Virus record (IMG/VR): IMGVR_UViG_3300025138_010289
Span: 1 to 51,794 of that record
Length of the DNA stretch: 51,794 nt
From: a virus
Strand: one strand, 5' to 3'
Positions 1 through 51,794 of the stretch are shown here, piece after piece (the first letter of the stretch is position 1; the number at the start of each line of letters is the position of its first letter). Position numbers and translations under genes: made by a program. Under the pieces are notes generated by a model, which was not told the DNA's origin, made no database searches, and saw nothing but the letters and a program-made list of their open reading frames with translations.

Positions 1-656
1 AAGTCTAATTTATTATTATTGTAAATAGCTCCATGATTTAATTTTACCTTAAGTAAATCGGCATATGCTTTATTATTTGTAGTAATTGCACCTCCCTCTC
101 CTGTTGTTAATAATTTTCTTGGATGAAAACTAAAACAGGTTAAGTCTGCTATAGAACCATTTTTTTGATTAAATTCACTACTACCTAAGGCACATGCTGC
201 ATCTTCTATAAGAGGTAGATTATGGCCTTGGCATATATTTTTTATTGAATGGATATTAGAAGGATTACCTAAAGCATCTACAAACATTACTGCTTTTGAT
301 TTTGGAGTAATTTTTGAAATTAAATCCTTAGTATCCATATTATATGTTTTAAGATTAACATCAACAAATATAGGAACAGCACCCATATTTTCTATGACAT
401 TAGCACTTGCGGGGTATGAAAAATCAGAAACAAGAACTTCATCACCTGGTTGGATATTAATAATTTCTAAAGATAAACTTAAAGCAGTTGTAGCTGATGT
501 TGTTAAAAAAGAATAATCACATTCTATATAATTTTTTAAATCATTTTGGAATTGTTCTACATATTCCCCTTTAGTAAAGAACCCTGTTTTAAATATTTTT
601 CTAAACTTCCTATTAATATTTCTATATTTTAAATATGGTTTTATTATTCTAATCAT
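1..656 (-). CDS. DegT/DnrJ/EryC1/StrS-family sugar aminotransferase (partial, 3' end outside window)
   Basis: An open frame runs from ATG at 656-654 to the window edge, about 218 residues without a stop. The translation has the fold-type I PLP aminotransferase pattern of the DegT/StrS family: an N-terminal SFLTTSATTALSLSLE segment, then GDEVLVSDFSYPASAN, FVDALGNPSNI, LPLIEDAACALGS (PLP-binding Asp) and SFHPRKLLTTGEGG, where the Lys after HPR is the expected Schiff-base lysine. Family members transaminate nucleotide-linked keto-sugars (or, less often, other substrates) to make amino sugars for surface glycans. It starts 1 nt after the TAA of the upstream glycosyltransferase-like gene, so it is the downstream member of a sugar cassette. 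No RBS is visible. The family is clear; the substrate is unknown. Confidence 0.87.
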   Translation of the reverse strand, partial: MIRIIKPYLKYRNINRKFRKIFKTGFFTKGEYVEQFQNDLKNYIECDYSFLTTSATTALSLSLEIINIQPGDEVLVSDFSYPASANVIENMGAVPIFVDVNLKTYNMDTKDLISKITPKSKAVMFVDALGNPSNIHSIKNICQGHNLPLIEDAACALGSSEFNQKNGSIADLTCFSFHPRKLLTTGEGGAITTNNKAYADLLKVKLNHGAIYNNNKLD

Positions 657-657
657 C

Positions 658-1671
658 TTATATGCTTTTAAAAAATTTAATTACTGATTTAACTGAATAA
701 CATTCTTCTAACCATTTACCTATACCTTCCATATATCCTATTAAATCATCTTCTGTAATTGATTTTATAAAATGATTTAAAGTATTTAATAATTCTTCTT
801 CAGTAGTACCTAAGGGTACAACAGGACATTCATATTTACCTGTTAATTTAAACATTGAGTCTGTAATATTATTTATTGTACTAAATGTAAAGTTTGAAGT
901 AAATAAACTTTCTAATGTAGATACTCCATAACCTCCACAACCTTGAGGCCAAAATTGATCTATATAAAATATTGATTTTTGTTTTTCAGAAATTGAGACA
1001 GAATGAGGGATATTAGTTAATACTTTATATTGAAATTTATTAGAATCTAGATGTAGATCATTAATAGTTCTATTAATTATATTAGTACCTTTAGTTTGGG
1101 TTTTAGAAGGAATATGTAAAATAGTCCAAGGTTTGTGATTTAATTTTTCTTTAAAAGTAGTTATAAATTTATTATAATTAAAATCAATATACTGGTAGGC
1201 ATGCATAGGTGCATCATTTTGTTCTTTATTAGATAACCTATATAAATCTATCCCATAAAAATGTTTATGTATTTTTTTCCTTTGAGGGTGATTATTGTAA
1301 AAAGGATAAACTTCTCTATAACATGATCCAGGATGCCAAATGCAAAACTTTGCATTAATTTTAAATAAATCAATCCCATAAACAATACTAAATTTTTCTA
1401 TAGTTTTATACACTAAATGTGGTTGTTGACCTTCCCAAGATTCTTCAGCGAAAATTATTATATCACTTTCTAATAAAAATTGTTTAGATTTTGTAATTTG
1501 ATCTGCATCGCATTCCTCTACATCATAATCATGTTGGATATTATAATTAAATGGATGTTTTTGAAAACATATTGATTTTGATTCTATATCTTTACTATGT
1601 TTATTAAGACAATAAGAGTACTCTGTTAGCACATTTGCAAAATCTATAATGGATAGAAAGCTTATTTTCAT
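658..1671 (-). CDS. Putative GT-B glycosyltransferase
   Basis: 337 aa. The C-terminal half looks like a GT-B (GT1/GT4-like) donor domain: ILHIPSKTQTKGTNIINRTI resembles the loop-helix element of glycosyltransferases, and FWPQGCGGYGVSTLESL resembles the nucleotide-sugar binding segment G.(G/S)..E. The N-terminal half is divergent, and no signal peptide or membrane span is seen. Its ATG overlaps the stop of the upstream GT2 gene by 4 bp (1668-1671), suggesting translational coupling, and the aminotransferase follows directly. Acceptor and donor are unknown. Alternative: another sugar-related enzyme with the same fold. The assignment rests on weak motifs plus strong context. Confidence 0.6.
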   Translation of the reverse strand: MKISFLSIIDFANVLTEYSYCLNKHSKDIESKSICFQKHPFNYNIQHDYDVEECDADQITKSKQFLLESDIIIFAEESWEGQQPHLVYKTIEKFSIVYGIDLFKINAKFCIWHPGSCYREVYPFYNNHPQRKKIHKHFYGIDLYRLSNKEQNDAPMHAYQYIDFNYNKFITTFKEKLNHKPWTILHIPSKTQTKGTNIINRTINDLHLDSNKFQYKVLTNIPHSVSISEKQKSIFYIDQFWPQGCGGYGVSTLESLFTSNFTFSTINNITDSMFKLTGKYECPVVPLGTTEEELLNTLNHFIKSITEDDLIGYMEGIGKWLEECYSVKSVIKFFKSI

Positions 1672-2297
1672 AATGTATTATAGTAATTATTTTGTTTTTC
1701 TTGCTTTTCTATAGTCTTATCATGAATTAAACACCATTCTTCTTCAGAAGGGAGTTGGGTCATAACTTCATATCCTTCTAACACTTCATGTACTTTATTT
1801 TTCCATTTAATATTTTCATGGTTTTTATAGATTCTCCATTGATAGTCAGGAAAATTTACCCAGCCTTTTGGGTTTACATTCCATCTCCATTTTTGTATAT
1901 GGTCACTTGTAATGCCCTTTACTGTGTTTATTCGAGGAACTAAAAAAACATCTACATTTTGGTTCATTTCTAATACTGAGGGGAGGGTTTTTAATGTAAA
2001 TAATGTTGGAAGTTCATCTGCATCAATTTGATATATGTAATCCCCCTTACATAAGCTAGTAAGGTAGTTTTTCATATCCGCAAAATGTCCATTGAATTTA
2101 TAAGGATACCAAGAAAAATTAGAATATGTATTTACTGATTTAGCTCTTAAATAATCTTCTACAGATTTAGTACCGTTTTCAGAATCATATAATACTACAA
2201 TTTCATCTTCTTCCCTTTTATTATTAATTAAAAATGGAATTAGTCTTTGAATTTCTTGAGATTCATTACATACAGTGATTGCATAACTTACTTTCAT
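1668..2297 (-). CDS. Family 2 (GT-A) glycosyltransferase
   Basis: 209 aa. The N terminus MKVSYAITVCNESQEIQRL followed by DEIVVLYDSENGT is the nucleotide-binding start of GT2 enzymes, and GDYIYQIDADELP carries the DXD-type metal/UDP-sugar motif (DAD, about residues 94-96). Length is short for GT2, with only the catalytic domain present and no membrane segment, so it is probably cytoplasmic. A TTCG-TATATTCC promoter-like element lies only 4 nt upstream of ATG, with AGTGG 19 nt further up, so the gene may open a transcript covering this gene and the two downstream sugar genes. The glycan target (host surface, virion protein or DNA base) cannot be read from sequence. Confidence 0.85.
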   Translation of the reverse strand: MKVSYAITVCNESQEIQRLIPFLINNKREEDEIVVLYDSENGTKSVEDYLRAKSVNTYSNFSWYPYKFNGHFADMKNYLTSLCKGDYIYQIDADELPTLFTLKTLPSVLEMNQNVDVFLVPRINTVKGITSDHIQKWRWNVNPKGWVNFPDYQWRIYKNHENIKWKNKVHEVLEGYEVMTQLPSEEEWCLIHDKTIEKQEKQNNYYNTL

Positions 2298-2301
2298 ATA
2301 T

Positions 2302-2333
2302 GGAATATACGAAGAATATCTTAATCTTCCACT
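2302..2333 (-). promoter_or_regulatory. Predicted Bacteroidetes-type promoter for GT2 gene
   Basis: Minus strand reads AGTGG-N19-TATATTCC preceded by TTCG, matching the phage-wide TTTGG-N19-TATATT pattern. The box ends 4 nt before the ATG at 2297, so the transcript would be almost leaderless. The -33 part lies in the 3' end of the upstream gene. Confidence 0.6.
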
Positions 2334-2794
2334 GGTTCTTTAAACATTCCTATAGAATCTAGGGCTTCTATAAAGTCACTTTCATCAAATTCTTTAATAG
2401 TGTCCATGTCCATTCTCCATTTATAATATTCTCCTTTTTTATGAGGATTAGGATATTTTTCTTTGTCTTCGTCTTTAACTGGGACCGCATGTACAGCTGC
2501 CCATTTCCAATTATCTCCACTAGAACCATTAGCAAATACCATTCCTTTTTCTGGAATGTTAATTGTAGAAGGCATCCAAATCATCCCATCTTCATCTTCA
2601 CCCATTAATTCCTTATATAAATTAGGAAGTAATTCAATTTGCTTATTATAAAACTCTTCATCTTTTTTCATTAACGAATTAGATTGAAAACCACACCCAT
2701 AACAGAAATGATTTTTTATCTTATCATTTACTTCAGTTACATAACATGCATCTGATCCACAACGTTTACATACTATTAATTTATCTACGCTCAT
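2321..2794 (-). CDS. Hypothetical protein with N-terminal zinc ribbon
   Basis: 157 aa, not recognised. Residues 9-35 hold two Cys pairs, CKRCG and CYGCGF, separated by about 20 residues, a typical zinc-ribbon arrangement. The rest is acidic with several Trp and Gly (IWMPSTINIPEKGMVF, NWKWAAVHAV). Start overlaps the upstream glycosyltransferase stop (2791-2794, ATGA type). The ribbon could bind nucleic acid or protein; the context is a glycosyltransferase operon. No closer assignment can be supported. Confidence 0.8.
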   Translation of the reverse strand: MSVDKLIVCKRCGSDACYVTEVNDKIKNHFCYGCGFQSNSLMKKDEEFYNKQIELLPNLYKELMGEDEDGMIWMPSTINIPEKGMVFANGSSGDNWKWAAVHAVPVKDEDKEKYPNPHKKGEYYKWRMDMDTIKEFDESDFIEALDSIGMFKEPVED

Positions 2795-4116
2795 GCTTTA
2801 ACTTTTTTAAGATTTGGTAATTTTAATTCTGGTAGTTTTTTCTTAGGGAGATTTAATTTTGGTAGTTTTAATTCAACTTGGCTTGTTAATTTAGGAACAT
2901 TTCTATTTAAAGTATCTTTTAATTGTTCAACCATTTTTTCAAATGAAAAATTACTTCTACTAAAAAATCCTTGTCTATTAGCTTTGTTTTTATAATTTTT
3001 ATAATTATTAAAAACATCATTTAAAAAGAAACCCACATTACCTAAATCAACCTTAAACCATTTAGACCCTTCTATAATCCATTCATTTTTAGCTGTTGGA
3101 TGGACATCTTCTAATTGCCCTCCACATAAAGGTACAAATTCAGGATTTAAAAAATCAACATGACCCGACCAATTAGTACTAATAATAGGTTTATTTGTTA
3201 AGCTAAATTCTAATAAAGGCCTACCAAATCCTTCTCCTTTAGTAAGATTAATCATAGCCTTTACCTTAGGATGATTGTACAATTCACTCATTTCTTCATT
3301 TGTAAATTCTCCATGAAGTAAATAAATATTAGGTAATTTATTACTTGGGACAGATTTTTTTATTTCATGTATCTTCCTAAGAATTTCTCTCCTATCCATA
3401 TAAGATGAAACTGAACTACTACATTTCATAATAAGTGCTGGGGATTTTTTCTTATTTTTAAAATTTTCTAAAAATGCCTTAATCATTAAACCAACATTCT
3501 TTCTATCGTGTCCTATATCACCTTGCATCCAATGTCCTACAAATAAGTAAGCAAAACTTTCAGGTATAGATTTTATATCATCATAAATATCTTCACTTTC
3601 AAATACATTATGAGGTTTATATAATTCTAAATCTGCACCCTCAATTAATACTTCAATTGGTTTTATTAACTCTAAAGGATGTTCTTGACCAGTTTGAGGA
3701 TTTTTACCTGTAAATTTAGCTTCTTTAAATACATTTTTAGAATGTTCAGATGAAACTAAATTTAAATCCATTCTATTTAATCCTTCTATCCATTTAGGGT
3801 TTGGAATTGTAGTTTCAATACCCGCAGTTAAACCTATATTATATTGGCCCACAGGTTGAAATTCACTTGGGATGGTATGTTGACACCAAATATCTGGTTT
3901 TTGTGGAATAGTATTATCTTTAATTATAAATTTATCTAAAAATTCCCATTCAGGATTATCTTCAATAAAACCCCAAGGACAATTACCCCACATTTGAGGT
4001 AATATTTTAACTTCATATTTATCTAATTCTATTATGGCTTTAACAAAATCTCTTGCTCTAGCTCCATACCCACTGTAAGTATCAATTGGGCAGCTTATGT
4101 AAAATGTATTTTTCAT
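2791..4116 (-). CDS. GT-B glycosyltransferase (GT4-like) with Lys-Leu-Pro tail
   Basis: 441 aa. Standard group 1 glycosyltransferase features: N-terminal PIDTYSGYGARARDFVKA, a central VGHWMQGDIGHDRKNVGLMIKAF segment, and the donor-binding TKGEGFGRPLLEFSLTNKPII containing the E-x7-E-type signature. The last about 28 residues are unusual, a repeated Lys/Leu/Pro pattern (KLPKLNLPKKK, LPELKLPNLKK), basic and presumably extended. It may be an anchoring or partner-binding tail. It overlaps the upstream GT gene by 1 bp (4116). Probably a cytoplasmic enzyme adding a sugar to an unknown acceptor. Confidence 0.85.
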   Translation of the reverse strand: MKNTFYISCPIDTYSGYGARARDFVKAIIELDKYEVKILPQMWGNCPWGFIEDNPEWEFLDKFIIKDNTIPQKPDIWCQHTIPSEFQPVGQYNIGLTAGIETTIPNPKWIEGLNRMDLNLVSSEHSKNVFKEAKFTGKNPQTGQEHPLELIKPIEVLIEGADLELYKPHNVFESEDIYDDIKSIPESFAYLFVGHWMQGDIGHDRKNVGLMIKAFLENFKNKKKSPALIMKCSSSVSSYMDRREILRKIHEIKKSVPSNKLPNIYLLHGEFTNEEMSELYNHPKVKAMINLTKGEGFGRPLLEFSLTNKPIISTNWSGHVDFLNPEFVPLCGGQLEDVHPTAKNEWIIEGSKWFKVDLGNVGFFLNDVFNNYKNYKNKANRQGFFSRSNFSFEKMVEQLKDTLNRNVPKLTSQVELKLPKLNLPKKKLPELKLPNLKKVKA

Positions 4117-5552
4117 TAGTAAACTAAATTATGGTTTAATGTTCTTACTTTATATTCATTACTATTTAAGAATTCATATCTTTCTCTAGGTTCCCAAGTG
4201 TTAAATAATTTATCTGTATATTCTATAAATCTTTTACCTTGATAATCCGATGTAAATCCAGCTTCTTCTGATAATGCCCATTCTCTACCTTTCATTCCTC
4301 TTGATTCTCTTTCTTCAGATGACATTTCATATAATTCTTTCATCCTTTCAGTAGCATCCTCAGGTTTGCATCGGTCATCCCAAATATATGGCGTTATAGG
4401 CGAACCTTGAAGCGATCTACACGCGGGAAAAACAGGAAACGCCCACTCACCATGGGTTTCATATTTACGCGTGTTATTCGATGGTATTTGAGGTGAAGGT
4501 GTAAACCATTTTCCGTTTTCATCAATAAACCTCATTTGATCTTGCATTCCCCCTGTAACATTAGCTATAATTGGAGTTCCTGATAATAAACTTTCGGTTA
4601 ATGCTAACCCCCACCCTTCATTAGATGTTAATAAAATAGTAGCATCTGCTATATTATATAAAGAGCCCATCTGTTCAGTATTTAAATGTGCATTAATAAA
4701 GAAAATATGGTTTACCCAACTATCACCAAATAGATATTCACATACTGCTATTAAATCAGTCCCATTATTATCTATTGGTTGGGTTTTCATCATAAGGCAA
4801 CATTTATCAGCTTTTTCTTTAGGTAATGAATCTAAAAACATTTTAAATGCCCATATAGTATCCGATATTTGTTTTCTTCTAATATTTCTAGAATTAAAAA
4901 GTATTTTAAAATCAAATTCTTTACCATTAAATATATTCTTTTCCATTTCAGAAACTAACTTATCTTCTTTAGCTCTGGGTTTGAATATTTCTTCATTAAT
5001 TCCATGTGGGAGATATTCTATAACCTTATCTTTTACATTATCTCCTAAAACTATTTTATTAATGTTTACTGTTTGTTTTGATATGCCATATAGAGCATCA
5101 CATGACTCGTAGTATTCTTCATTATATTGAGGGGCAGGATAATCATCCCAAATGTTAAGATATATAATAGGAATTTCCTTTCTAATTTCACTCTCAATTT
5201 GAAATACAAACTGGAAATATCTAGGGTCAGTAATTAACATTAAAGCATCAGGTTTTTCTTTTTTTATCATATCCCTTACAATCCTACTATCTCCATACCC
5301 ATCTTGGGGATATAAGATAACTGAAGCATCTTTTAAACCATGTTCTTTTTCCATTGTAGAGGATAAATCAATAGTTTTACCTTTGTCTGGGTGTTTAACT
5401 GCTCCTGCCATTTGAACCCAGTTATAATGATGAGCAGATTTTAAAACTATTTCCTTCCCAATATGGGCTATCCCTGAGTGGACTCTAATATCATCACATA
5501 ACAAAAGGATTTTTTTCCTTTTATTTTTTTCAATGTAACCTTCTTTTGACAT
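4116..5552 (-). CDS. GT-B glycosyltransferase (GT4-like)
   Basis: 478 aa. N-terminal Rossmann start KKILLLCDDIRVHSGIAHIG; central LPHGINEEIFKP, the usual linker between the two GT-B domains; ILFNSRNIRRKQISDTI; and the donor-binding LLTSNEGWGLALTESLLSGTPIIANVTGG. These are textbook GT4 elements. It is the most upstream member of the sugar cassette. A patch around 4370-4500 is visibly richer in C, G and CpG than its surroundings, hinting at mosaic ancestry or a strongly constrained segment. Substrate unknown. Confidence 0.88.
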   Translation of the reverse strand: MSKEGYIEKNKRKKILLLCDDIRVHSGIAHIGKEIVLKSAHHYNWVQMAGAVKHPDKGKTIDLSSTMEKEHGLKDASVILYPQDGYGDSRIVRDMIKKEKPDALMLITDPRYFQFVFQIESEIRKEIPIIYLNIWDDYPAPQYNEEYYESCDALYGISKQTVNINKIVLGDNVKDKVIEYLPHGINEEIFKPRAKEDKLVSEMEKNIFNGKEFDFKILFNSRNIRRKQISDTIWAFKMFLDSLPKEKADKCCLMMKTQPIDNNGTDLIAVCEYLFGDSWVNHIFFINAHLNTEQMGSLYNIADATILLTSNEGWGLALTESLLSGTPIIANVTGGMQDQMRFIDENGKWFTPSPQIPSNNTRKYETHGEWAFPVFPACRSLQGSPITPYIWDDRCKPEDATERMKELYEMSSEERESRGMKGREWALSEEAGFTSDYQGKRFIEYTDKLFNTWEPRERYEFLNSNEYKVRTLNHNLVY

Positions 5553-5559
5553 ATATTAT

Positions 5560-5754
5560 TTATTTTTCTATTAATTCTAAATTTGTATGGTTGCTTATTT
5601 GTTTTCTAAAATCTTCATCTGTAAGATATAAATAGATTGCACGATCTGAAAGTTTTTGAAATGAAAATTTCCTTCTTACACATTGAATTTTAAACTCTTC
5701 AAACAAATCACTTTTTACTTTTACACTTGTTAGTGTCATATTTTTATTAGCCAT
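5560..5754 (-). CDS. Small ribbon-helix-helix-like protein
   Basis: 64 aa. TLTSVKVKSDLFEEFKIQC followed by two predicted helices resembles the beta-alpha-alpha core of Arc/CopG/MetJ repressors, where a short basic strand binds DNA as a dimer. It could regulate phage transcription or autoregulate. Ends 7 bp before the GT4 gene, so probably co-transcribed with it. Upstream, 5770-5777 reads TATAAATA in the transcribed direction 15 nt from the ATG, an isolated match to the classical T4 late box. Fold call is from pattern only. Confidence 0.6.
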   Translation of the reverse strand: MANKNMTLTSVKVKSDLFEEFKIQCVRRKFSFQKLSDRAIYLYLTDEDFRKQISNHTNLELIEK

Positions 5755-5785
5755 TTTCTTATATTTTTATATTTATACATACGTA

Positions 5786-6742
5786 TTATAAAGATCTATT
5801 CTTTGTACCAGGACATAAATCACTACCGTGATACGGACAAAACCTACAATTATTGGGGTTAGCCAAACTAGGTTTGTAAGCTTTCTGGTTGTATTCATTC
5901 CCAATAAATACATCTTTTATAAAATCATTTAATACATTTGTAGCTTTATTAATTGTTGTTTTTCCATGAGAAGGGATAAATTTTTGTATTCTTTTTTGTG
6001 GATAATCTCCATCTTCATAAACTTTTCTTCTAACTATAAAAAACTCAATATCAATATTTTTTTCAGGGATTCCAAACTGTTCTGCAAAAAACTTTTTATA
6101 TAATACTAACTGGTAGTGCTTTATTGCATTTTTGTTTGATAAAGCCCATTTACCCCACCCATTTGTTGATGTTTTAATATCATATATTGTAAATCTATTT
6201 AACGTTTCATTATACATTACAATATCAAGATACCCTTGAAATTTAACTTTATTAAACATTTTATTTGGGTTTATTATAATAGGAATCTCACAACCTACTA
6301 AATACGTTCCTCTTTTACTAAAAGTTTTTCCCTTATGTTTTTTAAAATAATTAATTATGTTCTCGCCATCCTGGTAGAATTCTTGTAACTCTCCATCTTT
6401 AAAAAAATGAATGCTTTTATTTTTCTCATAATCCGATAAGTAATTTTCTTTTAAACTTGTTTTAAAAAAATCTAAAATATCTATTCTATCAGCGGCCGCA
6501 CCACTTTCTTTATACATTATATCTAAATAATGTTGAAGAGCTTCATGTAATGCCTTTCCAAACACAGCATGCATGCTAGGAGTATAAATTTTATGACCAT
6601 CTCTATATTGTAGTGCCCATCTATGAGCACAACCATCGTACATTGAGAGTTGAGAAAAAGAAATATTCTTTTCTACAGCATAATTAATTGCCTTAGGAAC
6701 ATAATTTTGAATTTCTTTTACTATTTTAGGAATCTTTTTCAT
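5786..6742 (-). CDS. PD-(D/E)XK exonuclease, Cas4/AddB-like with Fe-S staple
   Basis: 318 aa. RecB-family nuclease motifs in order: FGKALHEAL (His), FQGYLDIVMY (catalytic Asp), TIYDIKTS (D-x-K) and YQLVLYKKFF (Gln/Tyr motif). Four cysteines fit the Cas4/AddB iron-sulphur staple: C38 near the N terminus and C299, C302, C310 in CRFCPYHGSDLC at the C terminus. Such proteins are 5' or bidirectional ssDNA exonucleases in recombination or end processing. No helicase domain is fused and no CRISPR array or other cas gene is nearby, so a phage recombination/repair role is likelier than CRISPR adaptation. It ends 1 bp from the DUF1599-like gene. Confidence 0.85.
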   Translation of the reverse strand: MKKIPKIVKEIQNYVPKAINYAVEKNISFSQLSMYDGCAHRWALQYRDGHKIYTPSMHAVFGKALHEALQHYLDIMYKESGAAADRIDILDFFKTSLKENYLSDYEKNKSIHFFKDGELQEFYQDGENIINYFKKHKGKTFSKRGTYLVGCEIPIIINPNKMFNKVKFQGYLDIVMYNETLNRFTIYDIKTSTNGWGKWALSNKNAIKHYQLVLYKKFFAEQFGIPEKNIDIEFFIVRRKVYEDGDYPQKRIQKFIPSHGKTTINKATNVLNDFIKDVFIGNEYNQKAYKPSLANPNNCRFCPYHGSDLCPGTKNRSL

Positions 6743-7114
6743 TTATTTTTTCCACTTATCACGCCCAACTAATAAACCAATTATACCATAATTAGCTACA
6801 TCTAGGAATGTGTCTTCCATTCCTTCACCTTTTACAAAACTTTTTCCATTTACTAATAAGTTTCTTAATCTGGATACTTTATCAGTTAATCTAATTGCCA
6901 ACCCAGTTAATGAAAATGTTTTATCATTTTCTTTAGTTAAATCCCCACCTAATGAAATATTTTGTAAACCATAATCCATATGTTTACGAGCAAAGGTTTC
7001 ATACATTTCATCTTGGATTTTTTTAAATTCTTTTGATAGTTCAGGATATTCTTCTTCAAAAATATGCAGTACTTCAAAATCATGTCCTACACAAGGGGAT
7101 ATTGGTTTTTCCAT
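6743..7114 (-). CDS. DUF1599/Nmad1-like nucleotide-metabolism protein
   Basis: 123 aa. KKIQDEMYETFARKHMDYGLQNI, LAIRLTDKVSRLRNLLVNG and EGMEDTFLDVANYGIIGLLV match the DUF1599 (nucleotide modification associated domain 1) pattern: K..DYG, R..DK..R..NL and E..DT..D.ANY. These alpha-helical proteins resemble MazG-like pyrophosphatases and are often found with base-modification genes in phages. With the que/dpdA-like genes and another MazG-like protein in this window, a role in dNTP pool control or modified nucleotide handling is plausible but unproven. Confidence 0.7.
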   Translation of the reverse strand: MEKPISPCVGHDFEVLHIFEEEYPELSKEFKKIQDEMYETFARKHMDYGLQNISLGGDLTKENDKTFSLTGLAIRLTDKVSRLRNLLVNGKSFVKGEGMEDTFLDVANYGIIGLLVGRDKWKK

Positions 7115-7115
7115 T

Positions 7116-7340
7116 TTATATAATTTCTTTTGTTGTAAAATATTTTTCTATAGCATATAATCTATCATCGGCTTCTGCTAATAAATTTAATGATTCTGTA
7201 GCATCAGCTAAGAAATCATTTGCTGTATGATCACCTATCCCAACTGCTTTAGTTTCTAATAAATCTAAAGCCATTAATGCTTTTTCTTTATCGGCCAATG
7301 CTTGTAATTTTAAAGCTGATATAACTTTACTTTTTTTCAT
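7116..7340 (-). CDS. Small hypothetical helical protein
   Basis: 74 aa, not recognised. Predominantly helical with heptad-like Leu/Ala spacing (SALKLQALADKEKALMALDLLE, SLNLLAEADDRLYAIEKYF). Starts by overlapping the gp62-like gene stop by 4 bp (7337-7340) and lies 1 bp upstream of the DUF1599-like gene, so it is in the replication operon. Probably cytoplasmic. No function can be assigned. Confidence 0.75.
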   Translation of the reverse strand: MKKSKVISALKLQALADKEKALMALDLLETKAVGIGDHTANDFLADATESLNLLAEADDRLYAIEKYFTTKEII

Positions 7341-7750
7341 TTTATTAATTTTTTATGATCTTTTTCATCAACCCCCATTTCAAATAATATATTTTTTATT
7401 TCTTCTAATGGGAGAATGTTAATATAATTATCAGCTTCTGCTAAACCACATTTAAAATAACTAGATATATATTCAATAAGTTCTTGGTTTGATTTTTTAT
7501 TAAGATTTTTAATATACTTTAAATAAATTTTCTTTTTTGGAATTAATTGTCTATAAATGTTATATATTTGCTTTTTACTTTGTGGGTTAATTTTTTGAAC
7601 ATAATTTACTATTTCAACATAACCCACATACATAGACAAATAACGGTGCATCATATAGGAATTCCACTTTTCCCAGGATTCTTCAGGAATATCATTAACT
7701 GGTCGTTTTGTTATTGTAATTTCGTTTAACCAATCAAAGATGTTTCTCAT
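7337..7750 (-). CDS. 62: Clamp-loader small subunit, gp62-like
   Basis: 137 aa. N-terminal FDWLNEITITKRP, then SYMMHRYLSMYVGYVEIVNYVQ, IYNIYRQLIPKKKIYLKYIK and ELIEYISSYFKC follow the pattern of T4-type gp62. In T4 it joins four gp44 subunits to load the gp45 clamp at primer-template junctions. It is about 50 residues shorter than T4 gp62 (187 aa), in line with compact divergent versions. Position supports the call: gp44 lies just upstream with one small ORF between, and the clamp gene is further upstream. Overlaps that small ORF by 4 bp. Confidence 0.78.
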   Translation of the reverse strand: MRNIFDWLNEITITKRPVNDIPEESWEKWNSYMMHRYLSMYVGYVEIVNYVQKINPQSKKQIYNIYRQLIPKKKIYLKYIKNLNKKSNQELIEYISSYFKCGLAEADNYINILPLEEIKNILFEMGVDEKDHKKLIK

Positions 7751-8013
7751 TCAGTATCTTTTACATCTGCAGTTAGATCTTCATACTCTTCTCTTAAATC
7801 TGAAGGAATAGTATCTTTTAAAATTTTACCACTTTCTGGGTCAAAAAATACAGGAATTGGCATTATAGCATCTTCATTTGCACCTACTACAAATTTAGAA
7901 ACTTTTCTTAAAATTACACCTTGTTGGAATATTTTATTCCCACCTACGGTTTCGATTGATGTAGTATTTTTTAAATCTACATTAGGTTGTGCTTGAGTTT
8001 GGTTTTGATTCAT
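7747..8013 (-). CDS. Hypothetical protein between gp44 and gp62
   Basis: 88 aa, not recognised. A Gln/Asn-rich N terminus (MNQNQTQAQPNVDL) is followed by a compact stretch (KIFQQGVILRKVSKFVVG) and an acidic C-terminal tail (EEYEDLTADVKDTE). Lies 12 bp after gp44 and overlaps gp62-like by 4 bp. Expressed with the clamp loader; T4 has its RegA translational repressor gene near this position, but this sequence shows no RegA resemblance that I can see. Confidence 0.75.
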   Translation of the reverse strand: MNQNQTQAQPNVDLKNTTSIETVGGNKIFQQGVILRKVSKFVVGANEDAIMPIPVFFDPESGKILKDTIPSDLREEYEDLTADVKDTE

Positions 8014-8025
8014 CTTTATTTGTTT

Positions 8026-8937
8026 TTATTTTATTTCTATTAATTTAGCTATTAAAGCCATTATGTTTATTTCTTTGTCAATTCTAAATTGTGAATGATA
8101 TGAGTATTCATTTAAATATACTGTAGCTAACCCTTCATTCCCCGAAGCATAACTTCCAACTTCATCATAAAGAAACCTATATAATTCTTCAAAATCTTTA
8201 ACATTTGAATTTAGTATAATTTGCCTAATAGTCCTCCAATTAGGTTTTGATTTTTTCAATTCTACTAATACTTCATTCATGTAGTTAGAAGATATAATGA
8301 CTGACTTGTCTAATATTATCTCACTATCCTTAGTTGATAATTGAAGAGTATTAAGCATTTTTCTTATATCTGGGTGGTGAGAATTTACTATATTCGCAAG
8401 ATCATTAAGATCGAATTTAGTATTTTCTTTATTTAATATATCTGCTAAATGTCTTGCTACTTCTTGCTTGCTTGGTGGTATTATCTTTAATACTTGACAT
8501 CTTGATTGTAGTGGGTCAATAATCCTCTCAACATAATTACAAGTCATAATAAAACGTGTACTACGTGAAAATTTTTCAATTACATTTCTTAATGACGCTT
8601 GCGCCTGAATTGTAAGGAAATCTGCCTCATCCAATATGACAACTTTAATCTGTCGAAACGAAGCAGTACTTGAGAAAGATGTGACCTTATCCCTAATAGT
8701 TTCAATACCCCGTTCATCAGAAGCATTAATATATAAATAATCGCAGTCCAAATTATTAACAATAAGTTTTGCAAGAGTAGTTTTACCTGTTCCAGCAGGC
8801 CCGTAAAAAATGAAGTTTTGAATATCATCTTGGTCTAAATAGTTTTGTATTTGGTTTTTGATGTGTTCGTTTCCAACATACTCTTCTAGTGTTTTAGAAC
8901 GGTAACGTTCAACTAATAATCCGTGGTCTTTATTCAT
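8026..8937 (-). CDS. 44: Clamp-loader large subunit, gp44-like AAA+ ATPase
   Basis: 303 aa. Walker A GPAGTGKT at residues 46-53, Walker B VVILDEAD around 99-106, and the SRC arginine-finger motif at about 145-147, all in the arrangement of T4 gp44/RFC small subunits; length is close to T4 gp44 (319 aa). ATP binding and hydrolysis by the gp44/gp62 complex opens the gp45 sliding clamp and places it on DNA. A promoter-like TTTGG-N19-TATATTTA ends 4 nt before the ATG, so this gene probably begins a transcript covering gp44, an 88-aa ORF, gp62 and genes beyond. Confidence 0.93.
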   Translation of the reverse strand: MNKDHGLLVERYRSKTLEEYVGNEHIKNQIQNYLDQDDIQNFIFYGPAGTGKTTLAKLIVNNLDCDYLYINASDERGIETIRDKVTSFSSTASFRQIKVVILDEADFLTIQAQASLRNVIEKFSRSTRFIMTCNYVERIIDPLQSRCQVLKIIPPSKQEVARHLADILNKENTKFDLNDLANIVNSHHPDIRKMLNTLQLSTKDSEIILDKSVIISSNYMNEVLVELKKSKPNWRTIRQIILNSNVKDFEELYRFLYDEVGSYASGNEGLATVYLNEYSYHSQFRIDKEINIMALIAKLIEIK

Positions 8938-8941
8938 AACG

Positions 8942-8973
8942 TAAATATACGAAATTGTTTTATAATATCCAAA
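8942..8973 (-). promoter_or_regulatory. Predicted promoter for clamp-loader operon
   Basis: Minus strand: TTTGG (8973-8969), 19 nt, TATATTTA (8949-8942), preceded by TTTCG. This is a full match to the phage's early/middle consensus. Only CGTT separates it from ATG at 8937, predicting a leaderless or near-leaderless mRNA. Confidence 0.75.
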
Positions 8974-9246
8974 TTATATTCCCTGTTGGAACTCTCCATA
9001 TAAAGAAAATGTTTTAGGTTCTTCTATTCTTATTTCTTCTTCTGATGTTTTAATAGCATATAGTTTACTATTTAAAGGAGCTAATCTGTATTCACCTTTA
9101 AATTTTGTTTGATGGTGAAACGCCTCTAAGGTATCAGTTAGTGTTTTAAATACTTCTTTTTTAGGATCACCAACAAGCACCCACTGATCTCCAGGGGGTA
9201 CTCTTTTGGCAATTAGTTCATTATGTTCAACTGTTTTAGTACTCAT
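8974..9246 (-). CDS. Hypothetical protein downstream of groEL
   Basis: 90 aa, not recognised. MSTKTVEHNELIAKRVPPGDQWVLV and ETLTDTL-like helices are followed by a short beta-rich C terminus (YRLAPLNSKLYAIKTSEEEIRI). It overlaps the groEL stop by 1 bp (9246) and its stop abuts the -33 box of the gp44 promoter, so it closes the groES-groEL transcript. No motif suggests a chaperonin partner. Confidence 0.75.
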   Translation of the reverse strand: MSTKTVEHNELIAKRVPPGDQWVLVGDPKKEVFKTLTDTLEAFHHQTKFKGEYRLAPLNSKLYAIKTSEEEIRIEEPKTFSLYGEFQQGI

Positions 9247-10847
9247 TAGAACATTCCGTTTAATTGTGGTTGATTATTTTCTGATTCTTCTTCTACAACA
9301 ACACATTCTGTTAATAATACAGTACCAGCTACAGCAGCTGCATTTTCTAATGCTGTTCTTGTTACTTTAAGTGGATCAATTATTCCATTTTCTTTAAAAT
9401 CTACCATTTTATCTTGTTTAATATCATATCCAGCCCAATCATCACCATCTAATTCTTTTGTAAGAGAATCTATTGTTGAGTTATTGTATCCAGCATTTGA
9501 TAGTATTTGTTGGAATGGTTTTGCACACGCATTATATACAATTTCAGATCCTATACTTGTTGTAAAGTTACCTAATACTTTTCTTGATTTGTATAATGCT
9601 ACCCCACCACCTGGAATTATTCCTTCACTTAAAGCCGCTTGGGTTGCATTTAAAGCATCATCAACTCTATCTTTTTTCTCATTCATTTCGGTTTCGTTAA
9701 ATCCACCTACATGAATAATAGAAACTCCACCTACCATTTTAGCTAAACGGTTTTGTAATTGTTCAGTTTCAAAAGGTGAGTTAGAAGTATCGATTTGACT
9801 TTGAAGACTATCTACTCTAGAATTAATTTCTTTTTCTCCACCTTTACCATCAACTATTGTTGTTTTTGATTTTGATACAGTTACAGCACGAGCCTCTCCA
9901 AACCAATCCCAACTAAACTTATCTAATTTCATTCCTTTATCTTTATCAAATACTACACCATTAGTTAATGTTGCAATATCTTCTAAAACTAATTTTCTTC
10001 TATCCCCAAAATCAGGAGCTTTTATAGCACATACTTTTAATGTACCTCTAGCTTTATTTACAATTAAAGTAGCTAAGGCTTCATTATCAATATCCTCAGC
10101 AATTATAAATAATGATTTATCAGTAGCTGATACTTGCTCCAGAATTGGTAATAATTCCTTTACTTGAGTAAATTTATGATCCGCAATTAAAATATAAGCA
10201 TCCTTTAAAAGACAAGTCATACTATCATTATCAGTAACAAAAAAATGAGATTTATAACCTCTATCTAATTGCATACCTTCAACTGTTTCTAAATAAGTTT
10301 CTCCAGATTTAGACTCTTCAATGTGGACTATCCCATCTCTACCTACTTTTTTCATAGCGGATGCAATTAATTTTCCAACTTCAGGGTCATTATTAGCTGA
10401 TAAAGTTGCTACTTGTTCCAATTGGTCTTCAGATGAAATATCTTCACTAATATTTTTTAATTCATCAATAATTTGTTTAACTGATTTATCAATATCTCTT
10501 TTAATTTGGACTGCATTTTTACCTTCATTTAAAGCCGATAATCCTCCATGAATCATCTCTCTAGCTAATAAAGTTGAAGTTGTTGTACCATCCCCGGCTT
10601 TATCTGCTGTTTTAATTGCTGCTTGTTTTACTAATTTCACTCCTGTTTCTTCAACAGGATCTTTTAAGCTTATACTTTTAGCTACTGTAACTCCATCTTT
10701 TGTGGATTTTACACTTTCATTTGGGGTTGATATTACAGCATTTCTACCGTTTGGTCCTAAAGTACAAACGACAGAGTCTGCTAGGATATCAATTCCTTTA
10801 ACTAATTTTGCTCTGCCTTTTTCTCCTAATTCAATAATTTTTGACAT
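9246..10847 (-). CDS. groEL: Chaperonin GroEL (Hsp60)
   Basis: 533 aa, full length for group I chaperonins (E. coli 548). ATP site intact: LGPNGRNAVI, D51 in KDGVTVAK, and GDGTTTSTLLA at residues 85-94. The C-terminal equatorial segment has DDALNATQAALSEGIIPGGGVAL, including the catalytic Asp region. The C terminus ends QPQLNGMF rather than a long GGM repeat. It should form tetradecameric rings folding phage proteins (in T4, the capsid protein is the key client) with the adjacent GroES. Start is 9 bp from groES stop with an A/T-rich leader and no SD. A short ORF cluster follows. Confidence 0.96.
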   Translation of the reverse strand: MSKIIELGEKGRAKLVKGIDILADSVVCTLGPNGRNAVISTPNESVKSTKDGVTVAKSISLKDPVEETGVKLVKQAAIKTADKAGDGTTTSTLLAREMIHGGLSALNEGKNAVQIKRDIDKSVKQIIDELKNISEDISSEDQLEQVATLSANNDPEVGKLIASAMKKVGRDGIVHIEESKSGETYLETVEGMQLDRGYKSHFFVTDNDSMTCLLKDAYILIADHKFTQVKELLPILEQVSATDKSLFIIAEDIDNEALATLIVNKARGTLKVCAIKAPDFGDRRKLVLEDIATLTNGVVFDKDKGMKLDKFSWDWFGEARAVTVSKSKTTIVDGKGGEKEINSRVDSLQSQIDTSNSPFETEQLQNRLAKMVGGVSIIHVGGFNETEMNEKKDRVDDALNATQAALSEGIIPGGGVALYKSRKVLGNFTTSIGSEIVYNACAKPFQQILSNAGYNNSTIDSLTKELDGDDWAGYDIKQDKMVDFKENGIIDPLKVTRTALENAAAVAGTVLLTECVVVEEESENNQPQLNGMF

Positions 10848-10856
10848 ATTTTTTTT

Positions 10857-11174
10857 TTAAAATGGTAAATCTTTTTCTTCTTCTTCTTTAGCAATTATTG
10901 CTAAAATTTGATTTTCAGGTCCTATGTGGTATTCTTCACCTTCAAAGTTTAATTTCGTAAACCCCATTGTGGGTAATACTACAGTATCTCCTTCTTTTAC
11001 TTGGGTAGGGACAAAATGACCCATTTGAGTTGTTAAACCTGGTCCAACTGCTATAACTTCTCCTTGTTGGTTTTTTTCATTTCCAAGATCAGGAACTACA
11101 ATATTTCCAAATGTTTCTTCTTCGGATTCTATTGGTTTTACTACAACAGCATTAAATAGTGCTTTTAATTTCAT
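10857..11174 (-). CDS. groES: Co-chaperonin GroES-like
   Basis: 105 aa. ALFNAVVVKPIESEEETFGNIVVPD matches the GroES N-terminal strand plus mobile loop, and GEVIAVGPG plus VKEGDTVVLP match the core barrel; the C terminus ends in an acidic EEEEKDLPF tail unlike bacterial GroES. It forms a heptameric lid over GroEL. T4 instead encodes gp31 to work with host GroEL; here the phage carries both partners in the canonical groES-groEL order. A promoter-like TATATTAA lies 18 nt upstream of ATG. Confidence 0.93.
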   Translation of the reverse strand: MKLKALFNAVVVKPIESEEETFGNIVVPDLGNEKNQQGEVIAVGPGLTTQMGHFVPTQVKEGDTVVLPTMGFTKLNFEGEEYHIGPENQILAIIAKEEEEKDLPF

Positions 11175-11192
11175 AACGTATTTATTTTTGGG

Positions 11193-11224
11193 TTAATATA
11201 ATAAAAAAAATTCAATAAAACAAG
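11193..11224 (-). promoter_or_regulatory. Predicted promoter for groES-groEL
   Basis: Minus strand: CTTGT (11224-11220), 19 nt, TATATTAA (11200-11193), then an 18-nt leader to the groES ATG. The same layout (TATATTAA, 17-19 nt leader) occurs at hsp20 and the gp32-like gene. The -33 box sits inside one arm of the 13-bp inverted repeat flanking hsp20. Confidence 0.6.
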
Positions 11225-11233
11225 CTTAGGATG
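11221..11233 (+). repeat. 13-bp inverted repeat flanking hsp20 (arm 1)
   Basis: CAAGCTTAGGATG at 11221-11233 is the exact reverse complement of 11742-11754 on the other side of hsp20. It lies just past the hsp20 stop and overlaps the groES -33 region. Confidence 0.8.
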
Positions 11234-11240
11234 ACTTCTT

Positions 11241-11681
11241 TTATTTTATTGTGATTGTTTTTGTGGTGGTTGTTTCTTCAGAAAAAGGGACTGATATTAT
11301 TAGTAATCCATTTTCCATCTTAGCATCGGCTTTTGATAAATTAAATCGATTAATTACTTTATAACCAAAATTAAATGAACGTTTAGCAATACCTGAATAA
11401 TAATATTCTCGGTTTGGTGGTTGTTCATTTTTGTTAATATAACTAATTCTTAAAACGTCTCCTTCAATAGCTAAATTAATATCCTTTTTAGTTAACCCAG
11501 TACAAGCTAGTTCTAAATGAAGTCCTTTAGGATCTTCATAAACATCTACTGGATGTTTGAGTTTTACTGTTGTTAGAGGGTTAAATGGGGTTTCGGCTTC
11601 GAAAAAGTTTCTGACAAGAATGTCAAAAGGGGTGTGTAATCGTCTGGCTAGACCAGGGTCTATTTCTCGTAATAGTGTCAT
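11241..11681 (-). CDS. hsp20: Small heat-shock protein Hsp20 (alpha-crystallin domain)
   Basis: 146 aa with the start at 11681 (MTLLREIDPG). An ATG at 11744 would add 21 residues, but a TATATTAA promoter-like box lies at 11701-11708, inside that extension, and the extended N terminus covers one arm of an inverted repeat, so the shorter form is preferred. The alpha-crystallin core is clear: DVYEDPKGLHLELACTGLTKKDINLAIEGDVLRIS, FNFGYKVINRFNLSKADAKMENGLLIISVPF, with the C-terminal IxI-like TITIK tail. sHSPs hold unfolding proteins ATP-independently; next to GroES/GroEL it makes a three-member phage chaperone set, as also known in cyanophages for Hsp20 alone. Confidence 0.9.
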   Translation of the reverse strand: MTLLREIDPGLARRLHTPFDILVRNFFEAETPFNPLTTVKLKHPVDVYEDPKGLHLELACTGLTKKDINLAIEGDVLRISYINKNEQPPNREYYYSGIAKRSFNFGYKVINRFNLSKADAKMENGLLIISVPFSEETTTTKTITIK

Positions 11682-11700
11682 AATTCTAAAATTTATGTTT

Positions 11701-11708
11701 TTAATATA
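11701..11708 (-). promoter_or_regulatory. Candidate -7 box for hsp20
   Basis: TATATTAA on the minus strand, 19 nt before the preferred ATG. No TTTGG-like box is found 19 nt upstream (CTCAC is there), so this is weaker than the other sites. Confidence 0.4.
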
Positions 11709-11741
11709 ATACTCGGCTCCCAATTTGGTGAGCTGTTTGTG

Positions 11742-11754
11742 CATCCTAAGCTTG
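11742..11754 (-). repeat. 13-bp inverted repeat flanking hsp20 (arm 2)
   Basis: CATCCTAAGCTTG on the plus strand; exact inverted partner of 11221-11233, 508 bp apart, bracketing hsp20 and its presumed promoter. Confidence 0.8.
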
Positions 11755-11798
11755 CATCAATACATATATAAGAAGAAAGGAAAATCAATAAATTATCT

Positions 11799-12533
11799 TT
11801 AAAATTCATCTTCTACTTTTCTTACAATAAAATATTCACTAGTAGTATTTTCAGAAGTAAAATTAAGTTTCATTAATCCCGTACTAGTTAAATGGATTTC
11901 TCCAGTATCCATATCTTTATTAGCGTACAATATAGATTTAAATAATTCTGAGTTAAATGGCATTTTAACCCCCAGTTCTGTTATCTCACCGGGCAGTTGG
12001 TAAGTAATTTTACTGTCAAATTCTTTAACATCCCCAAATACAAATCTACATACGTTATCCCCATCATCATTCGTAACAGTTTCTACAAACATATTATCTT
12101 CTTCTCTTAATGCATTCTTAGCTTTAATTAAGTTTTCTAGATCCTCTACTTCTAATGGTATTCTATTTTCCCATTTAGGGATATTAACTGTACCTACTTT
12201 ATCAATTAATAAAGGATCTCCTAACCTATATGTTAGATTAAAATTTGGATCTGATATTTTTAGCTTTGTTGGGATCAAATGGTTTTTTTCTAATTCTACT
12301 ATTAAATCCCCATTAGTAATAGAAATTAAATTTTGCAATTTTTTAGTATCAAAAATAGATAAATCACAATTTTCTAATTCAAATTCAGTATGTTCAACAC
12401 TCCCAATAACTTCTTTTGAAGGATCCATAAAATCAATTAGTACTGTATTATTTTTAATACTCCAATTAACTGATTGTACTATACCTAAATGGTATTTATT
12501 TATAATACTTTGTAAAACTAATTTATTTATCAT
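11799..12533 (-). CDS. 45: Sliding clamp, gp45-like
   Basis: 244 aa from the ATG at 12533, whose ATGA overlaps the polymerase stop, the best-coupled start; an upstream ATG at 12578 would overlap the polymerase by 49 bp. Sequence follows T4 gp45: ITNGDLIVELEKNHLIPTKLKI, SDPNFNLTYRLGDP, a central IPLEVEDLENLIKAKNAL helix and the C-terminal beta hairpins LTSTGLMKLNFTSENTTSEYFIVRK. T4 gp45 is 228 aa. It is a trimeric ring giving processivity to gp43 and, in T4, coupling late transcription to replication. Neighbour genes (polymerase upstream, loader downstream) agree. Confidence 0.88.
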   Translation of the reverse strand: MINKLVLQSIINKYHLGIVQSVNWSIKNNTVLIDFMDPSKEVIGSVEHTEFELENCDLSIFDTKKLQNLISITNGDLIVELEKNHLIPTKLKISDPNFNLTYRLGDPLLIDKVGTVNIPKWENRIPLEVEDLENLIKAKNALREEDNMFVETVTNDDGDNVCRFVFGDVKEFDSKITYQLPGEITELGVKMPFNSELFKSILYANKDMDTGEIHLTSTGLMKLNFTSENTTSEYFIVRKVEDEF

Positions 12534-13468
12534 AAGTTGAAAAATGTTTGTTGGTAAGGGTTTAAATTTAATGACCATTCTAAATCACTATAAAAACCTT
12601 CTAATTTATTTAATAATACACTTTCAAAAATTTTCTTTCTATCTGCATATTCCTCAATGAATGTACGCATTTTATCTGGGTAATCCCACTCTAAAAGAGC
12701 AATTGCTTCAATATTATATGGGTTTGTTTTTAAATAAATCCATTTAATTTTATCCCCTTGAGCTATTTCACTATGTACTCTATGTAGATTCCAAAATCTT
12801 AATAAATCATTGTAAATAATAGTAGCCTTAACTGCAGCAGGGGCGCCTTTACCTATTTTAGAAAATATTTCTCCCGATCTCGCTTTACGTTCAGTATATT
12901 TATTTAACTTTTTTACTGATGTAGGGTTAGCTAAATCTGATAAAGGGATAGTTCCATCTAATATATCGGTTCTAAATTTCTTTACTTTAGCATCTAGTAT
13001 CTCCTTATCAACCCCCTCTAAAGAACTTAAAACTAATTCTTTAAAAAATTTACCAAATTTAGGTGGGAAGTTAGCTTTTTTAAATTCTAAACCTTTAATA
13101 TCAAACTTATTAGTTTTAATACCTTCTTCTCTAGTAATGTATTGTGTATACCTTCTAGTAGCCCTAATATAACCTGATCTTAATACACATTCATTTTTAA
13201 AGTCAATTCTTTGATTTTCAGGATTATGTTGATTAAATGATTGTTTAGTTATTTGTTTTAAAATTGGACCTACCATAGTTTGACTTGCAATAGCTAACTT
13301 TTCTGTTAAATCATCCTTCTCTTCATTTGACATTTTATCAAAATTAGGGTGGAGTTTCTTTAATAAAGGTTCTGCATGGAAATAATTACTATCAGTATCT
13401 ATATAGACACAATAATTATTTTTTTCTTTATCACATACAAATTCAGGTGTATCCTCTAAGTGCTTCAT
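12530..13468 (-). CDS. 43B: DNA polymerase gp43, C-terminal part (palm motif C and thumb)
   Basis: 312 aa. VYIDTDSNYF at residues 21-30 is the family B motif C (DTD) found in the palm; the rest matches the thumb region by size. A TAA codon sits immediately before the ATG in frame, so it is an independently initiated polypeptide, not a readthrough product. Together with the 588-aa upstream part it makes 900 aa, practically the length of T4 gp43 (898 aa). The two polypeptides must assemble, since motifs A and B are in the other part. Split gp43A/gp43B polymerases are known in some Aeromonas T4-like phages. Confidence 0.9.
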   Translation of the reverse strand: MKHLEDTPEFVCDKEKNNYCVYIDTDSNYFHAEPLLKKLHPNFDKMSNEEKDDLTEKLAIASQTMVGPILKQITKQSFNQHNPENQRIDFKNECVLRSGYIRATRRYTQYITREEGIKTNKFDIKGLEFKKANFPPKFGKFFKELVLSSLEGVDKEILDAKVKKFRTDILDGTIPLSDLANPTSVKKLNKYTERKARSGEIFSKIGKGAPAAVKATIIYNDLLRFWNLHRVHSEIAQGDKIKWIYLKTNPYNIEAIALLEWDYPDKMRTFIEEYADRKKIFESVLLNKLEGFYSDLEWSLNLNPYQQTFFNL

Positions 13469-13499
13469 TTAATTGAATTGTATAAGTTGTACTTTAAAA

Positions 13500-13760
13500 T
13501 TAATTCCATTGGTCTGGGTTGTGGGGTTTTGCTGGTTTTTCCCATTCACCTTTACTATTTCTTAATTGTTTTTCTGATTTCTTTATATCAAATACATAAT
13601 TTCTAACTTTAAGCTTCCCTCCTTGCTTTAGCATTTTTCTAAAATGAAGTTCTTCTTTTTCATTAAAGTCTTCTGCTATTTTTAGAATTTCTTCTTTAGT
13701 CATTTGAACATCATTTAAATAAATAGTATGTTCTTTCCTTATTGATTGTTTACTTAACAT
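13500..13760 (-). CDS. 86-aa ORF inserted between the two polymerase genes
   Basis: 86 aa, not recognised. Basic and helical: TIYLNDVQMTKEEILKIAED, EKEELHFRKMLKQGGKLKVRN, YVFDIKKSEKQLRNSKGEW. Starts inside the last codons of gp43A (ATG at 13760, gp43A stop at 13754) and ends 31 bp before gp43B. No LAGLIDADG, GIY-YIG or HNH motif is visible, so I cannot call it a homing endonuclease. It may be a remnant of the element that split the gene or a bridging subunit. Confidence 0.75.
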   Translation of the reverse strand: MLSKQSIRKEHTIYLNDVQMTKEEILKIAEDFNEKEELHFRKMLKQGGKLKVRNYVFDIKKSEKQLRNSKGEWEKPAKPHNPDQWN

Positions 13761-15520
13761 AATTCTAATTTTATTTTATCTTCCATTACATCATTAAAAT
13801 AATCATTTATGGCTTTAGCTGAGTCTTGGATTAATCTTTGACCTGTTAAAGTAATTGATTCTGCTAATAGAATATTTCCATATCTAAAAGCACCAAGAGC
13901 AGTAGCACCATATAAACTATTTAATAAAATCTTCATTGTATATTGCTTCATATGAAGTTGAGCTGCTAATTCTTTATTACCTGATTTTTTAGCTTCTTTC
14001 ATTTGGTTCTTATACATAACCCTTTCATTAAACCATTTTTTTAGAATAGTTGATAATACTGATTCAGTTTTAGAACTAAACATAACACCATTTGCTGATA
14101 TAGTCCATTTATTCTTTTCAATATGATGTATTAAATCCTTAACTTTTAAGGGGCGAGTTATCCCATCCTTATTGTTTTTATAACTAATAATACTTAATTC
14201 TTTATTTGAATCCATTTGTTTTAAATCTGATAGGGCATATCTACAATTCCAAACTTCTTTACCTTCATAATTAACCTTTTTTTCATTAAAGGGTAAATCA
14301 ACTCTACCTACCATAGTTTCATTTCCTATATTTACAGTCATTATGATAGTAGGATATAGTGAAGTGAAATCTAAATCAAACATATTATTATATATTCCTG
14401 CTTTAGGGCAAAATAAATAACCACCTGCATATGAAGGTTTATTACCATTTGGATCCCTTGGGGGCATTTTACCTTTTTTAGGTGGGATTATTCCTTTACC
14501 TAATAAGTAAGCAGATATAGCACCATCTTGTGTTTTAGTATTTGCATATACTTCCTCATAATTATGTTTACCCTTATGAGATAGATTTTTTACTAAAGAA
14601 ATATATTCTAACTTTTTATTAAGTTCAACTAATATTTCAACATCACGAAAATTGTATTGAATAAACTTATCAATGTCAGTTTCATATAATCTATCTAAAT
14701 TTCCTTCATAATCAACTTTCCCGAGTTTAACGTATTTTTCTCCTATAGCCTGCAGACGCATTGAAGGTTCATCGGCCCACGAAAATTTAATGTGTAAACG
14801 CATATAATCTAATGATTGTACACCACATATCTGTAAATATTGTCCTCCTCTTTCAGTTATTAACCAAGGTGTTTCTCTAATATACCCAATTGGTGAGAAA
14901 TATTTAGTAATATCTTTACCTAAAATTTTATTACATCTATGAACTAAATAAGGAATATCAAAATAATCACTATTCCAACCTACTATAATATCAGGTTCAA
15001 TTTCATTCCATTTAGTTATAAACTTACTAAGTAATTCTTTTTCATCACTACAAGATGTAATTATTTTATTTTTAAATTTTTTACTTGATATCTTATTATC
15101 TGGGTCTAAAATAAGACAACCCCATTCATCCCCCATATCATCGTAATAGGCAATAGATGTTACTTTTTTAGGAGCAGACCTAATATATTCAGGTGTTAGG
15201 GCATCTCCCATTTCAGTTTCAATATCAAAGTATAATATTTTATGAGTAGTAGATGTTTCATCATTAGTACCATATTTTTCAATTAAGAATTTTTGGTAAG
15301 GAGGCATATCATGAAAATGAATACCCTCAGATTCATTATTCCAATCAAGAGTCTTCATTAAAGGTTCATTTTTTAACCCTATATGTGTTGCCTTTGATTC
15401 ATCACATTCTTTATAAGCATGGTTCCTCCAATTTTCAATTTTTTCATGGCCCTCATCTGTCCATAAATCAATATTAAAAGAATTAAAACCTGATTTTCTT
15501 GCAAAACATTTTTTAAACAT
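13754..15520 (-). CDS. 43A: DNA polymerase gp43, N-terminal part (exonuclease and palm motifs A/B)
   Basis: 588 aa. Family B motifs in order: ExoI YFDIETEMGD (D99, E101), ExoII GWNSDYFDIPYL (around 181-192), ExoIII YNFRDVEIL (D293), motif A FDLDFTSLYP (D384) and motif B KILLNSLYGAT near the end. The protein stops after ESITLTGQRLIQDSAKAIND..., just before where motif C would follow; motif C is encoded in the separate downstream gene. This is the replicative polymerase with 3'-5' proofreading. Start overlaps the MazG-like gene by 8 bp. Confidence 0.95.
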   Translation of the reverse strand: MFKKCFARKSGFNSFNIDLWTDEGHEKIENWRNHAYKECDESKATHIGLKNEPLMKTLDWNNESEGIHFHDMPPYQKFLIEKYGTNDETSTTHKILYFDIETEMGDALTPEYIRSAPKKVTSIAYYDDMGDEWGCLILDPDNKISSKKFKNKIITSCSDEKELLSKFITKWNEIEPDIIVGWNSDYFDIPYLVHRCNKILGKDITKYFSPIGYIRETPWLITERGGQYLQICGVQSLDYMRLHIKFSWADEPSMRLQAIGEKYVKLGKVDYEGNLDRLYETDIDKFIQYNFRDVEILVELNKKLEYISLVKNLSHKGKHNYEEVYANTKTQDGAISAYLLGKGIIPPKKGKMPPRDPNGNKPSYAGGYLFCPKAGIYNNMFDLDFTSLYPTIIMTVNIGNETMVGRVDLPFNEKKVNYEGKEVWNCRYALSDLKQMDSNKELSIISYKNNKDGITRPLKVKDLIHHIEKNKWTISANGVMFSSKTESVLSTILKKWFNERVMYKNQMKEAKKSGNKELAAQLHMKQYTMKILLNSLYGATALGAFRYGNILLAESITLTGQRLIQDSAKAINDYFNDVMEDKIKLELC

Positions 15521-16163
15521 TATCTAATTCCTTTTGTGTAAAGAATTTAGTTAAATTAGGCCTAAAGTAATTTATTGATTTCATTACTTTACGATCTCTT
15601 GTTCTATAAACAACAAATCTAGTTCCTACCTGTTCAAAATGACATGGCTCAGCTTGTTCTTTAGCACGGAGGGTGACAGTTTCCATTGCTTCTTTCTCAG
15701 TGAGGCAAGACTTAGACATATTTGATTCTTGTACTTCTTGATAGGCTGGCCATATCTTATCCTTAAGGCCATGTAACATGGTGCCGTTCCCAAGGGAAAC
15801 ATAAGCAATATCACACAAAGCATCCAAAACTTCCACGATGTCTCCGTTTTCGCAAGCTTGTCTATATTCTTCCAATTCTTCAAGTATAAAGTCGTATACG
15901 AATTGCCATTCTTTTTTTTCCGGTATTGTTGGTTCATAATTATTAGGTTTACCAAACGTTCTATTGAATTCTTCTACTTCGTTTACAAAATCAACATCCG
16001 TTTGCATTTCAGGATAGAAATCTAATTGTGTTTGATTGACATCCATTCCTGTTAGTTCCTTATAGTAAGGATTTATTTCCCCAGTTTGGGGATCATATTT
16101 AGGTACCTGATATACTGTATCTTTAGTTTGTCGGTACTCATCTAGTGATCTATTTCTATTCAT
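15513..16163 (-). CDS. MazG-like nucleotide pyrophosphohydrolase
   Basis: 216 aa. The central QFVYDFILEELEEYRQACENGDIVEVLDALCDIAYV carries the all-alpha NTP-PPase signature E..E....-D...D of the MazG/HisE superfamily. An about 85-residue N-terminal extension and a C-terminal region (SKSCLTEKEAMETVTLRAKEQ, GTRFVVYRTRDRKVMKSINYF) are also present. Such proteins hydrolyse (d)NTPs to monophosphates; in phages they may clean the dNTP pool or alter alarmone levels. Situated between FolE and polymerase. Substrate not predictable. Confidence 0.75.
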   Translation of the reverse strand: MNRNRSLDEYRQTKDTVYQVPKYDPQTGEINPYYKELTGMDVNQTQLDFYPEMQTDVDFVNEVEEFNRTFGKPNNYEPTIPEKKEWQFVYDFILEELEEYRQACENGDIVEVLDALCDIAYVSLGNGTMLHGLKDKIWPAYQEVQESNMSKSCLTEKEAMETVTLRAKEQAEPCHFEQVGTRFVVYRTRDRKVMKSINYFRPNLTKFFTQKELDNV

Positions 16164-16166
16164 AAC

Positions 16167-16862
16167 TTATATATTATGCCCTCCGTTGTTAATCTTTAGG
16201 CTGTCAAAAAATTCTTTTCTAGCTAAATTGTCATTTTCTCTAAACACACCTGAAGCTTTAGTTGTAACCATTGCTGCTCCTTGATGTTTAACTCCTCTAC
16301 AGCTAACACAATTATGTGTTCCTACTATAGTAACAATAACACCTCTATTACCTTCTGTAATCTTATCTACAGCATTGTGTATTGCTGATGTTAATTGTTC
16401 TTGTATTGCTCCTCTTCTACCAAATAATTCAACTATTCTGTTTAGTTTTGATAATCCAATTACTTGTCCTTTATCTCCTGCAATATAACCAATATGAACT
16501 ACACCTCCTATTGTTTGGTGGTGATGTGAACACATAGATGTTAAAGGAATATTTCTTTCTATAATAATACCATCATAACCATCAGATGGAAATGAAGTTA
16601 TTGGAGACATTTGATTATATCTACCTGCCCATAAATCGTTTACATATGCTTTAGCTACACGTTTTGGGGTTTCCATTGAATTTGGATCATTTCTCCAATC
16701 ACATTTCAAAGCATCTAAAAATTCACCATAAGCTTTAGTAGCTTTTTGTATCATTTCATCTTTATCTTCTTGTTTTAAAGGGAATCCAGGTGCAACTCCA
16801 TTTGCAAAGCCTTCTTGCACTACTTCTAACTCTTCGTGAATTTTTCTTCGTTTGTTTTCCAT
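16167..16862 (-). CDS. folE: GTP cyclohydrolase I (FolE)
   Basis: 231 aa from the ATG at 16862 (MENKRRKIHEE). A longer frame from 16934 exists, but its first codons lie in a full promoter match (16904-16935), so the short form is chosen. Active-site and zinc residues are present: PLTSMCSHHHQTIGG (Cys/His), VIGLSKLNRIVELFGRR, QEQLTSAI and THNCVSCRGVKHQGAAMVT (second zinc Cys). It converts GTP to dihydroneopterin triphosphate, the first precursor for 7-deazaguanines and for folate. With QueD/E/C downstream the former role is likelier. Confidence 0.94.
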   Translation of the reverse strand: MENKRRKIHEELEVVQEGFANGVAPGFPLKQEDKDEMIQKATKAYGEFLDALKCDWRNDPNSMETPKRVAKAYVNDLWAGRYNQMSPITSFPSDGYDGIIIERNIPLTSMCSHHHQTIGGVVHIGYIAGDKGQVIGLSKLNRIVELFGRRGAIQEQLTSAIHNAVDKITEGNRGVIVTIVGTHNCVSCRGVKHQGAAMVTTKASGVFRENDNLARKEFFDSLKINNGGHNI

Positions 16863-16903
16863 ATTTTTAATTTTTTTAAGTGGTGTTTTATTCACTTTCG
16901 TAT

Positions 16904-16935
16904 TAAATATACGATAATTTTTTAATATTTCCAAA
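16904..16935 (-). promoter_or_regulatory. Predicted promoter for folE
   Basis: Minus strand: TTTGG (16935-16931), 19 nt ending in ATCG, TATATTTA (16911-16904); leader of about 40 nt to the ATG at 16862. Exact match to the consensus shared with the gp44 and 23739 promoters. Confidence 0.72.
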
Positions 16936-17118
16936 TTAACTTTGTCTATAATCTAAAATAAATCCTATTAATACTATAAGATTCATTCCTATTGATGCTC
17001 CTATTTCATGCAAATCATTATATACATTTGTTGATAAGTGGATATGTCCTACTATCCAAAAAGGTATAGCTAGATTTTGACTTATCCATATTAAGGTAAA
17101 CTTAATAAATTTACTCAT
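16936..17118 (-). CDS. Small membrane protein
   Basis: 60 aa. Two hydrophobic stretches (FIKFTLIWISQNLAIPFWIVG and SIGMNLIVLIGFIL) suggest two inner-membrane spans joined by a short polar loop containing His residues. Overlaps the stop of the upstream 85-aa membrane protein by 4 bp. Function unknown; the pair could be a membrane-targeted host-takeover or superinfection factor, but nothing in the sequence decides this. Confidence 0.7.
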   Translation of the reverse strand: MSKFIKFTLIWISQNLAIPFWIVGHIHLSTNVYNDLHEIGASIGMNLIVLIGFILDYRQS

Positions 17119-17372
17119 TTTAATTTTAATATTACGTTTACTGTTGAATACATTATACCTCCAAGTATTGCAACAGCAAATATTATTTGATTTGGTATTT
17201 CACCTCTTGTTGCTAGTACAAAACCACTTAAAAATATTAGTTTTAAAAATAAACTAGCATATACTATTGAATAACCTATATTGTTGAACTTTTTGAATAG
17301 TTTCATTAATAGGTTTGTTAACACAACCAAAAACGTTGATCCTGCTAAACCGTAAGCTAATGATATAACCAT
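17115..17372 (-). CDS. Small polytopic membrane protein
   Basis: 85 aa, almost entirely hydrophobic with three probable transmembrane helices (LAYGLAGSTFLVVLTNLLM, YSIVYASLFLKLIFLSGFVLA, IIFAVAILGGIMYSTVNVI) separated by short basic or polar loops. No recognisable family. Its start overlaps the preceding ORF by 1 bp. Co-transcribed with the small genes around it. Confidence 0.7.
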   Translation of the reverse strand: MVISLAYGLAGSTFLVVLTNLLMKLFKKFNNIGYSIVYASLFLKLIFLSGFVLATRGEIPNQIIFAVAILGGIMYSTVNVILKLK

Positions 17373-17566
17373 TAATCTTCTACAAATTCTACGTCTCCGT
17401 AATCATCAATTGGTTTATCTCTTACTAGGTCCCAATCTGCATCATCTATGACTTCTTGTTGGAGATCTTCATCACCTGTTTTCCATTTTGTTAATTCTTC
17501 TTCTGTTAACACATATTCTTCCCATCTGAAGTTTGCGTAATTTACTGTTCTTGTTAATTTTGCCAT
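17372..17566 (-). CDS. Small acidic hypothetical protein
   Basis: 64 aa, strongly acidic (many D and E: TEEELTKWKTGDEDLQQEV, DDYGDVEFVED) with a Trp-rich N-terminal part (NFRWEEYVL). It begins 2 bp after the stop of a 56-aa gene. Acidic small phage proteins can act as DNA mimics, but there is no direct evidence here. Confidence 0.7.
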   Translation of the reverse strand: MAKLTRTVNYANFRWEEYVLTEEELTKWKTGDEDLQQEVIDDADWDLVRDKPIDDYGDVEFVED

Positions 17567-17568
17567 AA

Positions 17569-17739
17569 CTATATTTCTTTTATATCTAACTTTCTAATTA
17601 AATCTACCCTACCTGGGTATTTGTTTTGAAATCTTCTAATTTTACCAAAGGTTAAATCAGAAATAATCCTTGAGATACCACTGATGGGTATTCCATAATT
17701 ATTATAATTTGTAATTGAAATTTTGTACTTAGTTTTCAT
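17569..17739 (-). CDS. 56-aa basic protein
   Basis: A complete frame of 56 codons from ATG 17739 to TAG 17569: starts MKTKYKISITNYNNYG, contains ISRIISDLTFGKIRRFQNKY and ends RKLDIKEI. Basic and compact, not recognised. A promoter match (CGTGT-N19-TATATTCC) lies 13 nt upstream and the acidic 64-aa gene follows after 2 bp, so it is very likely the first gene of a transcript of small genes (56, 64, 85, 60 aa) leading toward folE. Confidence 0.7.
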   Translation of the reverse strand: MKTKYKISITNYNNYGIPISGISRIISDLTFGKIRRFQNKYPGRVDLIRKLDIKEI

Positions 17740-17752
17740 AACCGTTTTGGTG

Positions 17753-17784
17753 GGAATATACGAAAAATAAGTGAATAATACACG
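17753..17784 (-). promoter_or_regulatory. Predicted promoter for the small-gene operon
   Basis: Minus strand: CGTGT (17784-17780), 19 nt ending TTTCG, TATATTCC (17760-17753); 13 nt leader to ATG at 17739. Confidence 0.55.
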
Positions 17785-17791
17785 TTATTTT

Positions 17792-17995
17792 TTAATTACT
17801 TAATGCTCTCACCTGAAGTACTGTGTCAATCATTTCTAACTGATCTTCACATTCTATTAATTTAAGGAAATCATCATTGATATTAGATAATCCCATTTGG
17901 ACTTGTTTGGATTGTTCGAGTTTGATTAGTTTAAATGCATCTAAACGATTTAGCATGCAAAGATATTTTTCTTGTTTCAAACTTAATTTTACCAT
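17792..17995 (-). CDS. Small hypothetical helical protein
   Basis: 67 aa, not recognised. Likely two helices with Leu/Ile spacing (LKQEKYLCMLNRLDAFKLIKLEQ and DDFLKLIECEDQLEMIDTVLQV). Its layout recalls the 74-aa ORF at 7116-7340 but identity is too low to claim kinship. Overlaps the stop of the 130-aa membrane/coiled-coil gene by 7 bp. Confidence 0.7.
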   Translation of the reverse strand: MVKLSLKQEKYLCMLNRLDAFKLIKLEQSKQVQMGLSNINDDFLKLIECEDQLEMIDTVLQVRALSN

Positions 17996-18381
17996 TTACG
18001 TTTTTTCGGAACTTCTTTAATAATTACAGTTGGCTTTCGTTTTTTTAATAATTCCATTTGCTTATTTAATTCTGCAAATTTATCATCTTTTTCAGTACCA
18101 TCTTTAAGCATTGTAGATGTTATTTTAACTTCTTCTCTTAATAAATCCTGAGATTCTTCTAAAATTTCTACTCTTTCTTCTAAATTTATAATCATCTTCT
18201 CATTCCACTCTTCTCTAAGGTCATACTCTAACCTTTCAATTGCGGCTTTAGGTTCTGATTTAGCAATTTCTATATCAGCTTGTAATGTATAATACATTCC
18301 TACAAATGTAGATGTAATCATTACTATTGCTATTATTGTTTTTAAATCTACTTTAATTTCTGTATTTTCTCCTATTTTCAT
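17989..18381 (-). CDS. Membrane-anchored coiled-coil protein
   Basis: 130 aa. One N-terminal transmembrane helix (about residues 13-33, LKTIIAIVMITSTFVGMYYTL), then a long predicted coiled coil (AAIERLEYDLREEWNEKM, LEERVEILEESQDLLREEV) and a basic C terminus ending PKKRKW. Single-span anchor plus coiled coil fits a spanin-like or membrane scaffold role, but it is far from the lysis genes. The upstream gap of 78 nt holds a late-type ATATTTATCA element. Confidence 0.7.
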   Translation of the reverse strand: MKIGENTEIKVDLKTIIAIVMITSTFVGMYYTLQADIEIAKSEPKAAIERLEYDLREEWNEKMIINLEERVEILEESQDLLREEVKITSTMLKDGTEKDDKFAELNKQMELLKKRKPTVIIKEVPKKRKW

Positions 18382-18423
18382 CTTCTCTTTTTATGTTAAA
18401 CGTGTAACATAACTCTTATTCGG

Positions 18424-18433
18424 TGATAAATAT
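18424..18433 (-). promoter_or_regulatory. Late-type promoter element candidate
   Basis: ATATTTATCA on the minus strand in the 78-nt intergenic gap, 42 nt before the ATG at 18381; same as the element before the sheath gene. No gene shorter than the track limit is seen in this gap. Confidence 0.4.
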
Positions 18434-18459
18434 ATAAATGAAAATTTTAGATCATAAAT

Positions 18460-18885
18460 TTAAATATTTACCTTGTAATCTTGTATAGCTTTTGAATCTT
18501 CTCTCTCCCAGGGGTATTCTATCCAGTTTGAATTATCCCATTTTTTAGCATATAAAGTAGGTTTAAAACATGAAGTATGAGGTTTGTAATGTAAAACTGC
18601 TGTTTTAAGGTTAAAAGGATAAGAATATAATGTTTGATATTTATTTACTAATTTGTCTAAGGTTTCTCCGCTATCACAAATATCATCAACTATTAAAGTA
18701 TTGGGGCCAATATCTCCTTTAGTCATAGGCATTCCTAATTTATGAGATAACATTACAGCTGGTATTAAACCACCTCTTTGTAAACCATATATATTTTCAA
18801 ATTTATCATCACTAACTTCAATCCGATATGATAGTCTGGATATTAGCTTATCTATTTGGTCCCAATCTATTATTATTTTTTTCAT
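18460..18885 (-). CDS. Type I phosphoribosyltransferase
   Basis: 141 aa. NIYGLQRGGLIPAVMLSHKLG and the PRPP-binding loop TLIVDDICDSGETLDKL (residues 63-79) identify a PRTase, most like the compact xanthine/hypoxanthine-guanine phosphoribosyltransferase group. These attach ribose-5-phosphate from PRPP to a purine base. In the neighbourhood of 7-deazaguanine genes, purine salvage supplying GTP is a possible role. Overlaps the nuclease gene by 4 bp. Confidence 0.85.
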   Translation of the reverse strand: MKKIIIDWDQIDKLISRLSYRIEVSDDKFENIYGLQRGGLIPAVMLSHKLGMPMTKGDIGPNTLIVDDICDSGETLDKLVNKYQTLYSYPFNLKTAVLHYKPHTSCFKPTLYAKKWDNSNWIEYPWEREDSKAIQDYKVNI

Positions 18886-19457
18886 TTTATTAAATATTCT
18901 ATCCAGTTTGTACCTGTTGTATTTTTATTAGGAAATTCAAATACTTTAGTTATATCTCCCATTATTATTGTTTTTTTAAAACCACTAGGTATAGTAGCTC
19001 CACCTTTTACTTTCTTTAAGTTACCTTCAAATAAAACATCTACCCTTACCTTAACTTCTTGTTCAAAAAAGTTAGCTAAACTTCTTTCAAATGATTCTAA
19101 TCTTGCCCATTGTCCTCTATTTAATCCTTCATGTTGTAAAGCTGAATTTAAATATGAAAACGTTTTAAGTAATGTTTCTTTATCACAGTTAAATGCTGCC
19201 GCAGGTGCTAAATGACCTTTATCATAGATGTTATCTTTATAATCTGCATCATCTGATGTTTTTATTCCTTTAGGGGTCCAAAAATTCATACCTGTTCTTT
19301 CAGCATGTCCATTTGGACATTGTATTGTATATTCTAACCATAGGGGTTGTTCATATTTTTCAGAATAATTAACTGTAAAAATATCTGTTTTTATAATTTG
19401 ACTATAAGTTATAATACTACTAAGGATTAAAACTAATGTTATTTTTATTTTACGCAT
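18882..19457 (-). CDS. Exported DNA/RNA non-specific endonuclease (NucA/EndoG type)
   Basis: 191 aa. An N-terminal signal peptide (MRKIKITLVLILSSIITYSQ, basic start, hydrophobic core, cleavage probably near Tyr-Ser/Gln) precedes a beta-beta-alpha-metal nuclease: DKGHLAPAAAF at residues 79-89 is the DRGH motif with K for R, and LNRGQWARLE follows with the metal-site Asn region. This family cuts DNA and RNA without sequence preference using Mg. Export to the periplasm or outside is unusual for a phage nuclease. ATG overlaps the stop of a 44-aa ORF. Confidence 0.88.
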   Translation of the reverse strand: MRKIKITLVLILSSIITYSQIIKTDIFTVNYSEKYEQPLWLEYTIQCPNGHAERTGMNFWTPKGIKTSDDADYKDNIYDKGHLAPAAAFNCDKETLLKTFSYLNSALQHEGLNRGQWARLESFERSLANFFEQEVKVRVDVLFEGNLKKVKGGATIPSGFKKTIIMGDITKVFEFPNKNTTGTNWIEYLIK

Positions 19458-19584
19458 TTTGTATGTATTCTTCTAATTTTTCTATTAAATCTAATACTTC
19501 ATCTGGTTCCATAGTTATAGCACAGCATGTATTAACATTTTCTTTTACTTCTTCTAATATTTCTAATGCTTCTTCTTTAGACAC
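19450..19584 (-). CDS. 44-aa acidic peptide, GTG start
   Basis: Open frame from a GTG at 19584 that overlaps the queE stop, ending in a TAA (19452-19450) that overlaps the nuclease ATG. The peptide is acidic and helical: SKEEALEILEEVKENVNT, then CCAITMEPDEV and DLIEKLEEYIQNA. The gap-free overlaps on both sides support translation, but the GTG start is a choice; the only in-frame ATG would leave 20 residues. Confidence 0.55.
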   Translation of the reverse strand: MSKEEALEILEEVKENVNTCCAITMEPDEVLDLIEKLEEYIQNA

Positions 19585-20347
19585 CTCTTTCTGTATCAAA
19601 TGCAATGATGTGGTCTCTGCCTGTCATATTATATCCCTTTTCAGCACACAATTCAAATACTAAAGGATACATTTTTACTAATGTTTCTCTTGTATCCCCA
19701 GCAGGCATTATATAAGTTTTATCTTTGGGTATTTCCATATCTACCCTAAATGCCTCAATTTCTTTTAGATTTTCATCTGTACCATCCCATACAGGTTTGA
19801 AGTGATAATCTTTATGGTATGCAATTGTTTTACTAATAGCTTCTTTATTTAATCTAAGTCTATTATGCACTTTAATCATTCGTTCATCGGCGACAGCCCC
19901 ATTAGGTGTAACAGCGCCAAGTACAGGCACACTATTACTAAATTTAGGACTAAGGCTAATAAGATCCAAAGGGTGGTCTGTTTCAAGAAAATGAGAACCT
20001 TCTGTCTCAATTGTAACCAAAATGTTTCTTTCATTTGCAAAATGTGTTATTTCATTTACTAAAGCAGGATGCATTGTAGGCGAACCGCCAGTAAGCATCA
20101 TTTCTTTTACATGGGGATTGTCATCATATATTTTAATAATATCATTAAAGGTAAATGTACCTTTTTCTGGGTGTATACTTGTATACCAAGAATCACACCA
20201 ACCACCATCTCCAAAATAACATCTATGAGTACATCCTGTAGTTCTAACCGCAATAGTTGGTCTACCAAATCTGCTACCTTCACTTTGAACACATCTGTAT
20301 AATTCTAATACTGGTAACACTTTGTTATAATCTTCTATTCTTTTCAT
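19577..20347 (-). CDS. queE: 7-carboxy-7-deazaguanine synthase QueE (radical SAM)
   Basis: 256 aa. YRCVQSEGSRFGRPTIAVR then GCTHRCYFGDGGWCDSWYT supplies the 4Fe-4S cysteines (C39, C43, C51), here spaced CX3CX7C instead of the usual CX3CX2C. Then MLTGGSPTMHP and VTIETEGSHF, typical of QueE (SAM-binding GGE-like strand and ETxGs). It ring-contracts 6-carboxytetrahydropterin to CDG. Separated from queD by three tRNA genes, all on the same strand. Confidence 0.92.
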   Translation of the reverse strand: MKRIEDYNKVLPVLELYRCVQSEGSRFGRPTIAVRTTGCTHRCYFGDGGWCDSWYTSIHPEKGTFTFNDIIKIYDDNPHVKEMMLTGGSPTMHPALVNEITHFANERNILVTIETEGSHFLETDHPLDLISLSPKFSNSVPVLGAVTPNGAVADERMIKVHNRLRLNKEAISKTIAYHKDYHFKPVWDGTDENLKEIEAFRVDMEIPKDKTYIMPAGDTRETLVKMYPLVFELCAEKGYNMTGRDHIIAFDTERGV

Positions 20348-20371
20348 TTATTTTTCATTTATTATTTACTG

Positions 20372-20443
20372 TACTCCGTAGGGGAATCGAACCCCTGTTT
20401 TATGGATGAAAACCATATGTCCTAACCCCTAGACGAACGGAGC
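20372..20443 (-). tRNA. tRNA-Glu (anticodon TTC)
   Basis: 72 nt cloverleaf on the minus strand. Acceptor GCTCCGT pairs with ACGGAGT; anticodon stem TATGG/CCATA around loop TTTTCAT gives anticodon TTC (codon GAA); T arm AGGGG-TTCGATT-CCCCT. Discriminator A, CCA not encoded. Confidence 0.93.
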
Positions 20444-20448
20444 ATTAA

Positions 20449-20522
<74 letters not shown>

Positions 20523-20535
20523 TTTGGTTTTATCG

Positions 20536-20606
20536 TTATCGGGGAAGGATTCGAACCTCCGTTCATGGTACCAAAAACCATTGTCCTGCCTCTAGACGAC
20601 CCGATA
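20536..20606 (-). tRNA. tRNA-Gln (anticodon TTG)
   Basis: 71 nt. Acceptor TATCGGG/CCCGATA is perfect; anticodon stem ATGGT/ACCAT around TTTTGGT gives TTG (codon CAA); T arm GGAGG-TTCGAAT-CCTTC. Discriminator A, CCA not encoded. Only 6 bp after queD. Confidence 0.92.
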
Positions 20607-20612
20607 ATAAAA

Positions 20613-21077
20613 TTATTCACAATAATAAGCTGCGTTTTTACCGTGTTCCATAAACTTAACTTTAGTAACTCTTACTCTACCTTCAGTTTCTGTATGGACA
20701 AAGTCATTTAACTTATTAAATATAAACTCTGAAAATTTTTCTGCTCCTGTAGCTGGTATTACTCTTAATTGAATTACTCCTATCCCATCCATTGTTTTCC
20801 AACCACCCATTCCAGGATCATCTTCGGCTATTATAACAGTATGGTCAAACATATAATCCATCCATTCTTTAGGTTGTTTACCTTCTATAAGTGTTTTAGC
20901 TCTTTTCATACCACCAAAATCCCATACCCAATTTTTTTCATCTAATTCACCTTCAAAATATACTTTAAATGAAATACCATACCCATGTAAAAATTTACAG
21001 TGTGTATCTTCTGCTTTCCATTGACGGAACACTGTACTAAATCCGTCAAAAACTTTACTTGATTGAAATTTACCCAT
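20613..21077 (-). CDS. queD: 6-carboxytetrahydropterin synthase, QueD family
   Basis: 154 aa. FSTVFRQWKAEDTHCKFLHGYGISFKVYFEG, then NWVWDFGGMKRAKTLIE, DHTVIIAEDDPGM and VTKVKFMEHGKNAAYYCE follow the T-fold 6-pyruvoyl-tetrahydropterin synthase pattern in the HGYG variant, common in phage and alphaproteobacterial QueD homologs, where the classical HGH zinc motif is altered. It converts dihydroneopterin triphosphate (from FolE) to CPH4, the QueE substrate. Overlaps thioredoxin by 8 bp. Confidence 0.87.
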   Translation of the reverse strand: MGKFQSSKVFDGFSTVFRQWKAEDTHCKFLHGYGISFKVYFEGELDEKNWVWDFGGMKRAKTLIEGKQPKEWMDYMFDHTVIIAEDDPGMGGWKTMDGIGVIQLRVIPATGAEKFSEFIFNKLNDFVHTETEGRVRVTKVKFMEHGKNAAYYCE

Positions 21078-21339
21078 TATACCAGTCTTTTAATTGTTGA
21101 AGTGATTTTCCACCACCTTGTATTCTTTTTATTTCATTTCCATCTAAATCAGTTATGACTAAAGTTGGAACAGATTTTATAGCATATTGTGTAACTAAAG
21201 TAGCTTCATAATCTGTATTTATTTTTTTAATAGGAATCCCACTATTTTCTAATTGTTCCATTTTAGGTCCTAATTGTTTACAAGGTCCACACCATGGAGC
21301 TGTAAAATATAATATTCCTTTTTTAACTTGTACTTTCAT
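21070..21339 (-). CDS. Thioredoxin
   Basis: 89 aa, a short thioredoxin with the canonical YFTAPWCGPCKQLGP active site (WCGPC, residues 16-20) and the cis-Pro loop SVPTLVITD. A cytoplasmic disulphide reductant; it may regenerate the phage class I ribonucleotide reductase encoded at 27163-29862 (C-terminal Cys pair in NrdA). Overlaps QueD by 8 bp. Confidence 0.94.
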   Translation of the reverse strand: MKVQVKKGILYFTAPWCGPCKQLGPKMEQLENSGIPIKKINTDYEATLVTQYAIKSVPTLVITDLDGNEIKRIQGGGKSLQQLKDWYNG

Positions 21340-21355
21340 TTTTACTTATTTTATT

Positions 21356-21511
21356 TTAAACTAATTCTTCTACTATACCTATTGCTTCACTAGCTACTAA
21401 AATAAGCATAGCAGTTACTAAACTAAATGGTATAAAACAATAACCTAATATTCTTATACTTGATTTAATAAAACTTACTAATTGATGTTTTTTTGCGTCT
21501 GGTTGTTTCAT
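21356..21511 (-). CDS. 51-aa single-span membrane protein
   Basis: Complete frame from ATG 21511 to TAA 21356: a polar start MKQPDAKKHQLVSFIKSS is followed by a hydrophobic stretch IRILGYCFIPFSLVTAMLILVA and ends EAIGIVEELV. One transmembrane helix. It sits immediately after QueC (ATG overlaps the TAA region of queC, 21513) and 16 bp before thioredoxin. Unknown function. Confidence 0.65.
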   Translation of the reverse strand: MKQPDAKKHQLVSFIKSSIRILGYCFIPFSLVTAMLILVASEAIGIVEELV

Positions 21512-21512
21512 A

Positions 21513-22430
21513 TTACATATTATTTACCATATCAATGGTATCGTTCATATTAGGATTATTTGCATACTCATCCAATAATTTTTGAACATGAGATTTTGCA
21601 ATTTCATAACCTACAACTCCTGTTTCATCAGCATATACTACAGGGTCAGGTCTTCCTAATTTTAAAAATGCTTCTATTCTTTCTACTGATGATGCTGATT
21701 TGTAATCTGAATACCAATTTCCTTCTCCAGTATCAGACCAAGGGTGAGGTATAAAAACAGGTTTGTATGATGTATTTGTTCTTTTATAAACTTCATCAAA
21801 ATCAATTCCTAATTCTTTACAACATACTTCTCCATCTTTTAAAATATCAAATTTATCTCCATCTAAATAAGGTGTGTATAATCCTACTCTTTGAGCATCC
21901 CAATTACCTTCAGCAAATGCTTTATAATCCGCATCTCTAAATTCTTGTCTACAATCAGGGTAAATTGCATGATCTCCAGCATGTATGCCCATTGCTATTT
22001 TTACTGCTGATTCTGTTTTATTAGCGATTGATAACGCTACAGATTGTATTAGTGATGAGAATATTTTATTTCTATTAGGCACTACGGTTGCTTTCATATT
22101 ATCCTCTTCATAATGTCCTTCAGGCACATCATCTCCACCTTCTACTAGAGCTGAATCTAATAATGATGTTAAACCATCTAATTTAATAGACTGATATGTA
22201 ATAGGCTCAAAATTATGTTTAATAGTTTCTCCTAAATCATTTTTAGCTAAAGTTTTATCTGCCTTGCTGTTTAAATAATCTACTAATTCTTGTGCCCTTT
22301 CTAATTCGACTCTATGTTTTTGACCATAATCAAAACTTAGAGCTGTTACTTTATAATCGTTTGCTAATAGGTGAAGTAATAGCGTGCTACTATCCATTCC
22401 ACCACTTAAACTTAATACTGCTTGTTTCAT
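21513..22430 (-). CDS. queC: 7-cyano-7-deazaguanine synthase QueC (variant)
   Basis: 305 aa, versus about 230 for typical QueC. PP-loop LSLSGGMDSSTLLLHLL (SGGMDS 9-14), SFDYGQKHRVELERA, TVVPNRNKIFSSL and AIYPDCRQEFRDA are clear QueC elements. In most QueC a C-terminal CX...CGxCxxCxxR zinc site follows; here that region reads TNTSYKPV and YKSASSVERIEAF, with Ser/Ala in place of the cysteines. It should convert CDG to preQ0 with ATP and ammonia; loss of the zinc site may mark a variant activity. Overlaps the DpdA-like gene by 4 bp. Confidence 0.9.
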   Translation of the reverse strand: MKQAVLSLSGGMDSSTLLLHLLANDYKVTALSFDYGQKHRVELERAQELVDYLNSKADKTLAKNDLGETIKHNFEPITYQSIKLDGLTSLLDSALVEGGDDVPEGHYEEDNMKATVVPNRNKIFSSLIQSVALSIANKTESAVKIAMGIHAGDHAIYPDCRQEFRDADYKAFAEGNWDAQRVGLYTPYLDGDKFDILKDGEVCCKELGIDFDEVYKRTNTSYKPVFIPHPWSDTGEGNWYSDYKSASSVERIEAFLKLGRPDPVVYADETGVVGYEIAKSHVQKLLDEYANNPNMNDTIDMVNNM

Positions 22431-23221
22431 GTTTTTGGTATAAATGTTTTAAATAATTGTATATTGTAAATTGCTGTTTCCCAATGCTCAGCTTCTCCTT
22501 TAAATTTATCTACCTTAGTAGATATTTTGTTATTTAACCCCCAAGGTTCATATTTTATTCCTGATAAACCATGTATAACTGGGTTTGAAGTATCTATTGT
22601 TTTTATAAATGGCATATTTTTATACCATTTAAATTCCTGGGGTATGTTGCAACCTAATAAATGTATTCTATCTGATTTTGATATTGTATTATCCTCATAT
22701 AATTCTTTTATAAAATTATACCGGCCATGGGCTTTAGTTACTGTTATATTTTCTGTGGTTTTAGAAGTAGTTTTTCCATTTTCATAATACCAATCAGCCC
22801 CATAACTAAATGCTATTTTTTGATATCCTTGATGTTTTAATATATCATAACATTCTCTGGATTCATTTTTATTTTTACCTTGCACTACAGCCATAGGAGT
22901 AGTATTTTCAGGATATATTTTATTAATCCATTCTTTAGCTGATACTAACGTTGCTGTTTTATCCTGCCAATAATCAGGTACTATAAACTCATCAGGTTTG
23001 AAATAATATAACCAATGTGCCAAACGTTCTTTATCATATGGATGTCCTAACTCATGTAAGGAGTTATCCATAATAATATACCGCCCCATTTCTTTAGATT
23101 CTTGAAAATATTTTACATAATCTTCATTTTCATCTAACATATGGGGGAGACAATAATCATAATCAATTAATCCCCTAACTTGTTTCATATAGGGTATTGG
23201 TGCTTCGTGTGATACTTTCAT
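22427..23221 (-). CDS. DpdA-like (TGT-related) DNA transglycosylase candidate
   Basis: 264 aa. The TIM-barrel transglycosylase pattern of tRNA-guanine transglycosylase is visible in order: IIMDNSLHELG (D52), PMAVVQGKNKNESRECYDIL (the VVQG strand, 112-115), HLLGCNIPQEF (the G-x-x-x-P substrate loop) and TIDTSNPVIHG (D210, aligned with the catalytic Asp of TGT). DpdA proteins exchange guanine in DNA for preQ0-type bases in phages and dnd-like islands. It sits 4 bp overlapped with queC. No zinc-binding CxCxxC-H of tRNA TGT is seen, in keeping with a DNA-type enzyme. Confidence 0.72.
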   Translation of the reverse strand: MKVSHEAPIPYMKQVRGLIDYDYCLPHMLDENEDYVKYFQESKEMGRYIIMDNSLHELGHPYDKERLAHWLYYFKPDEFIVPDYWQDKTATLVSAKEWINKIYPENTTPMAVVQGKNKNESRECYDILKHQGYQKIAFSYGADWYYENGKTTSKTTENITVTKAHGRYNFIKELYEDNTISKSDRIHLLGCNIPQEFKWYKNMPFIKTIDTSNPVIHGLSGIKYEPWGLNNKISTKVDKFKGEAEHWETAIYNIQLFKTFIPKT

Positions 23222-23739
23222 ATAACTTTTCTTGGTCTTCCTCTTGTTTCTAATCGTTTGTGTCTTGCTCCAAACTTATCTTTACAGTAATGATAATAAT
23301 CCTCTAGCGTACCTCCAAATTCTTCTATTCCTTCTCTTACTTGTTTACGAGTCATTCTAATAGAAAGAGAAAATTCTTTATATATGCTATTGAGTTTTTC
23401 TTGTTCGTCTTTTTCAAAATCAGCCCATAAACGTTGTCTTCGGGCACCATGGATTGAAGTTTTTTCCTTATATTTAACTGAGTCAGGCCAGACCTCATTA
23501 TGAATTTCATCCATTTCCATTTCTGTATATTTTGCCTGCCAAAAATAATGGGAAAAATCAAAGTCCCCATTTTGAATTTTATCTAATAAATCTGAATTTT
23601 TATGAAGGGGTTTATTTGGTGAATCAAATCGTCTCCACCATCTAAATTGGTTATAATTAAGTGGTTGTAATTTTGATATCTCTTGTGTAACGTGTTCTTT
23701 GTCTATGTTGAAAATGTATTGGGTTCTCAATTTATCCAT
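23218..23739 (-). CDS. Hypothetical protein with C-terminal AT-hook-like motif
   Basis: 173 aa, charged, helical, with many Trp/Tyr (QFRWWRRFDSPNK, YFWQAKYTEMEMDEIHNEVW). The C terminus ends ETRGRPRKVI, with the RGRP core of AT-hook minor-groove binders. The middle (LSIRMTRKQVREGIEEFGGT) resembles a small helix-turn-helix. Could be a DNA-binding regulator or a companion of the DNA-modifying enzyme just downstream (4-bp overlap). First gene of the dpdA-like/queC/thioredoxin/queD transcript, with a perfect promoter 4 nt upstream. Confidence 0.75.
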   Translation of the reverse strand: MDKLRTQYIFNIDKEHVTQEISKLQPLNYNQFRWWRRFDSPNKPLHKNSDLLDKIQNGDFDFSHYFWQAKYTEMEMDEIHNEVWPDSVKYKEKTSIHGARRQRLWADFEKDEQEKLNSIYKEFSLSIRMTRKQVREGIEEFGGTLEDYYHYCKDKFGARHKRLETRGRPRKVI

Positions 23740-23743
23740 GTAG

Positions 23744-23775
23744 TAAATATACGAACCCTTATTTAGGAAGCCAAA
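23744..23775 (-). promoter_or_regulatory. Predicted promoter for dpdA-like/que operon
   Basis: Minus strand: TTTGG (23775-23771), 19 nt ending GGTTCG, TATATTTA (23751-23744), then CTAC and the ATG at 23739. Exact consensus match; near-leaderless mRNA predicted. Confidence 0.75.
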
Positions 23776-23780
23776 TATTT

Positions 23781-24950
23781 TTAATAAAGAATTGTTAAAT
23801 CATCATCTTTATCGTTGTCTTTTTTAAGAGATTCAATTTGGGATTTTAAAGATTTTATTGAGTTAGGACCTACCCTTTTTGTTTTTGGTGTATTTGATAA
23901 ACGTTGTTTTAATTCTTTTAATTTTTGGTTAATAGAAGATTCAGTAGAAGAAGGAGGTGTTGGGGCTTTAACCCTCTCGGCTTTTCTCTCTTCCTGTTTT
24001 TCTTCTACTTCCTCTTCAAGAAAATCTTCAGTATCAGATATAGGGGAAGCTATAGCATCTTTAAATATTAAATCTGATTTTGTGTCTGTGGGTTTTTGTC
24101 TTATTTTTACAATCTCACCATATATATTTTGTTTTTTATTATTATTTAATCTTGCAAATGCAAAATTAGCAGCTATTACTAATGCTATAGCTAAAGGATC
24201 AAATACAAATATTATTGTTAATAAAAGATAATTTATAATTTTATCCATGGGTAAACCTGTTAATCCTGATAGATATTTAAGCGGCCCCAGTTCACTTGTA
24301 GAACCATCTCCTATTCTAGTTTCTACTATTTCAGTTTCATATTCAAATATTTTTTCATTTAAAACATCTACTTTAGCATTTATTTCTGTTTGTCTGATTA
24401 TAGCTTGGTCTAGTTGTTTTTCTAATGCTTTTCTAGTTCTACTCGATGTTGAAGTAATAATTTGGCCTGTTTCTTTATCTCTCCACTGTATTTTATTATT
24501 AGATAGTCCTTTCCTAAGTTCTGATACTGCTTCATTTATAGATGACTTTTCTCCAGTATAAACCTCTAATTGGTCCTTGATATTATCTCTTTTAGTTTCT
24601 ATTAATACTATGCGAGATTCTGCATTACCTTCTTTGTTTGCCGTCGTTTGGTATGCTGCCGATAGGAAGCCGTAAATACCCATTGAAGTTATTAGTATCA
24701 GCACAACACACGCCACTGATAAATAGGATTTTAATAAAAATGGTAAGGTTTTACGGTATTGATAAAGTAAAGATGCTATTACTAATTTAGCAACTTCTAA
24801 TGAAGCAGACATTACTATAACTGCAAAAGCTGCCCCAGCAAATAATTTTGATAATCCACTAATTGAATAAAAAGCAGCTGAAGCTGATACTGATAAAGCC
24901 GATAGAGCTATTAAGAACGGGAATGCTCTTTCTTGTATTTTTTTAAACAT
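23781..24950 (-). CDS. Polytopic membrane protein with periplasmic-type coiled coil
   Basis: 389 aa, not recognised. Three N-terminal transmembrane helices (about residues 10-30, 36-62, 72-97), a long coiled-coil region (about 100-215, with EKQLDQAIIRQTEINAKVDVLNEKIFEYETEI), a fourth helix (IINYLLLTIIFVFDPLAIALVIAANFAF) and a charged C-terminal tail rich in Glu, Lys and Pro. Located directly downstream of the holin-like and endolysin genes. A role in lysis timing or superinfection exclusion is possible but unsupported. Confidence 0.8.
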   Translation of the reverse strand: MFKKIQERAFPFLIALSALSVSASAAFYSISGLSKLFAGAAFAVIVMSASLEVAKLVIASLLYQYRKTLPFLLKSYLSVACVVLILITSMGIYGFLSAAYQTTANKEGNAESRIVLIETKRDNIKDQLEVYTGEKSSINEAVSELRKGLSNNKIQWRDKETGQIITSTSSRTRKALEKQLDQAIIRQTEINAKVDVLNEKIFEYETEIVETRIGDGSTSELGPLKYLSGLTGLPMDKIINYLLLTIIFVFDPLAIALVIAANFAFARLNNNKKQNIYGEIVKIRQKPTDTKSDLIFKDAIASPISDTEDFLEEEVEEKQEERKAERVKAPTPPSSTESSINQKLKELKQRLSNTPKTKRVGPNSIKSLKSQIESLKKDNDKDDDLTILY

Positions 24951-24960
24951 AATATAAAAT

Positions 24961-25374
24961 TTAATTTCTTAAACCCTTATGCTTATCTATTTTGTCTAAT
25001 ATTTTATTTAAAAGATCCATTTTTATAAATCCAGCCATAGAAGCATTTTTAAGGGCGCTAATAATTTGAAACAGCAGGAAAGGTACAACCACAGTTTCAC
25101 TAAGCCAAGCTGTCCCTGCAAATGACTTTTCTACGGTTAATATTACTCCTAGAAGAACCCACCATATTACTACAGTTCTTAAAACGCTTAAAGCCTTATA
25201 TGTTTTAAATCCTTCTCTTTTAATTCCAGCCATTATACCAAAAACACCATCTAGTAGAACTACACAGGCAATTGATAAAAACTGATCGGCATTATCTAAA
25301 GTTAAATCTAAAAAATAAGAACCTATAAAAGAAAGTACTGCAGATGTTGATAGAATTATCGTAGAGGTTTTCAT
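24961..25374 (-). CDS. Putative holin
   Basis: 137 aa with 3-4 hydrophobic segments. The segment SIACVVLLDGVFGIMAGIKREGFKTYKALSVLRTVVIWW has the D-x3-G-x-(K/R)-x6-S/T-x-K-x3-R pattern of the Phage_holin_4 (Cph1/toxin-secretion holin) family, and the C terminus is basic (DKIDKHKGLRN). Such holins form membrane lesions that release endolysin. Located 5 bp after the endolysin gene, the expected partner. Confidence 0.75.
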   Translation of the reverse strand: MKTSTIILSTSAVLSFIGSYFLDLTLDNADQFLSIACVVLLDGVFGIMAGIKREGFKTYKALSVLRTVVIWWVLLGVILTVEKSFAGTAWLSETVVVPFLLFQIISALKNASMAGFIKMDLLNKILDKIDKHKGLRN

Positions 25375-25379
25375 ATTTA

Positions 25380-26327
25380 TTAAAGATTTTTTAACATATT
25401 AACAAGTTCTTCTTGAGGAAAGCAATCAAATTTATCTTTTCTTACTGATGTATGTGACCATAACCCAAATTGTTTTGCATTATATGCGTCTTCATTAAAC
25501 TCAAATGCTTCTTTTGGGTGAACTCCTTCTTTTAACATTTTAGGAATACCATTTTCTAGGTCCATCTTTGGGTAAATGTCTTTTAAATGTAAAATAAGCA
25601 ATCTTAAACTTTCTATTTGCTTATCTGAGTAAGCATGCCAGTATTGGTGACCTCTAAATTTATATCCTAAATCACAAACATATTCTGGTTGGACTTCGGT
25701 ATTAACATAAGTGTAGTATTTATCTCCTTTTTTAGTTAAATATCCAAAATTGTTTAATTCTACACCTCCCGAAAATTTTGAAATAGCAAATCCACCTACT
25801 TTACCTAAATGCCATCCTAAATAATTATTTGGAAAACATTCAACTACTACACCATTATTAGGTGCATCTTTTCCTTTTACATTAGTACCACCAATACAAT
25901 ATTGTGTAGCTACTCTACCTCTTGTATCTCGGTTCCAACTATTAATAGTGTTATAGGGATTATCCCAACCAGCTGTGTGATGAATAAAAAATCCTAATGG
26001 TTCTATTTTACCATAGTCTCTTACAAATTCATCTCCATCTAAATAAGCTCTATCTATTTCTAAACCACCTTTAGTTGTATATTTACCTAAACGTTCTAGT
26101 TTATCATCTTTATCAATTGCAGCATCCCATCTTGATTCATCAGTATCTAAACCTAGCATTTCCCAAGTTCCTCTGCCTACTAAACCATCAACGGTTAATC
26201 CATTTTCCCTTTGAAATTCTTTTACTGCTGTTTCTGTACCAGAGCCAAATATACCATCAGCTGTTAGTCCTAAAGCTTCTTGCAAGTCTTTAACATCTGG
26301 GCCTTTAGATCCTTTTTTTAATAGCAT
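25380..26327 (-). CDS. Endolysin: peptidoglycan-binding domain plus amidase
   Basis: 315 aa. Residues 1-60 are a PG_binding_1 domain (GSKGPDVKDLQEALGLTADGIFGSGT, VDGLVGRGTWEMLG). Residues about 110-315 are an N-acetylmuramoyl-L-alanine amidase (amidase_2/PGRP) with zinc-site elements FIHHTAG, then VATQYCIGG and a C-terminal WSHTSVRKDKFDCFPQEEL. It cleaves the bond between MurNAc and the stem peptide. No signal peptide, so a holin is needed. Its C-terminal domain is paralogous to that of the tail hub protein (36967-40368), see findings. Confidence 0.92.
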   Translation of the reverse strand: MLLKKGSKGPDVKDLQEALGLTADGIFGSGTETAVKEFQRENGLTVDGLVGRGTWEMLGLDTDESRWDAAIDKDDKLERLGKYTTKGGLEIDRAYLDGDEFVRDYGKIEPLGFFIHHTAGWDNPYNTINSWNRDTRGRVATQYCIGGTNVKGKDAPNNGVVVECFPNNYLGWHLGKVGGFAISKFSGGVELNNFGYLTKKGDKYYTYVNTEVQPEYVCDLGYKFRGHQYWHAYSDKQIESLRLLILHLKDIYPKMDLENGIPKMLKEGVHPKEAFEFNEDAYNAKQFGLWSHTSVRKDKFDCFPQEELVNMLKNL

Positions 26328-26332
26328 TTTTA

Positions 26333-26623
26333 TTATTTTTCTTTTCCATCTCCATCAAAATATTTGTTTTTTGTTGTCTCGGATGCTGTCTGGATGCTGC
26401 TTTTTGCAGAGTTAAAATTACTTAGCATAGTACTGTCATTAAAACCATTATCAGATATTCTTTGAATTAATCTATTTATTTCTTCAACTTGAAGTTCTGT
26501 TTCTTGTTTTATTCTTAACTTTATAGCAGATTTAACACTTGTTATATTATCTGATGGCTTTTCTATTTTTGATAAGTTTGTAAGTATCTCTTCGGCTTGT
26601 GCTAGATTTAATTCTACTATCAT
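26333..26623 (-). CDS. Small coiled-coil hypothetical protein
   Basis: 96 aa. Helical throughout (LAQAEEILTNLSKIEKPSDN, KLRIKQETELQVEEINRLIQRI), with no cysteine or membrane segment. Lies 5 bp upstream of the endolysin gene within the lysis region. Not recognised. Confidence 0.72.
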   Translation of the reverse strand: MIVELNLAQAEEILTNLSKIEKPSDNITSVKSAIKLRIKQETELQVEEINRLIQRISDNGFNDSTMLSNFNSAKSSIQTASETTKNKYFDGDGKEK

Positions 26624-26632
26624 AATTTGTTT

Positions 26633-26890
26633 TTATTTTTGACTAAAAATTTTACCTGCTTCAGCTATACCAAAACTACCTAATGTTATTATAACAAAAG
26701 AGTTATAGATATATTCTTGTACATGAAGTTCCTCTCCATATATTCCTGTTATAATATCTACTAAAGCAAATATTACCATCATAGCGAATGCAGCAAATCC
26801 AACAACATTTTTTTCATTAATATCGTTGTCATCTTTAAACATATCTCTAAAAGCCATAAGTTTTTGTTTTATATAATTTATAATTTTCAT
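26633..26890 (-). CDS. Small two-span membrane protein, holin-like candidate
   Basis: 85 aa. A basic amphipathic start (MKIINYIKQKLMAFRDMFKDD) is followed by two hydrophobic spans (NVVGFAAFAMMVIFALVDIITGI and YIYNSFVIITLGSFGIAEAG). Size and topology fit class II holins or a holin antagonist, and it is upstream of the endolysin. The 137-aa protein is the stronger holin candidate. Confidence 0.6.
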   Translation of the reverse strand: MKIINYIKQKLMAFRDMFKDDNDINEKNVVGFAAFAMMVIFALVDIITGIYGEELHVQEYIYNSFVIITLGSFGIAEAGKIFSQK

Positions 26891-26931
26891 AAAACTTTAT
26901 TTTTTTTAATAACTATTAACTTAAAAATTAA

Positions 26932-27129
26932 TTATTTTTTCTTAGGTCTGCCTCTTCGTTTTTTACCTTTAGCAGCATCTATAACATCTTCAGCTTGATC
27001 AACAAGTTCAGATACAGAATCTTTAACGTCTTGAAATTCTTCTTTTATTCTATACACTCTTTCTTTTATTTTTTCATCAAGAGTAGTTTTTCCTAGTAAC
27101 CAGTTCCAAAATCTTTTTAAGTACTTCAT
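26932..27129 (-). CDS. Small basic protein with AT-hook-like tail
   Basis: 65 aa. An amphipathic helix with three Trp (KRFWNWLLGKTTLDEKIKERV), an acidic middle (EFQDVKDSVSELVDQAEDVID) and a strongly basic C terminus GKKRRGRPKKK containing the RGRP AT-hook core. Possibly a nucleoid- or DNA-associated phage protein. Upstream gap of 33 nt before NrdA has no clear terminator. Confidence 0.65.
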   Translation of the reverse strand: MKYLKRFWNWLLGKTTLDEKIKERVYRIKEEFQDVKDSVSELVDQAEDVIDAAKGKKRRGRPKKK

Positions 27130-27162
27130 TAATGTATTTTGGTATACATATGTGTAACTTTA

Positions 27163-28872
27163 CTACCCTTCACAAGAAATACAATCTGCTACACGGGATC
27201 CTAAATCTCCTTTAATAACTGAGTCAGTTCGTAAATAGTATAGTGTTTTGATGCCTAATTTCCATGCCTCTAAGTGTACTTGATTTATCCACTTTGGAGA
27301 ATCTGTTGGATCAAAACATAAATTTAATGATTGGGTTTGATCTATATATTTTTGTCTAATAGCTGCTTGTTGAATTAAACCTAATTGATTTACTTCTGAA
27401 AATGTTAAAAATACTTCTTTATCAGATTCGCTTAGTATATTATTTGATAGATTCTGTACTGAACCATTATCAACTAAAATTGAATCCCATACCTTTTCAG
27501 TATCATGATCATTTTCTTTTAGTTTTTTTACTAATTCTGGGTTTTTAACTATAAATGTACCTTTAGCTCCATTAAATGTATAAACATTTGCGGGTTGTGG
27601 TTCTATTCCTGCTGAACATCCCGATATTCTAGAATTAGATACTGTTGGTGCTACCGCCAATAAATGAGTATTTCTCATACCTGTTCCTTTACACCATAAA
27701 GGTTCTCCATATTCTTCTGCTAATTCACGAGATGCAGTTTCTGCTTTTAATTTTATTTGTGAAAATACCGTATGAGTCCAGGCAGTTGATGCAATAGAAT
27801 TAAATGGTAGATTTTTCTTTTGTAAAAACGTATGCCACCCCATTACACCTAAACCTAATGCTCTACCTTTTTTAGCATGTCTGTGGGTTCTAATCATTGA
27901 TTCTTTACCATTAGTTTTTTGAATAAATTCTTCCATTATACCATCAAGAAAATAAATAGCGGTTTCAACTACATCTGTATCTTTCCATTCATCGTATTTA
28001 GCTAAATTTAAACTTGATAAACAACATATAAAACTATGTTCTTCATCTGTATGTAATGTTATTTCAGAACAAATATTAGTCATTGACACATCTAAATTAT
28101 TCATTAAATAAGCCATTGGATTATCCTTATTAACATTATCTTTAAACATTATGTAAGGTTCTCCAGTTTCAACTCTTGATTTTAAAATTTGCATCCAAAG
28201 ATTCATTGATTCTGGATCTCTATCATTTAACCTTCTCATAAAGGCATCATCTACTACTATACATTGGTGTAAGTTTAAACATTGTCTATTGGGATCACCT
28301 TTTGGTCTTCTAATTTGAAGATATTCACCAATATCAGGGTGGTTAATATCTAAATTAACACTAGCCGCTCCTCTTCGTACACTTCCTTGGTTTGTAGCTA
28401 TTATAGTTGAATCATATATTTTAGCCCATGGAACTACTCCTTCTGATTTTCCATTTCCTTTAATAGTTGAACCTCTTTCTCTAATTCTTGATAATGAAAT
28501 ACCTACTCCACCACCTTGTGAAGTAAGTTTCATTAATTCTGCATTAGTTAGTCCAATTCCTCTAATTGAATCCGGGGTATCAACACCAAAACATGAAATT
28601 GGTAATCCTCTATCTGTGCCTGTGTTTGATAAAACAGGAGAAGCTAAACCAATCCAACCATTCCAGATGTATTTAAAAAACTTACTTTCTAAATCAGGTC
28701 TACCTAATCTTGTTGCTACAGAGTTTGCTACTCTACGATATGCCTTTTTAGGTGTTTCATTTGGCAATAAATAACCTTTTGAGATTGTAGATAAGGCTAC
28801 GTCATTCATCCATTCAGGGTAATCTTTACCCTTTTCCCATTTTGTTGTATCTGCTACTAAGTTATTATCCAT
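27163..28872 (-). CDS. nrdA: Class I ribonucleotide reductase, large subunit
   Basis: 569 aa, shorter than E. coli NrdA (761): it starts at the catalytic core without an ATP-cone. The core is intact: LSNTGTDRGLPISCFG (C94, substrate disulphide Cys), SQGGGVGISLSRIRERGS, the active-site Cys region FICCLSSLNLAKY, RTHRHAKKGRALGLGVMGW and the C-terminal redox pair CISC (C564, C567). It makes dNDPs from NDPs for phage replication. Loss of the ATP-cone implies relief from dATP inhibition, common in phage enzymes. 3 bp downstream of nrdB. Confidence 0.96.
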   Translation of the reverse strand: MDNNLVADTTKWEKGKDYPEWMNDVALSTISKGYLLPNETPKKAYRRVANSVATRLGRPDLESKFFKYIWNGWIGLASPVLSNTGTDRGLPISCFGVDTPDSIRGIGLTNAELMKLTSQGGGVGISLSRIRERGSTIKGNGKSEGVVPWAKIYDSTIIATNQGSVRRGAASVNLDINHPDIGEYLQIRRPKGDPNRQCLNLHQCIVVDDAFMRRLNDRDPESMNLWMQILKSRVETGEPYIMFKDNVNKDNPMAYLMNNLDVSMTNICSEITLHTDEEHSFICCLSSLNLAKYDEWKDTDVVETAIYFLDGIMEEFIQKTNGKESMIRTHRHAKKGRALGLGVMGWHTFLQKKNLPFNSIASTAWTHTVFSQIKLKAETASRELAEEYGEPLWCKGTGMRNTHLLAVAPTVSNSRISGCSAGIEPQPANVYTFNGAKGTFIVKNPELVKKLKENDHDTEKVWDSILVDNGSVQNLSNNILSESDKEVFLTFSEVNQLGLIQQAAIRQKYIDQTQSLNLCFDPTDSPKWINQVHLEAWKLGIKTLYYLRTDSVIKGDLGSRVADCISCEG

Positions 28873-28875
28873 AAT

Positions 28876-29862
28876 TTAAAAAATTGACGAGGCATCCCAC
28901 TCTAAATGTCCTTTACTATAATTTGTTACTCTGTTTGCAAAGAAATCTGTATGTTGTTTTCCTGCACTTAAAGCATCAAACCACTTCATATTACTTACTG
29001 CTGTTAGATCTACATCTCCTACTATAGGATTATACCCTAAATCTCCTAATTTTGTATTAACTCTATTTTTAATAAAATTAATTAAATCATATTTAGAACA
29101 TCCCTCTAAATCACCTAACTCGTATACTTTTTCTATAAAATCAATCTCTAATTGTAATGATAGTAAAGCTGCTTCATTTATTGCTGCTTCTAATTCTGGA
29201 GTGTTTAAATGGGGGTTTTCATCTATTAGTGTTTTAAATAACCAACATCCAGCTTCGGAGTGCATAGATTCATCTCTTATACTCCATTCTACTATTTGAC
29301 CTACTCCTTTAAGTTTATTTCTCATTTTAAATGAGAGCAAAATAGCAAATGATGAAAATAAATTTACTCCTTCTGTAAATGCTGAAAATATAGCTAATGA
29401 TTTGGCTCTTTCATGCCAATTTACTTCACCATTAAAACTATCTCTAACATTCATTAATGTTTCAATTTTAGCCATTGTAGTTTTATCTTCTAAAAATTCA
29501 CTAAAATCATCTAAACCTAATTCTTCATTAAGTAAAGAATAAGCTTCGGCATGTATAGTCTCCATAGCTCCAAAAGTAGTAGCCATTGCAATTATTTCAG
29601 GTTTTCGAAACCATTTTGTAACTAATCCTGTCCAATAATCATTAACAACTGTTTCAGTTTGAGCAAATCCTTTTAAAATAGAACCAATAATATTTTTTTC
29701 GGTTTTATTTAAATTCTGCTTCCAATCATTTATATCAGACATCATTGGCACTTCTGTGTGAATCCAATGTGCTTGGTGTTGTTTTAACCAATAATCTGCT
29801 GCTTGAGGGTATTCAAAGGGTTTGTATACTACCCTCTCTTGGGTTAGGTTTCTTTTTGTCAT
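28876..29862 (-). CDS. nrdB: Class I ribonucleotide reductase, small subunit
   Basis: 328 aa. Diiron and radical residues are intact: E70 region, METIHAEAY (E101, H104 and the tyrosyl-radical Tyr108, matching E. coli E115/H118/Y122), TEGVNLFSSF and RDESMHSEAG (E, H). Provides the radical for NrdA. The ferritin-like fold and length are normal for phage R2. The order nrdB then nrdA in transcription. Confidence 0.96.
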   Translation of the reverse strand: MTKRNLTQERVVYKPFEYPQAADYWLKQHQAHWIHTEVPMMSDINDWKQNLNKTEKNIIGSILKGFAQTETVVNDYWTGLVTKWFRKPEIIAMATTFGAMETIHAEAYSLLNEELGLDDFSEFLEDKTTMAKIETLMNVRDSFNGEVNWHERAKSLAIFSAFTEGVNLFSSFAILLSFKMRNKLKGVGQIVEWSIRDESMHSEAGCWLFKTLIDENPHLNTPELEAAINEAALLSLQLEIDFIEKVYELGDLEGCSKYDLINFIKNRVNTKLGDLGYNPIVGDVDLTAVSNMKWFDALSAGKQHTDFFANRVTNYSKGHLEWDASSIF

Positions 29863-29870
29863 TTTGTAGT

Positions 29871-31235
29871 TTATGAGTTTAAATTTAGTAATTTGCTTCT
29901 TAGTAATTGTTTATCCATATCAGAAAAATCTTTTTTAAGACTAGATCCATTATTTTGTGGTTCTTCTACTACATCATGAGGGTCATAATCATAAACTTTA
30001 AAATGACCTGTTGAGGTATCAGCTTTAACACTAAAAGTTATTCCATCCATTCCGTATCTATTTTTCATTATATGGAATCTACCGGTTCCATTAACTTTAT
30101 CTTCTTTTCTTCTAGAAAGGGATACACAAACATCTGTGATCATAAGTTTATCATAAGATCCAGCTGCTTTATCTCCTTCTACAATAGCATCATTAGCTCC
30201 AGCTCTGTTAACTTGAGAAACACTCCAAATTGGAATATCTAATTCTCGAGCGAGACCTTTTGTGCTAGTATAAATATCATCAATTTCACTCTTACGATCA
30301 ACTGTTCGCTTTTTTGTGCCAAGTAAGTCAACATAATCTATTATAATTAAATCAGGTTTAACTCCTGTGTCTGTAACTTTTTTGATATGTGATTCTACCG
30401 TAGAAACTGTTGCCTTTCCTGTTGGAAACTCTTTTATAATTAAATTGCCTGGAATTTTATCTACTATTCCTTCTATTTTTTCTCTATTTTTAGTAATATT
30501 ATCAACTGGGATATTGCTAAAGAAAGCATCATAACGTCTTCCTACATATTTTTCACCTAATTCTAAGGTATAGTGTAAAACATTATAACCTGCTCTTACT
30601 GCAGATCCACCTAATGCTACTAATGTCCAAGATTTACCACCTCCTGGATTACCAAATATAAGGCCAAAATCACCATTTCCAAGTCCACCTTGGAGTATAT
30701 CATTAATTTTTTCCCAAGGGGTTGCAATTGTTGTTCTATGGTCTTCCCTATATCTAGATTCAATGTCTTTTTTATATTCATGTCCTATGTTTTTATCCTG
30801 GCCTGCTTTTAATGCGTTGCCAATTAAGTTTTTTATGGAATCATAATCCCCCATTTTTAGCAAATCTACACTACCTAATAATGCCTTTTTAAGTTGTTGG
30901 TTTTTACAAAATGATGAGAATTCTTCTTGAATGTAATCAGAATCATCTTCATCTACTCTATATGCTAAACCTAATTCAGTTTTAATACCTAAACCTAATA
31001 CTTCATTTTCTATCTTTTGTAGTTCTATTTTAAGAACATCCATTGAGGGAGTAGTGTGATACTTATCGTAATATTTTAAGATTTCTGATATTATCCATTT
31101 ATGGGATTGGTTATCAAAATAATCCTCACTTAAAATATCATGGATATTTGTTAAAAAATCCTTATGATTTAATAATGAAGACAGTACTCTTACTTGAAAG
31201 TGAGGACCGTATTGGTTTAAAGTTTTTAATGTCAT
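29871..31235 (-). CDS. 41: Replicative DNA helicase, gp41/DnaB-like
   Basis: 454 aa. An N-terminal helical domain (residues 1-150) then the RecA-like motor: Walker A FGNPGGGKSW (GNPGGGKS 195-202), H1a VLHYTLELGEKYVGRR, Walker B KPDLIIIDYVDLLG, and WSVSQVNRAGA motif H3. Hexameric 5'-3' unwinding at the fork; T4 gp41 is 475 aa. It overlaps the RNase H gene by 4 bp. A promoter candidate lies inside the end of RNase H. Confidence 0.93.
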   Translation of the reverse strand: MTLKTLNQYGPHFQVRVLSSLLNHKDFLTNIHDILSEDYFDNQSHKWIISEILKYYDKYHTTPSMDVLKIELQKIENEVLGLGIKTELGLAYRVDEDDSDYIQEEFSSFCKNQQLKKALLGSVDLLKMGDYDSIKNLIGNALKAGQDKNIGHEYKKDIESRYREDHRTTIATPWEKINDILQGGLGNGDFGLIFGNPGGGKSWTLVALGGSAVRAGYNVLHYTLELGEKYVGRRYDAFFSNIPVDNITKNREKIEGIVDKIPGNLIIKEFPTGKATVSTVESHIKKVTDTGVKPDLIIIDYVDLLGTKKRTVDRKSEIDDIYTSTKGLARELDIPIWSVSQVNRAGANDAIVEGDKAAGSYDKLMITDVCVSLSRRKEDKVNGTGRFHIMKNRYGMDGITFSVKADTSTGHFKVYDYDPHDVVEEPQNNGSSLKKDFSDMDKQLLRSKLLNLNS

Positions 31236-32257
31236 ATAACTAATTTTGCGAAAACATCTTTTACCCAGAAATCTACATTTCTGATCATCCCTCCCAATTT
31301 ATCTTGGTGATACATTGCTACGAACTGTTCGGGAATATACGAAAGCTCTTTTGAATCGACAATCTCTTTTAAATATTCTTTATCTCTTTCATCGATCATT
31401 GGGTTAGATAAATCCATTACTTTATAATTTTTTTCTAACTCATTAACCATTTGAACTATACGAGCATATACTACATGCTCTTTAAATTTTGATTCTGATA
31501 TTTGGATTATATCTTTTAAAGTTAAATCACGTTCTTGTAATTCAGGAAATTTTTTATATAATCCTTTTTCTCCTAGTCCTTTAACTCCTTTAATTTTATC
31601 AGAATTATCTCCTAAAAGTGTTTTATGTAATATAAAATTTTCAGGGGACATATTATATTTGTCATAAACAGTTTGCCTAGTATAATATTCCTTTTCCATT
31701 GGTCTATATAAAAATACATTTTCACTTACTAACTGGATAAAATCTTTATCACTAGATACTATAAATGCTTTGTCTTTATCATTTTTAGGTAAAATTCTAC
31801 TTAAATGGGCAATAATATCATCAGCTTCAACTTTATCAATAGATATAGTTTTAACTGGTAAAGTTTTTAAATAATGAATAATTCTAACAATTTGGTCTAC
31901 CTTTGAATCATCTTCTTCATCATGATTATCGAATACCTCCCAATTTGTAATACGCTGTAGATCTCTACCTGATTTATATTCAGGTATTATATTTTTTCTG
32001 TTATTAGAAGAACCAACTCCATCAAATATTACATATACTTGGGTAGGTTCGATTCTTCTGATTTCAGCACCTAGTGACCTAAAAAATCCACCTAAACCTC
32101 CAATATGTACCCCATCAGGATTTACCATATTCATTACAGCAAAGTTTCTAAAAAATAAATTTAATCCATCTATTAATAAAAATCTTTCACCAGAAGCAGT
32201 CTCTTTTCCGTTCTCCTGAACATCGTCCAGGAGTTTTAATAATTCTTTTTGTTTCAT
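31232..32257 (-). CDS. rnh: RNase H-type 5'-3' exonuclease/flap nuclease
   Basis: 341 aa. FEN-family metal-site motifs: RFLLIDGLNLFFR (D30), YVIFDGVGSSNNRK, KVEADDIIAHL, FIVSSDKDFIQL and the helix-hairpin-helix LLGDNSDKIKGVKGLGEKG. T4 rnh removes RNA primers from lagging-strand fragments. Length is close to T4 RNase H (305 aa). Between UvsX-like and helicase genes, overlapping the helicase gene by 4 bp. Confidence 0.92.
   Translation of the reverse strand: MKQKELLKLLDDVQENGKETASGERFLLIDGLNLFFRNFAVMNMVNPDGVHIGGLGGFFRSLGAEIRRIEPTQVYVIFDGVGSSNNRKNIIPEYKSGRDLQRITNWEVFDNHDEEDDSKVDQIVRIIHYLKTLPVKTISIDKVEADDIIAHLSRILPKNDKDKAFIVSSDKDFIQLVSENVFLYRPMEKEYYTRQTVYDKYNMSPENFILHKTLLGDNSDKIKGVKGLGEKGLYKKFPELQERDLTLKDIIQISESKFKEHVVYARIVQMVNELEKNYKVMDLSNPMIDERDKEYLKEIVDSKELSYIPEQFVAMYHQDKLGGMIRNVDFWVKDVFAKLVI
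31332..31363 (-). promoter_or_regulatory. Possible internal promoter upstream of gp41
   Basis: Minus strand ATTGT-N19-TATATTCC with TTCG before the box, inside the 3' end of the RNase H gene, 97 nt before the helicase ATG. Coding overlap (SYIP residues) makes coincidence possible. Confidence 0.35.
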
Positions 32258-32260
32258 AAT

Positions 32261-33334
32261 TTATTCGGGTTCTCCTATATATGAGGTAATATCTTCATAG
32301 TTTTGGTCTTCCTCTACTATTTTAAAATCACCACCTCCTAGAATTTCTTTCCAGGCTTTAGCATTTTGTTCTTTATAAGTTTTTAATGCTTTATCATTAT
32401 CTAAAATAAATCCATGAGGTGTCATTACAATTCTACCTCTTGTTGTAACTCCATTAATGTGGTTTTTATCAATCTGAACATTAACACGTTTAGCAAATTC
32501 TACTTGCTTACCATCTTTAATTGCTTTAATTTTGGAAGTTCCAGCAGACATTATATTGCCAAATGTTACTACAAATGTAGAATCAAACCACATAGCAAAT
32601 CCACCTTTATTCATTAACTTAGGTTTACCCATTGGTGATTCAGCTTTTGCTGTCCATACTTTATTGATACAAACTAATGTATTAGTAAACGGTGATGATT
32701 CTTTTCTTGATAATGTAATTCTTTGGTTTACGTTATTACCAAATTGAGTAGACATTGCACCGGCATTCCATTCATTATTATTTTTATTTGATTTTATAGA
32801 CATTTCACAAGGTACTGATCCAATTGAATCCCATAAGAATAGTAAATCATAGGGTAAATCACCTTTTTTCTGTTCATCTATTAAATCTAAAATAAAGCTA
32901 GAAACATCTTCAATTGTATTTATAGTTTCTCTATCTACATAAATAAAATTACCTGTATAGTCTACAATTTCTCCGGTTTCTTTATCTATTACTTCATCAA
33001 TTTGCAATCCCATTTGCTTAGCATGTTCCCAATTCCACTTCATTTCAGTGATAATAAAAACAGGCAGTATCTTTGTTTTTTGTGCGGATACTGCAGCTTC
33101 TAGTAAAGCAGTTGTTTTACCTGTATCTGAATGTCCTCTTAACAAAACAATATGCCCCATGGGTATTCCAGGAACAGATGTTATTTCTTGATAAGCATCA
33201 GAAAGAGGGATCCATTCCTGGTCTTTAAATTTGGCTTTTGATGATAGACCTTTTTTATTTTTAAAATTATCTAAATTAAAATTAGATCTTATTTCAGAGG
33301 ACACAGCCGCTGATATTGATTTTTTTCTTGGCAT
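32261..33334 (-). CDS. uvsX: RecA/UvsX-like recombinase
   Basis: 357 aa. Walker A LLRGHSDTGKTTALLEA (GHSDTGKT 67-74), Walker B LLFLWDSIGSVPCEM, FGNNVNQRITLSRK and the basic C-terminal region make a UvsX-type strand-exchange protein. It assembles on ssDNA for recombination-dependent replication, displacing gp32-like SSB. T4 UvsX is 391 aa. Directly between gp32 (upstream) and RNase H (downstream). Confidence 0.92.
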   Translation of the reverse strand: MPRKKSISAAVSSEIRSNFNLDNFKNKKGLSSKAKFKDQEWIPLSDAYQEITSVPGIPMGHIVLLRGHSDTGKTTALLEAAVSAQKTKILPVFIITEMKWNWEHAKQMGLQIDEVIDKETGEIVDYTGNFIYVDRETINTIEDVSSFILDLIDEQKKGDLPYDLLFLWDSIGSVPCEMSIKSNKNNNEWNAGAMSTQFGNNVNQRITLSRKESSPFTNTLVCINKVWTAKAESPMGKPKLMNKGGFAMWFDSTFVVTFGNIMSAGTSKIKAIKDGKQVEFAKRVNVQIDKNHINGVTTRGRIVMTPHGFILDNDKALKTYKEQNAKAWKEILGGGDFKIVEEDQNYEDITSYIGEPE

Positions 33335-33343
33335 GTATTTTTA

Positions 33344-34180
33344 TTAAAATGGTAAACCATCATCTTCAGTTTTTGAAGACTTGTTGTCATTAAACATATT
33401 ATCAAATTGGTCTGATTTTGATGGTGATTTTAATGAATAATTAGATTTTGGAGTCTCTTTTTTATCACTATCAAATGCTACTGCAGGTTCAGATGATATA
33501 GAACCTTCACTTTCTTCAGGTGATAACCATTCTTGTAATGCATTTTTCATTTCATCATAAGAAAGTGGTTTGAAGATTTTCATTGGATCAACTTGATTAT
33601 CTAACAATTCAGTAACTGTTTCTTGGTTATCTGATAATGGAGTTAATTTTAATGATGGTCCAATTGTTGTCTTATTGTAAGGAGTACCTGTAGATTCTGG
33701 TCCTACTGTTGTCAATTTGATATCTCTACCATTTGCAATGTTAGTGTAGTCACCTATCTCTTCATCGTAAGCCATGTTTAAGAAAGCATCGTATACTTCT
33801 TTTCCAAATTGCCATAGTTTAACACCTTCAGCTTCTTCACCTCTTATAACAACAGGGGCAAATGTTCTGGTTTTTGGCTCTAATTTTTTAGCTAATCTCC
33901 AATTTTCTCTATCTGATGAATCACGTAATTTCTTACAAAATTCGATAATTGGATCTTTTTCACCCCAATTTGATGGTGATGCCATTACTTTTTTACCAAT
34001 TCCATAGTAAAATTTCATTTCTGTAAATGGGAATTCCTTGTTAAATTTTGAAGGAACTACTCTAATTACTTGTTTACCTACTGTAGGTTTCCAAAATAAT
34101 TGTTTTCTTTCTCCGTTTTGGGAGTTTGTTGACTGCTTATTTAAAGAGTCTAATTTTTGTTTGATGATATCTAAATTCAT
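33344..34180 (-). CDS. 32: ssDNA-binding protein, gp32-like
   Basis: 278 aa. N-terminal basic start (KQKLDSLNKQ), then KQLFWKPTVGKQVIRVVPSKFNKEFPFTEMKFYYGIG, the OB-fold beginning known from T4 gp32, and an acidic Ser/Asp-rich C-terminal tail ending KTEDDGLPF, as in SSBs that recruit partners through acidic tails. No zinc Cys motif like T4's is evident. The gene has its own consensus promoter 17 nt upstream, sensible for a stoichiometric replication protein. Confidence 0.88.
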   Translation of the reverse strand: MNLDIIKQKLDSLNKQSTNSQNGERKQLFWKPTVGKQVIRVVPSKFNKEFPFTEMKFYYGIGKKVMASPSNWGEKDPIIEFCKKLRDSSDRENWRLAKKLEPKTRTFAPVVIRGEEAEGVKLWQFGKEVYDAFLNMAYDEEIGDYTNIANGRDIKLTTVGPESTGTPYNKTTIGPSLKLTPLSDNQETVTELLDNQVDPMKIFKPLSYDEMKNALQEWLSPEESEGSISSEPAVAFDSDKKETPKSNYSLKSPSKSDQFDNMFNDNKSSKTEDDGLPF

Positions 34181-34197
34181 AATTTATAACTTTTGTT

Positions 34198-34229
34198 TTA
34201 ATATAATAACTTGATTTCAATAATCCAAA
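34198..34229 (-). promoter_or_regulatory. Predicted promoter for gp32-like gene
   Basis: Minus strand: TTTGG (34229-34225), 19 nt, TATATTAA (34205-34198), leader 17 nt to the ATG at 34180. Exact TTTGG box and spacing. Confidence 0.72.
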
Positions 34230-34703
34230 TTAAAGTTCAATAATCTTGTGGATTTTTGTCTTTAATTGTCTTAACTCATCATGTTGTGTTAACAAGATGG
34301 TATTTCGGTAATGTTTCCAATCTATTGGAAATTTTGTATCAACAATACCATTATTTAACTTTTTAATTAACTCATTAAGAGCATTAATAGTATATAATGT
34401 ATTGGAATCTTTTTTTCTATGTACTAGGATTGTATTTTTAGGAAGATCAGATACGTTACCTTGATCAATATTGTAAGTGCAAACATATTCATCATTGCTT
34501 TTTACATGAAGAACAAATAATTTGTTGTACATGATATCATAGCTGGATGTTATGCTTTTAATTAACCCATCGAGTTCTTCTAGGGTAGTAAAGGTGCAAA
34601 ATAGCTTATTGTTCAAATCGTGTAAATTTAATGTGGAGAAATCTTGGAAATCGTCCACCTTATACGTATTGACCTCTTTATCTAAAATCATAGTCTGTTC
34701 CAT
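34230..34703 (-). CDS. Hypothetical protein downstream of the family A polymerase
   Basis: 157 aa, not recognised. Mixed alpha/beta with no cysteine-rich or membrane segment (FSTLNLHDLNNKLFCTFTT, SITSSYDIMYNKLFVLHV, NTILVHRKKDSNTLYTINAL, WKHYRNTILLTQHDELRQL). Alternative start at 34691; both overlap the polymerase-like gene (stop 34678). Probably a replication-associated partner. A possible internal promoter lies about 150 nt upstream. Confidence 0.7.
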   Translation of the reverse strand: MEQTMILDKEVNTYKVDDFQDFSTLNLHDLNNKLFCTFTTLEELDGLIKSITSSYDIMYNKLFVLHVKSNDEYVCTYNIDQGNVSDLPKNTILVHRKKDSNTLYTINALNELIKKLNNGIVDTKFPIDWKHYRNTILLTQHDELRQLKTKIHKIIEL

Positions 34704-35937
34704 AGTTCATTTTTGTTGTTAGTTTGTATTTTTCAAATATTTTTAAAATTAAATTAAACGTATCTTTTTCACTCTTATCGAGGTCAAATAAGAAACTATC
34801 ATAAGTATATAATACAACTTTTGTATTCTTACCTTTTAACACCTTCATTATTTCCCACAATATACGAACATTCATTGCGGTCTCCAAGCCTTGAAGTAAG
34901 TAATTTAACAGTTTTTGAGGATTCATATTTTCCAGTTCATCTTTTTTAAATTTCCATTTTGATATCGGTACTTCAATGTAACCATCGCTTTGGAACTTTT
35001 GCCACAGTTCATCTATATATTTTTGAACCTTTTTAAAAAACTCTAGTTCTTTGTATTCTTTAAAAATTCCTCCGTAAAGCTGTTTAAAAGTAATTTCTTT
35101 TGCTGTTTTGTAGTCAACACCATACATCTTACTAAAAGCTTCATGAATGTCATCAGTATTAAACTTGTAATGTACCAAATGAGCCAAAAGGGTAGGATGA
35201 TAAGCACTAATATCCAATTCCACAAAAAGGTCATTATTGGGAATGAAAGATTTTCTTTCACCATTATCTTTTTTGAGCGCGGCATAATTTACTTTTTTAA
35301 ATTTATTTGAGGGTCTTCTTGTGAGGGTTTTGAAGTTAAATTGTGTAAATACGAAATCGGAATTTGGTACGTGAAAGTTCTTTTCAAATTCTCTTCTATT
35401 AATTCGTATTCCATTTCTTTCGATAGCGTTGAACACCATTGTGGCGTCGTTGTTGTAAAATTCATTGATTTGGTCATTTATATGCGATTTAACGTTATTA
35501 AAAATTTTTTCACAATACTCATAGTGCTTAACGATTGGAATTAATATACTCGCGTTATATGCGTTTTGATTATTTTTGTGAAAATGATAATGAGTCGGTG
35601 TTTGTTCTGGTATATATGTAGGACAATGTAAAGTAATGTCGAAAAGAGTTTGAATTGGGTAGTAATGTAAGAATTCTTTCTTATCTCTAACGTATATCTT
35701 ATCAAATTTCTCTATTATTTTTTCTGCTTTATTTATGTCTATTTTAAATGTTTCGCTATGGTTGTAAGGTATAATAAATCCTTTTGTTGATTCTAAAGGT
35801 CTAATATAAACCGCACAAATTTGGTTTTGACATGGGTGTTCTCTATAATCATAAGGGATTATTTCAATAAATGCCTCCTTAAAATTGCTTTCGTATAACC
35901 TATCTAATTGATCCTCTGTCTCAACTAACCAAAACAT
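34678..35937 (-). CDS. Reduced family A DNA polymerase-like protein
   Basis: 419 aa. The palm/finger motifs of Pol I are in order: motif A VELDISAYHPTLLAHLV (D242), then DDIHEAFSKMYG (Pol I DIHRATAAEVFG), motif B TAKEITFKQLYGG (K280, F284; Pol I SAKAINFGLIYG), the LLQGLETAMNVRIL helix, and motif C VVLYTYDSFLFD (D380). It is about half the length of Pol I, with an unrecognised N terminus of about 200 residues. Two oddities: the position of the Pol I steric-gate Glu is His, and motif C reads YDS instead of HDE. It may be a lesion, primer-removal or end-processing polymerase beside the gp43 replicase. Confidence 0.8.
   Translation of the reverse strand: MFWLVETEDQLDRLYESNFKEAFIEIIPYDYREHPCQNQICAVYIRPLESTKGFIIPYNHSETFKIDINKAEKIIEKFDKIYVRDKKEFLHYYPIQTLFDITLHCPTYIPEQTPTHYHFHKNNQNAYNASILIPIVKHYEYCEKIFNNVKSHINDQINEFYNNDATMVFNAIERNGIRINRREFEKNFHVPNSDFVFTQFNFKTLTRRPSNKFKKVNYAALKKDNGERKSFIPNNDLFVELDISAYHPTLLAHLVHYKFNTDDIHEAFSKMYGVDYKTAKEITFKQLYGGIFKEYKELEFFKKVQKYIDELWQKFQSDGYIEVPISKWKFKKDELENMNPQKLLNYLLQGLETAMNVRILWEIMKVLKGKNTKVVLYTYDSFLFDLDKSEKDTFNLILKIFEKYKLTTKMNYGTDYDFR
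34857..34888 (-). promoter_or_regulatory. Possible internal promoter for 34230-34703
   Basis: Minus strand CTTGG-N19-TATATTGT with TTCG before the box, within the family A polymerase gene, 154 nt before the next ATG. Lies in coding sequence (VRILWE), so it may be coincidental. Confidence 0.35.
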
Positions 35938-35953
35938 AACTTTAATTTTGACT

Positions 35954-35985
35954 TAAATATACGAACTAGATTTAATATCCCCCAG
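35954..35985 (-). promoter_or_regulatory. Predicted promoter for the family A polymerase gene
   Basis: Minus strand CTGGG-N19-TATATTTA with TTCG preceding, 16 nt before the ATG at 35937, overlapping the last codons of the 331-aa structural gene. This separates the replication block from the virion block. Confidence 0.65.
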
Positions 35986-36967
35986 TTGTAGTTGAAGGAG
36001 AGGAGTTGGTAGGTGGGATTGGACCATTTGTTTCATTTGGAATTTCAGGAATTTCAGAAATATTTTCTTTAACATCAGGGTTACCAAATAGAGGTTTATT
36101 TGGTTTTTGTTGACCTTCTTTCATTTCAATTTCTCGGTTTAATGCTAATATTTCTGCTACTTCTAATTTTCTCTTTTTATCAAAAAACTTTTTAGATCTT
36201 ACTTCAGATGGTGAAGGTGGGATAGGATTAGCATTAGGGGGAGTTTTATTTATCTTTTTAGATTGAGGGGGTGCCATTTCTAATTTTAATTGGGATAGTG
36301 ATTTAAAAAACTTAGAATAGTTGCCCCTTAAATATGCTATTAATCCATTTCTTCTTATTTCTCTTTGTTTAAGATATAATATATTTCTGTTAGTTTCTTC
36401 TACTTGTGACTTAGTTTCACCTACTATAGTCCAAACTAAAGTAAATATTTGGTACCTTTCCCACATCCACTTTTTATCTTGATCCTTTAACTTTTTATAT
36501 ATATCTTTTGATATCTCTACAAAAACATCTCGTTCATTTATTTTCATAGCAAAATATCTCTTTATTGTCCTATTTTCATAATCTTTATCTGTTGGGTTTG
36601 GATAATAGATTTGTGGGACATTTCTAGGATTATCTTCATTCGTTGGTAAACCTTTAAGTTTTAAATATTTAATAATTTCTGATTGGTTCCATTTACTAAT
36701 GTCTACTATTGGATCAGGGTCATTTAAAAATAAAGCTATCTTAGTATCGGTATTTAAAATATATAATTTATCTACATCAGAATTTAAATTCCCTATTATT
36801 GGGATAATTTCTTGTTTTGGGAGGGAATTTTGTGTTTTTCCTGAAAATGTTTTCCCATTATAAAATTTATGATAATAACCAATGTAGATTTCATTATTAA
36901 TTTTATATTTAAATTCTCCACCATTAGTGTAAAGACCCTCTATTATTCTACTTTTAGGATAATACAT
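35972..36967 (-). CDS. Hypothetical (virion-associated) protein
   Basis: 331 aa, not recognised. The N terminus (YTNGGEFKYKINNEIYIGYYH, YNGKTFSGKTQNS) looks like a short beta-rich repeat motif; the middle is charged helical (RNILYLKQREIRRNG); the C terminus is Pro/Thr/Ser-rich (PIPPSPSEVRSKK, EIPEIPNETNGPIPPTN). Last gene of the virion block, overlapping the hub gene by 1 bp. Likely a tail or baseplate component from its position. Confidence 0.72.
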   Translation of the reverse strand: MYYPKSRIIEGLYTNGGEFKYKINNEIYIGYYHKFYNGKTFSGKTQNSLPKQEIIPIIGNLNSDVDKLYILNTDTKIALFLNDPDPIVDISKWNQSEIIKYLKLKGLPTNEDNPRNVPQIYYPNPTDKDYENRTIKRYFAMKINERDVFVEISKDIYKKLKDQDKKWMWERYQIFTLVWTIVGETKSQVEETNRNILYLKQREIRRNGLIAYLRGNYSKFFKSLSQLKLEMAPPQSKKINKTPPNANPIPPSPSEVRSKKFFDKKRKLEVAEILALNREIEMKEGQQKPNKPLFGNPDVKENISEIPEIPNETNGPIPPTNSSPSTTTGGY

Positions 36968-39900
36968 TACGTTTGTATACTTTTTAGCATGTCAATTAAT
37001 TCTTTTTGAGGAAATACATCAAATTTATCTGTACGGACACTATTATGTGTATAAATACCAGGCTTACCAGTTAATGGTACTTTATTTAATGTAAATAATT
37101 CATCATAATTAAATGTATAAGGAATACCATATTTACTCATCCATCCTGTTACTATTTGTCTTATATTATTAATTTGAGCATTTGAATATTTTTCATAATA
37201 TTGGTATCCTTTATATTCTGTAAAACGACCATTTTTATCTACTGGTCTTGCTACCTTAGATAATGGGAGATTTTGTTTAAACCATGTTTGGTATGTACCA
37301 TTTGATTGTTTCTTTAATCCTCCAGCTGCTTGTAATTCAATACCTAAACTTACTCTATTTAAATTTTGGTAAGAAACCCCGAATTTTCTAAATGTAGATC
37401 CAGGTAATCCTAAATGGTTAGCCCATGCTTCATCTACAAATAATTGTTCTTTTTCTCCTGCATTGTTTGTTATATAATGAGTAGCAACATGATCAGTTCT
37501 ATTATTCCAACCATGAACTGTATTTTTAATATTCTGTCTTCCTGCTGTGTGGTGGAGATAAATTTGTGTTTTATTTGTAGGCCCATCATAATAAATTTTA
37601 TTTAATGGGTAACCACTAGTTATAGTACCATTTGGGTCTGGTGTGAATGTTCCTTCATCTGTTACTGGGGCTGAAGTTGATGTTGATGAATTACTTGAAC
37701 CTGCAGTTCCTGTTGTACTAGTATTTTGTTGAGGATTTGATTGGTTTTTACCTATAGGTCCCATTATAGGTTTTGTCATAGTTTCAATGCTAGTTTCCCA
37801 CCCACCAACATCTATTTTATGGCTATAACTTTTAATAATTAATTGAACATTATCACTTTTGTAGGTATAAGGTAAAACTTTTCCATCTGTTTTAAAAGAT
37901 TGAAAAATTCTCATACCTGATATTCCATGCATGGTTAAACCTAAATTAAATGGTAAAAAAAATGGTGCTGCTGCTGTTGCTTTACCATCAGGTGTAGTTT
38001 TTCCAGATGCCTTATGTCCTATAACTGCATTACAGTAATCACTTTGTATATTTTTTAAAGTGCTAACATACTCAGATGTAAATTCAAAATCTTCATATAC
38101 TTCATATAAAACTTCTGAAACTTTATCACTAAAAATAGTACCAATTGGGTCTGGGTCTGGGGTAAATGTATTTTTTTTCTCTGGGGGATCTTTAACTGCA
38201 TCTCCTTCTTTAACTTGTTTTTTAATTGGAGTTATTCTGTCAATTAAACCATAATTATATGATGAAAACGAACCTGCATTAGTTCCATTTGTATTTCCAT
38301 TATTTTGAGCTCCTATTGATATTTGAGCTGCAAATTTATCAGTTAATTCTGCTTTTAAACTTAAATCAGTAATAAAACATCCTTGTCCTGGAGTTAACCC
38401 AAAAGTATTTATAGTAGTTAAATTAGGTTGGGTTTTGTCAGTTTCTTTGTCATTAAAAGGAACTTGATTTACAATATCAATCATATGAGTATTTTCATTA
38501 AATAATACTCTAAAATTATTTATACCTCCTAAAGCCTCATTTATTCCTGATAATATTCCCTGAAGGAATGAAAGGACTGATATACTTTGGTCTTCTTTAT
38601 CTTTATTATTTTTTAATATACTCGCTATAAAATTAATGTCTAAATATACACATGCTAATCTACCTTTTTCAGGTTCACCTTCTACTGCAAATTTTGCAAT
38701 TTCAGGAACTGCCATTGCTTTAACAAAATCATAATTACCTATTTTTTCTTGTCTTTGAAATGCACCATCTGATACATCTTTATTAATCACTGTTGGAGGG
38801 ATAACACATATATTAGGATCTGCAGAAAAATGACCAGGAAAGGTTTTTACTAAAATACTATCTTCATCTAAATTTTGAAAATTCATATTTAGGTAAGTTA
38901 ATGGGATATTATTAGAATCTACAAGATTACAATTAGTTAATAATAAAGCCATTAAATGTCCAAAAGTAATATATGTTTGGGGGGTATATGTACTTGAAGT
39001 TGAACCTGTTGCATTTTTAACAGACATAGTACCACCCTTTATTGTAATTCCCTTTTTATTATATTTAAAACTTGTGAATATCCTTTGTGGGTTATTTTGA
39101 TCTTTTTTAGGGTTATATGTTCCTATTGAACCATCATTATTTATAATTGAAAAATTAGGGGTTGGAAAATCTGGGATGATAGCCTCTGCTATTTTTATAT
39201 TAGCAAAAGGACTTGAGAAAAAATTTACAAAATTAGCCCAAGCTCCATAACCAGTATTAATTCCTTGAGCTATTTGTTGTGTCATATATACTCTATATAA
39301 AGCATAATTTAAACTTGAAGCTATAGCTTCTGATACTATTACTACTCCATCTTCACCTGCAGCTTCTCTTTGTTCTTCGTTAGCGGCTTGACCGGATTCT
39401 GCTTTTAATTGTAATTGATTGTTGGGAGCTGTATTCAGTTTTAACGAATTAATTACATCACCACATCCTACTAAATTACAAGTTATATCATAGGTTCCAT
39501 CAGGATTAAATTTCCAATTAAATTTAGAAATTTTCATAAAATTACCTTCATAATTTCCACACCATTTTTGTTTTTCTTTTGCAATTTCAGATGCCATTTT
39601 ATATTGTGGTAAAGAACCTTCCCACATTTTATTAAAAGGAGATGTTGTTGCATATTCACCTTGACCTGCATATTGAGTATTTCCAAAATTATCTAAAAAA
39701 GTAGTATGTCCAAATTCTAATAATACAGTATACCCAGGTCTTTGAAATAATACATCTATTAGTTGGAATTGGAATTGACTATATGCCTTTATTTGTACTG
39801 ATGCCTTAGATAGGGCACCATCATTTTGGTAACTAAAAGAAACTGATGTTATTCCAGGCATAGGAACTGGACCTTGTCCATCTTGCAATGTTACAGAAGA

Positions 39901-40368
39901 ACCAAATCCATAAGTACCTCCAAAAATATTACCAGTATTTACTGTACTATTAGAGTTAAATGCTTTATCATTTAAACCTGAATATTGATTTCCTGCTACA
40001 GGTATTGTTGCTGATGGGTTGGGCACAGCCATTACTCCATTATGTAGCACAAAATTTTTAGCTAATCCACTACCCTCAAAAGAATTAATATAACTAGAAA
40101 ATTCATCTTGGGACTTAAAAAGATCTAATACTGTTTTAGTACTTTTAGGTACTGAGGATTCTTTTTTTTCTGTTTCGTTATATTGAACTAAGTCAACAGA
40201 ACTAGCCATTCTAATCCAAGGTGATGAGTTTAAAAAGGGGGAAATTGAATCCGTATTTGCTGATGATATATTTCTTTTATTATCTACTAAACCTGATCCT
40301 AAAGTTCTTTGTCGAACTTCTACTTGTTTTTTCATCCAATCGGAAAATCCTTCGCCTATTATACTCAT
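36967..40368 (-). CDS. Baseplate hub/spike-type protein with C-terminal amidase
   Basis: 1133 aa. The N-terminal part (VTLQDGQGPVPMPGITSVSF, then AYSQFQFQLIDVLFQRPGYTV) resembles the hub-domain arrangement of phage tail proteins. A low-complexity Ser/Thr linker (about 870-918) leads to a C-terminal amidase_2 domain (about 919-1133): IYLHHTAG, VATHYITN, LGIELQA and HNSVRTDKFDVFPQKEL. In T4 gp5 the hub protein carries a lysozyme; here the cell-wall enzyme at the tail tip is an amidase, probably thinning peptidoglycan during DNA entry. Overlaps gp53-like by 1 bp. Confidence 0.82.
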   Translation of the reverse strand: MSIIGEGFSDWMKKQVEVRQRTLGSGLVDNKRNISSANTDSISPFLNSSPWIRMASSVDLVQYNETEKKESSVPKSTKTVLDLFKSQDEFSSYINSFEGSGLAKNFVLHNGVMAVPNPSATIPVAGNQYSGLNDKAFNSNSTVNTGNIFGGTYGFGSSVTLQDGQGPVPMPGITSVSFSYQNDGALSKASVQIKAYSQFQFQLIDVLFQRPGYTVLLEFGHTTFLDNFGNTQYAGQGEYATTSPFNKMWEGSLPQYKMASEIAKEKQKWCGNYEGNFMKISKFNWKFNPDGTYDITCNLVGCGDVINSLKLNTAPNNQLQLKAESGQAANEEQREAAGEDGVVIVSEAIASSLNYALYRVYMTQQIAQGINTGYGAWANFVNFFSSPFANIKIAEAIIPDFPTPNFSIINNDGSIGTYNPKKDQNNPQRIFTSFKYNKKGITIKGGTMSVKNATGSTSSTYTPQTYITFGHLMALLLTNCNLVDSNNIPLTYLNMNFQNLDEDSILVKTFPGHFSADPNICVIPPTVINKDVSDGAFQRQEKIGNYDFVKAMAVPEIAKFAVEGEPEKGRLACVYLDINFIASILKNNKDKEDQSISVLSFLQGILSGINEALGGINNFRVLFNENTHMIDIVNQVPFNDKETDKTQPNLTTINTFGLTPGQGCFITDLSLKAELTDKFAAQISIGAQNNGNTNGTNAGSFSSYNYGLIDRITPIKKQVKEGDAVKDPPEKKNTFTPDPDPIGTIFSDKVSEVLYEVYEDFEFTSEYVSTLKNIQSDYCNAVIGHKASGKTTPDGKATAAAPFFLPFNLGLTMHGISGMRIFQSFKTDGKVLPYTYKSDNVQLIIKSYSHKIDVGGWETSIETMTKPIMGPIGKNQSNPQQNTSTTGTAGSSNSSTSTSAPVTDEGTFTPDPNGTITSGYPLNKIYYDGPTNKTQIYLHHTAGRQNIKNTVHGWNNRTDHVATHYITNNAGEKEQLFVDEAWANHLGLPGSTFRKFGVSYQNLNRVSLGIELQAAGGLKKQSNGTYQTWFKQNLPLSKVARPVDKNGRFTEYKGYQYYEKYSNAQINNIRQIVTGWMSKYGIPYTFNYDELFTLNKVPLTGKPGIYTHNSVRTDKFDVFPQKELIDMLKSIQT

Positions 40369-40694
40369 TACTGTGCATTTAATAAATTATAACTTTGTAA
40401 TACACCAACTATGTCAGTTGGGATTCTTAATTGAGTACCTGGGGGTATATTAATAGAACCTAAATTAAGTTTATTGGGATTTGCAATAGCTATTATCCAA
40501 TATAAAGTAATATCCTGGTAAAATTGATTTGATAATAGATCTAACCTATCACCAAAATCTGTTATAACATAAATATCATTTTCACTTAATGGAATTTCTG
40601 GGTATTTTGTGGTAGCATAATATTGAGTACCCACAGTAACATCCGCCCCATAACTAATATTTTTTAAAATTTCTATATTTGAATATCTATCCAT
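40368..40694 (-). CDS. Baseplate wedge gp53-like LysM protein
   Basis: 108 aa. A short N-terminal part (MDRYSNIEILKNISYG) then a LysM-like fold: DIYVITDFGDRLDLLSNQFYQDITLYWIIAIAN, PPGTQLRIP. T4 gp53 (196 aa) and the small LysM tail proteins of many myophages match this pattern. It should sit in the wedge/tube initiator of the baseplate. Overlaps the hub gene by 1 bp and follows the 919-aa structural gene by 2 bp. Confidence 0.7.
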   Translation of the reverse strand: MDRYSNIEILKNISYGADVTVGTQYYATTKYPEIPLSENDIYVITDFGDRLDLLSNQFYQDITLYWIIAIANPNKLNLGSINIPPGTQLRIPTDIVGVLQSYNLLNAQ

Positions 40695-40696
40695 TT

Positions 40697-43456
40697 TTAA
40701 TAGTTTGTATTTTCTCCATTACTAAGTGCTATATAAGGAGTATTCCCTAAATCATTTGGGTTTCCAATTCGAGGTACAAATTCTTGTATTGGTTGGAATG
40801 TAAATCCTGTTACTTCTATCATATGTGGTAATTCTTTAACACTACTATCTAATCCTCCATTACTATCTAACCCTATTTCCCATGTACTTGATTGAGGTAT
40901 AGTATACGTAAGAGATTTAATGAATCCAAGCTGATTGAATAAATAGCCACCAACTGTTATTCTTGATAAATTACCTTGCATAAACCCACCACCTGAATAG
41001 GTTGGGGCTAAACCTGAGGCTAAAAAGTTTAGTTTTTTATACATTGGAATTAATTCTGCTTTTGAAGTAGCATACACTTTAAATCCCATACTAATACTTC
41101 TACCAAATCCTTTATAATTGTAAAATTTATCAGCTCTTCCAGCATATTGAGTTTCACCCCAATCTGCAGTGTAGGCATCTGAAAAAGAATCAATATAAGC
41201 TCTAAAATTCATAAAATTAGAAGTTCCACTATTATTATTATTAATATAACCAATACTAAATTTTACTAAATCGTTTTTTTCTCCAGCATGAGTAGCTTGG
41301 GCTCCACTATAAATTGGGGAAGCTGTTATTTTATCTAATGCTTGTTGACCTCCTACAGAATAATTCTGAATATTTCTTCTAGCACCTGGGTCACCAGTAT
41401 TAGTTCTTATATCTATTCTTTTTGTACTATAATCTCCATTAAACCTAGATAATACTTTTTTAGTTGAGTCAGCGGGAAGATCTAATTCTAATATATCTTC
41501 TCTAAAATCTCTTATTGCTTGAGTTTGGGGATGTAAGTCACTCTCAGTTAATGATTCAAAATCACCTTGAGTCCATGTAGCAACTCCATTTCCTGTTTCC
41601 TTTATAAATTCTACATTAGTTTCAATAGCATCCGATGCGTCTTGACCAAATGCGATGCTATTATTATAAACACTTTGCCCAACTCCAGCATTTATTGAAA
41701 AATTAACTTGCATTGTGCCTACTACATTATTTAACTGATTAAAACCATTAGAAATAGGAGCTAATAGAGGTATAGGTAAATCTCTAAAATCTGTTAATGG
41801 GGATGATGCATCTTGTGTGCTGGTGAATTGAATATTTTTATATCGATTAGTAACTTCTACAACATTACTGTTAAATTTTAAAGCTGTTGATCCTGCTCCT
41901 ACTGTTGTAGAGTTATGACCAGGTTCATTCCATGCAACCCCACTATCACTAGTTACATCAGGATCTAATGTATTTCCACTTTCACCTAATAACTCAGCGT
42001 AATTAGTGGGACCTGTAGGGGTTTTTAATTGTACTGATGGGTTAATCCAATCTTCAGTAGTTTGGTTTTTAGATGATGTAGTTACCCCACCACCAAAAAA
42101 TTCTAATGACCCCGATTTGTATACTTGGTTTATTGAGGTATTTACCCAGGTTTTATCACCATCACTGCTAAGGTCATCAGCATAAGCACCATTATTACCT
42201 CCAAATCCAACAATATCTGCATAATTAGTACCTTGAGGGTTTTTAAAATCAGAGGCTTCAGTGTCACTTAAACTTTTAGAATTTGCTAATAAAAAATCAG
42301 GGGATGTATTAGGTTCTAATGACCCGGATTCATATATCTGATTTATTGAGGTATTTACCCAGGTTTTATCACCATCACTACTAAGATCATCGGTATAGTT
42401 ACCATTATTACCCCCAAATCCAGCAATGTCTACATAATTAGTACCTTGAGGGTTTGTAAAATCAGAGGCTTCAGTATCACTTAATTTTTTTGATTTAGAT
42501 GCAGTTATAAAAGGTAAATTAGGTTCTAATGTTTTTGCCTTGTACACCCTTTGTCCTGATAGATTATCCCAGGTTATTCCTCCATCATTAGTAATATTAG
42601 CATCAAAATCATCACCAGCATTTAATAGTTGTTTATAGTCTGTTTTTCCAAGTGGTTCTTTATTTGAAAAAGTGCTTAAAATTATATCATCTGATGTTAA
42701 AACACTTTTTTTAGTACCCTCAATAAAGAAAGTATAATTATCTACATATAGGGGATTATTAATACCTGTCCTATTCTGACCTAGACTTATAGTAGAAAAT
42801 TTAATATTAGTATTACCTATTCCTAAATGTGCCCCAGGTCCTCCTGAATATGATAGTATATTAGGGTCTGGTGATTTTAATAGTATTTTATCATCGTAAA
42901 GCCCAGATAAAGGAGATGTAAGACCTCCTAATAATCTTTCTCCATTACCACTAATACCTAAAATTGCACTTTCATATCTAACTAATCCACCAGATGCTAA
43001 CTGTTTTGCTAAAGATGGGTTTTGATCTCCGGGTGAAAAAGGATTTAAACCAAATGTATTAGTATGAGTACCACTATATCCTAATCCTGTTTGAGCTATA
43101 GTAGATGTAGGTAAATATGCACCTTGGTTAATATTACCTCCTGCATATCCTGCTCCTTGAGCAGCTATTGTTTTTGGAGCCATCCTAGATAGGAGGTTCA
43201 TTTTTGCAGTAAATAGAAGACCTTGGGGAGTATCTAAAAATAATTTAGTAGTCCTTATAGCATCATCTACTGCTCTAATAGGGGCTAAAACACCACCTCT
43301 TAAAATAAAATCTGGCCCTCCGTCTGAAATAACAGCGGGTTTCCTATCATCTGGAATTTCTTTTTTTACAAATGGTTGGTTACTTGAACCACCATCAGGT
43401 CTATCATTTCCAAATTTTAAGGACTTTAGATCAGTTTTAAAGTCTAGTAATGGCAT
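40697..43456 (-). CDS. Modular baseplate/tail-tube-associated structural protein
   Basis: 919 aa. The C-terminal about 250 residues (NFMNFRAYIDSFSDAYTADW, RADKFYNYKGFGRSISMGF, ELIPMYKKLNFLASGLAPTYSGGGFMQGNL, SSTWEIG, ELPHMIEVTGFTFQPIQEF) resemble tube-cap/initiator baseplate proteins (gp48/gp54-like), my best guess. The middle has three to four copies of an about 71-aa Gly/Asn/Asp-rich module, two of them nearly identical. The N terminus is Gly/Pro-rich. Two bp upstream of gp53-like gene. Confidence 0.65.
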   Translation of the reverse strand: MPLLDFKTDLKSLKFGNDRPDGGSSNQPFVKKEIPDDRKPAVISDGGPDFILRGGVLAPIRAVDDAIRTTKLFLDTPQGLLFTAKMNLLSRMAPKTIAAQGAGYAGGNINQGAYLPTSTIAQTGLGYSGTHTNTFGLNPFSPGDQNPSLAKQLASGGLVRYESAILGISGNGERLLGGLTSPLSGLYDDKILLKSPDPNILSYSGGPGAHLGIGNTNIKFSTISLGQNRTGINNPLYVDNYTFFIEGTKKSVLTSDDIILSTFSNKEPLGKTDYKQLLNAGDDFDANITNDGGITWDNLSGQRVYKAKTLEPNLPFITASKSKKLSDTEASDFTNPQGTNYVDIAGFGGNNGNYTDDLSSDGDKTWVNTSINQIYESGSLEPNTSPDFLLANSKSLSDTEASDFKNPQGTNYADIVGFGGNNGAYADDLSSDGDKTWVNTSINQVYKSGSLEFFGGGVTTSSKNQTTEDWINPSVQLKTPTGPTNYAELLGESGNTLDPDVTSDSGVAWNEPGHNSTTVGAGSTALKFNSNVVEVTNRYKNIQFTSTQDASSPLTDFRDLPIPLLAPISNGFNQLNNVVGTMQVNFSINAGVGQSVYNNSIAFGQDASDAIETNVEFIKETGNGVATWTQGDFESLTESDLHPQTQAIRDFREDILELDLPADSTKKVLSRFNGDYSTKRIDIRTNTGDPGARRNIQNYSVGGQQALDKITASPIYSGAQATHAGEKNDLVKFSIGYINNNNSGTSNFMNFRAYIDSFSDAYTADWGETQYAGRADKFYNYKGFGRSISMGFKVYATSKAELIPMYKKLNFLASGLAPTYSGGGFMQGNLSRITVGGYLFNQLGFIKSLTYTIPQSSTWEIGLDSNGGLDSSVKELPHMIEVTGFTFQPIQEFVPRIGNPNDLGNTPYIALSNGENTNY
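42129..42552 (-). repeat. Near-identical 213-bp tandem repeat inside the 919-aa gene
   Basis: Blocks starting near 42129 and 42342 (period 213 bp, 71 codons) share long identical runs at the DNA level, including the TTTATTGAGG and AATTAGTACCTTGAGGG stretches. Encodes the WVNTSINQ...GTNYADI...SDGDK module. A more diverged copy follows near 42560. Confidence 0.8.
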
Positions 43457-43459
43457 TCA

Positions 43460-43801
43460 CTAAAAACTTCTTCCTTCTGGGAGATTGTTTTTATATGCTC
43501 CTTTAGAAAAAGTTGAATTAATAGCAGGTACTCCTCCATCTGAGTTTGAAGATGCAGGTGGTACACCATTTAAATCTAATCCTGATGGTTGAGGTAATTG
43601 GTTAATTACACCATCATCATAGGCGTTAAAAGCATCATTTACTTCACCTGTAAAAGCTCCATCTACAGAATAACCTGCTTGGTTTCCAAAAGCATGTAAT
43701 TTTGATTGTTGGGTTGCACCCACATTAATTTGACCATCTCCACCTGATAATTTGGTAAAACCTGATCCTTCACTTGTTAATTTATTTAATAATCCAGACA
43801 T
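43460..43801 (-). CDS. Small Gly/Asn-rich hypothetical tail protein
   Basis: 113 aa. Low complexity with Gly, Asn, Ser and Asp; no known domain (INVGATQQSKLHAFGNQAG, EVNDAFNAYDDGVINQLPQ). It lies between the tape measure and the 919-aa gene, with a late-type promoter element 20 nt upstream. Probably a minor structural or baseplate-associated protein. Confidence 0.75.
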   Translation of the reverse strand: MSGLLNKLTSEGSGFTKLSGGDGQINVGATQQSKLHAFGNQAGYSVDGAFTGEVNDAFNAYDDGVINQLPQPSGLDLNGVPPASSNSDGGVPAINSTFSKGAYKNNLPEGRSF

Positions 43802-43821
43802 AATATTTGTTTTAATGTTTA

Positions 43822-43832
43822 TTATAAATATT
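43822..43832 (-). promoter_or_regulatory. Late-type promoter element before the 113-aa gene
   Basis: AATATTTATAA on the minus strand, 20 nt before the ATG at 43801, in the short gap after the tape measure gene. Confidence 0.5.
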
Positions 43833-46800
43833 AACCAATTCTAGAACTCGCCATAGATACTGTTTTTCCTACGACTGCCCCATCCATGATAACATCTCCA
43901 CCAGCTTCTACAACTGATATTAATTTAAGAATGTTATTATTTACTTGGTCTAATTTTTCAGATAGTGCAGAATCCTGGTTTCCATTATCTGTTTCTTCAG
44001 CTCCTCCAAATATTGAACCTAACCCTCCTGAAACTGCTCCTAAAGCGGTTAATGCTAATAAAGTAGGCATAGCTAATAATCCAGCTAATGACATTGCTCC
44101 TAATCCAGCTGCAATACTTATTAAACCTGCTCCTACTCCAAATAGTCCAGAACCTAATACAGCTAATTGTGAAAGAGAATCTATTTGGTCTGTGAATCCA
44201 GAACCTGCTAACATCCCAAATGCCATTGCAGCTGGTATTATGGCTAAACCTAATGCTGCTATTGCTAATGACCCTGCTAAAATAAAAGGTGCTATAAGTC
44301 CTAAACCTGCTGCCGCTAACGCTAATAAAGGTAATGCTATAGAAAATGCAATCATACTGTTTACATCTACACCAGATATTAAATTAAATGCAAATGCTGC
44401 CGGGATTAATGCTAAACCTAATATTCCTAATGCTAGTGCTCCTTGAATTACTAGACTACTAAAACTACCTAATAAGGCTGCAGTAGTTCCAAAAATTGCT
44501 AATGAACCCGCAAATGCTATCATTTGTGTAGGATCTACATCTTTAATCATCATTAAAGCTAATGCAAAAGAACCTGCAACTGCCAAACCAGCAATCCCTA
44601 ATGCAAGCGATCCCTGAATAATTTTACCAAAATTATCCCCAAAAAACATTAAACCTTTTCCTAATCCTTTAAATCCAGCTTCAGCTAGAGGCCCAACTGC
44701 AGAAATTGCTAAAATTGCTACTACTCCAGGAAGCATAGCAGCAAGCCCTAAAGCTATTGGTATTAAAGCTAAACCACCTAACATTGCTTGACCATCTATT
44801 TCTTTTAAACCATCTGCGATTCCTACTAGTCCTTCTTTAAATCCTTCACCATCTACTTTTGATATTAAATAAGCACCTACCGCGCCCGGTATCATTGCGG
44901 TAAGACCAACAGCTGCGGGGATTAATGCTAAAGCTCCAAACATAGCCATAGGATCTATTGCTTTTAATCCTTCTGAAAGACCTTTTAAAGATTCTTCTAA
45001 TTTTTTACCGTCTATTTTAGACATTAAATAAGCACCTACTGATCCGGGGATCATAGCAGTAAGACCAATTGCTGCTGGTATAAGAGCAAGAGCACCTCCA
45101 ACAACTTCCATACTTGCCATAGATTTTAATCCTTCTGATAGTCCCTTTAAAAACTCCTTAACTCCTTTACCTGCATCTTCATCTATTCCTTTTGACTTAT
45201 CCGCAGAATCCGAAATATCATCTACTTTATCTTTAATTTTATCTGTAATTTTATCTTTTAAACCTGAAACTTTATCTTTTGCACCTGAAGCTACTTTAGA
45301 AATAGCTCCCCCTTTTGGTGCTCTTTCACCTCCAGGCATGAATTGTCCACCTTTATAAAATTTTCCAGCAACCCCATCAGTACCTTTAAATGCACCTATT
45401 AATGAATTTCCATATTTTTTAGCGGAGGAGATTAATCCTTTAAATCCACCTTCACTTTTGTTAAAAAACCCCATCATAGATTTACCTGCATCTTTAATAC
45501 CACCAAATGCTTTGCCCATTTTACCAAATGCGCTCGTAATACCACCTAGTTTAGTTAATAAGGCAACACCCATTAAGGCATAAATTACCTTAGAATTTGA
45601 TACTATTTTAGCAATAAATCCAATTATAGGAGCAAATGCTTGTCCTATTTTTCCTAAAGCTTGAGCAATTTGCTCTTGTGCCGTTCTGTTCTTTTGGGAT
45701 TCAAGAGTTTGTTTTTGAGCAGCATTTAAAGAATCTTCATTTAAACCAGCTTTTAAGTCTTCTTGTAACAACATTCCAGCTAATTCATCACTAGTCATGC
45801 CCATAGCTTTTGCTGTAGCTTCTTGTTGAATGCGATTCATTTTAGCAAAATCTGCTGATGTTCCTATTTGTTTACTCATTTCTTTAGCTACTGTAGCTAA
45901 ATCATTAGTTAAAGCAGCTTCTCTTGCTTTTTCTAAGTTAAGACTCTTTCCAGTTAATAACTCAGCTTCCATTTCTGCTGATATTGACTGTTCAAATTGA
46001 AGTAAACTTCCTGCTATTTTATCTACTTGCTCTAGGCTCATTCCTATACCAGCAGCGGCTGATGCAGCTTCTGTTAATTTTCCAGGCATGCCCGCAAATT
46101 TAGTTAATACACCTTGTGATGTATTAGCAATGTCATCTAGTACTTTTCTACTATTTATAGCAGCACCATTTTGTTTATTAAAACTATTAACTCCCTGTAT
46201 TATAGATTCATTATTTTCTCTAACAGATGTTCCATTTAATTTAGATAATTTGGCCAAGTTAGCAGCTGCTTTACCTGCCATGCCCATTTCATCTGTCATT
46301 TGAGCTACTTCTAAAATATCTTCTGGAGAAAATATATCAGTAGCACTCATTTTTAATTCTGAGGTTAATGCTGTAGCTGCTTTAATGTAATCAGCCATAT
46401 TAACATAACCCATATTAGCAGTTGCAAGAGAAGCTTCGACACCATTAAGGTCTTGTCCCGTTTGTCTTGCAAAATCAGTTGCTGCTTTGTCTACATCATT
46501 AAATCCTTTAATTAAAGCTCCAAATATTACTGTGGGATCCATTAATGAACCTCCAATATTTGTAAATGCTGATTTTATACCAACACCTAAAACTTTCATT
46601 TTACCTCCTAGAGCACCTGAGGATTTTGTCCCTCGTGCAATTTCATCTGCCATTTTTTGCATGTCAGATGTTACTTTCTCTAGTCCTAAAGATTGTGCAA
46701 ATTTTCCTCCTAATTGATTTAAACCTTTCATCAATCCTCCCCCTATCCCCATCAACCTATTAGATTCTTTACGAATATCTACTTCTTTTTCTATTTTATC

Positions 46801-47343
46801 TAATAACTCTTGCTCTATTTGGAAATTTTGTTTAGATGCTCTAATTAAAGTAACTTCTTCTTTTGAAAGTTTCTTTTTAGCTGCTATAGATTTAAGGGTG
46901 GTTTCAAATGCCGCACCACTTAAACTCATTAATTCTTTACCTGTACTTGCTGTAAGTTTTTCTACTTGTAGAGCATTAGTTCTATTTTTAAGTTCTTCAA
47001 CTGATGAAGCAGCATTTTGTTTTAATTTGTCTAATTGACTATCTTTTAACCTGTTTATGCCAACTTCTTGATCAGAAAGTTTTCTTGCTATAGAATCGAG
47101 TTTATTATACTCTTTTTTTACATCTTTTACGTTATTAATTTGATTGCCTAATTCAGCAGATATAGAACGAAGAGTGTCTCTATAATCATTAAAAGATTCA
47201 GCTGAGTCATTAACTGAATCGGTAAACCTACCCATATTATCAGCTGCAGATTTAGCAGAGTCAGAAGCTCCATCCATATTGCCTTTTAAATCTTTAGCAG
47301 ATTTATTAGCATTATTTAGATTTTTATTTAGTCCATCGGCCAT
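43831..47343 (-). CDS. Tail tape measure protein
   Basis: 1170 aa, the largest gene. N-terminal coiled coil (residues 1-250), a globular middle (NLAKLSKLNGTSVRENN, MNRIQQEATAKAMGMTSDEL, QALGKIGQAFAPIIGFIAKIV), and a C-terminal third of hydrophobic helices. This mix, plus position after tube and chaperone-like genes, identifies the tape measure, which sets tail length and lines the tube lumen. Three tandem copies of a 53-54-aa hydrophobic module occur near residues 730-890. Gene length, not sequence, scales with tail length. Confidence 0.9.
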   Translation of the reverse strand: MADGLNKNLNNANKSAKDLKGNMDGASDSAKSAADNMGRFTDSVNDSAESFNDYRDTLRSISAELGNQINNVKDVKKEYNKLDSIARKLSDQEVGINRLKDSQLDKLKQNAASSVEELKNRTNALQVEKLTASTGKELMSLSGAAFETTLKSIAAKKKLSKEEVTLIRASKQNFQIEQELLDKIEKEVDIRKESNRLMGIGGGLMKGLNQLGGKFAQSLGLEKVTSDMQKMADEIARGTKSSGALGGKMKVLGVGIKSAFTNIGGSLMDPTVIFGALIKGFNDVDKAATDFARQTGQDLNGVEASLATANMGYVNMADYIKAATALTSELKMSATDIFSPEDILEVAQMTDEMGMAGKAAANLAKLSKLNGTSVRENNESIIQGVNSFNKQNGAAINSRKVLDDIANTSQGVLTKFAGMPGKLTEAASAAAGIGMSLEQVDKIAGSLLQFEQSISAEMEAELLTGKSLNLEKAREAALTNDLATVAKEMSKQIGTSADFAKMNRIQQEATAKAMGMTSDELAGMLLQEDLKAGLNEDSLNAAQKQTLESQKNRTAQEQIAQALGKIGQAFAPIIGFIAKIVSNSKVIYALMGVALLTKLGGITSAFGKMGKAFGGIKDAGKSMMGFFNKSEGGFKGLISSAKKYGNSLIGAFKGTDGVAGKFYKGGQFMPGGERAPKGGAISKVASGAKDKVSGLKDKITDKIKDKVDDISDSADKSKGIDEDAGKGVKEFLKGLSEGLKSMASMEVVGGALALIPAAIGLTAMIPGSVGAYLMSKIDGKKLEESLKGLSEGLKAIDPMAMFGALALIPAAVGLTAMIPGAVGAYLISKVDGEGFKEGLVGIADGLKEIDGQAMLGGLALIPIALGLAAMLPGVVAILAISAVGPLAEAGFKGLGKGLMFFGDNFGKIIQGSLALGIAGLAVAGSFALALMMIKDVDPTQMIAFAGSLAIFGTTAALLGSFSSLVIQGALALGILGLALIPAAFAFNLISGVDVNSMIAFSIALPLLALAAAGLGLIAPFILAGSLAIAALGLAIIPAAMAFGMLAGSGFTDQIDSLSQLAVLGSGLFGVGAGLISIAAGLGAMSLAGLLAMPTLLALTALGAVSGGLGSIFGGAEETDNGNQDSALSEKLDQVNNNILKLISVVEAGGDVIMDGAVVGKTVSMASSRIG
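44690..45150 (-). repeat. Tandem 159-bp repeats in the tape measure gene
   Basis: Three copies of a module (GLSEGLK...ALALIPAA.GLTAMIPG.VGAYL.SK.DG), about 53 codons each, the first two most alike; starts near 45130, 44970 and 44810 on the minus strand. Confidence 0.75.
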
Positions 47344-47358
47344 TTTTGGAATATTTGA

Positions 47359-47369
47359 TTATAAATATT
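47359..47369 (-). promoter_or_regulatory. Late-type promoter element before the tape measure
   Basis: AATATTTATAA on the minus strand, 15 nt before the ATG at 47343. Confidence 0.5.
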
Positions 47370-47376
47370 AAAAAAT

Positions 47377-47724
47377 CTAGTTTTTAGCCCGTTTTGTTGA
47401 ATAGGCCGGTTTAGAAGCATTACCTTTTTCCATAAAAGATGGGGTTTGAACCATACCATCTGTGTCAATAACAGTAGATGTACCTTTACCATTAGATTGT
47501 GCCTTTTTATAATCAGCTGCTTCTTTTTCAAAAAATTCTTTCATTTTAGAAAATGTAAAGTTGCGCAACCATATAGGCATAGTGTATATAGTGTGGAAGT
47601 CATAACCTCCTTTTCCATGGAATACTATCTCATGGATTTGATTAAATAATTCGAATCTATACCTCTGCGTCAGGCCAAAAAAAGTTAAGATTAATAGGAA
47701 TAGTGATGTCCTCCGTGCCACCAC
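47377..47724 (-). CDS. Tail-assembly protein, gp51-like candidate (start uncertain)
   Basis: Frame of 115 aa; the plausible conserved part starts near RFELFNQIHEIVFHGKGGYDFHT and continues YTMPIWLRNFTFSKMKEFFEKE. The first about 20 residues are read from within the upstream gp26-like gene in the +1 frame and look random (MVARRTSLFLLILTFFGL), and no ATG exists at the expected start. So either it uses a non-ATG start or it is reached by frameshift from the gp26-like gene at a run of seven T (47677-47683). Position between tube and tape measure fits a tail-assembly chaperone or gp51. Confidence 0.6.
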   Translation of the reverse strand: MVARRTSLFLLILTFFGLTQRYRFELFNQIHEIVFHGKGGYDFHTIYTMPIWLRNFTFSKMKEFFEKEAADYKKAQSNGKGTSTVIDTDGMVQTPSFMEKGNASKPAYSTKRAKN

Positions 47725-48403
47725 TAGTCTCTACTGGTATTGTTAATTCAACATCTGGTTGTGTATTTGCTATATGTTTTCTAAGCGCTCTTGAATCCAT
47801 AGCTAGAAAATAATTATCAACAAACTCTCTTATTGATTTTTTTTCTTCATCTTTATCTACAGATACAATCATGTATTTTAATCTTGTAGATAGTTCTGGG
47901 TTTGCGTTTTTGTTAATTTTCTTTAAACCTTTAATTTCGGCAGCAATTTTTTTCTCATCATTTGCTGTTAGAATTTTATATTCAATTTCAGTTTTGGAAT
48001 TTGGTAAAGTAAATGGAAATCTATTTTCACCTTTTTTAATTGAATCTTCATCAAATTCTTTATTATCAATTTCACTTAAGTCAACTTCTACTTCTTCTCC
48101 TTTATATTCAAATTTGTAATCTTTACCATATCCTAAAACTCTAGCAGCTATAAGCAATGCGTTTTTATCGCCAGTAATTAAATCATTATACACTATGTCG
48201 GAGACTATAAGTGATTGCAGTAACTTGTCTAATACCGTGCCAGCTTCGATGTATGATTGGTTAGTTAGTATATCTTCTTCCTTAGCAGTCATGTATTTCA
48301 TTTCTACTTTTCCACTTGATAAATTGTTATCTTTAGGGTAAATTAGACCCTTTGAAGGTAGGTCTATCGTTTCGGTAGGAAACTTCAGTTTTTTTTCTTC
48401 CAT
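47657..48403 (-). CDS. 26: gp26-like baseplate/tail-assembly protein (T4_baseplate family)
   Basis: 248 aa. LPSKGLIYPKDNNLSSGKVEMKYMTAKEEDILTNQSYI and VLDKLLQSLIVSDIVYNDLITGDKNALLIAARVLGYG follow the T4_baseplate (gp26-like) pattern. In T4, gp26 is needed for hub assembly but is absent from the mature baseplate, so it behaves as an assembly factor. Here it lies between tube and tape measure and overlaps the next ORF by 68 bp in the +1 frame, where tail-assembly chaperone pairs usually frameshift. Confidence 0.8.
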   Translation of the reverse strand: MEEKKLKFPTETIDLPSKGLIYPKDNNLSSGKVEMKYMTAKEEDILTNQSYIEAGTVLDKLLQSLIVSDIVYNDLITGDKNALLIAARVLGYGKDYKFEYKGEEVEVDLSEIDNKEFDEDSIKKGENRFPFTLPNSKTEIEYKILTANDEKKIAAEIKGLKKINKNANPELSTRLKYMIVSVDKDEEKKSIREFVDNYFLAMDSRALRKHIANTQPDVELTIPVETSGGTEDITIPINLNFFWPDAEV

Positions 48404-48453
48404 ATCTTTTATTTATTAATAACTTTAATTCTAGTAATACATATTAAAAATAC

Positions 48454-48485
48454 AAAAAAGCTTGACATAAGCCAAGCTATTTTTT
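48454..48485 (-). terminator. Intrinsic terminator after the tail tube gene
   Basis: On the minus strand a stem AGCTTG...CAAGCT with an 8-nt loop is followed by a run of six T (48459-48454). A run of A precedes, making it potentially bidirectional. It sits in the about 100-bp gap after the tube gene, which otherwise contains no gene. Confidence 0.75.
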
Positions 48486-48503
48486 GCAATATTTGATATT
48501 TTT

Positions 48504-48992
48504 TTAAAAGTTTAGTACTGCATAATCCATTGATATTGTTAAAGCAATAGTTTGAGCTTCAGCACCTGTATCCCAGTTAAATCCTTTAAATCCTGCATCT
48601 ACTATAAATGCGCCTTTAATTACCCATTCTGATACTACGTCACCTACTGGACCTAGAACGTTGATTGTTAAATCTTTCTTATAAAAATCAGAATAACCAT
48701 CTCTACCTGTTACAGATTCATGATGTAGTCTTACCCACTCCATTACCGCTTGAGCACCTGATGGTGTAATTGGATCATAAAGAGTCATACTTAAATTTTC
48801 CCATTTTGATTTACCTTTAACTTTTCTCTCAACATTGATGTGATTTAAAGTTACTATTTCTTGTGATATTTTCACTTCACCTACTTCTTTTATCATATAT
48901 GATGGAATTCCATCTACATACATAATAAACCTATTAGCTTGTTTTGGTTCAAATGCTGTGAAAAATATTTCGTTGGGATTTAATACTGCCAT
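48504..48992 (-). CDS. 19: Tail tube protein, gp19-like
   Basis: 162 aa. FEPKQANRFIMYVDGIPSYMIKEVGEVKISQEIVTLNHINVERKVKGKSKWENLSMTLYDPITPSG matches the compact tail-tube fold of T4 gp19 (163 aa) with its beta-sandwich; length is the same. Hexamers stack to form the inner tube for DNA passage. Own late-type element 22 nt upstream and a terminator downstream, so likely a high-level monocistronic late transcript. Confidence 0.92.
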   Translation of the reverse strand: MAVLNPNEIFFTAFEPKQANRFIMYVDGIPSYMIKEVGEVKISQEIVTLNHINVERKVKGKSKWENLSMTLYDPITPSGAQAVMEWVRLHHESVTGRDGYSDFYKKDLTINVLGPVGDVVSEWVIKGAFIVDAGFKGFNWDTGAEAQTIALTISMDYAVLNF

Positions 48993-49014
48993 TTTGTTTT
49001 ATCTTTTAATTCTA

Positions 49015-49024
49015 TTATAAATAT
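49015..49024 (-). promoter_or_regulatory. Late-type promoter element before tail tube
   Basis: ATATTTATAA on the minus strand, 22 nt before the ATG at 48992. Confidence 0.55.
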
Positions 49025-49039
49025 CTAATTTCTATGTTT

Positions 49040-50761
49040 TTATGCCGGGAAAGTAGCTCCTGTTGGTAAAATGTTGAAATCTAGGTATATAAATTCTGCT
49101 GTTTTTGTAGGTTGAACAAATATTTGACCCACTAATTGATTCCTATCAATAACATCTGGTGTGTTGTTACTATCATCCATTACTACTTTAAAAGCAAATA
49201 ATCCTTGTCTTTGTTGTACACTTTCTAAAAATGGATTTACTTGTCCTAAGAAATTATTTCTAGTAGCTGCTGTATTTTGTTCAAATACTAAATTATCTGC
49301 TACTTGTGAAATAAATGATTTTAGACTAATTAATAATCTTCTAACATTTACTCTATCTAAAGCACTTGCTCTTGTTTGTAGTGTTTTTTGGCCAAATACT
49401 ACTACTCCTCTTCCAGGGAATGTAGCTATTGGATTAACTTTTCCTACATATAGACTATCTCTATTTGTTTGTGTTAATTTTCTTTCTGCTTGTCTTACTA
49501 CTCCTAATCCACCTCTATTAATACCTGCGGGTGCAAACCAAGTTTCTGCTGAAGCATCATTAGCTGCATATACTCCTGGTATTAATGTTGAAGCTGGAAC
49601 CCATGCTAATTGTCCTGTGCTTGGGTCAGTAATTTGACACCATGGCCAATATGTTGCTGTATATGATGAATCTATACTTGCTGCTGTTGAAATTACATTT
49701 GTAATTGAAGCTCCATAATTTACAGTATCTGCTATTACTATAGCATCTCCTCTAGTTGCTGTATTATCAATTAATGAGTTTAAAGGTGTTGGATAATCAA
49801 CATAAACTAAACCTGGTACTGTGATAATATTGTATTTAAATTCATCTTTATTTGCTAATAAATTAATTGCATCTGTATAATTTGCTTCTACTAATCCTTG
49901 TGTGTTTGTAGAGTTTATAGTATCATAAAAATTAGCTCCGGCTTTAAGACCACCTTCAGCATCTCCAAATGTACCTGCAGAAGCGATTGGAATTGAAGCT
50001 GTATATTGAGATTTTGCATTTCCATCATTATCTAAATAATCTGGTGTTTTTTTATCTACTGATTTTACTCTTATATACCTTGAAGCGTTAGGAAAATTAC
50101 CTGATTGTTGTAAGTAAGGTTCTGCTGTTCCACTACCTAGTAATGTAGTCGTTTGATCACCAATTACTCTAGCTATATATCCTGAAGATTTTGGATCCAA
50201 TGATAAGTTTGTGTAAGATTCTAATACTCTTTTTGATTTTGTATTATCATCTCCTCTTCTAACTAAAAGTGTAAATGTTCCTGATGATGTATCTGGTGTT
50301 GTTATTTCCCATCTAACATTATTAGAACTACCACTTGGTAAAGCTCCTTTTGAAGTTAATGTACTAGTACTATTCATTATAGTTCCAGAACCAATTGTTT
50401 CTAATGTAAAAGCAGTACCCGCAGCAAGTGCTGGTGCATTTGAACCTGAAATAAATGATGATGTAGCAGCAGAATATGAACCTGATACTACTCTAGTTAC
50501 TATTAATGAAGTACCTCCACCTTGGAAATAATTAAATGCTGAAATACTTGTAAAGTATGAGTATTCATCTGAACCACTCTGCAAAGCACCACCAAAAGTA
50601 GCTAAATATTCGGAAAAAGTAGTAACCAAAGTTGGTCTTTCTACTGGGCCTAATACTGTTGGACCTATAATTGCTGCTCCCGCTTGTACAGGTTGTGAGG
50701 TGATTTGGGATTGATCTTGCTCTCTTGCTAATACCCCAGGGGAAATTAATGTTTCTGCCAT
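49040..50761 (-). CDS. 18: Tail sheath protein, gp18-like
   Basis: 573 aa. N terminus MAETLISPGVLAREQDQSQ, IIGPTVLGPVERPTLVTTFSEYLATFGG, and C-terminal VVFGQKTLQTRASALDRVNVRRLLISLKSFI plus the final beta hairpin are typical of contractile sheath subunits (T4 gp18 is 659 aa). The sheath contracts to drive the tube through the envelope. It precedes the tube gene, as in T4, with a late-type element 15 nt upstream. Confidence 0.95.
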   Translation of the reverse strand: MAETLISPGVLAREQDQSQITSQPVQAGAAIIGPTVLGPVERPTLVTTFSEYLATFGGALQSGSDEYSYFTSISAFNYFQGGGTSLIVTRVVSGSYSAATSSFISGSNAPALAAGTAFTLETIGSGTIMNSTSTLTSKGALPSGSSNNVRWEITTPDTSSGTFTLLVRRGDDNTKSKRVLESYTNLSLDPKSSGYIARVIGDQTTTLLGSGTAEPYLQQSGNFPNASRYIRVKSVDKKTPDYLDNDGNAKSQYTASIPIASAGTFGDAEGGLKAGANFYDTINSTNTQGLVEANYTDAINLLANKDEFKYNIITVPGLVYVDYPTPLNSLIDNTATRGDAIVIADTVNYGASITNVISTAASIDSSYTATYWPWCQITDPSTGQLAWVPASTLIPGVYAANDASAETWFAPAGINRGGLGVVRQAERKLTQTNRDSLYVGKVNPIATFPGRGVVVFGQKTLQTRASALDRVNVRRLLISLKSFISQVADNLVFEQNTAATRNNFLGQVNPFLESVQQRQGLFAFKVVMDDSNNTPDVIDRNQLVGQIFVQPTKTAEFIYLDFNILPTGATFPA

Positions 50762-50776
50762 TGTGTGTTATTTTTA

Positions 50777-50786
50777 TGATAAATAT
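50777..50786 (-). promoter_or_regulatory. Late-type promoter element before sheath
   Basis: ATATTTATCA on the minus strand, 15 nt before the ATG at 50761. Confidence 0.5.
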
Positions 50787-50805
50787 GTCAAAATTTTTTA
50801 AAAAT

Positions 50806-51060
50806 CTATTTTATGGGTAAAAATTCACCAGAATCTAAAGAAATGGATCCTTCTCCATACTTAGTTTCTAATTCTTTTGCTAAAACTATTTCTTCTTTTT
50901 GTAAATTTAAAAGTGTTTCTTTTAGAGATTCTTTTTGTATGTTTAAATTCATTATTTGAATTTCTAAATTTCCTAAAGTATTTGTTAAATTGGTGAAATT
51001 TTGTCTTAATTCTTTTAATTTACTAATTTCTTTTTTGTCTAAAACTATTTTTTTTTCCAT
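50806..51060 (-). CDS. Small coiled-coil protein upstream of sheath
   Basis: 84 aa. Nearly all one coiled coil (KKEISKLKELRQNFTNLTNTLGNLEIQIMNLNIQKESLKETLLNL). Followed by a short tail ending GEFLPIK. Not recognised; may be a structural linker or assembly protein. ATATTTATAA lies only 2 nt upstream of the ATG. Confidence 0.7.
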   Translation of the reverse strand: MEKKIVLDKKEISKLKELRQNFTNLTNTLGNLEIQIMNLNIQKESLKETLLNLQKEEIVLAKELETKYGEGSISLDSGEFLPIK

Positions 51061-51062
51061 GG

Positions 51063-51072
51063 TTATAAATAT
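51063..51072 (-). promoter_or_regulatory. Late-type promoter element before the 84-aa gene
   Basis: ATATTTATAA on the minus strand directly upstream (2 nt) of the ATG at 51060, so the transcript would be leaderless or the true start is later. Confidence 0.4.
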
Positions 51073-51149
51073 CGGTTAATTTGTTAAAAATGTAATTTAT
51101 TGTTGATAAATGTAAAATGTTTTTTTTAGGTATCCAAATTATAATATTA

Positions 51150-51794
51150 TTAACCCCTTGATACAGCGATTTTACCATCTCTTGCATCCACCCATAATCG
51201 TCCTGATACTCCTGGGTCTGAATCTGGTAAACTATTAAAATTAATTTGACTTGCATTTATTATCATATTACCTCCAGATGGAATGTTTAATGATGAAGTT
51301 TTTAATTTTCCTTCATTACCTGCACTATCTCTTACTTCTAAACCATTAGTTGCATCAAATTTTAAAGCTCCTACCTTTGCTCTTGTAGTGGCATCTCTAA
51401 ATTCTAATGTTTCACCATCTGTAATAATGTGATTAAATGATCCTGTTGTTGCAGTTATTGTTGATTCTTGGAAACTACAACTTATATTGCCTGATGCTGT
51501 TATAGCACCTGTACCTACGCTTCCACCAACAGTTAGATCATTAACAACATTTAAATTTCCAGCAGATGTTATACTAACCTGTGAGTTAGTATTATTAGTT
51601 CCAAAATTTATAGTACCAGTACCAGTTGTAGTTGTAAAAAACATTGATCTGTTAGCAAAATTGTGTATCATGTTGAATTGATTATCTCCGTCTATTTCAA
51701 ACTCAAAACCTCCTGCTGCGTTAGCTACAAACTTAGTACATTCTATTTCACCACTTGCTTTAATATTTCCAGTTACGTCAAGTGCTTCAGTTGG
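51150..51794 (-). CDS. Tail fibre or virion surface protein (5' end outside window)
   Basis: An open frame spans the window edge, 214 residues to the TAA at 51150; ATG at 51671 is internal, since the frame stays open upstream. Text is beta-helical and repetitive: PTEALDVTGNIKASGEIEC, GNLNVVNDLTVGGSVGTGAITASGNISC, DGETLEFRDATTRAKVGALKF. The DVTGNIKASG-type element is common in fibre and surface proteins. Ends GRLWVDARDGKIAVSRG. Probably the C-terminal part of a long fibre. Confidence 0.8.
   Translation of the reverse strand, partial: PTEALDVTGNIKASGEIECTKFVANAAGGFEFEIDGDNQFNMIHNFANRSMFFTTTTGTGTINFGTNNTNSQVSITSAGNLNVVNDLTVGGSVGTGAITASGNISCSFQESTITATTGSFNHIITDGETLEFRDATTRAKVGALKFDATNGLEVRDSAGNEGKLKTSSLNIPSGGNMIINASQINFNSLPDSDPGVSGRLWVDARDGKIAVSRG

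What the first reader, a model, noticed from the sequence alone, without database searches (positions are those of the whole stretch)
16167..23221. 7-deazaguanine (preQ0) DNA-modification module: folE, queE, queD, queC and a DpdA-like transglycosylase
FolE, QueD, QueE and QueC together make preQ0 from GTP. The adjacent TGT-like protein, with VVQG, G-x-x-x-P and D210 motifs, is the expected enzyme to put it into DNA. No QueF is seen in the window, so preQ0 itself or an amidated form is the likelier product. This would explain resistance of the phage to host restriction. The three tRNA genes nested in this cluster read GAA, GCA and CAA, none of them queuosine-type (GUN) tRNAs, which argues against a tRNA-modification purpose.
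Basis: partly seen in the sequence, partly recalled or inferred. Interest (0 to 1): 0.82.

Follow-up and report, generated by a model that had tools for sequence, protein, structure and literature searches.

The report
Phage guanine-swapping DNA modification gene set
This virus carries a complete gene set to make a modified guanine and, very probably, swap it into its own DNA, and a gene conserved in the set suggests that it also recycles the guanine it throws out.

Summary
FolE, QueE, QueD and a QueC variant are present. The 264-aa protein, which has no Pfam family, is a guanine transglycosylase by predicted fold (pLDDT 93.4; Z 17.6 to archaeosine TGT, 17.2 to solved DpdA 7ui4). D52, N53, D83, H187, G190 and D210 are invariant in 57 aligned proteins, window included. 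It is 37% identical to the annotated DpdA of Flavobacterium phage immuto and 36-37% to unannotated proteins of Campylobacter phages such as CP220, a Firehammervirus. From recall, Firehammerviruses replace all dG by dADG, with an enzyme called DpdA3. So this is a known kind.

Three features may be new. (1) 33 of 37 loci holding QueE and FolE (27 of 31 dereplicated) also hold a guanine-type phosphoribosyltransferase, of either of two families; I read it as salvage of expelled guanine. (2) All four zinc cysteines of QueC are replaced (S, D, S, S) in 66 of 66 clade proteins covering the region, while its other motifs stay. (3) An uncharacterised protein, here with an AT-hook-like tail, precedes dpdA in 48 of 86 loci. 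Likely product dPreQ0, possibly dADG. Nothing was measured on DNA.

The parts
22427..23221 (-). Compact DNA-guanine transglycosylase, DpdA3-like (264 aa)
   Evidence: AlphaFold2 model pLDDT 93.4; Z 17.6 to TGT 1iq8, Z 17.2 over 233 residues to DpdA 7ui4; D52, N53, D83, H187, G190, D210 in 57 of 57 aligned proteins; 37% to immuto DpdA
23218..23739 (-). orf173: uncharacterised, mainly helical protein with AT-hook-like tail RGRPRK, overlapping the dpdA start by 4 nt; candidate DNA-targeting partner
   Evidence: 48 of 86 loci, upstream on the same strand in all 48, 19 of 48 with the 4-nt overlap; no Pfam, PHROG or NCBIfam family; no tblastn match in 50,697 phage records, though the profile has a marginal CP220 hit, E 0.022; model pLDDT 86.9, no clear PDB match
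21513..22430 (-). QueC variant without the four zinc cysteines (305 aa); start overlaps the dpdA stop by 4 nt
   Evidence: PF06508 E 9.8e-36, match ends at 185 of 210; S/D/S/S at the Cys positions in 66 of 66
21070..21339 (-). Thioredoxin, often next to queD in relatives
   Evidence: PF00085 E 8.2e-16; 33 of 86 loci by profile, 31 by single sequence
20613..21077 (-). QueD, 6-carboxytetrahydropterin synthase
   Evidence: phrog_2389 E 2.6e-38; PF01242
20371..20606 (-). tRNA-Glu(UUC), tRNA-Ala(UGC), tRNA-Gln(UUG); none of GUN type
   Evidence: ARAGORN
19577..20347 (-). QueE, 7-carboxy-7-deazaguanine synthase
   Evidence: phrog_2076 E 6.9e-49; 68% identical to immuto QueE
18882..19457 (-). DNA/RNA non-specific endonuclease; not a constant part of the module
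   Evidence: PF01223 E 3.3e-25; 8 of 86 loci
18460..18885 (-). Xanthine/guanine-type phosphoribosyltransferase, proposed guanine salvage
   Evidence: Solved purine PRTases 1vdm E 8.9e-14 and 4trb E 1e-12; a PRTase of this or the HGPRT family in 33 of 37 loci, 31 of 33 between queE and folE
16167..16862 (-). FolE, GTP cyclohydrolase I (231 aa; the ORF finder starts at TTG 16934)
   Evidence: PF01227 E 1.6e-42; ATG at 16862; length from relatives
15513..16163 (-). MazG-like nucleotide pyrophosphohydrolase, next to folE; role in the module open
   Evidence: PF01503 E 7.2e-11; found with FolE in 31 of 38 loci

Best explanation
The module makes 7-cyano-7-deazaguanine (preQ0) from GTP by FolE, QueD, QueE and QueC. 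The compact transglycosylase at 22427-23221 then swaps it for guanine in replicated phage DNA by TGT-type base exchange: a catalytic Asp (by analogy D210) forms the covalent bond to the sugar, guanine leaves, preQ0 enters. With no QueF seen, the final base is most likely dPreQ0, less likely dADG. The expelled guanine is most likely returned to GMP, and so to GTP and new preQ0, by the phosphoribosyltransferase at 18460-18885. The protein encoded just upstream (orf173) may bring the enzyme to DNA. Shown by computation: gene identities, fold, conserved residues, gene linkage. Inferred: DNA as substrate, the base inserted, the extent of replacement, guanine salvage, the role of orf173, protection from restriction. 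The confidence given is for base exchange of a 7-deazaguanine into phage DNA, not for the salvage step.
For: Pathway genes. Fold and catalytic residues; profile alignment to solved DpdA at HLLG..P..F..SID..P; low-scoring alignments that put Q114 and D210 on the E. coli TGT IIQG and FDCV motifs and D52 on the LDSG Asp of CAjan DpdA (probabilities 0.2% and 7%, supportive only). Homologues lie in phages with preQ0 genes: immuto, CP220 (QueD, QueE, QueC), MA9V-3, Youna2, BSP7, phiST and StAshley, less clearly D479. PRTase in the queE-folE slot. No GUN tRNA.
Against: No chemistry was measured. CP220 has a DpdA3-like gene but no PRTase, as do MA9V-3, Youna2, BSP7 and D479, so salvage is not obligatory; the host could supply it. 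CP220 makes dADG (recalled) although its QueC match spans nearly the whole family profile (3-209 of 210), so the base cannot be read safely from gene content. Sequence-only searches of the 264-aa protein against Pfam, NCBIfam and PDB are empty or weak; membership rests on fold, motifs and homology to an annotated phage gene.
Confidence: 0.87

Rival explanations
1. The module feeds queuosine-type modification of tRNA, of phage or host, and the transglycosylase acts on tRNA.
For: Same fold as TGT; tRNA genes lie inside the cluster.
Against: The three tRNAs are not GUN type. The 264-aa protein has only three Cys, at 24, 124 and 191, so no CxCxxC zinc site of TGT (motif recalled). No QueF in the window or near relatives. 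Relatives occur in phages reported (recalled) to have modified DNA. QueA, QueG and QueH were not searched for here.
Confidence: 0.05
2. The modified base enters before replication: the phosphoribosyltransferase converts preQ0 or ADG to a nucleotide, ribonucleotide reductase makes the deoxy form, MazG removes dGTP, and polymerase incorporates it.
For: A PRTase and a MazG-like enzyme flank folE in many loci; a ribonucleotide reductase lies at 27163-28872.
Against: A well-conserved transglycosylase with invariant Asp residues would then be superfluous. The PRTases resemble guanine/hypoxanthine/xanthine enzymes. Recalled abstract of Crippen 2019: no dADG phosphate found in infected cells.
Confidence: 0.05
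3. The PRTase and MazG are general nucleotide-metabolism genes carried along in one phage group, unrelated to the base exchange (this concerns the salvage step alone).
For: Most PRTase loci are one related group of uncultivated phages; 5 named phages with DpdA3-like genes lack it; in phiST it lies about 20 kb from queE.
Against: Two PRTase families alternate in the slot: 5 changes on the dpdA tree as drawn, of which starred branches force at least 2 for the HGPRT label. The gene also sits beside que genes in Brevundimonas StAshley and Synechococcus BUCT-ZZ01. Matches are rare in phages at large: 18 and 13 of 50,697 records by single-sequence tblastn.
Confidence: 0.4

Closest known systems
Phage DpdA3 modules (Campylobacter Firehammervirus; Cui 2023 and Crippen 2019, both recalled, not held)
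   Same: FolE/QueD/QueE/QueC plus a small transglycosylase, 36-37% identical over 98% of the protein; QueD, QueE and QueC of CP220 seen, its FolE not looked for
   Different: Here the genes form one cluster with a PRTase between queE and folE and an orf173 partner; CP220's genes are scattered and no PRTase was found; CP220's QueC match spans nearly the whole family profile, while here it stops before the zinc region
Flavobacterium phage immuto module (MW353175)
   Same: Annotated DpdA 37% identical, same PRTase family (54% identical), MazG (73%), zinc-less QueC
   Different: immuto also has QueF and a formyltransferase-like gene close to dpdA, so a preQ1-type base is expected there; the window has neither; immuto's queC lies apart from the rest
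DpdA of solved structure 7ui4 (bacterial, recalled)
   Same: Fold, Z 17.2, 233 residues, 17% identity; HLLG..P..F..SID motif
   Different: 436 against 264 residues; bacterial dpdA often lies in a restriction-modification gene cluster (PMC6884629, passage)
Phages 9g, CAjan, Dp-1 and nt-1 (DpdA or DpdA2 according to PMC6884629)
   Same: preQ0 pathway plus a TGT-like DNA enzyme
   Different: Nothing found with the profile of this family, no PRTase, QueC with four zinc Cys

Membership tests
Phage DNA-guanine transglycosylases (DpdA in the wide sense), TGT fold | TGT-type TIM barrel | tested here: met
   Z 17.6 (1iq8), 17.2 (7ui4)
Phage DNA-guanine transglycosylases (DpdA in the wide sense), TGT fold | Catalytic Asp pair and base-binding residues | tested here: met
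   D52, D83, D210 in 57 of 57, Q114 in 55 of 57; their pairing with TGT residues rests on motifs and on low-scoring alignments
Phage DNA-guanine transglycosylases (DpdA in the wide sense), TGT fold | Acts on DNA, not tRNA | not testable with these tools
   Needs assay or mass spectrometry
NCBIfam equivalog DpdA (NF041059) | Score above the curated cut-off | tested here: not met
   14.8 bits against a cut-off of 200, so it is not filed in this equivalog; whether that model covers short phage enzymes at all was not tested
DpdA3 subfamily | Homology to the Firehammervirus enzyme | tested here: met
   36-37% identity over 98%; that this enzyme is named DpdA3 is recalled, and a search of the paper library for the name found only two unrelated yeast papers
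DpdA3 subfamily | Complete replacement of dG | not testable with these tools
   No DNA to analyse
preQ0 biosynthesis | FolE, QueD, QueE, QueC homologues all present | tested here: met
Canonical QueC | SGGxDS, YxQxHxxE, VPxRN, YPDC motifs | tested here: met
   68 of 68 clade rows for each; controls 10, 8, 10 and 8 of 10; motifs from PMC13329287
Canonical QueC | C(x)8CxxCxxC zinc site | tested here: not met
   0 of 66 keep any of the four Cys; 10 of 10 control rows (8 distinct proteins) keep all. So it is filed as a QueC variant, not as canonical QueC
Xanthine/guanine phosphoribosyltransferase | PRPP loop and homology to purine PRTases | tested here: met
   IVDDICDSGETL in the sequence; matches to 1vdm, 4trb, 1a95. 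NCBIfam xanthine PRTase 49.2 bits, below its cut-off of 138
Xanthine/guanine phosphoribosyltransferase | Uses guanine | not testable with these tools
   A C-terminal WIxxPWE stretch is shared with 1vdm, no more
dPreQ1/dG+ pathway | QueF (PF14489) in the phage | tested here: not met
   0 in the window and in near relatives; records may be fragments. ArcS and Gat domains were not searched for

The most novel reading that the evidence does not exclude
A closed guanine loop: the phage expels guanine from its own DNA base by base, a phage phosphoribosyltransferase turns it back to GMP, and the resulting GTP is the substrate from which the replacement base is made. The need is strong enough that enzymes of two PRTase families have filled the same slot between queE and folE, together with a QueC rebuilt to work without zinc and a DNA-binding partner protein coupled to the transglycosylase.
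Probability: 0.42. Interest if true: 0.7.

Novelty: new variant of a known kind. Interest (0 to 1): 0.56.

Why it matters
If the salvage reading is right, it explains how a phage could afford to exchange many guanines: the waste is the starting material. The zinc-less QueC makes a clean question for enzymology: what the zinc site does, if 66 relatives do without it. In a CC-licensed library of 5.39 million papers, word searches joining phage and deazaguanine or queuosine with phosphoribosyltransferase, or phage, DNA modification and transglycosylase with guanine salvage, listed no title on the salvage link (3 papers, 2 listed; 46 papers, 10 listed; 1 paper; listings only, not read). The QueC change and orf173 were not searched for in print. 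The most relevant papers were not held.

Tried and rejected
Sequence-only identification of the transglycosylase failed or was weak (Pfam none; NCBIfam E 0.0095; PDB phmmer E 0.39). QueF hits in BSP7, Youna2 and G007 lie on FolE, a related enzyme, and were dropped as cross-reaction. The profile's best PDB sequence hits, designed TIM barrels 7osv and 6z2i, are short repeat matches and were set aside. orf173: PDB profile hits are chance-level; fold matches stay under Z 6; the absence of a match does not show a new fold. A preQ1 or formyl-preQ1 product as in immuto: no QueF in the window or near relatives. Relative G005 has two formyltransferase-domain hits but no QueF; not followed. Zinc-less QueC stopping at ADG: immuto has the same QueC and a QueF, which needs preQ0 (recalled enzymology), so I lean to preQ0. 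Single-sequence comparisons with E. coli TGT (probability 0.2%) and CAjan DpdA (7%) are not evidence of homology on their own.

Rows dropped or counted: one search used 56 relatives left of 82 that passed a 240-300 aa length filter, after removal of rows over 95% like the window and dereplication at 90%, plus the window. One search used QueC of 220 aa or more; two truncated rows do not cover the zinc region; near-copies are included. The 33 of 37 counts only loci in which both QueE and FolE were found and includes near-copies; at 95% DpdA identity it is 27 of 31. The quick tree has long branches and open forks. Of the eight phages without PRTase and without a match to my DpdA profile, I saw a transglycosylase annotation only in CAjan; for 9g, Dp-1, nt-1 and the Rosebush group (Boyle) I rely on PMC6884629; for HCTV-5, phiSM and Megan it was not checked. 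Of 18 HGPRT records I opened one, without annotation; of 13 XGPRT-like records I looked at immuto, StAshley, BUCT-ZZ01 and phiST.


Full report
WHAT IS THERE. The window is a 51.8-kb virus record; 31 of its 32 ORFs of at least 180 aa are on the minus strand. Within 16167-23221 lie FolE, QueE, QueD and QueC, a 264-aa protein without Pfam family, and three tRNA genes with anticodons UUC, UGC and UUG. dpdA starts inside the end of the gene before it (23218-23739) and queC starts inside the end of dpdA, each with a 4-nt overlap, so the three may be translated together.

THE TRANSGLYCOSYLASE. Direct sequence search gives only hints: NCBIfam DpdA at E 0.0095, far below its cut-off, and PDB 7ui4 at E 0.39. 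tblastn at E up to 1 finds 27 of 50,697 phage records (some are the same phage twice): four immuto records, where the gene is annotated DNA guanine transglycosylase DpdA; 15 Campylobacter records, one of them only at E 0.1, with no functional annotation; five Bacillus phages and one each of Chryseobacterium, Vibrio and Weizmannia. In 57 aligned proteins, window included, L25, Y35, D52, N53, D83, R167, H187, L189, G190, D210 and N253 never change. The AlphaFold2 model has pLDDT 93.4. Among the chains that Foldseek ranks highest, the second-look aligner puts TGTs first (Z 17.6, 233 residues, 2.9 A) with DpdA 7ui4 in the tie (Z 17.2, 233 residues, 3.4 A, 17% identity). In the profile match to 7ui4 the conserved HLLG..P..F..SID..P aligns. 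I take D52, D83, Q114 and D210 as the counterparts of Z. mobilis TGT D102, D156, Q203 and D280. Except for D102, which appears in an entry title, these TGT numbers and all the roles are recalled, and the pairing is supported, not proven; nothing here aligned D83.

COMPANY. Named phages with a homologue that I opened carry preQ0-pathway genes: immuto, CP220, MA9V-3, Youna2, BSP7, and, found with the profile, Cellulophaga phiST and Brevundimonas StAshley. Vibrio D479 has folE near by and a weak QueC match (E 6.4e-9), which is less telling. phiST and MA9V-3 gave no QueC match. The homologue is called a hypothetical protein in CP220, MA9V-3, Youna2, BSP7, D479, phiST and StAshley.

A PHOSPHORIBOSYLTRANSFERASE IN THE CLUSTER. 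The window has a 141-aa purine PRTase at 18460-18885, nearest to solved purine PRTases 1vdm and 4trb, then to XGPRT 1a95. With profiles built from the loci, 37 of 86 loci hold both QueE and FolE; 33 of these have a PRTase: 25 of HGPRT type (TIGR01203 at E 9e-28 or lower in the four tested, each below the 150-bit cut-off) and 8 of the XGPRT-like type. After dereplication at 95% DpdA identity it is 27 of 31. 31 of 33 lie between queE and folE, and 31 of 33 within 200 nt of folE; in the window's own type (L002) 1.8 kb of small ORFs lie between PRTase and folE. The four without are L008 and three distant phages (L010, L011, L012). On a quick dpdA tree the two PRTase types change 5 times; starred branches force at least 2 changes of the HGPRT label. 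Outside this group, an XGPRT-like gene sits beside folE in StAshley and between queE and queD in Synechococcus BUCT-ZZ01, where my DpdA profile found nothing; in phiST it lies about 20 kb from queE. Single-sequence tblastn finds HGPRT in 18 and the XGPRT-like protein in 13 of 50,697 phage records. Against this, PF00156 gave no hit in 9g, nt-1, Dp-1, CAjan, HCTV-5, Boyle, phiSM and Megan (0 of 8), nor in CP220, MA9V-3, Youna2, BSP7 and D479 (0 of 5). In one search it also missed G007, G009 and G010, although G010 holds an XGPRT-like gene by my own profile (L067), so PF00156 misses some of this divergent type. The link is thus strong in this clade, recurrent in a few others, and not found in the one group recalled to replace all its dG.

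WHY SALVAGE. Base exchange releases one guanine for each base inserted. A guanine PRTase would return it to GMP, and GTP is the substrate of FolE. No other step of the pathway as I know it needs a PRTase. The rival, that the PRTase loads preQ0 for incorporation as a nucleotide, makes the transglycosylase superfluous. A third view, general nucleotide metabolism, cannot be excluded and gets 0.4.

QUEC WITHOUT ZINC. PMC13329287 (passages, and the first of three parts of its results section) gives canonical QueC motifs and the zinc site C(x)8CxxCxxC. In 66 of 66 clade proteins covering the region, immuto and window included, the four Cys read S, D, S, S; in 10 of 10 control rows from Youna2, BSP7, CAjan, phiSM, Dp-1, 9g, Boyle and nt-1 (8 distinct proteins) all four are Cys. 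SGGxDS, YxQxHxxE, VPxRN and YPDC remain in 68 of 68. A tyrosine in the zinc region that is essential in E. coli (Y189) appears kept as the Y of TSYKP, present in 68 of 68. So the enzyme is probably active with a rebuilt zinc region. Because immuto has this QueC and a QueF (PF14489 E 4.1e-15), preQ0 is the likelier product.

THE UPSTREAM PROTEIN. orf173 and its relatives occur in 48 of 86 loci, all upstream of dpdA on the same strand: 19 of 48 overlap by 4 nt, 34 of 48 overlap or lie within 51 nt, and 14 lie 129-1876 nt away. F32, W34, R36, L45, N57, G58, D59, L104 and D107 are invariant in 33 rows, and 24 of 33 end in an AT-hook-like GR(P/K) stretch. No family, no tblastn phage record, no clear fold match; a marginal profile hit lies in CP220 (gp061, E 0.022). 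Loci without it often have queD directly upstream of dpdA. A DNA-binding partner is a guess from the tail and the coupling.

PRODUCT. No QueF in the window nor in relatives up to 160.5 kb; no formyltransferase domain in the window. ArcS and amidotransferase domains were not searched for. dPreQ0 about 0.6, dADG about 0.3, other 0.1 (judgement). The extent of replacement is unknown. In PMC6884629 (section 11) the phages measured had up to about 32% of G replaced. Restriction protection is not a given: in that paper (section 13) dPreQ0-bearing CAjan DNA was fully cut by EcoRI and SwaI, partly by BamHI, and not by HaeIII.

KNOWN OR NEW. From recall, Cui 2023 (NAR) named DpdA3, which allows complete replacement, and Crippen 2019 (J Virol) found 100% dADG in Firehammervirus; neither was held, and the name DpdA3 is in no relevant paper of the library. 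On that basis the transglycosylase module is a new member of a known kind. The PRTase, the zinc-less QueC and the orf173 partner make it a variant. Word searches on the PRTase link listed no fitting title (listings only).

On re-reading I corrected the number of controls whose own transglycosylase was seen, added the dereplicated count and the enzyme-dependent restriction results, and replaced the EcoRI readout among the next steps.

Noticed in passing
12530-13468 and 13754-15520, with an 86-aa ORF at 13500-13760: Family B DNA polymerase split into two genes (exonuclease plus first polymerase part; last part with YIDTDS) with a small conserved ORF between. Several relatives share the split (e.g. 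L004, L020, L082); others have one gene (e.g. L033, L036, L041, L054).
   Followed up: partly
15513-16163: MazG-like enzyme found with folE in 31 of 38 loci with FolE; phiST has an annotated MazG-like gene next to folE. A link to dGTP or GTP pools is possible.
   Followed up: partly
21070-21339: A small thioredoxin gene recurs beside queD in many relatives, in some with a second one beside the PRTase.
   Followed up: no
L104 8081-10861 (Synechococcus phage BUCT-ZZ01): queE, XGPRT, queD and folE together, but no QueC match and no DpdA by this profile: an undetected transglycosylase or another use.
   Followed up: no
L009 14676-15452 (Campylobacter phage CP220 gp056, YP_009169190.1): Annotated only as hypothetical protein although it is the DpdA3-like homologue.
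   Followed up: yes
18882-19457: Non-specific DNA/RNA endonuclease, with what looks like a signal peptide, inside the cluster; seen in 8 of 86 loci.
   Followed up: no
G005 (contig of L006) 13553-13837 and 14879-15124: Two formyltransferase-domain matches in a relative whose DpdA is 79% identical but which has no QueF match.
   Followed up: no
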